Shown: piece after piece, positions 1 through 40,846 of the stretch
How the letters are laid out: every line of letters begins with the position of its first letter
Numbering within the stretch: the stretch's first letter is position 1
Program-made: the position numbers and the translations under genes
The notes under the pieces: generated by a model
What the model was told of the DNA's origin: nothing
Seen by the model: only the letters and a program-made list of their open reading frames with translations
Database searches by the model: none
NCBI GenBank assembly: GCA_903927025.1
Contig: CAIYLG010000001.1
Coordinates: forward strand, 1 to 40,846
Direction of reading: 5' to 3'
Length of the DNA: 40,846 nucleotides
Origin: an uncultured Armatimonadota bacterium
GTDB lineage: Bacteria > Armatimonadota > Fimbriimonadia > Fimbriimonadales > Fimbriimonadaceae

Positions 1-1
1 T

Positions 2-70
2 CAGCCGATTCACCAGGGCTCAGTGGGCCGCTGGAAGCGGTATGAGCAGTGGCTCAACCTTTCCCTTTAG
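2..70 (+). CDS. C-terminal end of a probable sulfotransferase (partial)
   Basis: Only the last 22 codons are inside the window; the frame starting at base 2 runs to a TAG at 68-70. The peptide contains 'GSVGRWKRYEQWL'. Bacterial sulfotransferase-family and TPR-sulfotransferase proteins commonly end with an 'S-V-G-R-W-R-x-Y-E' segment, which in that family lies close to the PAPS-binding region. The match is short but characteristic; everything upstream is missing, so substrate and domain layout cannot be given. The tandem repeats begin directly after its stop. Confidence 0.45.
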   Translation, partial: QPIHQGSVGRWKRYEQWLNLSL

Positions 71-92
71 CGCGTTTGGCTAGGCGAAAGTT

Positions 93-800
93 GGCGTTCC
101 CGGCTTTGCCGGGGTCCTTGTTTATCGTGATTTGTAGCTGAAATTTTATACGGTGCCAGGGGCGCATTTTCAGTCCGCCACCCCCTCCCTGAGCCCTGCG
201 CCCGCCACGACGGCGGTAGAGGGAACCTGGATTACTGCCCTGCTGGCAAGAACAAAGTGTTTGAATTTGAAGGGTGCATCCTACTTCTGGCCAAGCCAAG
301 GCACCGCAAATCGGCTCCCTCCCACGCCATAAGTGGCGGGCTGGAGGGTGGGGAGGGGGTGGCGAACGTAGATGCTCCCGGCTACGCCGGGGTCCTTGTT
401 TATCGTGATTTGTAGCCGGTATTTGATAAGGTGCCAGGGGCGCGTCTTCAGTCCGCCACCCCCTCCCTGGCCCTCCACCCGCCACGGAAATGGCGGTGGA
501 GGGAACCTGGATTACCGCCCCGCTTGCGAGAACAAAGTGTTTGAATTTGAACGGTGCATCCTACTTCTGGCCAAGCCAAGGCGCTGCAGATCGACTCCCT
601 CCCACGCCTTCCGTGGCGGGCGGAGGGTGGGGAGGGGGTGGCGAACGTCAACGCTCCCGGCTACGCCGGGGTCCACATTCTTCGTGATTTGTAGCCGGTA
701 TTTGATTCGGCGCCAGGGGCGCATTTTCAGTCCGCCACCCCCTCCCTGGCCCTCCACCCGCCACCGATGGCGGTAGAGGGAACCTGGGCTACCAGCTTGT
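93..800. repeat. Tandem repeats of about 279 bp with complementary C-rich and G-rich arms
   Basis: Three imperfect copies. The landmark hairpin CCCGGCTxxGCCGGGG occurs at 99-114, 377-392 and 656-671, giving periods of 278 and 279 bp. Each unit then has a conserved 'GTGATTTGTAGC', a 'GCCAGGGGCGC' block, a C-rich arm (about 174-208, 453-486, 732-764), 'AAGTGTTTGAATTTGA' (258-273 and 538-553) and, in copies 1 and 2, a G-rich arm (about 333-362 and 613-642) that is the near reverse complement of the C-rich arm. Copy 3 decays after about 790. The G-rich arms carry runs of 3, 4 and 5 G and are quadruplex-prone. Open frames across the region exist on both strands and track the repeat, so I do not call them genes. 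The stretch from 800 to 993 shows no gene. Function is unknown; a structured RNA or a dispersed chromosomal repeat are the plausible options. Confidence 0.85.
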
Positions 801-993
801 TGGCATGATCAGAGGCATTGAAACTTTGGCATTTAGCTGTTCTGGTCTAGCCGAGACGCAGGAGATTGGCTCCCTCCGATGCAATCCGTGGCTGTCTTCC
901 AAAACACGACGCGTCTTTTCAGAACCTATTCTATGCCGCCTGAGCATGGCGACTCCAATTTTCCCTTGGTGACGTATAAACTGGGATTTGCCA

Positions 994-2409
994 ATGACTC
1001 TATTGCTTGGACTTGCGGGACTGCTTATGACTGGCGGAACAACGAATGAACCTCAGGGGGATGGGATTTATGGGGCTTTTCAGGCGAGCAAGGAGTGGAT
1101 CGCACCAACTGACCCGAAGATTCTGAGCAGCTTGCGAAAGTGGCAGGATGAAAAGGTTGGAATCCTCATTCATTGGGGCGCCTACAGCCAGTGGGGCATC
1201 GTGGAATCGTGGAGTCTGGTCGCTACTCGCTACCCGTGGAACAACCGCCCCAAACAGTACGCCAGCCTAAGCGACGAGGCGTACCGAAAGGTTTACGAGA
1301 GACTGCCAAAGACCTTCAACCCCGTTCACTTCGATGCCGATAAGTGGGCGACGGCGTTTAAGGACGGTGGGATCAAATACGTTTTCTCGATGACGAAGCA
1401 CCACGACGGCTTCTGCATGTGGGACACAAAGTACACGGACTACAAGATCACCGGCCCCGACTCGCCGTTTCGAGTGGACCCGAGAGCGGATACGGTCAAG
1501 GTGATGAGCGAGGCCTTCCGGCGGCATGGACTAAGCTCCGGCATCTACTTCTCCAAAGCCGACTGGCACAGCCCCTACTACTGGCGTCCGGAGAACGGAG
1601 TCGGAAGCGGGCAGGGCCCCAACTACGAACCTGCTGACCACCCAGAGGAGTGGAAAAAGTTCAAGGATTTCACGTGGGATCAGATCGCTGAACTGATGAA
1701 GGGATACGGCAAGCAGGACATCCTCTGGCTGGATGGCGGAAGCGTTCGCCCTCCGAACGCTGACATCGACATGAACGGCATGGCAGCGATGGCACGCAAG
1801 ATTCAGCCCGGCCTGATCGTGGTCGACCGAACGGTTTCGGGTCCCAACGAAAACTACATCACACCGGAAGGAGAGATCCCCAACCACTATCTTCCCTACC
1901 CGTGGGAGACGTGCATGACCATGGGCACCTCCTGGCCCTGGCGACCGAATGACAACTTTAAGAGTGTGGGGACGCTGGTGAAGAACCTATGCCACATCGT
2001 GGCGCGGGGCGGAAACTACCTGATCGGGATCGGGCCCGACACCAACGGTGAGTTTGATCCGGTTGTCTACGAGCGACTTAAGGGTCTTGGTGCGTGGCTG
2101 CGAAAGAACGGCGAGGCCATCTACAGCACCCGCCCCGTGCATCCGTATGAGCAGTCAGACTGCGTGTTCACGCGTAAGAAGAACGGCACCGTCTACGCCA
2201 TCTTGTTGGCCAAGAACGACTCAGCGGGGTTGCCCGAGACGGTGAAGCTGCCGATCGAGCTTCTTGCGAAAGCAAAGAGCCTGCGGCTGTTGGGCTTCGG
2301 CGAGCTAAGGGCGTCCGAAGACGGCACCATCGCGATTCCAGCCTCGTACCAAAAGAAGTCCGAAGCCGGCCTCGCCTGGGCGATTCGGATCACGAGTGAA
2401 CGTAGCTGA
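994..2409 (+). CDS. Secreted alpha-L-fucosidase, glycoside hydrolase family 29
   Basis: A GH29-type retaining exo-fucosidase that would release alpha-L-fucose from glycans. The N-terminus is a short hydrophobic signal-like segment. The catalytic (beta/alpha)8 barrel follows, with family-typical blocks 'GILIHWGAYS' (about 50), 'SMTKHHDGFCMWDT' (about 140) and 'DILWLDGG', whose Asp at about residue 247 is the expected nucleophile. A short beta-rich tail closes the protein, and about 470 residues is normal for the family. I take the ATG at 994; a TTG two codons upstream (988) is the alternative, and neither has a strong ribosome binding site. The acid/base residue is variable in GH29 and I cannot assign it. 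It stands alone, converging on the next gene with 4 bp between the stops. Family is secure; exact linkage specificity is not. Confidence 0.9.
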   Translation: MTLLLGLAGLLMTGGTTNEPQGDGIYGAFQASKEWIAPTDPKILSSLRKWQDEKVGILIHWGAYSQWGIVESWSLVATRYPWNNRPKQYASLSDEAYRKVYERLPKTFNPVHFDADKWATAFKDGGIKYVFSMTKHHDGFCMWDTKYTDYKITGPDSPFRVDPRADTVKVMSEAFRRHGLSSGIYFSKADWHSPYYWRPENGVGSGQGPNYEPADHPEEWKKFKDFTWDQIAELMKGYGKQDILWLDGGSVRPPNADIDMNGMAAMARKIQPGLIVVDRTVSGPNENYITPEGEIPNHYLPYPWETCMTMGTSWPWRPNDNFKSVGTLVKNLCHIVARGGNYLIGIGPDTNGEFDPVVYERLKGLGAWLRKNGEAIYSTRPVHPYEQSDCVFTRKKNGTVYAILLAKNDSAGLPETVKLPIELLAKAKSLRLLGFGELRASEDGTIAIPASYQKKSEAGLAWAIRITSERS

Positions 2410-2413
2410 CAAG

Positions 2414-5400
2414 CTATGTTGTAACCGCATCCAGTAAGGCGTACCAAATTTCGCGCGTGGCGATCGCCTTGAAAACTTGGTGGAGCGGGTCCTCAAGCGC
2501 GACCCCAAGTTGGTGTTGAGTGCAAAAAGCGATCACGCCGTGAGCAAGAACTGAGTACTGACCATTTGAACCAAGCTTCTCGGCGTCGAGGTCCAGATCC
2601 CGGTCTCGACTTAAGTGCTTCTCAGATTTAGCGCTCTCTCCTCCATGCTTGGTCATGATTTCCGTTTCGTGAAGTTCAAGCAGGTGGGTGATCAGCCCTG
2701 ATCGCGCAACGGACTTGAGACCAAAATCGCTCGACTGTTCGGCAAGCACCAGTCGGCACGCATCTGCCATCGCTTCATAAAACAGTGCCTTCGCGTCAGC
2801 CTCTGAAGAGTTGGCCATGATGTAGAATGCAGCTTGATCGTACATGTCTGCTGCCTCCCGGTATCTTTCGTGGCGCGTTAACCGCTCCGCTTCGAAGACG
2901 AACGGCACGATGTCGGTAGGATTTGCACGGGCCTCTTCACCCTGCTTGTCTGCAAAGAATTCCAGCAGCGCATAGTAACCAACTAGGATCACAAGGATCA
3001 GAGCTAATACCGCAATCGTTCCTGGGTTGTGAAGCAAGGTTGCGAGACCAACCTTTGTTTCTTTCGCGTCTTTCCCGTCTGAAATCGATTCGATAAAGAC
3101 CGACAAAATAAAGGCAGCCATCACGGAGATCAGCAATGCAACTTCAAATGCTTTGAAGTCGAGTAGTTCAGCTTTCGCCCGCTTTGCATCTTTGTTGCGT
3201 GCGAGTGCATTTACATAGCGCCTCAGGCCTAAAATCAGCAAATAGGGCAGCGGTGCCAAGATGATTATCTCGAGGGAGTGTAGACCCACTAAAATCAGCT
3301 CATTCGGCAAACTGTGAAAGTCAGCTTCCTTCTCAGAACTCTTTTGGAAAAACGTCGTGGTTCCGGTACCAAGAACATAGACCCCTGCGAACATCATTCC
3401 CATCATCAGGACACCGGAGAGAACTGCCGACAGCTTTAAGAAAAACTCGATGAACTTGGATGACTTTCCGGTAGTTGTGCCGTGAGCTTGTTCGCCGATT
3501 TTGTTTACGGTTTGTGCGCCATCAACTTTTTTGGCCCGGCTGATAAAGCGAAGGCGGATGTACTTAAGAAACGGGTGAAGTTGACTCGAGTCTTCAATGG
3601 GTGGGGGGACCCCGAGGACCACATGAGGCTCACTCAGGACAACCCGGAAGTGCTTCTTGCTGGACTCCAGATCCAAAGCGACTTGCGCCGCGTTGGCTTG
3701 AACACCACCGTCCATGTTTCTCGCCTTACACTGAAGGCCAGAAATAATCCATTTGCCCACAAACCCGAAGCTTTGCGAAATGATGGCTCTTCGTCGGCTA
3801 GTAAAGGCAACGTGTCCCGAGGCGTCCAGGTGCCTTGGAATCTCGTTCAAGGCTTCATTTACCCGGGTTGCCCATGTACTCACTTCGCCCGATGCATTTG
3901 GCCCAGTCACCTCAAACGACACGCCGAGGTCTAGGGCATCAACTGTTGCGGCACCGAGCGCATCCGAGACCGACTTGTATCGTTGGCCGGTGAACTGCAG
4001 AGCGCTGGCCTCCAGTTCCGACAGTACCGGGTAGTGACGAATCTCTAGCGGCAAATCGGGGTCACGATCAACCACAGCATACAGTGCCACGGTTGGGATC
4101 ACCTCAGGCTCAACGACAGTCTGAGATGGCCTCAGATCCTCGGTCTCAATTGACGGGGCACGCTCGCTCGAAAAGGAGTAGACAAGTGCCTCGTGGAGCC
4201 ACAAGTAGCGTAACTTGCGCGAAATCTTCCTGATCTTGAGCTGGTTCTTATACTGCTGGACGAGATCGGAAAACCCCTCGTAGTCAGCAGATCCCATTTG
4301 CTTTTGTACAGACTCGATTGCTCTTAAGCCGTAAGCCATCCATGGCCAAGAATCGTTTGGCCGCACGTAGTTGTTCTCAATTCCGTCATTGATATATCTG
4401 ACGGTCTGCTCCGCGTTGGCTAGGGCCCTAATTAGTGGCCACGAGGTTGATAACTCTGTTTGCAGGTCAAATCTGGGGTCAATGGCGAGAGGTACCTGTC
4501 CAGCTTCAGAATTCTGGTTCAAATTCTCAATCAGGTCCCGGACTAAACCCAGAGCTTCTTCAACAGATGGTGATTTCTCAAGTACTTCGGCTATTGACGC
4601 GCTTGCTCCCAGGCGGCTACTTTCGCTAATTGCTGGAAAAATTCGACTCCAGATCTCACTTTGTTGTCGATGTCGTGCTCGGATCACAGATTCCCTAGTC
4701 TCGTCTAGAAGCTCCTTCCAACGGCTCTTGCTCCAGCCAAGGTTTTCCTTGACGTTAAGGTAACGGGATCGTGGCCGCTTCATCCTTAGCGTAATTACGA
4801 TGCTTTTAAGCTGTGAGTAGGTTCCGCCGTAAGCAATTCCTCCGGAGAAGAGCTGTGACTCGTGAATGTGCCAAAGCCGCTCGGTTGGGTTATATCTGAG
4901 GTGCGTCTTCTTAGGCGCCATGGTCATCAAAGTCCCGACGCAAAGGATTGGGGCAAACACTGCGACAGTCACTACGAACACAGTGGTTGACTGCGGTTGA
5001 AAAACCTCAGTCCGACTGAGATTGTAGGCAAACACAGCAGCTCCGATACCTGCCGCTAGAATCACCACACCTATGGCGAAAAGTACCGGAGAGACGCCTT
5101 TATCTCCTCTTAGAGTTTCGTGCCTGAATCGCAGAAATGCGTGAAATAAAGAGACAGCTCCCAGAAGAATCAGAAAGACAGCAAGCACTACCTGCCACCT
5201 GAACGAAGGAATGGTGGCCACGACAAAGAAACCCAGCAACGCGAGAATGTTGGCGATGGGAGGGCTGTATTGCTCTGCAGCCAGCCAGTCGTCGGGTGGG
5301 ACGGCCAAGTTATGACTCCAACCAGGAACTGAGGACGAGTTCCGATTTGGCGCAGTAGCGAGAGTGGCCTCTGAAGAGTACAAGTCACTGCTGACTTTGC

Positions 5401-5449
5401 TTGATTCAGTTGGCAGGCCGGCGACAGTGCCTAAGGTCGGATCTCTCAA
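2414..5449 (-). CDS. Large multi-pass membrane protein of unknown function
   Basis: 1011 residues. After about 60 polar residues come a block of three to four hydrophobic helices (roughly 65-210) and a long soluble region of about 480 residues with no motif I recognise. A second block of four helices follows ('LSAVLSGVLMMGMMFAGVYV', 'EIIILAPLPYLLILGL', 'VALLISVMAAFILSVFI', 'IAVLALILVILVGYYALL'; roughly 690-860). The soluble tail has a TPR-like helical segment ('HERYREAADMYDQAAFYIM'). The start is a TTG, chosen because AAGGGG lies 8 bases upstream and the frame does not extend further. It shares a strand with the membrane protein at 5606-7045, with 156 bp between them containing a promoter-like sequence. 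The architecture suggests a cytoplasmic or periplasmic sensor/scaffold between two membrane anchors, but that is inference. Confidence 0.75.
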   Translation of the reverse strand: MRDPTLGTVAGLPTESSKVSSDLYSSEATLATAPNRNSSSVPGWSHNLAVPPDDWLAAEQYSPPIANILALLGFFVVATIPSFRWQVVLAVFLILLGAVSLFHAFLRFRHETLRGDKGVSPVLFAIGVVILAAGIGAAVFAYNLSRTEVFQPQSTTVFVVTVAVFAPILCVGTLMTMAPKKTHLRYNPTERLWHIHESQLFSGGIAYGGTYSQLKSIVITLRMKRPRSRYLNVKENLGWSKSRWKELLDETRESVIRARHRQQSEIWSRIFPAISESSRLGASASIAEVLEKSPSVEEALGLVRDLIENLNQNSEAGQVPLAIDPRFDLQTELSTSWPLIRALANAEQTVRYINDGIENNYVRPNDSWPWMAYGLRAIESVQKQMGSADYEGFSDLVQQYKNQLKIRKISRKLRYLWLHEALVYSFSSERAPSIETEDLRPSQTVVEPEVIPTVALYAVVDRDPDLPLEIRHYPVLSELEASALQFTGQRYKSVSDALGAATVDALDLGVSFEVTGPNASGEVSTWATRVNEALNEIPRHLDASGHVAFTSRRRAIISQSFGFVGKWIISGLQCKARNMDGGVQANAAQVALDLESSKKHFRVVLSEPHVVLGVPPPIEDSSQLHPFLKYIRLRFISRAKKVDGAQTVNKIGEQAHGTTTGKSSKFIEFFLKLSAVLSGVLMMGMMFAGVYVLGTGTTTFFQKSSEKEADFHSLPNELILVGLHSLEIIILAPLPYLLILGLRRYVNALARNKDAKRAKAELLDFKAFEVALLISVMAAFILSVFIESISDGKDAKETKVGLATLLHNPGTIAVLALILVILVGYYALLEFFADKQGEEARANPTDIVPFVFEAERLTRHERYREAADMYDQAAFYIMANSSEADAKALFYEAMADACRLVLAEQSSDFGLKSVARSGLITHLLELHETEIMTKHGGESAKSEKHLSRDRDLDLDAEKLGSNGQYSVLAHGVIAFCTQHQLGVALEDPLHQVFKAIATREIWYALLDAVTT

Positions 5450-5517
5450 ATTGTCCCCTTACTTTGTGGCCTCAGCCAAATGCAGCAAATACATTGCCTG
5501 CACACCAAATTGAGGAC

Positions 5518-5546
5518 AATTTACAGCAGCTGTACGATAAATTCAA
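5518..5546 (-). promoter_or_regulatory. Possible sigma-70 promoter of the large membrane protein gene
   Basis: Read on the minus strand, TTGAAT (5546-5541) and TAAATT (5523-5518) are separated by 17 bases, about 70 bp before the TTG start at 5449. Both boxes match four of six consensus bases, so this is only a candidate. Confidence 0.25.
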
Positions 5547-5605
5547 GTAGCAACTGTGACAACACTTCCAGCGAGCCTAAACGAATCTATAAACTAGTCA
5601 ACAGG

Positions 5606-7045
5606 CTAGCCTCCGCCACACCCACCGCATCCGCCGCCGCCACCTCCGCACCCTCCTCCACCGCCGCAGGAGCTTCCGCTGCATCCTGAGCCGGATGAGG
5701 ATTGTGGTGGCATGACGACGGTGGTGAGGAAGCCTAGATCCGATCCGGCGAGGCTGGTGATGCCGAAGAGGCCGACGGAGAAGATCAGATCGTCTGCGGG
5801 AACGACGTGCTGATGGTGACCGATGGCTTGATAGTGGGCGTACTGGCGTCTGTAGGTAGCCAAGACCGCATCTCCGTATCGGCTTCGGCGTGGGACGCCG
5901 AAGAAGACTCCGATCGAGACCAGCAGCGTCAGAATGCAGAGCAGAACCAGGAACCCAACCGGCCTTTCTCGGTTCATGCCAACAAAGATCTTCATCACGC
6001 CTATCGAGATCGCAAAGAGACAGATGAGGAACGGCAGCAATCGGATAGCCAGCATCCGCTCCTGCGGAATCAGCATGCCCTGACGAACGAGGGCTTCACT
6101 CATCGAATCCGTGTGAGATCGGCAGGTGCGGCGAAGCTCAGCGATTGAAACTCCCCCAGGGGCGCTTGCTCTCGAGTGAAGCATTTGGTCAAGGGTCGTG
6201 CTTCCAACCGGCAGATCTGCGATGGCAATGACCTTGCTCGGCTGCGAACCCTGGCCGAGAACTCCGAGGCGAAAGAGGTGGGCCACCACCGTATCCACAA
6301 CCTGAACGCTTCCCTTGTTGAGGTACGCCAGTTGGAGGCCACCAAGTGGCGGCATCTCTGGCCTGCCAACAGCGTCTGGAGTGCGGAGAAGGTGTCGGTA
6401 AGTAAGCGCGGCTGCGAAGCAGATGGCGAACAGAACAACGTAAAAGGCCAGAAAGTCTGGCCCCATCATGTCCATCGGGTTTCCGCTTGCCGCCCCGGTG
6501 CACCCAGCCGCTGCCAGGGAAAAGGCCGTTACAAGCCCGACATTGCGCCAGGAGCGCCGACTCGGTTTCTTGATCACCCAGTGAGACGTTCGATCAACCC
6601 TGGCAAAATCGGCTTTGAGCTTGGCTTTCGTTTCGGGGGAGGGCCAAAGGTCTTCTGGCGGCTCTTCCTGAAAGAAGGAACGATAGCTGTCTAGTGTCTT
6701 TCGATACCAGTCGTCAAATTTGTCCCGCTCAGGCCACCCTCCGGTTGAAGGGTTGTGATGGAACGGCACCTGAAGCACGTCTGGGCAGAACTCTCTCCAG
6801 TAGCTCTTGGAGTAGGTGAGATGCATGTGCCACACCTGGTCGACGTCTTCCGAAGGAGAGACTGGGTGGCCGCTCGCAACGGCCAGGAATGCGAACCTGC
6901 GGTATTCGCGGATGGCTCGCTGAGCATGTTCGGGTGTCCAGTGGTTTTCTGAAGCGAGCTTCTTTGAAAACGGGAACGAGGCACCAGGGACGTCAAATTC
7001 GAATCGTTCGATTCGATCGAGTAACTCTCGCTGTTGCTGGTTCAT
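5606..7045 (-). CDS. Membrane protein with GRDP-like N-terminal domain and TIGR04222-type C-terminus
   Basis: 479 residues. The first ~135 resemble the GRDP/DUF1399 domain, with 'REYRRFAFLA' and the signature-like 'DVDQVWHMHLTYSKSYW' (about 69-85). Helices follow at about 185-215, then a soluble segment, a helix pair at about 345-390, and a C-terminus of almost only Gly, Cys and Ser (last ~30 residues) as in TIGR04222-family membrane proteins. The ATG at 7045 has a GAGG six bases upstream. Function is not known for either family; the Cys-rich tail may bind metal or be disulfide-linked, which is inference. It lies upstream of the large membrane protein on the same strand, so the two may be functionally linked. 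Low-complexity coding at the 3' end makes assembly errors possible there. Confidence 0.75.
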   Translation of the reverse strand: MNQQQRELLDRIERFEFDVPGASFPFSKKLASENHWTPEHAQRAIREYRRFAFLAVASGHPVSPSEDVDQVWHMHLTYSKSYWREFCPDVLQVPFHHNPSTGGWPERDKFDDWYRKTLDSYRSFFQEEPPEDLWPSPETKAKLKADFARVDRTSHWVIKKPSRRSWRNVGLVTAFSLAAAGCTGAASGNPMDMMGPDFLAFYVVLFAICFAAALTYRHLLRTPDAVGRPEMPPLGGLQLAYLNKGSVQVVDTVVAHLFRLGVLGQGSQPSKVIAIADLPVGSTTLDQMLHSRASAPGGVSIAELRRTCRSHTDSMSEALVRQGMLIPQERMLAIRLLPFLICLFAISIGVMKIFVGMNRERPVGFLVLLCILTLLVSIGVFFGVPRRSRYGDAVLATYRRQYAHYQAIGHHQHVVPADDLIFSVGLFGITSLAGSDLGFLTTVVMPPQSSSGSGCSGSSCGGGGGCGGGGGGCGGCGGG

Positions 7046-7376
7046 GGCAAACCTCAGTCAACGATACAGCATTTTGGTAAACCGCGTTGCAGTAGCCTGA
7101 GGCACATGAAGCGCCCTTAACATTCTCGGAAAGGGTTTGGGTCGGGCGATTGGGAACGATTGGGAATCCATCCGGGGAGTGCGGGTTTCAGCCTAATGCC
7201 ATCTAGTTTGAGGTTTGGCACTTGGTGCGAAAGGATTTCCCTGCCTTACTGAGCAGGGCCAAGCGTCTCGAATCTGTTCCCTCGCCTGCCTGCGGCGGGA
7301 GAAGGAGCCGGTACGCGAGTGCACGCCTTGCTCTAGGGCTTCTACAGCCCAGCCAGCCGCGGGGACTTCTGTTCGC
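7046..7376. other. Intergenic region without a convincing gene
   Basis: About 330 bp between two minus-strand genes. It holds a perfect direct duplication of CGATTGGGAA at 7147-7156 and 7157-7166 and a GC-rich hairpin-like stretch around 7281-7302. Short open frames exist on both strands but have no ribosome binding site or recognisable product. It should contain the promoter of the GRDP-like gene, but I cannot place it. Confidence 0.5.
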
Positions 7377-8003
7377 TTAGTGCGTCTCTTTAGGGAGGGT
7401 GGCGGTGATGCCGATGCCACTTAGGAGTTGGACTAGCTTCTTTTCTTGTTTGGCACCCAGGATTGAGCCGGCGACGTTTCCGTCTCGGTCGATGATGTAC
7501 ATGGTGGGTATGCCGATGACTTTGTACAGCTTCTTGGCGATGCTCTCCTTTCGGATGGTGGCGTGGTCACCTTCGGCGGGATCCCGCACGAATTCAAAGT
7601 CGTACTTGGTTCCGGAGTTCTTATCCACCCACGTTTTGAAATCCGCTTTTTGGTCCCAAGTGTTCAGGCTGAGGACGACGACGCCTTGCTTTTTGACCTG
7701 CTTATAGACGTCTTCGAGTCCTGGCATTGAGATCTGGCAGGGTCCGCACCAGCTTGCCCAAAAGTCGAGAATGACAACCTTTCCCTTATAGTCGCTGAGC
7801 GAAACCTGCTTTCCCTCGGGAGTAAAGGCGGTGAAATCAGGAGCTTTCTGGCCTACGGGCACCGGATTAAACGAGGGCCTTTCCTGCACAGGGCGCAGTT
7901 GAAGCGGGGCTGTGGTCGTCGGCACTGTCGCTTGAGAATATGCGGCGGCGACTAAGCCGAAACTGGCGACAGCAAGGGAAAGGGTTCGGGAAATAGGCGT
8001 CAT
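7377..8003 (-). CDS. Secreted TlpA/ResA-like thioredoxin-fold disulfide oxidoreductase
   Basis: 208 residues with a signal peptide (hydrophobic core 'LSLAVASFGLVAAA', likely cut after 'AYSQA'). A thioredoxin fold follows: 'VGQKAPDFTAFTPEGKQVSL', 'KVVILDFWASWCGPC' with the redox CGPC at about 86-89, and 'IGIPTMYIIDRDGNVAG' carrying the cis-proline (about 167). TlpA-like proteins reduce or isomerise disulfides outside the cytoplasm, often for cytochrome or metal-site maturation. The ATG is supported by GGAG about 8 bases upstream. No cytochrome genes lie nearby, so the client is unknown. Family assignment is secure. Confidence 0.9.
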   Translation of the reverse strand: MTPISRTLSLAVASFGLVAAAYSQATVPTTTAPLQLRPVQERPSFNPVPVGQKAPDFTAFTPEGKQVSLSDYKGKVVILDFWASWCGPCQISMPGLEDVYKQVKKQGVVVLSLNTWDQKADFKTWVDKNSGTKYDFEFVRDPAEGDHATIRKESIAKKLYKVIGIPTMYIIDRDGNVAGSILGAKQEKKLVQLLSGIGITATLPKETH

Positions 8004-8055
8004 CTCAATTCTCCAGCGGACAAATCTTCCTGGTCATCTTACGATGAGCACCCAT

Positions 8056-9042
8056 CTACTGTGTCTCGCAGCTGAAATTTCTAAGGCAAATCGGTCCGGA
8101 ATCGTTCCATCCGAGGGGTTCGAGAAAGAATCGACGAGCGGTCATTTGCAGGTCCCAGGCGTGAAACGCCAAGTACTGGGTGACTCCATCTGGCCCCACC
8201 ACCACCGAATTGTGGCCCGGGCCAATCAATTCTCCAGGGACGGTGATGAGCAGTCTTGGCTCCATGCCATCGTTCGTGTCCGTATAAGGTCCCATTGGGT
8301 GATTGGACACCACCCAGTCGACGCCGTACGTTTGGTTTTGCCAGTTGCCTCCGCTGTACAGGCAGTAGTAACGGTCGTTGTGCCTAACGGTGAAAGGACC
8401 TTCGAGGGTATGCCAGTCGTAGATTCCGTTGTAGATTGAACGCTTAGACTGATATCGCTGCCAATCGTGGCGAGCCCGCATCACGACTTGGAATTCAGGT
8501 TCCAGATCCACCATGGTTATCAGCCGAGACACCACGAGTGCGGTTCCCGGCCGGGCTCCATTGTCGGAATCCAAAAAGTCGCGCGAATAGAAGAGATACC
8601 ACTGACCGTCTGCGTCTTGGAACGGACTCGCATCAATCGCGAACTCGGCATGACATCGGTCCAGCAGGGGACGGCCGATATCCCGGTATGGACCCTCCGG
8701 TCGATCGCTGGTGGCCACTCTCAGGTGGTGGCCCTTGTCGCCAAAGCCAACCGAAAAGTACATGTAAAACGCCCCATTGCTGTACGCAACCTCGGGTGCC
8801 CAATAGCAGTCGCCCAACTCGGGAAGCTTCTCCAAGACGCAGCCGATTGGATGCCAATCGACAAAATTATGGGAGCACAGCATGGGGATTTCGAGCCCCT
8901 CAGACCCAGGACCTGTCCCTACCGCGTAGTAGATGCCGTCGTGCTGAAACACGAAGGGATCCGCAAAATAGTCGGCAAAAGCGGGTCGATAACTCGTGCG
9001 GTCTTGCTCAGACCCCGCATCAGCGGTGACTCGTGTTGGCAT
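8056..9042 (-). CDS. Glycoside hydrolase family 43 enzyme (five-bladed propeller)
   Basis: An inverting GH43-type enzyme, the family of arabinofuranosidases, xylosidases and related exo-enzymes. The three catalytic positions are visible: the base Asp in 'DYFADPFVF' (about 28), the pKa-modulating Asp in 'FAIDASPF' (about 137), and the acid Glu in 'HTLEGPF' (about 214). Propeller repeats 'GIYYAVG', 'GAFYMYFSVG', 'GQWYLFYSRD' and 'DRYYCLYSGG' are typical. I chose the ATG at 9042; the frame stays open to a TTG at 9102, but those extra 20 residues do not look like the family or a signal peptide. Without a signal it is probably cytoplasmic, acting on imported oligosaccharides. It is divergent from the ArsR-type regulator, a likely controller. 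Substrate is not deducible. Confidence 0.88.
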   Translation of the reverse strand: MPTRVTADAGSEQDRTSYRPAFADYFADPFVFQHDGIYYAVGTGPGSEGLEIPMLCSHNFVDWHPIGCVLEKLPELGDCYWAPEVAYSNGAFYMYFSVGFGDKGHHLRVATSDRPEGPYRDIGRPLLDRCHAEFAIDASPFQDADGQWYLFYSRDFLDSDNGARPGTALVVSRLITMVDLEPEFQVVMRARHDWQRYQSKRSIYNGIYDWHTLEGPFTVRHNDRYYCLYSGGNWQNQTYGVDWVVSNHPMGPYTDTNDGMEPRLLITVPGELIGPGHNSVVVGPDGVTQYLAFHAWDLQMTARRFFLEPLGWNDSGPICLRNFSCETQ

Positions 9043-9134
9043 TGCAGTCTTGCGGTTATCATACACGATCCGGAATGCAAACCCAGGGCAAGGTGACTGC
9101 AACCCTCATATCGATCATACGAACCCATACTCAC

Positions 9135-9146
9135 CGTATTAATACG
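9135..9146. promoter_or_regulatory. Perfect 12-bp palindrome, candidate operator
   Basis: CGTATTAATACG is its own reverse complement and sits between the divergent GH43 gene and ArsR-type regulator gene, upstream of the promoter-like boxes at 9180-9207. Dimeric winged-helix repressors of the ArsR type bind sites of this size and AT-rich centre. Binding is inferred from position and symmetry only. Confidence 0.4.
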
Positions 9147-9179
9147 ATCAAGATCGCCCTCGATACGCATCAAACAGGC

Positions 9180-9207
9180 TCGACAACAATAAGTCTATTC
9201 ATATATT
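9180..9207 (+). promoter_or_regulatory. Likely sigma-70 promoter of the ArsR-type regulator
   Basis: TCGACA (9180-9185) and TATATT (9202-9207) are separated by 16 bases; each differs from consensus at one position. Transcription would start near 9214, giving a leader of about 35 nt before the ATG at 9250. Confidence 0.4.
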
Positions 9208-9249
9208 CACATAAACATACACGTAGTGCTATGATAACAGCTCAAGCAC

Positions 9250-10236
9250 ATGGCAACCGACGCTGAGAGCCACATACTGGAATTGCGCATTGACGAGGCG
9301 CTGGATGTTTTCCGAGCCCTCGCCCTGGAATCACGCATCGTGATCCTGCAGCTGCTCGCCACCGGCGACAAGAACATCAACGAATTGGGCGCCGCGCTGG
9401 GAATTTCTCAGCCGACGGTGACCAAGCACATTCAACAACTCGAGCAGGCGGGGCTGGTCCGCAGCGAATACATGCCCGGGCTGCAGGGGATGCAGAAGCG
9501 CTGCCACCTTCGCCGAGACCGGCTGATCATCCAGATCCCCGCTCAAGCTTCCTCGGATGAGCGTGTCGACGAAGTGACGATGCCGATTGGGCTGTACACC
9601 CTGGCGAATCCAGGCGGCACCTGCGGATTGGCAAATCGCACCAAGTTCATCGGCTTTTTGGACAAGCCCCAAGCTTTTTACGCACCGGAGCGAGCGAGCG
9701 CGGAGATCCTTTGGATGGCGACCGGGTTCGTGGAATACACCTTCCCAAATGACCTCCCTACGTCGATGGAGATCGACCGCTTGGAACTCTCGATGGAGAT
9801 CTGTTCAGAAGCGCCCGATCACAACCCCGACTGGCCATCTGACATCACCGTTTGGATCAACGATGTGGAAGTGGGCACGTGGACGAGTCCGGGAGACTTT
9901 GGCGGAAGACGCGGATTGCTGAACCCCGACTGGTGGGTGGAGCACATGACCCAATTCGGGCTACTGAAGATTTGGTCTGTGGACGAGGTTGGCTCCTATG
10001 TGGATGGGAACCAGGTGTCTGAAGTGAACCTATCCAAGCTGTTCATCGTGCCTCAGCAACCTATTACGATTCGAATCGGAGTGAAGCCAGATGCCGAGCA
10101 TCAGGGCGGATTCAACCTGTTCGGACGCGGTTTTGGAAACTATGCTCAGGACCTGGTCCTGCGCCTCATTTATTCAAGAAAGAAAGGTTCAGATCGGCGA
10201 GTCGACTCCCTTGAGGCGACGAGCGGCGAACTCTAG
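9250..10236 (+). CDS. ArsR-type winged-helix regulator with large C-terminal beta-rich domain
   Basis: 328 residues, three times a typical ArsR protein. Residues ~10-90 form the winged helix ('[23 protein letters not shown]', then '[20 protein letters not shown]' as recognition region). The remaining ~220 residues are beta-rich and aromatic ('[18 protein letters not shown]', '[18 protein letters not shown]', '[20 protein letters not shown]'), resembling a jelly-roll ligand-binding domain. I know similar regulators beside carbohydrate-use genes, so sugar sensing is a reasonable inference. No ArsR metal-binding Cys cluster is visible. The ATG at 9250 opens the winged helix in frame with a weak ribosome binding site. 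Divergent GH43 is the obvious target; the pseudopilin follows 23 bp downstream and may be co-transcribed. Confidence 0.82.
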
Positions 10237-10259
10237 TCCCTCATCGGAGATTGATAACC

Positions 10260-11141
10260 ATGCAAAGACGCAGTGCTTTTACTCTTATTGAACTTCTCGT
10301 CGTGATCGCGATTATCGCGATTCTCGCAGCGATCCTATTCCCAGTATTCGCTCAGGCCAAGAAGGCGGCCAAGAAGACCTCTTGCTTGAGCAACATCAAG
10401 CAGATGGGTCTCGCCTTCGTGATGTACGGCGGCGACAACGATGACATGTCTCCCTCCAACGGTGAGGGACTCAACCCGCAGCCTTGGGGCGGTTGGCAGG
10501 CTCTTGAGCCTTGGACCGGCCTGAATGGAGGCGTTTGGGGCTATGGCGGCGGCGCCAATGCTCCCCTCGGATTCATGGACCCGGGTGCGGCCCAGAACTG
10601 GGGCGCGGAACTGTTCCCCTACATCAAGAGCATGGATATGTTCACATGCGCTTCGGCCATGAACGACACCTCGGGCGACCTCGCACCCGTTCCCAACAAC
10701 AGCAAAGCTGGCCGAACCAGCTATGTGATGAATGGCTGCGGAAGCGACAAGCTGCTGACGGCGGTGAGCCTGCCCGCTGACTTCATCACTTTCCAGGGAC
10801 GAGCCACCACGGTGCGAGAAGCGGTGACGCTGCCGAGAATGAACGGTTTCCCTGATGGAACCACCAAGGCAAACGACTCGGACGATGCCTGGATTGGATT
10901 CACGCATGATGGCGGAGACAACTACACCTTCTCGGATGGACACTCCAAGTTCAAGATGCGGCACGGCGTCAAGTTCAAAGAGCTCGGCTTTTGGGAGTGG
11001 ATCTACGACGTGGACCCGACCATCAACCGATGGGTGGACCCGGCAACCAACCCGACCATGAGCGCGGACCCGTTCGGCAGCCCATGGAAGGACAACTGGG
11101 GCACTTGGGGCAACTGCGATCCTTCGATGGTTCCTTCATAG
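10260..11141 (+). CDS. Pseudopilin-like protein with prepilin N-terminus and H-X9-DG motif (DUF1559-like)
   Basis: 293 residues. The prepilin signal is '[20 protein letters not shown]', with cleavage expected before the Phe of 'FTLIE' and methylation of the new N-terminus. A hydrophobic helix and '[20 protein letters not shown]' follow, then a soluble domain ending with '[17 protein letters not shown]', an exact H-X9-DG. This is the type II pseudopilin-like class massively expanded in Armatimonadota and Planctomycetota; it is exported and surface- or pseudopilus-associated, role unknown. I use the ATG at 10260 (GGAG upstream) rather than the TTG at 10251, since MQRRSAF is the usual N-terminus. 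It sits with a small lipoprotein gene 18 bp downstream, an arrangement expected for this class. Confidence 0.9.
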
Positions 11142-11159
11142 TTCCCTTTTAGAATCAAC

Positions 11160-11345
11160 ATGACCTTGAAGTGTCTTAAACCCACTCTGGCTGTCTTGGC
11201 TGCCGCTGCCGTCGGCGTTCCGCTCTCCGGCTGCAGCACCAACGACAACCCCATCAACCCAGACAAGATGAACCAGATTCGGCAACAGGAGTCGCGAGAC
11301 CGCGCCAACTTCAAGCCGAATGTGCTGCCTCCAAACGGCAAGTAG
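11160..11345 (+). CDS. Small predicted lipoprotein
   Basis: 61 residues. The signal sequence has a Lys-containing start, a hydrophobic stretch 'PTLAVLAAAAVGVPL' and the lipobox 'LSGC' (Cys about 24), followed by a short charged mature part of about 37 residues ('NPDKMNQIRQQESRDRAN'). Lipid attachment to Cys24 would hold it in a membrane. It follows the pseudopilin by 18 bp and is followed by a strong hairpin, so both are probably one transcript. No function can be assigned; a partner role with the pseudopilin is inferred from position only. Confidence 0.7.
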   Translation: MTLKCLKPTLAVLAAAAVGVPLSGCSTNDNPINPDKMNQIRQQESRDRANFKPNVLPPNGK

Positions 11346-11369
11346 CTTGTTCATCTGCCGATAAAATCA

Positions 11370-11406
11370 AATCGTCATGTCCTTACCGAGTAGGGACATG
11401 ACGATT
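11370..11406 (+). terminator. Strong inverted repeat, probable transcription terminator
   Basis: A perfect 13-bp stem, AATCGTCATGTCC (11370-11382) against its complement (11394-11406), with an 11-base loop, 24 bp after the lipoprotein stop. On the plus strand no clear T-run follows; on the minus strand the stem is followed by a T-rich stretch (complement of 11361-11369). It may stop transcription in either direction or mark an RNA 3' end. Confidence 0.55.
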
Positions 11407-11432
11407 GCCTTGTGTGGCATTCCTAAACGCCC

Positions 11433-13691
11433 ATGCTCCTTTCGATTCTCTTCTCCGCCGCGGTTTCAATGGTTCTAGGATCGCAAGAGTCATCTGCAGT
11501 CAAACCGCTTCACTTTCGGCTGGGGGCTGAGGGCGATATCCTTGCATGGCTGACGGCTGGACCCTATCCCAACGACGGGGCCCTGCAACTCAAAGGCACC
11601 GGATTCAAGACCGATTACCTCCAGGGCGAAGACACCTCGAATCCAAAGGAGGGGGACCGTGCAAGTGGCCACGAGTGGCGGCTTGCAGCCGGCACGGTTC
11701 TCAAAGGGATTGACTTAAAAGGGCTGTTTCATTGGGATGAGCCCGGCATTGGCTACTGCTTCGCCAACATTGTGAGCCCAACCGACCAGAGCGCCCGCCT
11801 TCTGTTTGGGAGCGATGATGGCGCAAAGGTTTTTCTGAACGGGGAGCAGATCTTCTCCAAGCAGGTCGCACGCGGGATCAAGCGTGACGAAGAAAAGGTG
11901 CCCATTCACCTGCGTAAAGGCGTCAACCGACTACTGTTTAAGATTGAGCAGGGAGATGGCGACTGGGGCCTGATGGCGCGCATCGTGGACGCGCACGGCC
12001 TCGTGGAGTCGCTGTCGATACAGCCTACGGTTACCGATGGGCTTCGCCAGGCAAGGGCATTTGCCGGGTCCGAGGGCGGCTTTGATGTGGAATCTTGGAG
12101 CGAATACTTCCGCATTCACGCCCTGAGCTCCACGCTGGCTGCTCACCTCGGCGACAGAATCCATGATGCAGAGAAGCTTTCAGAGGCCCTGCACTCCGCC
12201 GAAAACAGTGTTTCTGGCGCTCACGATAACTTGGATCATTTCAACGCGGCGCTTCAGCACCACACCGCCAATCTGAAGAGGCAATATGCGGCGTCCCGCC
12301 AGCCGCTGGTTGATTGGGCTCAGCACCCTGGTCCCTTTTTGGACGCTGAACCCGCGCATGGAGACTGGATCAGGGTGTTGTCCGGTGGACGATATTTTTC
12401 ACACGCAGACGGCAAGCCGTTCATCCCCATTGGTGCCAACCACAACCCGGATTGGCCCGAGCTAGAACAGGCAAACCCGCTTCGAGCCGACTTCGATCCC
12501 CAACGGACGGACCGCTGGTTCCAGCGCCTGGTCGACCACGGTGTCAATGTGATTCGACTGATGGTGGAGACCCCTCCCAGCGGCAACTTGGAACAGCCAG
12601 TTGGGACGATCAACCCGGAGCACCTCATTTGGCTGGACAATATTGTTGGCGCCGCCCATCGTCATGGAGTTCGGCTCTGGATCACACCGTACGACACTTT
12701 CTGGATGAGCCTGCGAAAGGATGCCTCCCCTTACTGGCAGGCAAACGGTGGACCCATTGCCAATCCGATCGACTTTCTCACCAAGCGATCCATCATCGAC
12801 CTCCAGAAGCGGAGGATAAAGTTCCTGATTGACCGCTACGGCAACAGTGACACCATTTTCGCCTGGGAGATCATGAATGAGATCGACCTCTGGTGGGGGG
12901 CATCCCCGGAGCAGATTCGCACGTGGGTGGATGAAGTTGCCCCCGAGATCCGGAAGTATGAGCGGCAGAAGTGGGGCCGAAACCACATGCTCACGATCAG
13001 CTTTGCCAAAGCTGAGCCGGAGGGGATCAATGCCGACACCGCCTTCCGGCAACCCGAGTTTGACTTCGCGACCATGCACCTTTATCTCGGCGCTTCCCGA
13101 GGCACAAATCCGGGCCAGGAAGATCAAGCGGCGGCAGACTTTGCCGCTGGAGTGACCTATGCAAGAGAGCAAGTTCGAGACAACCGTCCGGTTCTGGATG
13201 GAGAAAGCGGGCCCATTGACCATTGGATCAAAGAAGAGGGGTTCGACGACCTCGTTTTCCACAGAATGTCCTGGGCTCACCTGCTGGCTGGTGGAGCGGG
13301 GCCGGGCACCCGGTGGCCGTATCGACAGCCCCATCACATCACAAATGGGATGCTGGAGACGCTAAAGTCCATGTCTGCCTTCTGCGCGGACGTTCCCTGG
13401 GACCTGCTGACGGGAGCGACTCATGCTGTTCCGCTATCTTTGGGCCAATCCGCTCACTCGGCAACCTTGACCACGGATCGAGGCGGCTTGGTATGGGCCA
13501 CCTCAGCGGGGGATGCAGGGCTTGGTAGGCTGTCCCTTCCAACGTTCAATCGTGCGATGCGATATCGGGTCTTTGATGTTCGAAAGGGGAGTTGGCTGAC
13601 GGAAGTCAGGCGGGTTCATGCAAGCGAGTCTGCTGTGGTTACGCTGCCCAAGGGTGTGCGCGAGGTCGCGGTTTGGATGGGCAAGGGCTGA
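11433..13691 (+). CDS. Secreted GH5-like (clan A) glycoside hydrolase with N-terminal beta domain
   Basis: 752 residues. A signal peptide ('MLLSILFSAAVSMVLGSQ') precedes a beta-rich module of about 200 residues ('GPYPNDG', 'RLLFGSDDGAKVFLNGEQIF', 'IHLRKGVNRLLFKIEQGDGD'), the pattern of PA14/CBM-like modules that bind sugars. A linker helix region leads to a TIM-barrel hydrolase from about residue 310 ('GKPFIPIGANHN', 'GVNVIRLMVE'). The acid/base is Glu483 in 'WEIMNEID' and the probable nucleophile Glu591 in 'VLDGESGPID', the two conserved Glu of retaining clan GH-A enzymes. Cellulase or mannanase-like activity is possible, but the substrate cannot be read from sequence. The start is the ATG heading the signal peptide. 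It follows the hairpin at 11370-11406 and converges on the next gene with 1 bp between stops. Confidence 0.82.
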   Translation: MLLSILFSAAVSMVLGSQESSAVKPLHFRLGAEGDILAWLTAGPYPNDGALQLKGTGFKTDYLQGEDTSNPKEGDRASGHEWRLAAGTVLKGIDLKGLFHWDEPGIGYCFANIVSPTDQSARLLFGSDDGAKVFLNGEQIFSKQVARGIKRDEEKVPIHLRKGVNRLLFKIEQGDGDWGLMARIVDAHGLVESLSIQPTVTDGLRQARAFAGSEGGFDVESWSEYFRIHALSSTLAAHLGDRIHDAEKLSEALHSAENSVSGAHDNLDHFNAALQHHTANLKRQYAASRQPLVDWAQHPGPFLDAEPAHGDWIRVLSGGRYFSHADGKPFIPIGANHNPDWPELEQANPLRADFDPQRTDRWFQRLVDHGVNVIRLMVETPPSGNLEQPVGTINPEHLIWLDNIVGAAHRHGVRLWITPYDTFWMSLRKDASPYWQANGGPIANPIDFLTKRSIIDLQKRRIKFLIDRYGNSDTIFAWEIMNEIDLWWGASPEQIRTWVDEVAPEIRKYERQKWGRNHMLTISFAKAEPEGINADTAFRQPEFDFATMHLYLGASRGTNPGQEDQAAADFAAGVTYAREQVRDNRPVLDGESGPIDHWIKEEGFDDLVFHRMSWAHLLAGGAGPGTRWPYRQPHHITNGMLETLKSMSAFCADVPWDLLTGATHAVPLSLGQSAHSATLTTDRGGLVWATSAGDAGLGRLSLPTFNRAMRYRVFDVRKGSWLTEVRRVHASESAVVTLPKGVREVAVWMGKG

Positions 13692-13692
13692 C

Positions 13693-14220
13693 CTAATCGG
13701 CATACACCCGCACTCCAATCAAGCCGGCCACAACCCGTGCATAGGCTTCGGAATGCGTGTAGTTATCCGCCTTTGAGACGGAGGCCTCCACAAAGTCTCC
13801 CCAATACATCATGTCCGGGAAGATGCCGTCGTTGACGAAGTCGCCCTGGGTGTAGAAGCGAAACAGAAGAATGCGCTCGCCGGTGGTGAGGCGAAGCTCG
13901 ACGGTAAAAACGCCGCGATCACGGTAGGCACCTGACCAACTGAGGTGGGAAAGCGACCAATCTTGATAATCGGCGATCAAGTTGAGGATCTGATCGAAGT
14001 GATAGACCTGCTGGGTCAGCACGAACCAGGCAACTCGCTTTCTCAACGTCACGGTCTTGCGGGCAGGGTCCACCAAAACCTTCCTGCTGCCAGAGCCGAG
14101 ACACAGGATATGGGTTAGCCAGGGGGTTTCCGCGACAAGGACATCACCCTGCCTGGAAATACGCGGCGGGACCTGGAGCAGCCGCTCCACAAGAATTTGA
14201 ATGATCCAGTCGAAAAACAT
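13693..14220 (-). CDS. Hypothetical protein
   Basis: About 175 residues, not recognised. The first ~15 residues are amphipathic or hydrophobic ('MFFDWIIQILVERLL'), then a mixed alpha/beta soluble domain with several Tyr/Trp-rich strands ('DYQDWSLSHLSWSGAYRDRG', 'VELRLTTGERILLFRFYTQG'). No signal peptide or clear membrane span. I prefer the ATG at 14220, preceded closely by GGAG; a TTG at 14244 in the same frame is the alternative. It is divergent from the acetyltransferase gene 62 bp away. Confidence 0.65.
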   Translation of the reverse strand: MFFDWIIQILVERLLQVPPRISRQGDVLVAETPWLTHILCLGSGSRKVLVDPARKTVTLRKRVAWFVLTQQVYHFDQILNLIADYQDWSLSHLSWSGAYRDRGVFTVELRLTTGERILLFRFYTQGDFVNDGIFPDMMYWGDFVEASVSKADNYTHSEAYARVVAGLIGVRVYAD

Positions 14221-14282
14221 GCTCTCCGAGGGAATATACGGCAAAGGCCAGGTTGGGTGGCATGCTGTAGAATTCGGCAGAC

Positions 14283-15119
14283 ATGATTCAGCTGCCCGAC
14301 GACGAAATCCTGGACGGCATTGAGCGCTGCTGTATCGGCACGTTCATGCGCTGCAGCCGGGTGGTGCCCCACTGCACCGTGTTCGAGGGGCCAGACATCG
14401 TTGGATTTCAGATGGGGCTTGCCTCCCCGATGGCGAACATGATTCTTGGGACCTACCTCACCGATGAGGATGTGTCCGCACGTGTCGCGGAGGTTCTGGA
14501 ACTGCATCGTGCGAAAGAGATCCCGATGCTCTGGTGGACGGGCCCCTCTTCGAAGCCGCCCACGCTTGGAGAAACCCTCGTGAACTTGGGCGCCCATTCC
14601 ATCATGGACACCCCGGGAATGGCGGCACCCTTTACGCCTGAGAACACCACACTTCAGCCGATTCCCGGCTTTGAGCTGCGAGAAGTTGGGCCGGAGGATG
14701 ACGAACTTTGGGCAGATACGTGCCTCGAGATTTTCAATATGTCCCCTGAACTCAGAACGGTATTTGGGCCACCGCTGGTGGATCGTTCTCAACGGAAAAC
14801 CCACCCGATGGTGAAGTTCTTGGGGCTATTGGACGGAAAGGCGGTGGCGACCTCCTCCTACAGTGTTATCGACGATGTTCTCGGCATCTTCTGCGTGGCT
14901 ACCCATGAGTCCGCTCGGGGCATGGGAATTGGATCAGAAATGACAAAGGCGCCGATGGCGGCAGGCCAGGAGCTTGGATGCCGATATGGTGTCTTGCAGG
15001 CTTCCCCGATGGGCCTATCCGTTTACGAGAAGCTCGGATTTACGACCTACGGCTCCTTCCAGCGATACCTTTACAACCCGTTGCTGCTGGATTCTGCAGA
15101 GTCGGAAGCTGTAGCGTAG
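14283..15119 (+). CDS. GNAT-family N-acetyltransferase
   Basis: 278 residues. The C-terminal part (about 125-265) carries the GNAT core: 'FCVATHESARGMGIGSEMT', where R-G-M-G-I-G is the acetyl-CoA pyrophosphate-binding motif (about 213-218), followed by 'YGVLQASPMGLSVYEKLGF', the usual end of the fold. The first ~120 residues are an extra alpha/beta domain with partial resemblance to a second, degenerate GNAT unit. It would transfer an acetyl group from acetyl-CoA to an amine; the substrate is unknown. The ATG is preceded by a weak ribosome binding site. It is 30 bp upstream of the glycosidase gene and may be co-transcribed. Confidence 0.8.
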   Translation: MIQLPDDEILDGIERCCIGTFMRCSRVVPHCTVFEGPDIVGFQMGLASPMANMILGTYLTDEDVSARVAEVLELHRAKEIPMLWWTGPSSKPPTLGETLVNLGAHSIMDTPGMAAPFTPENTTLQPIPGFELREVGPEDDELWADTCLEIFNMSPELRTVFGPPLVDRSQRKTHPMVKFLGLLDGKAVATSSYSVIDDVLGIFCVATHESARGMGIGSEMTKAPMAAGQELGCRYGVLQASPMGLSVYEKLGFTTYGSFQRYLYNPLLLDSAESEAVA

Positions 15120-15149
15120 AAAGCGGGATCAGCCCGCCATAATGCGGGA

Positions 15150-17477
15150 GTGCTGGACCTCGTCCTATCCCTTTTGGCAACAGCGTCCCTTCAGGGTCCA
15201 ATCGACCGCCAGGCGCTGGTGTCCCGCCATAACGTCACCCTGACGGAATTCAACGGGGAACGCCCAATTCAGGTTGGAAATGGCGAGTTCGCGTTTGGAA
15301 TGGACATCACGGGACTCCAGACGTTTGTCCCGTTCAGCACGATGTCCAATTGGGGCTGGCACTCATCGCCGTTGCCGGATGGAACGAGCCTAAACGATTT
15401 CCAGGGGCAAGTTTGGGACACACATGGTCGGCCCGTGCGGTACCCAATGCCAGATCCGCTTCATCCGGAGATCTCGCAGTGGCTGGCAGGCAACCCTCAC
15501 CGAATCAATCTGGGACGAGTTGGACTGCTTCTGAGAAAAGTAGACGGAACCCTCGCGGGCCCAAACGACATCCAGCAGACTCGCCAAACCTTGGACCTCT
15601 GGCACGGCACTGTTACGAGCCGCTTCACCCTAGAGGGAATCCCTGTCGCCGTTGAAACGGCATGCGACCCCAAGCGAGACCTCATCGCCAGTACCGTGCG
15701 CTCTCCACTGGTGAAGCTAGGGCGACTCAGTGCCTTTTTTGCCTGTCCGGGCGACACCAACCTTCAGTTTCAGAACTTCGTTGGCGAATGGAACTACCCG
15801 GCCCAGCTCAAGGAATCTGTTCACCCGGAAAGCCACCGCGCAGATCTGAAACGGGAGCTTGGCCAGGACAGCTATTCGATTTCAGTGGGCTGGAAGGACG
15901 CCGCCCACTTTGGGCAGCCAGATGGAAGCGGTGCTCCCGCTCTTCACATCCTCAAGGCAGAATACGGAGCGGACAAGAGATCGCAGGATGTCACCTCCTT
16001 TGCCAAGGCAGAGACTCACTCCGGCAGGATGACGATATACGCGGGGAATCAATTTGGTCCCGATCCTGCTCTGGGCACGGTAAAGGCCCTCCGAGTGACG
16101 TACGAGGCGGCGGGACAAACCCATACCGAGCAGTGCCGAGAAGGCGAGTCGCTGGTCATCGACACGATGCCTGAACGGATGTTCCACGTGCTGACGCCCG
16201 ATAAGGCTTCCGATCACTTCAGCTTTGTCTGCAGCTTTTCCAAAGCTCCCGCAGCCACTCTTCCGTCCGCGGAATCCACGGTTGAAGCCTCCCGTAGCCA
16301 GTGGCCGAAGTTCTGGAAATCCGGAGGGGCAATCGATCTTTCCGAGAGCACCGATCCGAGGTGGAAGGAGCTTGAGCGCCGGATTGTGCTGTCGCAGTAC
16401 CTCATGAAGGTGAACGAGGCAGGCTCGCTGCCTCCTCAGGAAAGCGGTTTGGTAAACAACGGCTGGTTTGGACGCTGGCACATGGAGATGCTGTGGTGGC
16501 ACGCCGCCCACTATGCGCTTTGGAACAGGTGGGATGAGCTGAATCCCATGCTGGAAATCTACAAGAAGCTCCTTCCAAAAGCTCTCGCTCGAGCTAAAAG
16601 CGAGGGTTACAAAGGTGCCCATTGGCCCAAGTGCATTGGCCCGGACTTTCAAGAGTGGCCCCACGTGATCCATAGCCTTCTGATGTGGCAGCAGCCTCAC
16701 CCGATCTTCTTCGCGGAGCTGGACTATCAGGCTCACCCGACCCAGGCGACCTTGAAGAAGTGGCAACCAGTGGTCGAGGCGACCGCCGACTTTCTATCCA
16801 CATACTCCTTTTTTGACAAGGCGACGAATCGCTACATTCTTGGACCACCAATCATGTTGGTTTCTGAGAACACGGATCCCAAAACCACCCAGAACCCGAC
16901 TTTTGAGCTCGGCTACTTCCGGTTCGGCCTCCGCACGGCCCTGGAGTGGCGTCACCGACTGGGATTGGCTCCTCGCAAGGATTGGGATCGAGTCCTCAAT
17001 AAGCTGGCCCCTCTGCCAACTCAAGAAGGGCGGTACGTGCTTCATGAAGGCGTCAAGGATATGTGGACAAAGTGGGCGTTTGAGCACCCGGCGCTCATCG
17101 GAGCCTATGGGATGCTCCCAGGCGATGGCGTGGATCGGCCTACGATGCTTCGCACCCTGGAGAAAGTCAACCAGACCTGGAACTTCAACCACACCTGGGG
17201 ATGGGACTTTCCGATGCTCGCCATGGATGCGGCCCGCCTAGGCAAGCCGGAGATGGCTATTGATTTCCTCCTGCATCCTTCCGTTGGCTTTCAGTTCGAT
17301 GAGCGCGGGCTGGCCACGGGTGGCCCGATCCCCTACTTCCCCGCCAATGGTGGACTGCTCTATGCCGTCGCGATGATGGCGGCAGGTTGGGGAAATTCGC
17401 CCCAGGCACACGCGCCTGGATTTCCTACCAACGGAAAGTGGAAGGTAAAGGCGGAAGGTTTGAGCAGGGCGCTGTAA
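15150..17477 (+). CDS. Secreted six-hairpin glycosidase-like protein (GH65/GH95-like)
   Basis: 775 residues. A short N-terminal hydrophobic segment ('MLDLVLSLLATASLQG') suggests export. The first ~370 residues are a beta-sandwich like the N-terminal domain of GH65/GH95 enzymes ('NGERPIQVGNGEFAFGMDIT', 'VTSRFTLEGIPVAVET'). From about 400 an (alpha/alpha)6 barrel follows ('RRIVLSQYLMKVNEAGSLPP', 'FGRWHMEMLWWHAAHYALWN', 'DMWTKWAFEHPALIGAYGML', 'WNFNHTWGWDFPMLAMDAAR'). The acidic residues in 'GRWHMEMLWW' and 'GWDFPMLAMD' are candidate catalytic or binding positions, which I cannot confirm. The likely role is hydrolysis of an oligosaccharide outside the cytoplasm. The start is a GTG, the first codon giving a signal-like N-terminus. 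It is followed by the MFS gene. Confidence 0.75.
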   Translation: MLDLVLSLLATASLQGPIDRQALVSRHNVTLTEFNGERPIQVGNGEFAFGMDITGLQTFVPFSTMSNWGWHSSPLPDGTSLNDFQGQVWDTHGRPVRYPMPDPLHPEISQWLAGNPHRINLGRVGLLLRKVDGTLAGPNDIQQTRQTLDLWHGTVTSRFTLEGIPVAVETACDPKRDLIASTVRSPLVKLGRLSAFFACPGDTNLQFQNFVGEWNYPAQLKESVHPESHRADLKRELGQDSYSISVGWKDAAHFGQPDGSGAPALHILKAEYGADKRSQDVTSFAKAETHSGRMTIYAGNQFGPDPALGTVKALRVTYEAAGQTHTEQCREGESLVIDTMPERMFHVLTPDKASDHFSFVCSFSKAPAATLPSAESTVEASRSQWPKFWKSGGAIDLSESTDPRWKELERRIVLSQYLMKVNEAGSLPPQESGLVNNGWFGRWHMEMLWWHAAHYALWNRWDELNPMLEIYKKLLPKALARAKSEGYKGAHWPKCIGPDFQEWPHVIHSLLMWQQPHPIFFAELDYQAHPTQATLKKWQPVVEATADFLSTYSFFDKATNRYILGPPIMLVSENTDPKTTQNPTFELGYFRFGLRTALEWRHRLGLAPRKDWDRVLNKLAPLPTQEGRYVLHEGVKDMWTKWAFEHPALIGAYGMLPGDGVDRPTMLRTLEKVNQTWNFNHTWGWDFPMLAMDAARLGKPEMAIDFLLHPSVGFQFDERGLATGGPIPYFPANGGLLYAVAMMAAGWGNSPQAHAPGFPTNGKWKVKAEGLSRAL

Positions 17478-17642
17478 CAAATTGGTAAATAAGCTGGCCG
17501 ACGTTTTTTAACAATCGTCGTAGACTGTCGTAAATCTTTACGCCGAGGTCGACCGATCAGCACTGTCACGCCGCCAGCCCCGACGAATTCTAACAATACG
17601 GCCAATAAGGTCTATCTGTATTTTGGAACCCTGACGTTTCTG

Positions 17643-18866
17643 TTGGGAATTGTCAATCCCGCCAGCTACTTCACGGATATCTCAACGGCATACATGCTGA
17701 AGAATCAGCTTCATGCTATGCCGGACCAGGTGTCAACGTTCCGACTTGTCACCGTCATTCCGATCTACTTAGCCTTTATTTTCGGGTTTATCCGGGATCG
17801 ATGGACCGTCTTTGGCCTTCGCGATCGGGGGCTCCTGCTGATCTTTGGACCGATTGCCGGACTGGTCTTTTTCTGGCTTGGAGCTCAGAAGATCACTTTT
17901 GCGAACCTGTACGTAGGCGTATTGCTCGTGGTATTTGCCACGAGATTCTTATCCGCCGCGTACCAGGGCCTCATCTCGCTGATTGGTCAAGAGAAGCTGA
18001 TGTCGGGTCGACTCGCCGTGGTTTGGCAGGTTGTCGTCTCGATCCCCGCCGCCATTGGCGCGTGGCTTGGTGGTGTTGCCACCGTGAATCTGAAGCCGAG
18101 CACGACCTTCACAATCCTGGGCATTCTGGCGTTTGGAGTGGGCGCTCTCGGGCTATGGAAATCGAAGGCAGTTTTTGCCGGTGCCTATGATCGACCTGAG
18201 GCAGCCCGCTTAGATCTATGGACGGACGTTAAGCGTCTTCTCAAGCACAAAGCCATTTACGCTCCAGTGCTCATCATGTTCCTTTGGAACTTTGCACCCG
18301 GATCCAACACGCCGCTTCAGTTCTATCTAACGAACACGCTTCATGCGAGCGATGCTGCGTTTGCAAACTTCAACGCGATCTTTGCGCTCTCGTTTATCCC
18401 GACTTTCCTGGTGTACGGCTGGCTGTGTTCTCGCTACCCGCTCAAGAACCTCCTGTTTTGGGGAACTGTGATTGCCGTCCCTCAAATGATTCCGCTTCTG
18501 TTTGTGCACAGCGCAGCGGGGGCTCAGCTCTTGGCGATTCCGATCGGACTGATGGGAGGTATTGCCACGGCGGCCTACTATGATCTCGCGATGCGGTCCT
18601 GCCCACCGGGCCTGCAGGGGACGCTGATGCTCATGGTGGATGGCGGTTATGTGCTGTGTCAGCGTCTAGGTGACGTCCTCGGCTCGAAGATCTATCAGAG
18701 CGACCCGAAGAATGGGTTCATGTACTGCGTGATTGCCATCACCGTGGTATACGCGGCGATTATTCCAACCCTGAAACTCGCTCCCAAGCACATCGTCGCC
18801 ACCGCAGACGGGCAAGCGAACCCAGAGGAGCAGGCGGAGATCTACAAAGAGCTTCATCCAGATTAG
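17643..18866 (+). CDS. MFS transporter; true start probably upstream and non-canonical
   Basis: A 12-helix major facilitator with typical hydrophobic segments ('VIPIYLAFIFGFIRDRW', containing the loop 2-3 'G-x-x-R-D-R'). Specificity is unknown; position after a glycosidase suggests sugars. The coordinate is the first in-frame canonical start (TTG), but the frame reads on upstream as plausible protein ('NKVYLYFGTLTFLLGIVNPA'), which completes helix 1, back to an in-frame stop at 17490. There is no ATG, GTG or TTG in frame there. An ATC at 17556 has GAGG 7 bases upstream and would give about 436 residues. Either a rare start codon or a sequence error is involved. Confidence 0.78.
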   Translation: MGIVNPASYFTDISTAYMLKNQLHAMPDQVSTFRLVTVIPIYLAFIFGFIRDRWTVFGLRDRGLLLIFGPIAGLVFFWLGAQKITFANLYVGVLLVVFATRFLSAAYQGLISLIGQEKLMSGRLAVVWQVVVSIPAAIGAWLGGVATVNLKPSTTFTILGILAFGVGALGLWKSKAVFAGAYDRPEAARLDLWTDVKRLLKHKAIYAPVLIMFLWNFAPGSNTPLQFYLTNTLHASDAAFANFNAIFALSFIPTFLVYGWLCSRYPLKNLLFWGTVIAVPQMIPLLFVHSAAGAQLLAIPIGLMGGIATAAYYDLAMRSCPPGLQGTLMLMVDGGYVLCQRLGDVLGSKIYQSDPKNGFMYCVIAITVVYAAIIPTLKLAPKHIVATADGQANPEEQAEIYKELHPD

Positions 18867-18981
18867 GGAGAGTGAATTGGGCTGTTGGCGGGCGTGGCGA
18901 AAGTTGGTGGAGCGGACACCCCACATTGCCAATCCCGCTTAGTTATCGGATTGGACTTGCCCCAAACGGGGCAGATTCTGC

Positions 18982-19968
18982 TTAGCGGTTTGATTCGGGT
19001 GGGGTTGGCGTCTCTTCGCGGCCGAAGAACACCCAAAATGTGGCCCAGGCGCAGGCGCTGATGACGGCGACGACCACCTTGACCCACTGGGGCACCGCTG
19101 GCTGAAAGCTGAAGAACGCCTCGATCGGGGCGGCGATGAACATGAGGATCACCGAGGTGGACAGCATCACGATGGCATCTCGTCCAACCGCCTTGAGCGC
19201 ATCGGATCGGCGACGGCGACCGGGGTTGATGACGGCGGCGCCGAGCAACAGACCGGTGCTCCCAGCTACAACAATGCCGCTTAGTTCTGGAACTCCGTGG
19301 GGGCTGATGGAACTCAACAGGAAGCCCAACTTGCCCAATGGGGCAACTTCATGTGCCAAGGAGCCGAGGATGGCTCCGTTTTGGAAAAGCAGGAATACGG
19401 ACACCAATCCAAAGCTGCCGGCTCCCACCGCACCGGTGATAATCGCGGTTCGAGGGTTGTTGGAGGCGTAAAAGCCCGCCATCATCCCGGACTGCGAGCC
19501 GGTCCGTGCCTCAAACTTGCCGGACTTCCAGGCATCAAACACATGCTCCATCCCGCTCGGAATCAGCACGCTGCGCGTGGCAGGAGCCCAGTTCATGATG
19601 TTGTAGACAAACACCGCGGACCCGAAGAAGATCAGCGCGCTGGTGAGCACAAACCACCGATTGCGGCGCATGGTTTGGGCGGCGGTGGCAACGGCTTCAT
19701 AAAGAACCTTCTGCAATGGCTTGCGAGGGGCTCGGTAAAGGATTCCGTAGGCGCGGCCGACTAGGTCGTTGAGGAAATTGATCAGTGGCGCATTCGAGGA
19801 CTGCGTCCTGGCAATCGCAAGGTCGGTGGAGACGCGACGATATAGCCGGATGAATTCACGGAGTTCTTCCGCGGTCATCTTCTTGATGCCTCTCTCCGCG
19901 ATGTCGCACAGGGCGCTCAGGCGCTTCCAGTCAACATCTTTGCGGTCGACGAACCCCTGCTCGTTCAT
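18982..19968 (-). CDS. SpoIIM-family (stage II sporulation protein M-like) membrane protein
   Basis: 328 residues. A soluble helical N-terminus of about 100 residues ('ELREFIRLYRRVSTDLAIAR') precedes five or six hydrophobic segments with the family pattern 'FYASNNPRTAI', 'LFQNGAILGSLAHEV', and 'SSISPHGVPELSGIVVAG' (the conserved H-G-x-x-E). In Bacillus SpoIIM serves engulfment, but COG1300 proteins occur widely in non-sporulating bacteria, often with DUF58/MoxR/RDD genes of unknown role; no such neighbours are visible here. The ATG at 19968 opens the characteristic N-terminus. It is divergent from the sigma factor gene. Confidence 0.85.
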   Translation of the reverse strand: MNEQGFVDRKDVDWKRLSALCDIAERGIKKMTAEELREFIRLYRRVSTDLAIARTQSSNAPLINFLNDLVGRAYGILYRAPRKPLQKVLYEAVATAAQTMRRNRWFVLTSALIFFGSAVFVYNIMNWAPATRSVLIPSGMEHVFDAWKSGKFEARTGSQSGMMAGFYASNNPRTAIITGAVGAGSFGLVSVFLLFQNGAILGSLAHEVAPLGKLGFLLSSISPHGVPELSGIVVAGSTGLLLGAAVINPGRRRRSDALKAVGRDAIVMLSTSVILMFIAAPIEAFFSFQPAVPQWVKVVVAVISACAWATFWVFFGREETPTPPESNR

Positions 19969-20158
19969 TTGTAACCCAGATTATAACGGTGGTTTTGCGG
20001 ATCTTTTCCGCGTAGATCAATTGCGTCTCGTATCTCTAGAAGATTCCGATGCAACAAAATGCTCAAAAGTTGCGAACTTTTTCCACAGCTGAGTCCCTCA
20101 TGGAAACACAGCAGTCAATATCAGCGTCTGACACCGGTAAGAGACGCGTTGAATAGGT

Positions 20159-20174
20159 ATCGTACACGTACGAT
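20159..20174. promoter_or_regulatory. Perfect inverted repeat upstream of the sigma factor gene
   Basis: ATCGTAC-AC-GTACGAT, two 7-bp arms with a 2-bp spacer, about 90 bp before the sigma factor start and within the divergent intergenic region with the SpoIIM-like gene. It looks like a site for a dimeric regulator. No regulator gene is adjacent, so the binder is unknown. Confidence 0.4.
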
Positions 20175-20263
20175 CCTTTGAGTTTGCCAGTGCAGATCAG
20201 AATCACTGCCTTCTAGTCCAGCCGTCGTATTTGTTTCGCTAGAGTCCACGCAAGGCCCGTCGA

Positions 20264-21118
20264 ATGAGCGCCCAATCGCACATGTCGGAACCCGAAGATG
20301 GCATCCCCAGCTATCTTAGTAGGTTAACGCAGGCCCCTCTCCTAAAGCCGGAAGAGGAGGCGATTCTAACGCGCGCGGTCCAGGCGGGAGACGTCAAGGC
20401 CAAACAGAAGCTCATCGAGTCGAATATGCGGCTGGTGATCAACATCGCCAAGACGTACCGCAATCGCTCTTTCCCGCTGGAAGACCTCATCCAGGAAGGT
20501 GCTATCGGCCTGATGCAGGCGGCGGAACGGTTTGACCCAGAGAAGGGATTTCGATTTTCAACTTACGCGACCCACTGGATTCGACAGGCCATTGGACGGG
20601 CGATTGATAACAAGTCCAAAGCAATTCGGTTGCCGGCCCATGTTTCGCAGTCGCTGCGCAAAGTGGAAAAGGAGCGTCTTCGCCTAGCACGAGAGCTTGG
20701 CTATGACCCCAGCCCGGAACAGCTCGCAGCGGCAATGGGAATCAGTGCGAAAAAGCTTCTGACCCTACTCCAGTCTTCCCAGGAACTCCTATCGCTGGAC
20801 ATGACAGTGGGCGATAGCGGCGGAATGACGCTGGGCGGATTGCTGAAGGATGACTCCAGCAGCGACCCGGAGAGCCTGATGCTGAGCCAGGAAGTTGTTG
20901 CCGAGCTTCAGCGCATCATGGATGAGCTCAACGAGCGAGAGCAGCGGGTGATGCGCCTTCGGTTCAAGCTGGACGGAAGCGAGCCACCGCTTCAAGAAGA
21001 TGTGGCCCGTGAGATGAAGCTCTCCCGAGAGCGTGTCCGCCAGATTGAGATCCAGGCAATCAAAAAGCTTCGAGTGCTGGCCCAGAGACGGCGCCTGCGC
21101 GACATTTTGAACAAGTAG
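20264..21118 (+). CDS. RNA polymerase sigma factor, sigma-70 group 1/2 type
   Basis: 284 residues with region 1.2 ('IPSYLSRLTQAPLLKPEEE'), region 2 including the core-binding 'LEDLIQEGAIGLMQAAERFD' and the -10 recognition helix 'FSTYATHWIRQAIGRAI', region 3, and region 4.2 'DVAREMKLSRERVRQIEIQA' for the -35 box. It lacks the acidic region 1.1 and the large non-conserved insert of RpoD, so it is more like an alternative primary-type factor (group 2, RpoS/SigB-cyanobacterial style) than the housekeeping RpoD, though short SigA proteins exist. The ATG at 20264 is chosen because a few polar residues precede region 1.2; a second ATG lies six codons later. The inverted repeat at 20159-20174 may control it. 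Confidence 0.9.
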   Translation: MSAQSHMSEPEDGIPSYLSRLTQAPLLKPEEEAILTRAVQAGDVKAKQKLIESNMRLVINIAKTYRNRSFPLEDLIQEGAIGLMQAAERFDPEKGFRFSTYATHWIRQAIGRAIDNKSKAIRLPAHVSQSLRKVEKERLRLARELGYDPSPEQLAAAMGISAKKLLTLLQSSQELLSLDMTVGDSGGMTLGGLLKDDSSSDPESLMLSQEVVAELQRIMDELNEREQRVMRLRFKLDGSEPPLQEDVAREMKLSRERVRQIEIQAIKKLRVLAQRRRLRDILNK

Positions 21119-21137
21119 CGCCTTGGTATCCTATGCC

Positions 21138-22700
21138 ATGAGCCTGATCGGCCCAGTTGGCAGAAAGCGCCCCAGAGCACGCATTGCGATGGCGACGCTG
21201 TATCTGCTTCTGAGCCTGGGTGCCATCACCACCCTGTATCCGTTCGTGCTGATGGTTTCGACCGGACTGAAGGGTCCAACTGACCAGGCAGACACTTCCA
21301 TCGTCCCGAAGTACGTCACTAGCGACGATGAGCTGCTGACCAAGTACATCGACGACCGGTACGCTGGCGACAAGTTCAATATCGCCTCGAACAACACCGG
21401 AAGCACCTCGTCCCCAGTGGTGGTGGGTGCCTACCGTCGGTTCGTTGAGCAGCTGCAGCCCGACTACTGGCAGGCGGGGTTTCGCACCGCGCCGAACCAA
21501 GTGACCAGTCGCTTGGCAGTGGAGTATCACAAGTTTTTGCGCAAACACTACGCAACGATAGAGAAGCTCAACGAAACCTACATCGAAGAAAACGTCGGAT
21601 TCCAGACGGTGGATATGCCGGCTGAGCCGTTTGACCTGCCGAAATGGCAGCCAACACCGGGGATGAAGTGGCTTGACTGGCAGCACTTCAAGATGTCTCT
21701 TCCCGAAGAATTTCGCATCCCGGTGCGCACCCGATGGCTATGGCAGCGGTTCTTGGCGGCAAAGTACAAGAACCAGATGGCCTCCGTTCCAGCTGAGTTC
21801 ACTGGGAGGGCCAAGGCGTTCTATGAACTGGAGGTGCCGAACCTCTCGGGCAGTTACCCTGCCCCTATGGCTGCGGTCATTCAGGAATTCAAGAGCAAAC
21901 AGAAACCGAGGTTTTTAGAGAATCCGGTTGAGGACCAATGGGAGCGGTTCGTGGGTCCCAACGCGGAGATGCCCATTCGTGCCGCCGACATGGCATTCCT
22001 AGATGCGAACCGATCCAGCACCCGTCGAGAATTCGCCTGGCGAAACTATGCCTACGTGCTGGACTACATCCTGCTGAACGGGCGGGCGGTTTGGAACACC
22101 CTTCTCTTCTGTTTTCTGTCCATCGTGACCCAGCTCACGGTGAACCCCATTGCCGCGTATGCGCTCTCGCGGTATCCGATTCGTGCGTCAGGCAAGATCC
22201 TAATGTTCCTGTTGGCAACGATGGCATTTCCAGCTGAGGTGGCAATGATTCCATCGTTTCTGCTCCTCAAAGACCTTGGCCTGCTGAATACTTTTGCGGC
22301 CCTCGTGCTGCCAGGTGCGGCCTCTGGCTACATGATCTTCCTGCTCAAGGGGTTCTTTGATTCTCTTCCCCAGGAGCTGTTTGAGGCGGGAGCGATCGAC
22401 GGGGCAAAGGAGACCACGATGATGCTGCGCATCGCGTTTCCGATGTCCACTCCGGTGCTGGGCTATCTTGCGCTCCTCGCGTTTATGGGCTCCTACGGTG
22501 CGTTCATCTACGCCTTTTTGGTCGCCCAGGATCAAAAGATTTGGACGTTGATGGTCTGGATTTTCCAGCTTCAGAATAGTGCGGCGCCCAAGGCGGTGAT
22601 CATGGCGGCACTTACCCTGGCGGCTGTACCGACTCTGGCAGTGTTCCTCTGTGCTCAGCGCGTGATCATGCGCGGTATCGTGCTGCCCGGTGAGAAGTAG
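21138..22700 (+). CDS. MalG-like carbohydrate ABC transporter permease with large insert
   Basis: 520 residues, almost double a usual MalG-type permease (about 280). The first helix ('IAMATLYLLLSLGAITTLYP') and 'FVLMVSTGLKGP' match the family's N-terminus. About 290 largely hydrophilic residues follow, and the remaining five helices resume at 'VWNTLLFCFLSIVTQLTVNP'. The ATPase-coupling EAA loop is intact: 'FEAGAIDGAKETTMMLRIAF' (about 416-435). The insert should lie outside the cytoplasm, by topology, and is Trp/Tyr/Pro-rich. The ATG at 21138 is chosen over the TTG at 21123. No partner permease, ATPase or binding protein is in the window to its right or left, so it would depend on components elsewhere. 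It follows the sigma factor by 19 bp. Confidence 0.82.
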   Translation: MSLIGPVGRKRPRARIAMATLYLLLSLGAITTLYPFVLMVSTGLKGPTDQADTSIVPKYVTSDDELLTKYIDDRYAGDKFNIASNNTGSTSSPVVVGAYRRFVEQLQPDYWQAGFRTAPNQVTSRLAVEYHKFLRKHYATIEKLNETYIEENVGFQTVDMPAEPFDLPKWQPTPGMKWLDWQHFKMSLPEEFRIPVRTRWLWQRFLAAKYKNQMASVPAEFTGRAKAFYELEVPNLSGSYPAPMAAVIQEFKSKQKPRFLENPVEDQWERFVGPNAEMPIRAADMAFLDANRSSTRREFAWRNYAYVLDYILLNGRAVWNTLLFCFLSIVTQLTVNPIAAYALSRYPIRASGKILMFLLATMAFPAEVAMIPSFLLLKDLGLLNTFAALVLPGAASGYMIFLLKGFFDSLPQELFEAGAIDGAKETTMMLRIAFPMSTPVLGYLALLAFMGSYGAFIYAFLVAQDQKIWTLMVWIFQLQNSAAPKAVIMAALTLAAVPTLAVFLCAQRVIMRGIVLPGEK

Positions 22701-22712
22701 CACAATAGACAG

Positions 22713-23897
22713 ATGTCTTCAGCAGAGACGCTGACACCTCAGCAAGAGTCGACCCTCCGACGCGACTGGAAGCTGTTTACGATCCTCACTTTCCTGTTTG
22801 GGTTCGGATTCCAACTGTACAGCGGCGTCTTTCAGAACTTCCTGAGGGATATTCTGCACGCAGATGAGGTGAACCTTGGCACGCTGGAATCGATGCGGGA
22901 GATCCCTGGTCTGCTTGCCGCGCTTACCGCCGGCACACTGGTCGCGTTTGCCGAGTCAAGAATTGCGGCCCTAGGCCTGGTTGTGGCGGGGATCGGAATT
23001 GCCGTCAGCGGGAGGATGCAGACGTTTGGATCGCTGATTGCGATCACCGTCTTCTGGTCAATCGGCTTTCATCTTTGGTCCACTGTTCAGAGCGCTATTG
23101 TTCTCGCGCTGGCGAAGGGAAAAGAGGGTGGGCGCCACTTGGGCCGAATGTCCGCGGTCTCAGCGTTCGCTACTATCGGCGGGCTGGGACTGGCGTTTTG
23201 CTTATCCAAGATTTTCTCGCACCTTGCCTACGATGTCTACTTCGTTCTTGGTGGCATTTCCATTGCGGCGGCGGGCGTGATCTGCTCTCAACTTTCCACC
23301 CACGCGGAGGGTGGAAAGCGGCAGCGAATCGTGTTCCGAAAGGAGTACGGGCTGTACTACATCCTCATATTCCTTGAGGGATGCCGGCGTCAAATCTTCT
23401 CAATCTTTGCCTCCTTTGCCCTGATTCTTGTCTATCACGTACCGGTTGGGAACATGCTGCTTCTGCAGTTTATCAACTCAATTCTGATCTCGATGACAGC
23501 ACCAGCAATGGGCAAACTCGTGGATAAAGTTGGCGAGAAAGGCCCCCTAACGTTCTATTCCATCGGTCTGATCCTGGTGTTTCTGGGCTACTCGACGTTC
23601 CAGACTGTCGGTGCGCTATATGCGCTGTTCCTGCTGGACAACGTTCTGTTCTCGTTTGGCGTCGGGTTCACCGTGTACCTCCACCGGATCGTAAGACCCG
23701 GGGAACTGACTCCGAGCTTGGCGATGGGTACCACGATGAACCACATCGCCGCGGTTACGGTTCCGGTAGGTGGTGCGCTGCTGTGGAAGTCGACCGGCAA
23801 CTATCAGTACCCATTCTGGGTAGGCGTGGGAATCGCGGTCATCTCATGGTTCGCGATGCGGTTCCTGCCAACGGGTCCGGCGCCAGAAAGAGCCTAA
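22713..23897 (+). CDS. MFS transporter
   Basis: 394 residues with about 12 hydrophobic helices and short loops; a basic/polar N-terminus precedes helix 1 ('WKLFTILTFLFGFGFQLYSG'). 'REIPGLLAALTAGTLVAFAE' and 'RHLGRMSAVSAFATIGGLGL' are typical of the MFS half-repeats. It starts 12 bp after the ABC permease stop and is probably co-transcribed. The substrate is not deducible. It is the last gene of the sugar-related region before the defence island. Confidence 0.8.
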   Translation: MSSAETLTPQQESTLRRDWKLFTILTFLFGFGFQLYSGVFQNFLRDILHADEVNLGTLESMREIPGLLAALTAGTLVAFAESRIAALGLVVAGIGIAVSGRMQTFGSLIAITVFWSIGFHLWSTVQSAIVLALAKGKEGGRHLGRMSAVSAFATIGGLGLAFCLSKIFSHLAYDVYFVLGGISIAAAGVICSQLSTHAEGGKRQRIVFRKEYGLYYILIFLEGCRRQIFSIFASFALILVYHVPVGNMLLLQFINSILISMTAPAMGKLVDKVGEKGPLTFYSIGLILVFLGYSTFQTVGALYALFLLDNVLFSFGVGFTVYLHRIVRPGELTPSLAMGTTMNHIAAVTVPVGGALLWKSTGNYQYPFWVGVGIAVISWFAMRFLPTGPAPERA

Positions 23898-24406
23898 TTC
23901 CCAAACCAGGTGCCACTAAGTGTTTTGCTATTTAGCGCCGGTATTAACCTTTTACTTTCTCTGGTTCCGGTTTGACACCAAAGATTAGCTTTTCGCACGA
24001 ACAAACATTGCGCGAGTCACGGGGCCACTCACACAAATTTGCCCAAGCAGAAACTGGCAAAGTCCAAGCGCTTGAAGAGGAATCTTGGTCACTACAGACC
24101 CATACGCCACGCAGAACGCGTCCTACTCAGACAATATCTACAACTTTAGCAATCCTCATAATGAAGAATAACATTCCAAATGCATAGCTGAAGTGCAGAT
24201 TCCTTGAGTGGAAAAGGAATTCCTGTGAACTAGCATTTTTGGCGACGGGCGTGGCCACCTCAGCCTAATCTTTCGATAGCGGCCAGTTTTGTTCAGGGTC
24301 AATATCGCTGAGACTCGTCTGACCCGGTGCTTCCGAGCGATTCTAGGAAACGTCAGAATAAACTCAAATCAGAAGCGACGGGGGCGGGCATTTGCAGGAG
24401 CAAACA
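23898..24406. other. Intergenic boundary before the defence island, no convincing gene
   Basis: About 500 bp. One plus-strand frame (23972-24187) lacks a ribosome binding site and reads as low-quality protein. I searched by eye for a tRNA (T-loop GTTCRAAT) and for direct repeats that could mark an attachment site and found neither. Base composition shifts here toward more A and T than in the genes to the left. The last bases contain GCAGGAG, the ribosome binding site of the next gene. Confidence 0.4.
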
Positions 24407-25030
24407 ATGGGGCGAGTAAAAATTTCTAAAGCAGAGCTGCGGGAAGCATTGCAACGTATGGTGAAAATCGGAAAACCCAACAAAGCGTCCACGGCTTTTG
24501 TTTGGTCGCTTGATGGCCAGCTATACATCGAACTCCCTTCGATACGCGTGGCTGTGCCGATCGAGGGTGGATTTGAATCCAAGATTGAATTCAATGCTCA
24601 GTGGCTATCACGCTTGTGGATGATGTTGCCAGAGGAAGATTTAGCGGAACTGCTGTTTGAAGCCGACACGGTGCGGACTGGCAGTTTTTCGTTCACTGGA
24701 GAAGCGGTCGCGAAGCGAGATACCGTCCCTACCCACTCCACTTATGTGAACCGAGCTCCATCCAGAGTTCGCGACTGGCTGCGAGACAGATTTCTAGCAG
24801 GAAAGAAAGATAGGTTCGAGGAGTTTGCAATACTTGGCCGCCCTCAAGACTTCATTGATTGGGGACTGTTGAAGGCAGTGGATCCGATTCTTGCCGATCA
24901 CAAAGCACGTATAAAGCGGGCTTCAAGTGCCCTTAAGCAGTACGGCGTCACGCCTGAACAAGTCGAGGGCTTGGCGATTCAAACGATGAGTGCGCAGTTG
25001 GTCGACCAAATGGAAGCCGAATTGCGGTGA
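24407..25030 (+). CDS. Uncharacterised protein, N-terminus resembles one sliding-clamp domain
   Basis: 207 residues. The start is the ATG at 24407, with AGGAG seven bases upstream; the longer TTG frame (24392) would swallow that site. Residues ~3-100 show the alternating helix-strand order of a single DnaN/beta-clamp domain: 'ISKAELREALQRMVKIG', then strands 'TAFVWSLDGQLYIELPSIRV' and 'AVPIEGGF', then 'FNAQWLSRLWMMLPEEDLAE' in the place of the clamp's second helix, then strands 'ELLFEADTVRTGSFSFTG'. The remainder is helical with basic residues. True clamps have three such domains, so this would be a mini-clamp or clamp mimic. The similarity is my reading, not a search result. It heads the four-gene set before the BREX-like operon, 17 bp before the next gene. 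Confidence 0.6.
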   Translation: MGRVKISKAELREALQRMVKIGKPNKASTAFVWSLDGQLYIELPSIRVAVPIEGGFESKIEFNAQWLSRLWMMLPEEDLAELLFEADTVRTGSFSFTGEAVAKRDTVPTHSTYVNRAPSRVRDWLRDRFLAGKKDRFEEFAILGRPQDFIDWGLLKAVDPILADHKARIKRASSALKQYGVTPEQVEGLAIQTMSAQLVDQMEAELR

Positions 25031-25047
25031 TGCATCGCATGGATTAG

Positions 25048-25866
25048 GTGCAAGATTATCCACCAGCTGGTAATGTCTCCAGGGTGGAGATAGACGACAA
25101 ATTACCGATTCCAAACGAGTTCCTTGTGAAGATTCGGGAAACGCACAAGAGGGGACGCGAGAGGATCGAGGTGGGCTACGGTGTTCCAGTCATCAAGGTG
25201 GAACCCGTCGAGGTTGCGGAAATGGTGGAAAGCCACCGATGGGCATGGAGACCCGCAAGGCCACGTCTTGTCCTGGTAGCAGAGTCACACGTCTTCACAA
25301 CCCCTGAAGAGATGGCCGTGCGATACACAAATCCTGTTGGGGCTGAATATGCCCCTTCAAACTATGTTCGCCTCGTGTATTGCCTTGGATACGGTGAATC
25401 AGAACTGGCTTCCGGGCGCAAAGGCGGCACTCCACAGTACTGGGACATCTTTGGGAAGCTTGTCGGCACCTCGCCGAAGAATATTCCTGGAACCACGCCA
25501 GGGACCAGACTCGCGGAAAAGGTTGAGACACTGCGCAGGCTGAAAGCCAGCGGCATTTGGCTCTTAGATGCATCCCTGCACGGTATCTACATGCCAAAGG
25601 GCGAGCGGATTGACGCTGTCAGCGGTGATATCACCCGAGACCTTCAGAAACTTTGGTGGGAAGGCTACGGCAGTGCCCTGCTCAAGCATGCAAAGCCAGA
25701 GAGAGTCATCGCAATTGGAAAAGGACTCTTCAACAATATGAGCTCGGAGATTCCTTTCAACGACTGGATCTACCAGCCGCAGGGCGCTCGGCTCCCTGCA
25801 CAGCGGAAGAAAAACTCCGATACGCTTGGGGAACTCGCAGATTGGCTGCAAAAGAACGTGACGTAA
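25048..25866 (+). CDS. Uncharacterised protein with a uracil-DNA-glycosylase-like fold pattern
   Basis: 272 residues from a GTG, 17 bp after the previous stop. From about residue 73 the strand/motif order resembles the UDG superfamily: 'PRLVLVAESHVFTTPEE' (place of the active-site 'GE/QDP' loop after strand 1), 'SNYVRLVYCLGYGE', 'GIWLLDASLHGIY' (place of the 'LLNxxL' strand), 'ERVIAIGKGLF' (central 'ALG' strand) and 'YQPQGARLPAQR' (place of the 'HPS' loop). The canonical catalytic and leucine-loop residues are not obvious, so glycosylase activity is doubtful; related folds act as uracil-DNA readers or nucleases. This is inference from pattern. No signal peptide or membrane span. Part of the same upstream set. 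Confidence 0.6.
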   Translation: MQDYPPAGNVSRVEIDDKLPIPNEFLVKIRETHKRGRERIEVGYGVPVIKVEPVEVAEMVESHRWAWRPARPRLVLVAESHVFTTPEEMAVRYTNPVGAEYAPSNYVRLVYCLGYGESELASGRKGGTPQYWDIFGKLVGTSPKNIPGTTPGTRLAEKVETLRRLKASGIWLLDASLHGIYMPKGERIDAVSGDITRDLQKLWWEGYGSALLKHAKPERVIAIGKGLFNNMSSEIPFNDWIYQPQGARLPAQRKKNSDTLGELADWLQKNVT

Positions 25867-25922
25867 CGACGTTGACATTGTCCAATCCGTCCATGAAGCC
25901 GTAAACAACACACGTGGATCTA

Positions 25923-26003
25923 ATGATCGAAACGATTCACCTATCGCGCTCACGCGACTATCGATCACTGGTTGACGAAATTGAGGGGATACTCCAGGCG
26001 TGA
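25923..26003 (+). CDS. Possible 26-codon leader ORF coupled to the next gene
   Basis: ATG at 25923 to TGA at 26001-26003, whose last bases overlap the GTG start of the next gene (GTGA at 26000-26003). The peptide begins 'MIETIHLSRSRDYRSLVDEI'. The stop-start overlap is the same arrangement used throughout the island. No ribosome binding site is obvious and the frame could be extended to a GTG at 25914. It may couple translation rather than make a functional peptide. Confidence 0.3.
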   Translation: MIETIHLSRSRDYRSLVDEIEGILQA

Positions 26004-26623
26004 CGCAATCGAACCTGTTTGAGGAAGGTGATTCTGAGGATGTCCTTCCGAACACACCTGCGCCAGCAGATCAAGATCGGATCCAAGGTGAATTGTCGGA
26101 ACGCGACGAAGATTTGGGCGATGATGATCCCGAAGACGAAATCGAGTTGTTCAGCTTCGCGGAGTCGGACCGCTTGGTTGTCGAGCGATGTCGCAGTGCC
26201 CTGCGAGGATTGCTTGCAAGACCCGACCTGGAGCCTCGATCCATTAGAAACATTGCAACTGTGCTCCAGGCCGTGGAGCGGTTACCGCTCCCGACGCCCG
26301 AATTCTACGGGAGAATCACTACGAAGTCGAACTTCGGCAATTCGTCCGTTTCTCGAACGATAGACATTTCTGAAGACACGTTCAGGCTTGAGGTGCTCGA
26401 GATGTACTCTAGTGACTCGATGGGATCGGATTGGCATTCATCGATCCAATATGAAGTTGGAGTCGGCTGGCGAGACTCTGCAGACGTATACGGGGCGCTC
26501 GAATGGCTCGATCAATTCTCCCAGAGTTCAGAGGTTGGCACCGACGTCGATGAAGATGCACCTCTTATTTGGTCATGTGAAGGTGCGGATGTGGCTTGGG
26601 ATCGACTATTGACGGATCTCTAA
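26000..26623 (+). CDS. Acidic uncharacterised protein with QxxLF N-terminal peptide
   Basis: 207 residues from a GTG (AGGGG about 12 bases upstream). The first ~55 residues are strongly acidic ('SERDEDLGDDDPEDEIELF') and probably disordered; the rest is a mixed alpha/beta domain with a helix 'SDRLVVERCRSALRGLLARP' and several Trp-containing strands. Residues 3-7 are Q-S-N-L-F, fitting the bacterial sliding-clamp-binding consensus QxxLF, of interest because a clamp-like gene lies two genes upstream. The acidic stretch might mimic DNA. Both remarks are inference. No family recognised. Confidence 0.6.
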   Translation: MTQSNLFEEGDSEDVLPNTPAPADQDRIQGELSERDEDLGDDDPEDEIELFSFAESDRLVVERCRSALRGLLARPDLEPRSIRNIATVLQAVERLPLPTPEFYGRITTKSNFGNSSVSRTIDISEDTFRLEVLEMYSSDSMGSDWHSSIQYEVGVGWRDSADVYGALEWLDQFSQSSEVGTDVDEDAPLIWSCEGADVAWDRLLTDL

Positions 26624-26705
26624 AGTCAGGAAGCGAATCTAGCTCCTCTCTTTGATTCGAATGCATCTGGGGGAATCAAGAGTTCCAATCTTCCCATAAT
26701 CTATC

Positions 26706-27527
26706 GTGGCTTCCGTCCTGCTCCATATTCCGCATTCATCGAAGTTCATTCCTCCAGAGTGGCGTTCGATCTTCGTGCTGGATGACGAGGAGTTACAGAA
26801 GGAAATAATCACGATGACAGACAGCTACACCGATGAGCTGTTTGACCTCGGCGGCCGAGCGGATGTCCTTCGGTTTCCAGTATCTCGGCTGCTTGTCGAT
26901 CCTGAGAGGTTCAGAGAGGATTTTGACGAGCCGATGTCCGAGCGGGGAATGGGAGCGGTCTATACAAAAACACACGCTGGAAAGCCCTTAAAGATAGGTT
27001 TCGATCGTGATGCACTTCTTAAAGAATACTACGATCCACTCCATCAGGCCCTTGAAGATTGGGCCGCAATGGCGCTGAAAGAGAATGACACTTGCCTGAT
27101 CATCGATTGCCACTCTTTCCCCTCAGAGCCATTACCATGTGATTTGGATCAGTCGCCAAATCGCCCCGATTTCTGTATTGGAACCACCGCTTTTCACACA
27201 AGCGAAGGGTTAGTGAATGCGATCAAATCCAATTTAGAGATGGTTGGACACTCAGTCTCCATCGACAATCCGTATTCGGGCACGATAGTTCCACTCCTCT
27301 ATCTGTCAAACGAGCCAAGGGTCCAGTCGATCATGATCGAGGTGAATCGACACTTATACATGGACGAGAAGTCTGGAAAGAAGCTTGCTGTGTTTCAAGA
27401 TGTTCAGAGCACAGTGCGTATGGCGCTATCTGTGGCGATCCTGTATCAAATGTTCCCCAAGGACCCATGTGAGCCATCGCAGCCCGCGAGCGATGCGAAA
27501 ATTAAGGAATTCCTTGATTCACTCTAG
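26706..27527 (+). CDS. N-formylglutamate amidohydrolase-family protein
   Basis: 273 residues from a GTG at 26706. Family marks in order: 'VLLHIPHSSKFIPPEW' (metal-binding His region, about 5-20), 'MTDSYTDELFDLG', 'FPVSRLLVDPERF', 'CLIIDCHSFPSE' (metal-binding His, about 139) and 'SIMIEVNRHLYMD' (catalytic Glu region, about 215). In histidine degradation the family removes formate from N-formylglutamate; no hut genes are near, and the position between an acidic unknown gene and a BREX-like operon suggests recruitment to the island, maybe acting on a modified amine or amide. Length is normal. It is followed by a 291-bp gap holding the operon's promoter. Confidence 0.85.
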   Translation: MASVLLHIPHSSKFIPPEWRSIFVLDDEELQKEIITMTDSYTDELFDLGGRADVLRFPVSRLLVDPERFREDFDEPMSERGMGAVYTKTHAGKPLKIGFDRDALLKEYYDPLHQALEDWAAMALKENDTCLIIDCHSFPSEPLPCDLDQSPNRPDFCIGTTAFHTSEGLVNAIKSNLEMVGHSVSIDNPYSGTIVPLLYLSNEPRVQSIMIEVNRHLYMDEKSGKKLAVFQDVQSTVRMALSVAILYQMFPKDPCEPSQPASDAKIKEFLDSL

Positions 27528-27818
27528 GGCATCCTTGCGAACCCCAAAGTTTCCTCCAAGATGGAAGTAGGATCGAATCAGATATTGCCAGCCGCGTTGG
27601 ATTCGCCGAACGCCCGAAGGCGGTCTGTAAAGTTGCAGAAATCAGAATTCTTAAGCATTTGGACATCCTATGAATTTGATGGAATCCGAAATGGTCGGAT
27701 CTACCTTATGTGTCCGAGTTCGATATGAATTGGCGCAAGCAAACTCGCTGTTTACACGAGTTCACAAGAGGATCATCAGTTCTCCGATCTTGCTTGAAAG
27801 TGTATCCTTGAGCCCACG
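27528..27818. other. Intergenic region before the BREX-like operon
   Basis: 291 bp. It contains a 55-codon frame (27561-27728, 'MEVGSNQILPAALDS...') without a convincing ribosome binding site, too weak to call. A promoter-like pair, TTGGCG (27730-27735) and TTACAC (27752-27757) with 16 bases between, lies about 60 bp before the brxC start, but both boxes are poor. No palindrome or repeat stands out. Confidence 0.35.
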
Positions 27819-30800
27819 ATGAAGTACGCAGACCTATTTACTTTGAACGCAATCGAATCAATCATTGAGATTGCGGACGCAGTTGAAGCGGAGAAAGCTC
27901 ACCAGCATGTCTCCACCTTTGTCGTTACCCCTTCTCTAGCCCGTGACCTCACTGAGATCGTGGTTCCTCTTCTTGATCCATCTTCCAACGCTGAAGGAAA
28001 GGGCCTGTTCATCGTTGGAAACTACGGAACGGGAAAGAGCCACTTGATGTCGTTCATTTCCGTCATTGCGGAAAATGCCGATTCGCTTGGGTGGCTTCGA
28101 GAGCCCCAATATGCTGACTCCCTTAAAGCCATCGCTGGCAAGTACATCGTTCGTCGACATGATATCAATGTCGTCGATCCTGCATCCATTACGCTTTACG
28201 ATGTCATCGCCCAGGAACTAACCAAACTGTGCGTCAGCTCTGGTGTCAATTTCGCGTTCAAGCCCAGCAACCAACTCGTTGACCTAAAGGGTGAGCTCCA
28301 GCTATTCATGACCGCTTTCGAAACGGTTCATCCTGATAAAAGCGTGCTGCTTGTGATTGACGAGGTTCTCGATCACCTACGTCGCCTCACCGATCCTCAG
28401 CTGATTCGAGACCTTGGAACATTACGAGCACTTGGTGAATTTTCGGATGGCAGCCGCCTCAAGTTCATGGCGGGCGTCCAGCAGTCGCTCTTCAATAATC
28501 AGCGCTTCCAACACGTCGCTGCTGAAATCAGCCGCATTCGGCAACGGTATGCCGATGTTGTCATAGACAGCAAGGGAGTTGAGCAACTTATTCAATCCTT
28601 TCTTTTCGAAAAGACGTCTGCTCAAAAATCCAATGTCAAGGAGATCCTCCTCAAGCAGAGGGACCTTTTCGAAATCATCGGTCAAGAGATTGATCGGTTC
28701 GTGAACCTTTTCCCTGTTCATCCCAAATTCATCGAAGAATTTGTCCGTATGACTGTTGTTGAAAAACGCGGAATATTGAAGGTACTGACAGCCGAAGGAA
28801 GAGCTCTCCAGCCGCTAGAGGTCGAAGAAGGTGTCCCATCGCTCATCACTGCTGATAAATATTGGCCACACATTGAACGAGACAAGGGCCTTGATGCCGA
28901 CTATGAAGTCCGACAAGTCAAACAGAACGTTGCAACTCTAAAATCTCGAATTGACGTTTCGATTCCAGAAGTGGATCGAGTGCCTGCTACTCGTTTAGTC
29001 GAAGCACTTGCTGTAAACCGCCTCACCACAGCGACGAAGAAGGAACAGATCGGTCTTACTCCAGGTGATCTCAAAGATTCTTTGCTTTGGTTTACGCCTA
29101 TCCCAATGCGGGACTCAAGCTTTCTTACCAAACAGGCGAAGAGTCTCCTGGAAAAAGTTCGAGAAGCGGCAAACGGGCAATTCCTGACTAAATCGCCAAC
29201 ATCTGACCATTACTATATCGACCCGACACTCAACCGAGACTTCGAGCAAGAAGTCCATACAGAGTCCAGAACGCTTTCACCAGACGTAATTCAGCGCTAC
29301 CTCAACGAGTTAGTGACCAGGGCGCTAGACATGACCAACGAGTCACCCGTCGTTGAAAACCGTTTATACAATGCGGCAGTGCAGTGGGTCGATAAGAACG
29401 TCGAACGACCAGGCTGGTTCTTCTTTGGATACCCGAACCTTCGCTCGACAGGTAATCCACCAAAGGATTTCTACATCTTCATCTGTCCTTCGACTCGAAT
29501 CCAAAACTATAAAGAGCACTTCACGCCCGAGCGGGACGAAGCCTACTGGTACCTAGAAGGGTTCCCCTCAGCTCGATTTGAGCAGTCTGAGAAGGACCGC
29601 GAGGACTTTTCTGCCCAATGGCTTGATAAATTGCGCATCTACACAGCAGCAAGAGAGCGAGCTTCTGCAGTCCGCAAGGGGCAAGATGAGCACGCGGCAT
29701 ATTCGGCAATCGCTGAACGCATCCTAAGGGAACTCCTTCCTGAATTCAATTCTCACGCGAATGATTGGGTGACGGTTCAGTACGACCAAGAGAAGAAACC
29801 TTTGGGCGTTTGGATGAATGAAGTGGATCCGAACAACCTCAATGCCAGCTTCCAGACGAAATTCAAGAGCCTCAACCAGTGGTGGTTTGCCGCCGCATTT
29901 GCTCATAAATTCCCAGACTATCCGCGCTTTACCATGGTGCAGACAGAATCTACAAGACCATTTAATGCACGGGCGGCCATTGAAATCATTACGGAAACGG
30001 GATTTGGCATCAAAGGAACCGAGCAAGGCAAATGTGTTCTTAACGCTCTCGGGCTTTATTCGGGAGGTGTCCGTGCCTACGATCAGTCGCCGTGGCTAAA
30101 GGAGGTCAAGGCCAGGCTCTCCAACCTAGGGGACGGCCAATACATCAATGCCTCAGACCTATTCGAAGAAAAAGATGGTCGTAAGTGGTTCAAGGGTGAA
30201 AACCTCGAAGCGGAATGGCTTCTTGTCGCATTGGTCGCTGGCATTGCTGAAGGTGATCTGATCATCGTCGGCAAGCAGAACAATCTGTACGACGCATCAA
30301 AGTTGAGCGATCTGTTCGGCGCGCTCAGAACGGTCGAAGACGTTGTTCGAATCGGAAAACCGAAGAGCCGTCCTCAAGAAGAGTGGAAAGCTCTGTTTGG
30401 GGTCCTCGGCCTCAACAAAGGTGAGCTTGCCCATGAAAGCAAACTCGATCAAGCGATCGGCGGTTTTGTTGACGCATGCAACGTGCGCATCGAAAAGCTT
30501 GTCAGGCTCCAAGAAATCTATAAGAACCCATTGCCTTTCCAAATGCTGGATCAAGGGGCGCCTGAGGGTTTAACGTCCAGGATCCAGACATTGAAAATTG
30601 TCCAGGATCAGCTTGAGTCACTCAAGAACTTGAACTCCAAGGCGAAGATGACGAATCTTCGTCTGTCAACAACCGATATAAAGAGGTTCGGCGACCTGTT
30701 TACCGAATGCAGTGAATTGCAGAATCTTGATGATTTGCTTGCGAAGCACGGTCCGATTCTCGGAGCAATAAAGCGCTATGACGCGATTCTGAAGGACAGG

Positions 30801-31589
30801 GGAGCAGAATATGAGGCGGCAAGTACGGCGTTGGCGACGGCTTTGCATTCGGTTTACGGATCACCACAGACTCTTGCAGACAGAACTCAAGACATTGAAT
30901 CCCTCATCGAATCAGCCAAAACCCTTGCGCTTTCCACTTATCAGGAACTCCACAAGAAGCATCGGCTTGATGCCGCGGGCCTTAAAAGGAAACAGCTTCT
31001 GACAAATGGTACGGCATTTAAGCAGTTCAGAGCTCTGTCGTCCATAAGTAACTTTGGGACTACTAAGCTAGACAGTGCCTACGCCAAACTGGAAAGCTTG
31101 ACCCCCTACAGCCCTGCGTCAGATGAGCAGTTGCTCAAGTCTGCCACGTCCCTTCACCCAATAGACGGGTTTGACCCAAGCAAATTGACTTCTGACTTGA
31201 GTGCGGTTGAATTGCTGGAATCATGCGAAAAGGAACTCGATGCGACGCTTGGAGGGTGGGTGCAAAACCTGCTAAGCGACCTAGACTCCGATCCAATGGT
31301 CCAAGCGAGCATCTCGGCACTGTCGGAAAATGAAAAGAAAGGAATTAATGAATTCCTCAATACACACAAGCTTCCCGACGTGATTGACACCACTTTCATC
31401 TCAGCAGTGAATCAAGTCTTCAGGGGTGTCAAAAAGAGAGTGATCAAGAAAGATGCCTTTACGAAGGCGATCTTTGGGGATGGCGTACCTTTGCGACCTG
31501 ACGACCTCAAACAGCGCGTCAGCGAATGGATAACGTCACAGTTAGATAACGAGGACCCAATGCAAATTCGATTCGTGGTGGAAGAATGA
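27819..31589 (+). CDS. brxC: BREX-type large P-loop ATPase (BrxC/PglY-like, DUF6079 type)
   Basis: 1256 residues. The Walker A is 'GNYGTGKS' (67-74) in 'GLFIVGNYGTGKSHLMSFI', the Walker B 'VLLVIDEVLDHL' (about 175-187). The N-terminal 'ADLFTLNAIESIIEIADAVE' and the long helical remainder are typical of BrxC/PglY ATPases of the DUF6079 kind found in type 3 BREX. In BREX this ATPase is essential for blocking phage DNA replication and, in type 1, for host methylation; its exact activity is unresolved. The ATG at 27819 is taken; a ribosome binding site is not obvious. First gene of a coupled operon: its TGA overlaps the next ATG by four bases (ATGA, 31586-31589). Composition is more AT-rich than the genes before 23900. 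Confidence 0.85.
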   Translation: MKYADLFTLNAIESIIEIADAVEAEKAHQHVSTFVVTPSLARDLTEIVVPLLDPSSNAEGKGLFIVGNYGTGKSHLMSFISVIAENADSLGWLREPQYADSLKAIAGKYIVRRHDINVVDPASITLYDVIAQELTKLCVSSGVNFAFKPSNQLVDLKGELQLFMTAFETVHPDKSVLLVIDEVLDHLRRLTDPQLIRDLGTLRALGEFSDGSRLKFMAGVQQSLFNNQRFQHVAAEISRIRQRYADVVIDSKGVEQLIQSFLFEKTSAQKSNVKEILLKQRDLFEIIGQEIDRFVNLFPVHPKFIEEFVRMTVVEKRGILKVLTAEGRALQPLEVEEGVPSLITADKYWPHIERDKGLDADYEVRQVKQNVATLKSRIDVSIPEVDRVPATRLVEALAVNRLTTATKKEQIGLTPGDLKDSLLWFTPIPMRDSSFLTKQAKSLLEKVREAANGQFLTKSPTSDHYYIDPTLNRDFEQEVHTESRTLSPDVIQRYLNELVTRALDMTNESPVVENRLYNAAVQWVDKNVERPGWFFFGYPNLRSTGNPPKDFYIFICPSTRIQNYKEHFTPERDEAYWYLEGFPSARFEQSEKDREDFSAQWLDKLRIYTAARERASAVRKGQDEHAAYSAIAERILRELLPEFNSHANDWVTVQYDQEKKPLGVWMNEVDPNNLNASFQTKFKSLNQWWFAAAFAHKFPDYPRFTMVQTESTRPFNARAAIEIITETGFGIKGTEQGKCVLNALGLYSGGVRAYDQSPWLKEVKARLSNLGDGQYINASDLFEEKDGRKWFKGENLEAEWLLVALVAGIAEGDLIIVGKQNNLYDASKLSDLFGALRTVEDVVRIGKPKSRPQEEWKALFGVLGLNKGELAHESKLDQAIGGFVDACNVRIEKLVRLQEIYKNPLPFQMLDQGAPEGLTSRIQTLKIVQDQLESLKNLNSKAKMTNLRLSTTDIKRFGDLFTECSELQNLDDLLAKHGPILGAIKRYDAILKDRGAEYEAASTALATALHSVYGSPQTLADRTQDIESLIESAKTLALSTYQELHKKHRLDAAGLKRKQLLTNGTAFKQFRALSSISNFGTTKLDSAYAKLESLTPYSPASDEQLLKSATSLHPIDGFDPSKLTSDLSAVELLESCEKELDATLGGWVQNLLSDLDSDPMVQASISALSENEKKGINEFLNTHKLPDVIDTTFISAVNQVFRGVKKRVIKKDAFTKAIFGDGVPLRPDDLKQRVSEWITSQLDNEDPMQIRFVVEE

Positions 31590-32452
31590 AGTGGGCCATC
31601 CATTTCTGGACGGCCCTTAAGGTTCGCCTTGGCGGTCATATGAATTACGAGTCAATGACTCCATCCACAGAGGCTCCGACCCAAGGACACCAACCCAATT
31701 ATAGCGCAAGTCCAACTGCGCCTCAGCTTAGTCCTCTGGAACGGACGCGTATATGGCAAAAGTGGGAGGCAGTTGCCCCGAGTCGGATGGCGGCCTTCGT
31801 GGAACTAACTGACTCGTGCCCTCTCGAACCTGCGGGCAGATACATTTGGGCCACACACCTCTCTGCATCGATCGCCCCTGCATTACATACGTTCGAAGTT
31901 GCACTACGAAATGCAATGCATAGCGCGCTGAGCGATTACTACCAACGTGCAGATTGGTATGCGATACCTCAATTCTTTCAGCCACAAGAGGGTGGGTTGA
32001 TTAAAACCGCGATAGGGAACGCAAAGAACAAGGCCAAGAAAGCGAATCGACCTCATACGCCCGATGACGTTGTTTCCGAACTTATGCTCGGCTTCTGGTG
32101 CGGGCTCCTCAATAGTCCGTATGACACATCCGTTTTCCGTCCCTGCCTTTCTCGCGGGTTCCGAAACCTTCCTGCTCCGCTTAAGGTCCGATCCGACCTC
32201 AATAGCAAGGTCGTAGAGTTCAAGCGAATTAGGAATCGCGTCTTCCATCACGAGCCGATCTGGAACTACCCTGGAATCGACCAGGTAGAAGCGGAGCTCT
32301 GGGTTCTTGCGGAGGCCTTATATCCCGAGTACTCCATCCTAAGCCAGGACCAATCGCATTTTCAACAGATCTTCCACAATCGCTCGGCGTGCAAGGTAGC
32401 ACTGGATAATTGCCTTGCGATGTGTGTAGCACAAGGACGAATCCTACCATGA
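31586..32452 (+). CDS. Abi-like HEPN-domain protein (probable RNase effector) within the BREX operon
   Basis: 288 residues. After a ~50-residue variable N-terminus comes an all-helical domain with 'ALHTFEVALRNAMHSALSDY' (about 95-115), 'DDVVSELMLGFWCGLL' and the HEPN-type catalytic motif in 'FKRIRNRVFHHEPIWN' (about 213-228), where R-N-R-V-F-H is R-x4-H, as in Abi-like proteins. HEPN domains are metal-independent RNases in many abortive-infection and toxin systems. The ATG at 31586 overlaps the brxC stop (ATGA) and its own stop overlaps the methyltransferase start (ATGA), so it is translated as part of the operon; a second ATG at 31640 is possible. It has no counterpart in the standard BREX type 3 set. 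Confidence 0.8.
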   Translation: MKWAIHFWTALKVRLGGHMNYESMTPSTEAPTQGHQPNYSASPTAPQLSPLERTRIWQKWEAVAPSRMAAFVELTDSCPLEPAGRYIWATHLSASIAPALHTFEVALRNAMHSALSDYYQRADWYAIPQFFQPQEGGLIKTAIGNAKNKAKKANRPHTPDDVVSELMLGFWCGLLNSPYDTSVFRPCLSRGFRNLPAPLKVRSDLNSKVVEFKRIRNRVFHHEPIWNYPGIDQVEAELWVLAEALYPEYSILSQDQSHFQQIFHNRSACKVALDNCLAMCVAQGRILP

Positions 32453-35346
32453 ACGACAGGCTTTTCGAATTCGAACCTCCAACTTGGCATTCGTCCAATG
32501 AACTAACCTCCGAGAAAAAAGCCGAGTACAGGCGACGGCTAGCCGAAAAGCTCCGTGACCCCGCGTTCAGGAGCATTGAGGGCTTCCCAATCGGAACTGA
32601 TGAAGCGATTCTGGCCTTGTCTGATCCACCTAACTACACTGCATGTCCTAATCCGTTTATTGACGAATGGCTTTCGGAGAACGCCAAGCCGTATGACCCC
32701 GAAACAGACAACTACCACAGAGTGCCGTTTGCTGCGGATGTGAGTGAGGGTAAGAGTCACCCGATCTACAGCGCGCACGGTTACCACACCAAGGTGCCCC
32801 ACCGTGCAATCATGCGCTATGTGCTCCACTACACCGAACCTGGAGAAGTCGTTTATGACGGGTTCTGCGGTACGGGAATGACGGGAGTAGCGGCACAACT
32901 TTGCGGAGACAAAGCCGAGGTCGAGGCCCTTGGTTCCGACTCGAAGAGTGGCACACCTGGAGACTACAAGGTAGACGGCAATGGCAACATTTGGGACCGA
33001 GCAGCGTGGGAATCTAACCAGGCAATAAGGGCAGGACGACCGAATCCGCACCCTTTTTTGACCGATCCACAGCCGTTCAGCAAACTTGGGGCACGCAAGG
33101 CGATTCTCAATGACTTGTCCCCTTCCGCTACATTCATCGCTTACAACTATAACGCTCCCGTGGATGCCATAGCGTTCGAGCTTGAAGCAAAACGCATCTT
33201 GGCAGATTCCGAAGCGGAGTGCGGCTGGATGTACACGACCCTTCACCGTGAGCCAGGCAAATGGAATGACGCCGAATGGGACGCATTCGTGGCTCAGGCA
33301 GCAAACGAGTTATCTAAATGCACCGATGTACAATCGGTAAAAGCTTACTTACTTCAAATCGGCCAAGGTGCTGCCTTAGGTCACGTTGAATTCATGGTCT
33401 GGTCCGACGTGCTCCTTTGTCCCCAATGTGCGGGCGACATTGTATTCTTCGACGCCGCGTCTGATCCAACCTCAGGTGCAGTAGCCGAGAGCTTTCCTTG
33501 CCCAACTTGCCGTGCGGAGGTAACTAAGCGGAGCTGTGGAATGAAGAAGGTCTCTGTTTACGATCGAGATCTGGATCGATCTGTATCGGTTCCCGCTCAA
33601 GAAGCTGTGCGAATAACATATTCAGCGTCAGGAAAACGGCACGAGAAGAAAACAGACTCGTTCGACCTAGCTATAACAGCCTTAAGTGATGTTTTGCCGA
33701 TCCTTGACTCGTTTCCAAAGGGAGAATTGCCCCACATGCATATGACGCATGAACGTGCGAGCATGGCCAATAAGGGAATTTCGCACATTCATCACTTTCA
33801 TACGGCCCGCTCACGCCGTGCCTTAGCTACGTTGTGGCGATTGGCAGGAACTGTTCGAGACGACAGACTCCGCAGGTTCGTGTATTTTACGGTTGATCAG
33901 ACAATCTGGGGCCTTTCTAAGCTTGCTAGATTTGTTCCGACCCACTTTTCTCAAGTCAATCAATACTTGAACGGTGTTTACTATATAGGTTCGCTAAGGG
34001 CAGAGGTAGCACCAGATTACATTCTTTCTGGGAAAGTGAAACGGCTCACAGCTCTCTTCAGTAGGTTTATGCCCTTTTCGCAGAACCTTGTCCTCACGGG
34101 TTCATGCTCGACTGCCTTACCTCGCCCTCAATCACTGGACTACATATTCACTGATCCTCCCTTTGGAGAAAACATTTATTACGCTGATCTTAATTTTCTT
34201 GTTGAGTCCTGGTACGGGCTAATGACAGATGCTAAACCCGAAGCAATCGTCGATCAAGCCAAGAAGAAGGCTCTTATCCACTACCAGCAGGCGATGACGG
34301 CATGTTTTAGAGCGTATTACGAAGCTCTGAAACCAGGCAGGTGGATGACGGTGGAGTTTTCGAATTCCTCTAATGCAGTTTGGAATGCGATTCAGGAAGG
34401 CCTGGAGAAGGTGGGATTTGTTGTAGCCGACATTCGTATCCTAGATCGCTTAAGCGGCTCCTACCGTCAAGTTACGGCGACGAGCGCTGTCAAGCAAGAC
34501 CTTATTATCTCTTGCTACAAGCCGACAGACCGTTTTATAAGGGAATTCTCTACACACAAGGGATCTGTAGCGGGAGTACGAGAATTTGTGGAACAGCACC
34601 TTGAAATGGTTCCTGTTGCACCAATCACAAAGGCGGGAAAAATTGAAAGCCTTACGGAGCGCACCCATAGTGTTTTATATGACCGTATGGTTGGCTATCA
34701 CCTGGTGCACGGGGCACCGATACCTCTAAGCGCCGTCGAGTTTGAGAGCCTACTAATTGAACGCTTCTACAAGGAAGATGGAATGTGGTTTTTGCCGAAT
34801 CAGTTGGCGAGTTACCAAGCACGGAAGATGCGGGGAGCAGAACCCGAACAGCTGGCTTTTTATGTCCAGGATGAAAAGAGTGCTGTTCGATGGGTCCGCA
34901 CGGAGTTGGACGAATCCCAGCAGACCCTAGGCGAACTTACCCCTAAGTTCATGCGAGAGCTCAAGGAATGGCCGAATACCGAGCCTCGACCTGAATTGCG
35001 AGATTTAATGAAGGAGTACTTTATTCAGAACTTGGACGGGAGCTGGGCGATCCCCGATCCTGAGAACGAGGAGCATCTCGCCACACTGCGTCGCAACCAG
35101 ATGTTGAAGCTCTTCCGTGTTTATGCCACCGACAAGGGCAAACTGACATCCTTCCGCAAAGAGGCTGTCATCGAGGGCTTTAAGCACTGCTGGCAGACCA
35201 AGCAATACGGCGTCATCGTCAAAGTCGCTAAACGCATGAAAGAGGCTGACTTACATTCGGACCGTGAACTTATGCAGTTCTACGATGTTGCCAACGACAT
35301 GACCCCTGAAGACGAGGGCGGCCAGCTTGAACTGGTGATGGACTGA
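32449..35346 (+). CDS. pglX: BREX-type DNA adenine methyltransferase (PglX/PglXI-like) with zinc ribbon
   Basis: 965 residues. The SAM-binding motif is 'VVYDGFCGTGMTGVAAQLCG' (about 134-153) and the catalytic motif 'IFTDPPFGENIYYADL' (DPPF about 569-572), i.e. amino-methyltransferase motifs in the order I then IV, with about 420 residues between them. This insert holds a zinc ribbon (CPQC at about 324, CPTC at about 350). The N-terminal 'GTDEAILALSDPPNYTACPN' also carries a DPP. COG1743-type enzymes with a Zn ribbon are the PglXI of type 3 BREX, which methylates host DNA for self-recognition; the target is unknown. I use the ATG at 32449, overlapping the previous TGA; the longer frame (32410) adds an unlikely Cys-rich start. 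The typical DUF1156 N-terminus is not evident. Confidence 0.85.
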   Translation: MNDRLFEFEPPTWHSSNELTSEKKAEYRRRLAEKLRDPAFRSIEGFPIGTDEAILALSDPPNYTACPNPFIDEWLSENAKPYDPETDNYHRVPFAADVSEGKSHPIYSAHGYHTKVPHRAIMRYVLHYTEPGEVVYDGFCGTGMTGVAAQLCGDKAEVEALGSDSKSGTPGDYKVDGNGNIWDRAAWESNQAIRAGRPNPHPFLTDPQPFSKLGARKAILNDLSPSATFIAYNYNAPVDAIAFELEAKRILADSEAECGWMYTTLHREPGKWNDAEWDAFVAQAANELSKCTDVQSVKAYLLQIGQGAALGHVEFMVWSDVLLCPQCAGDIVFFDAASDPTSGAVAESFPCPTCRAEVTKRSCGMKKVSVYDRDLDRSVSVPAQEAVRITYSASGKRHEKKTDSFDLAITALSDVLPILDSFPKGELPHMHMTHERASMANKGISHIHHFHTARSRRALATLWRLAGTVRDDRLRRFVYFTVDQTIWGLSKLARFVPTHFSQVNQYLNGVYYIGSLRAEVAPDYILSGKVKRLTALFSRFMPFSQNLVLTGSCSTALPRPQSLDYIFTDPPFGENIYYADLNFLVESWYGLMTDAKPEAIVDQAKKKALIHYQQAMTACFRAYYEALKPGRWMTVEFSNSSNAVWNAIQEGLEKVGFVVADIRILDRLSGSYRQVTATSAVKQDLIISCYKPTDRFIREFSTHKGSVAGVREFVEQHLEMVPVAPITKAGKIESLTERTHSVLYDRMVGYHLVHGAPIPLSAVEFESLLIERFYKEDGMWFLPNQLASYQARKMRGAEPEQLAFYVQDEKSAVRWVRTELDESQQTLGELTPKFMRELKEWPNTEPRPELRDLMKEYFIQNLDGSWAIPDPENEEHLATLRRNQMLKLFRVYATDKGKLTSFRKEAVIEGFKHCWQTKQYGVIVKVAKRMKEADLHSDRELMQFYDVANDMTPEDEGGQLELVMD

Positions 35347-35358
35347 TGGTAGAAGCGA

Positions 35359-38037
35359 TTGCGTAGCTCAATTCCAGATTCAGAGTTGTCTTTAGCTTCG
35401 GTTGCGATCGGCGACCGTGCGTGGGCCAATCCTGGATCGTGTTGGGTCAGAGTTATTGAGACCAAGCGCCTCCTTGGGCGTGACGTTGCGAAGGTCATGA
35501 TTGAAGGTTCGGACCGAGTTGCCACGTACCCCATATCAACACTATTTCCCAATCGATCGCTAAACCTAGGGCAGGCTCTTTCGACTGTTGCGGCAGCTCG
35601 AATCTGGTCCGCATTAGGCTCCGATCTTTTCCTTTCTCCCCTGGTGAGCAAGGTTTTGCCCCTTCCTCACCAATTTCGCGTAATTCGCAGAGCAATGAGC
35701 GGCTATCCCGTACGTATGATGCTGGCGGATGAAGTGGGTCTGGGCAAGACGATCGAGGCGGGCCTGGTCATCAAGGAACTCAAGCTTCGTGGATTAGTCG
35801 AGAGAGTCCTGGTGATGACGCCGAAGAGCCTCTTACTCCAATGGGTCAGTGAGATGGACACACTCTTTGATGAACGATTTGAACTCGTCCTTCCTGGCGA
35901 CTGGGGAGCCAGCGTTGCTATGCGAGGTGACAACGAGTGGAAACGCTATAACCAGGTGATCACTTCTTTTGATAGCGTAAAGCCGAAAGACAACCATAAA
36001 GGTTGGGATCGTGAAAGGATCGAACGCTATAACTTGGAGCGGTTCCACGACCTGATAAGCGCGGGTTGGGACCTCGTGATTCTCGATGAGGCACACAAAC
36101 TCGCGGGCGCTTCTGATGACGTTGCGCGATATGCTTTGGCGGATGCAGTGTCAAGATCGGCTCCCAATGTTCTTTTACTAACAGCAACCCCGCACTCAGG
36201 TAAGAGTGACGCCTTTCGAAGACTCTTGGCGCTTTTGGATGAAGCTTCCTTTGGCGAAGGGGCACCTATCAATCGAGAGTCGGTGGCTCCATTTGTTATT
36301 CGCACCGACAAGCGAAATGCAGTCGATGCCGATGGCAAAGCACTGTTTGCACCCCGTGTCACGAAGCTCATTCGAGTGCCATTTGAAGCTAGGCACGCAC
36401 TGCAAGAGCAACTCTACGATTCAGTTTCAGAGTATGTAATTGAGGGATACCGACAGGCAGAACGACAGGGCGACAAAGGCTCTCGGCTCCTCCTCATCAT
36501 GATTCAGCGATTGATGAGCAGCAGCACTCGATCCGTTCGCAGATTTTTGGAAAAGCGACTGGTTGCCTTGCGGGAAGAAGAAGCGACTCTACGTAATTCA
36601 ACGCTCGATGCCGAGTCGACGGGTGAAGAACTGGAGCAGCAGACTCTTTTCTACTTTCCGACATCAAGCAAGGAAGAGGAAGAGCTTGAGACGCTTCTGA
36701 CTCTTTGCAGGCAAGTGGAATCCTCTGGTGCGGATGTAAGGGCGGAGGCACTTCTTGATCAAATGCGGTCGATAGCTCGTGATGATGAAGACCTAAATCA
36801 GAAGTTCTTGATCTTCACAGAGTTCACGGAGACGCAAGCAATGATCCAAGACTTCCTCACCGCTCGTGGATATGAGGTGGCGATCCTTAATGGATCAATG
36901 GACCTTGAAGAGCGCAAGCAAGCCCAGGAGACCTTCAGGAACCATGCCCAAGTACTCGTGATGACCGATGCGGGCGCGGAAGGACTGAACATGCAGTTTG
37001 CGCATGTGGTGATTAACTACGACCTTCCTTGGGCACCGATGCGAGTCGAACAAAGAATTGGACGTGTCGATCGAATTGGACAGAAGAAGGAAGTTATTGC
37101 GATCAACCTCGTTCTTGAAAACTCGGTTGAAGCAAGAGTTTACGAAGTCTGGCTGACCAAACTCCAAACCATCCTGGAAGAATTCGGCGTGGATAAAGCG
37201 GGCGATGTGCTCGACTCCTCTGAAGCAACCGCTCAGTTTGAGAGACTGGCTCAAGCCGCACTGCTGAGGCCCCAGACCTTTGACAACGAGATTGATAAGG
37301 TTGTCACCGATATCCGCAGAGCAGCCAAGGAAGCACAGGATTCGAGCCACCTCATTGAATCAAAACTTGAGGAAGCGGATCGTGCGCCGAGTATTCCTTT
37401 GCGTGCATGGCTCGACACGATGTCTCAGGTACAGCAGCTAACGCTGGTTGATGAAGTGAAAGGCGATGAGTTCAGCGAGTCGGTTATTCGATCCATCAAT
37501 GAGTTAAAGCCCTATTCCACACTTGGAAAGCCTGTTCCACTGGTGAACCTGGACGGGTTGGGATTCGAGGCTATTGGATGGTTTTCTCTCTGGAAAATTG
37601 GCATTGCCGATGGTGCCTGGAGACAGCAAAGGGTATTTCCCCTGTTTGTTACCAACGAAGGGCAAAGCTTCCAGCGAACGGCAGAAAGAATATGGGATGT
37701 GCTTGCCGCTCGGACGGTTGAGATCACTGCCACTGAAGAGGTTGAACCAACGTCGCAACACGAGATTGAGTCTGTGGCTGAAGGCCTTGCACAAGAATTC
37801 TTTGACGGTGTGCAGGCCAAAACAATCGAGCGAGCCCGCAGAAGACTCAATTCGCTTGAGATGAGCTATCTTCAGCGCCGAACAGCTCTTACCAAGATTG
37901 GATTGGACAACGTTCGAGAGGTCCGCCGAACCGAACTGGAATCGGAGTACAACAGTCGCCGCAAAGAGATTGAGTCGACAACAGATATGCTCCCAGACCT
38001 TGAATGCCTGGTGACATTTAGAGTGCAGGCAAGATGA
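35359..38037 (+). CDS. brxHII: SNF2/RapA-type helicase-like ATPase (BrxHII-like)
   Basis: 892 residues. A ~60-residue beta-rich N-terminus precedes the two RecA-like domains: Walker A 'LADEVGLGKTIEAG' (Lys130), 'VILDEAHKLAG' (DEAH 243-246), 'LLLTATPHSGK', then domain 2 'FLIFTEFTETQAMIQDFL' and 'QRIGRVDRIGQKKEV' (motif VI, from 565). An acidic linker with 'EQQTLFYF' (about 427) joins them, and ~280 residues of helical tail follow. Such proteins translocate on duplex DNA; BrxHII is the helicase of type 3 BREX. The start is a TTG 12 bases after the methyltransferase stop. An ATG overlapping that stop (35346) runs only six codons, one base out of frame with this gene, so a small indel at the start is possible. 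Confidence 0.85.
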   Translation: MRSSIPDSELSLASVAIGDRAWANPGSCWVRVIETKRLLGRDVAKVMIEGSDRVATYPISTLFPNRSLNLGQALSTVAAARIWSALGSDLFLSPLVSKVLPLPHQFRVIRRAMSGYPVRMMLADEVGLGKTIEAGLVIKELKLRGLVERVLVMTPKSLLLQWVSEMDTLFDERFELVLPGDWGASVAMRGDNEWKRYNQVITSFDSVKPKDNHKGWDRERIERYNLERFHDLISAGWDLVILDEAHKLAGASDDVARYALADAVSRSAPNVLLLTATPHSGKSDAFRRLLALLDEASFGEGAPINRESVAPFVIRTDKRNAVDADGKALFAPRVTKLIRVPFEARHALQEQLYDSVSEYVIEGYRQAERQGDKGSRLLLIMIQRLMSSSTRSVRRFLEKRLVALREEEATLRNSTLDAESTGEELEQQTLFYFPTSSKEEEELETLLTLCRQVESSGADVRAEALLDQMRSIARDDEDLNQKFLIFTEFTETQAMIQDFLTARGYEVAILNGSMDLEERKQAQETFRNHAQVLVMTDAGAEGLNMQFAHVVINYDLPWAPMRVEQRIGRVDRIGQKKEVIAINLVLENSVEARVYEVWLTKLQTILEEFGVDKAGDVLDSSEATAQFERLAQAALLRPQTFDNEIDKVVTDIRRAAKEAQDSSHLIESKLEEADRAPSIPLRAWLDTMSQVQQLTLVDEVKGDEFSESVIRSINELKPYSTLGKPVPLVNLDGLGFEAIGWFSLWKIGIADGAWRQQRVFPLFVTNEGQSFQRTAERIWDVLAARTVEITATEEVEPTSQHEIESVAEGLAQEFFDGVQAKTIERARRRLNSLEMSYLQRRTALTKIGLDNVREVRRTELESEYNSRRKEIESTTDMLPDLECLVTFRVQAR

Positions 38038-39704
38038 AATGGGTGAAGAGAATTGCCGACGACATCTCACCTGCCTTCGGCGGATTTCCAACCTTTGTCG
38101 TTGATCCAGATTCGCTGCTAGACATTCCTGAACTTCGAGAAGAACTACACAAACGGAACGTAACCATTGAGCAGTGGAGTGGAACTGCTGAGGAACTCCC
38201 CAGTTGGAACAGAGTCCATGAGGACAACAAACTCGTCATCCAAGTCTCTTCTGACTGTCCTGTTCACTTGATTGGCGAAGTCGTTTCTGAACAGGTGACT
38301 ATCGATATCAGTATTTCTAAACTGTTTCGTAAATTCGATCCTGAAGTGGCTCGACACGTGGCAAAAGAATATTGGGACATGCTCCTAAGCCTCCAGGATC
38401 GTGAAAAACCCTTGCGAACGAAAAGAGAATCCGCTCTTGTCATTGCAAGGGCAATCTATGGCATCGATGAACTCTATGGATCACTGCATGGATGGGATTC
38501 CTACGTCGCTGGAGTTGCTGAATCGGGTGAGGCCATTCCTCAGATAATTGTTGATGAACTGCTTGGGGTCTCAGGGGATGACAAGGTGATGCTCCTGGCT
38601 GACATGTCTGCGGCTAGACTTGCCTCACGCCAGACATCTGCAGCTTTACACCTTGCTGTTTCAGAACCGAAGGCATCGATAAGGTCTTCAAAGAAAAAGG
38701 CGATCATCGAGTCTGTTCCCGAATTGGTAAGGGCGTTTCGTAACGAGAAGTTATTAGCGCCAGATCTCCTCGCCCTTGCATACAAATATGCAGACGCTGT
38801 TCGAGCTGGCCTTGGGATAAACGATCGCGAAGCCTGCAACAAGGCGTTCCGTACTTGGCTTGGCAAAAACTATGATCTGATGCTCAACAGTCAGAACCTC
38901 CAAGTTCTGCGACTTCATCGTTTGATCGACCAACTCGATGGCGAATGCGGAAGTGACAGAATGGCCTTCTTCGTGGTCGATGCTATGGGGCTTGAACCAT
39001 GGCTTGAAATCGATCGAGTTTGGAGACAGCGAGGCATTCACTCGAAGACAATTGAACGATCTGCTTTTGCAGTCATACCAACCCTGACCAATCTGTCACG
39101 ACGTGCTATCTTCGAACGAGCCCTTCCACCTCAATTTGGGAAGGGTATCCATGGCCCATCCCTTGAACGATCGCTTTGGACCCAACGATTTCCAGACGGA
39201 GCCTATTTCAGCGCGGGCGAATATGAAGCGTTCCGAGATGCCCTATACCAAGGGAAATCGCGAGTTGCACTCGTTGATGTCTCTTGGGACAAGCGGGGCC
39301 ACTCGATTGATCCTGACACCGAGACTATTGCTGAAGCTGCGAGCGCCTGGGCAAACAAGTGCGCCGTGGCCGAAGCTGTGAAGGAAGCCTTGGATCAGGG
39401 ATATGCAGTTTATTTGACGGCAGACCATGGTCAAATCGCTGGTAAAGGCCTTGGGATGCCCAACTCTGGATCGGCGATCGAGGATCGTTCTAAGCGGGTG
39501 TTGGTATTCTCATCGAACGCCACATTGAACTCGCATAGAGACTTTGGCGATACCGAGTTTAGGCCGATTACCGTTCCGAATGGGCAGTTTCCTTTGTTCC
39601 CAGCATACGGGGATTCATACGACAACAAGGGAGTTGGCTCGGTTTCCCACGGCGGATACAGCATCGAGGAAGTGATTGTGCCAGTGGTTGAGGTTAGGAA
39701 GTAG
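38034..39704 (+). CDS. pglZ: PglZ-family alkaline-phosphatase-fold protein
   Basis: 556 residues. The C-terminal PglZ domain has the alkaline phosphatase superfamily metal and nucleophile positions: Asp316 in 'FFVVDAMGLEPW', the Thr nucleophile in 'IPTLTNLSRR' (350 or 352), Asp464-His465 in 'YLTADHGQIAGKG', and His539 in 'SHGGYSIEEVIVP'. The ~310-residue N-terminal part is helical. PglZ is the hallmark of all BREX types; a nuclease or phosphodiesterase role is reported for some but its job in defence is unclear. The ATG overlaps the helicase stop by four bases (ATGA), and the TAG stop overlaps the next GTG by one base. All core residues are present, so it should be active. Confidence 0.92.
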   Translation: MKWVKRIADDISPAFGGFPTFVVDPDSLLDIPELREELHKRNVTIEQWSGTAEELPSWNRVHEDNKLVIQVSSDCPVHLIGEVVSEQVTIDISISKLFRKFDPEVARHVAKEYWDMLLSLQDREKPLRTKRESALVIARAIYGIDELYGSLHGWDSYVAGVAESGEAIPQIIVDELLGVSGDDKVMLLADMSAARLASRQTSAALHLAVSEPKASIRSSKKKAIIESVPELVRAFRNEKLLAPDLLALAYKYADAVRAGLGINDREACNKAFRTWLGKNYDLMLNSQNLQVLRLHRLIDQLDGECGSDRMAFFVVDAMGLEPWLEIDRVWRQRGIHSKTIERSAFAVIPTLTNLSRRAIFERALPPQFGKGIHGPSLERSLWTQRFPDGAYFSAGEYEAFRDALYQGKSRVALVDVSWDKRGHSIDPDTETIAEAASAWANKCAVAEAVKEALDQGYAVYLTADHGQIAGKGLGMPNSGSAIEDRSKRVLVFSSNATLNSHRDFGDTEFRPITVPNGQFPLFPAYGDSYDNKGVGSVSHGGYSIEEVIVPVVEVRK

Positions 39705-40225
39705 TGGAAAGGATTCCCCTGTTATTCGACAAAATGATCAAGCCTGAGTGGTTTGATTTTGCCCTTGAGCGGTTCGTGTCTTCTGATAGTGAAGATGCTT
39801 TGAGAACCGAATTGCGCGATTGGCTCAAGAGTGAAGACCTGAGTCAAGTCAGTATTGACAAGACAATTCGGGTCCTCCAAAAAGTTGTTGGATTCAGAAG
39901 TACGCTCACCAAATCAGAACTTCAAGAACTCTACAATCGGCTCAACCAGTTGACGCCAGACGAAAGGGCTCACGAGCGACTTCAAATGCTGATCCAAAAC
40001 AACGCATTCTTTTCAGATTGTGTGCAGTGCATCCGAAGACGAGCGCTCAATGGGGCAACATTTATTACCGTAATGGAAATGTATGAGGCGCTTCAGAAGC
40101 AATACGGATACCGACAATCCGTCACTCGACGCATCCGATATGTTCTTCAGACACTTGCCGCCTTTGGATGCCTGGAAAACAGGGATCGAGTTTGGCACTT
40201 CAAAGATGATTCACCGTTACTGTAA
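39704..40225 (+). CDS. Small helical/winged-helix protein in the BrxA position
   Basis: 173 residues from a GTG sharing one base with the PglZ stop. It starts 'MERIPLLFDKMIKPEWFDFA', is helical throughout ('ELQELYNRLNQLTPDERAHE'), and ends with a winged-helix-like part 'YRQSVTRRIRYVLQTLAAFG' followed by a short strand pair 'CLENRDRVWHF'. In type 3 BREX the gene after pglZ is brxA, a DNA-binding winged-helix protein of about 200 residues; the position, length and C-terminal pattern fit, but the sequence alone does not prove a DUF1819 match, so I leave the symbol empty. It is the last gene of the operon. Confidence 0.65.
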   Translation: MERIPLLFDKMIKPEWFDFALERFVSSDSEDALRTELRDWLKSEDLSQVSIDKTIRVLQKVVGFRSTLTKSELQELYNRLNQLTPDERAHERLQMLIQNNAFFSDCVQCIRRRALNGATFITVMEMYEALQKQYGYRQSVTRRIRYVLQTLAAFGCLENRDRVWHFKDDSPLL

Positions 40226-40707
40226 GTTTTCATTACTAGAGGTCGTTTGCTGTCGTCATCTCGCAGTGAAGATGCCTTCCACCAGGCCTGAATATGACAA
40301 ACTGCTCTCGATTCGAGGTGGTCCGCATGTCGCGCACACCACCTGGGCACCCAAATCAAGTTCGCGCGGCGAGGCAATTCGAGCGGCAATGATCGGGGGA
40401 CGGATCAGCGGATGTGGTGGTCGTGTTCCATTCCAAGACTTTATAAAGCTGTTTTCTGCCACGAAGGCAAGCGCCACTTTATCCTTCGGCTTGATGTTTA
40501 CGGGGAGTGGACAGGCATGACGTCCTGTATGTTCTGGGGAATGCTTGCAAGTGACTCATGGCCTGAAAGCAATCGAGGACAAATTTGGAACCCGTTACCA
40601 CCACGATCGCAACCGTTCTTGGCGTGATTGAGGCCGTGAAACTTTCTATCGCTGGCGTTGAGAAGGCACGCCAGGCGGCTGAACCCATGTTTCAGAAAAT
40701 TCGGGAC
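40226..40707. other. Region between the operon and the IS element, no clear gene
   Basis: About 480 bp. Plus-strand frames at 40272-40520 and 40412-40627 lack ribosome binding sites and read like non-coding sequence. A 41-codon frame from a TTG at 40585 ('MEPVTTTIATVLGVIEAVKL...') has AGGA upstream, and its TGA (40708-40710) is the first three bases of the insertion sequence, so it may be a gene cut by the IS. The rest may be debris of an older gene. No repeats or hairpins stood out. Confidence 0.35.
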
Positions 40708-40846
40708 TGACCTGTTCCCCGTAGTTTGACCCACTTGAAGTGTGAAATCCGTCTGGAATCACATGAAGAAAACTGGCAAGCGCTACACCGAGGACGAGAT
40801 CCTGAAGGTGTTGAAGGAAATCGAAGCTGGCGGCGCGATAGCGTCA
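40708..40846 (+). mobile_element. IS3-family insertion sequence, left end (partial)
   Basis: The element appears to begin at TGACCTGTTCCCCGTAGTTT (from 40708). IS3-family ends start with 5'-TG, and TGACCTG is common in the group. A transposase OrfA start follows 55 bp inside. The right end, the second inverted repeat and the target duplication are outside the window. Confidence 0.7.
40763..40846 (+). CDS. IS3-family transposase OrfA, N-terminus (partial)
   Basis: 28 codons run to the end of the window: 'MKKTGKRYTEDEILKVLKEI' and 'EAGGAIAS'. This is the start of an IS3-type OrfA helix-turn-helix protein ('x-F-T-E-E-Q-I-x-x-x-L-K-E-x-E-A-G'), which binds the inverted repeats. OrfB and the usual -1 frameshift region are not visible. 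The ATG has no strong ribosome binding site, as is common in IS elements. Confidence 0.8.
   Translation, partial: MKKTGKRYTEDEILKVLKEIEAGGAIAS

Follow-up and report, generated by a model that had tools for sequence, protein, structure and literature searches.

What is a small protein that resembles one domain of the replicative sliding clamp DnaN doing beside a BREX defence locus? This question is raised by a 40,846-nt stretch of DNA from an uncultured Armatimonadota bacterium, the whole of which is hereafter called the window, and in which an original prediction made from the sequence alone had pointed to a possible single-domain clamp protein. The features of the window are collected in Table 1. 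The predicted gene is real: its coordinates are exact, the AGGAG and the 207-aa length agree with a coding frame, and the protein has homologues with reciprocal matches (1.8e-6 and 7.9e-7 between the window protein and the closest intact member). Given that these homologues occur in other genomes and in another phylum, and that they are co-linear through the clamp region, a chance ORF can be ruled out. The window protein had no family match in Pfam, PADLOC, PHROG or NCBIfam, the DnaN models of Pfam and NCBIfam included, and a single-sequence phmmer search found no match among PDB sequences.

Table 1. Positions of the clamp gene, its parts and the neighbouring genes in the window
Feature	Position	Strand	Basis
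Ribosome-binding site AGGAG, 6 nt ahead of ATG	24396..24400	+	Sequence
Gene, single-clamp-domain protein, 207 aa	24407..25030	+	ATG 24407 to TGA 25030; homologues in other genomes
Clamp domain, residues 1-109, closest to DnaN domain 1	24407..24733	+	AlphaFold2; VIA-align Z 12.9; hhalign 94%
Basic turn after helix 1 (K20, K23, K26)	24464..24484	+	Aligns with E. coli DnaN residues 19-26, including R24
Block FNAQWLSRLWMMLPEEDLAE, residues 62-81, strand 5/helix 2 of clamp domain	24590..24649	+	AlphaFold2, profile alignment
Helical C-terminal region, residues ~119-206	24761..25024	+	AlphaFold2, pLDDT ~55-78; sequence kept in G131, G398 and G660
Unknown 272-aa ORF, 17 bp 3' of clamp gene	25048..25866	+	No family match
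Unknown 207-aa ORF	26000..26623	+	No family match
N-formylglutamate amidohydrolase-domain protein	26706..27527	+	Pfam FGase 1.7e-44
BrxC (DUF6079 AAA+ ATPase)	27819..31589	+	PADLOC BrxC 3.2e-241
PD-T4-5/Abi_2-like protein within BREX operon	31586..32452	+	PADLOC 4.1e-16
PglXI DNA methyltransferase	32410..35346	+	PADLOC PglXI, E 0
BrxH helicase, SNF2 type	35359..38037	+	PADLOC BrxHI 5.5e-281
PglZ	38034..39704	+	PADLOC 6.6e-47
BrxA	39704..40225	+	PADLOC 7.7e-13

The AlphaFold2 model gives residues 1-103 of the window protein the topology of a DNA clamp, with pLDDT values of about 80-88 over most of that length. The predicted elements follow the order E-H-E-E-E-E-H-E-E-E, forming the two b-a-b-b-b halves of one clamp domain, and this is the order of helices and strands (b-a-b-b-b-b-a-b-b-b) that had been guessed from the letters. 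When the model was compared with the PDB, Foldseek detected 54 matches at E <= 0.001, the 50 listed being bacterial DnaN without exception. Similarly, VIA-align detected 480 PDB chains at Z >= 8, again with bacterial DnaN in all 50 listed entries; the best match was to DnaN domain 1 (Z 12.9, 2.3 Å over 105 residues), and DnaN domains 2 and 3 scored close behind. Phage clamps were the first matches in the BFVD viral structure library. The family member from genome G094, modelled as its own query, also adopted the clamp topology (pTM 0.66, core pLDDT 81-91) and matched DnaN domain 1 at Z 13.5, in agreement with Foldseek; the two models are not fully independent, since both rest on three-row alignments of the same three sequences. 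By its modelled topology, the window protein belongs to the clamp-fold superfamily. Among the viral matches, the phage proteins A0A6J5L0N7, A0A6G8RAZ0 and A0A4P7XPB6 (123-150 aa) match the clamp domain and could be one-domain clamps or fragments.

The resemblance to DnaN extends beyond the model to the sequence, given that profile scores exceed those of controls and that beta clamps appear among the matches of the family profile. For this comparison, a DnaN alignment was built from 31 genomes and the family was aligned to it with hhalign. An alignment of six members scored 39.1 against domain 1 (probability 89.6%), 30.7 against domain 3 and 19.3 against domain 2, with column-shuffled controls reaching no higher than 16.4 and the reversed alignment giving 14 (at most 16.1). 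The seven-member alignment reached 40.7 against domain 1, whereas 100 column shuffles peaked at 17.0; the eight-member alignment, compared with E. coli DnaN among the DnaN sequences, reached 45.2 (probability 94.2%, P 1.2e-7, 90 collinear columns). In the eight-member comparison, the block FNAQWLSRLWMMLPEEDLAE of the window protein aligns with E. coli DnaN from about residue 70 (VPARKFFDICRGLP). When PDB sequences were searched with the family profile by hmmsearch, 15 sub-threshold matches were returned, six of them beta clamps. Judged by these profiles, the clamp likeness of the family is strongest to DnaN domain 1. Both comparisons proposed with the original prediction, of a structural model with known clamps and of a family alignment with clamp profiles, therefore bore out the clamp domain: DnaN ranked first and neither a different fold nor a lack of clamp matches was found, and the profile score far exceeded those of the shuffled controls.

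The window protein has the two-fold b-a-b-b-b topology of DnaN domain 1 (Z 12.9-13.5, 2.0-2.4 Å over about 101-105 residues, profile probability 94%), but it comprises one clamp domain where DnaN has three, gives no Pfam DnaN match, adds a helical tail and is encoded with restriction systems. In DnaN, partner peptides bind in a pocket between domains 2 and 3; the window protein lacks these domains and the pocket with them. Because both the three domains and the peptide pocket are lacking, the window protein falls within the clamp fold superfamily but outside the replicative DnaN family. The host genome has its own DnaN candidate, a 387-aa frame on a different contig. The claim of a single-domain protein holds in that there is one clamp domain and no second, whereas the idea of a bare domain has to be given up, as a helical C-terminal region is added. 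PCNA and phage clamps have the domain fold in common with the clamp protein, with no sequence match found, and PCNA carries two domains per chain rather than one. Clamps described so far have two or three domains in each chain and act in replication and repair (PMC4858162, PMC11139829). A 2026 survey of BREX components mentions neither clamps nor DnaN or PCNA (PMC12839542), and our literature search, with subscription papers and preprints largely outside its scope, found no clamp in defence loci and no single-domain clamp. A lone clamp domain as a defence accessory would seem to be an undescribed reuse of replication machinery by bacteria.

The family is rare and divergent, the eight intact members found coming from Armatimonadota and at least one further phylum. 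Among 291 Armatimonadota genomes searched, relatives were detected in G094 and G131, the contigs of which were recovered by a two-sequence alignment scan of contigs, and a profile search of Armatimonadota genomes added G137, G096 and G226. Wider searches yielded intact members in G398 and G660, along with a decayed copy in G372, all three from another phylum. Low-scoring matches in G173, G071, G176, G460, G504 and others contained stops or fell in large frames and were excluded as chance. No relatives were detected by tblastn searches of family members against plasmids and of one member against phages, or in scans of viral contigs. Identity to the window protein is about 17-26% in the clamp region, through which the eight intact members are co-linear. 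The helical C-terminal region is common to the window protein and the members in G131, G398 and G660, all four of which carry a motif like R-x-x-x-I-x-x-A-x-x-x-L-x-x-Y-G-V/I there. The members in G094, G137 and G096 consist of little beyond the clamp domain, and that in G226 has an N-terminal extension. The relative in G372 (L079, about 7936-8232) has an in-frame TAG and seems to have decayed; inspection by eye revealed no defence genes nearby. In G094, a second, truncated copy beyond brxL (L009 1976-2134) shares 55% identity with the window protein across 53 residues, and the BREX-1 locus of this genome is thus flanked by one intact and one broken clamp-like gene.

As the original prediction had proposed, the clamp gene of the window adjoins BREX genes, which occupy positions 27819-40225 on the same strand with PADLOC matches. 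It lies 2.8 kb 5' of this BREX type 3-like operon, with three genes intervening. The type 3 genes brxC, pglXI, brxH, pglZ and brxA were all found in the window with PADLOC; no BrxF match was obtained among the ten window proteins tested, and the window ends soon after brxA. In G094, the clamp gene is located 162 bp 5' of brxA in a complete BREX-1 locus (brxA-brxB-brxC-pglX-pglZ-brxL), again on the strand of the core BREX genes. Three further members are encoded in operons of Hma, which is classed as a BREX-related system in the 2026 survey that re-defined BREX (PMC12839542), and in these operons the genes overlap or are closely spaced. In G096, the clamp gene is preceded by HmaA and a TmtA-like gene and followed by HmaB and HmaC; in G398, where HmaA and HmaC belong to the same operon, it follows a GmrSD gene and overlaps HmaB by 64 bp; and in G660, it overlaps the gene on either side, sitting between a TmtA-like gene and the HmaB-HmaC end of an operon that also includes HmaA. 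The association extends to type III restriction loci, with the clamp gene 39 bp behind a res-mod pair in G226 and, in G137, beside an oppositely transcribed type III-like mod/res pair, where it overlaps a 595-aa gene. In G131, the gene is only loosely near a defence gene, an HKD-SNF2 helicase 7.6 kb away. The common thread of these loci is a DNA methyltransferase together with an SF2 helicase, and genes that overlap on the same strand are stronger evidence of operon membership than proximity by itself.

Hma as described comprises a helicase, a methylase and an ATPase only (PMC8565338); in some loci, the clamp gene is added to these. In the plasmid-borne Hma of Bradyrhizobium, whose TmtA-like protein is 55% identical, no clamp gene could be recognised; the clamp gene is therefore an accessory, missing from some Hma loci, and neither essential to Hma nor a fixed part of it. 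In each of the three Hma loci with a clamp gene, this gene follows one for a large TmtA-like protein (L034 4645-8772, L083 12131-16388, L090 9346-13551), which is split in G398; the arrangement suggests that a TmtA-like protein with a clamp marks an Hma subtype. An expectation that a clamp gene would follow every TmtA-like gene in Hma was ruled out by the Bradyrhizobium and Niveispirillum loci.

The single clamp domain, the lack of the other two and the repeated operon linkage are established here, whereas DNA contact, oligomerisation, loading and function are inferred. The explanation we tentatively prefer is that the protein is a stand-alone clamp domain related to DnaN domain 1 and serves BREX-1, BREX-3, Hma and type III restriction-modification systems as an accessory subunit that embraces or tethers DNA. 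The domain may descend from the N-terminal domain of bacterial DnaN or share common ancestry with it. In E. coli DnaN, R24 in the helix-1 turn and R73 are DNA-facing positions. All members compared have a basic turn after helix 1, with K or R at the position of K20 in the seven members tabulated, and since this turn aligns with that of R24, DNA contact by the clamp protein is plausible. The R73 position is not conserved (Q in the window protein, variable in the family), and the fact that the helix-1 turn is the only DNA-facing element kept speaks against the preferred reading. Regarding self-association, Ile78 and Phe106 of one DnaN subunit face Ile272 and Leu273 of the other in the dimer interface (PMC11139829). 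In the clamp family, L70, aligned with Ile78, is hydrophobic in 8/8 members, and I21, aligned with Ile272, in 7/8; these positions would allow head-to-tail self-association, although the alignment is only suggestive in this respect.

Several copies might join head to tail, possibly six per ring, or a single copy might dock on a DNA-bound complex; in either case, the methyltransferase and helicase machinery would be kept on the DNA being scanned. In BREX and Hma, an ORC/Cdc6-type AAA+ protein, BrxC or HmaC/DUF499, could place the clamp protein on DNA, as BrxC and DUF499 have been described as sharing a STAND/ORC-Cdc6 AAA+ domain (PMC12839542). The type III restriction-modification loci, which are without an AAA+ loader, argue against this loading step. 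The most specific version, in which six identical one-domain subunits loaded by the ORC/Cdc6-like ATPase of BREX or Hma would form a dedicated processivity ring for DNA restriction and modification rather than for replication, is unlikely.

The original prediction had offered two roles, loading of island proteins onto DNA or poisoning of a phage clamp, and the recurrent linkage to methyltransferases and helicases broadly favours the former. For poisoning, a domain-1-like unit would cap the open domain-3 face of a phage or host DnaN protomer, so that the ring could not close and replication would stop, with the protein acting as a back-up effector. The best match is indeed to DnaN domain 1, whose partner in the ring is domain 3 of the second subunit (PMC11139829), and the position aligned with interface residue Ile78 is hydrophobic throughout the family; moreover, toxins that target DnaN exist, namely SocB and RipA (PMC12795458), and back-up effectors are frequent in BREX and BR loci, those that are nucleases having been catalogued (PMC12839542). 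However, the family also resembles domain 3 and mostly retains a hydrophobic residue at the Ile272 position, so self-pairing may occur, no recurring antitoxin-like partner accompanies the gene, and a place between core operon genes fits a component better than a toxin. We regard clamp poisoning as unlikely, though a serious rival.

A role as a monomeric scaffold of clamp fold that binds protein or DNA and forms no ring, for example an adaptor or sensor that recognises the phage replisome or clamp-binding peptides and signals to the restriction complex, is doubtful, if rather less so. The variation in architecture, from clamp domains alone (G094, G137, G096) to those with a helical tail or an N-terminal extension, is as in docking modules, and the Bradyrhizobium Hma has other small proteins at the site near its TmtA-like gene; yet recognition of peptides would have to do without the DnaN pocket, both domains that form its borders being missing here. 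That the gene is a decaying fragment or cargo of a mobile island with no defence role is very improbable: the stop-containing pseudogene in G372, the truncated second copy in G094 and the rarity of the family would fit it, but the eight intact members keep the fold pattern and the reading frame across two phyla at their low identity, and the gene holds the same position in three Hma operons. A lone clamp domain that turns up repeatedly with BREX, Hma and type III restriction systems would tie the replication machinery to defence by DNA scanning, and would offer a concrete, testable component for the study of how these systems hold and scan DNA. A single-domain clamp may also be informative about the evolution of clamp rings from single domains.

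Several other genes in these loci deserve mention. The 595-aa protein of G137 (L033 7084-8871) and a protein of about 634 aa in G096 (L085 7291-9192) have similar N-terminal sequences and adjoin or lie near the clamp genes; the former had no Pfam or PADLOC match and the latter no PADLOC match. The G131 region encodes a protein with a weak RNase_H_2 match, and in the BREX-1 operon of G094 a 332-aa gene without a PADLOC match (L009 8849-9847) is located between pglX and pglZ. In the window, the PDB matches of the ORF next to the clamp gene (F-box/WD proteins, 27 residues) look like chance. The N-formylglutamate amidohydrolase-domain gene directly 5' of brxC encodes an unusual enzyme for a BREX locus, and the PD-T4-5/Abi_2-like gene between brxC and pglXI overlaps brxC at its 5' end and the pglXI ORF at its 3' end.
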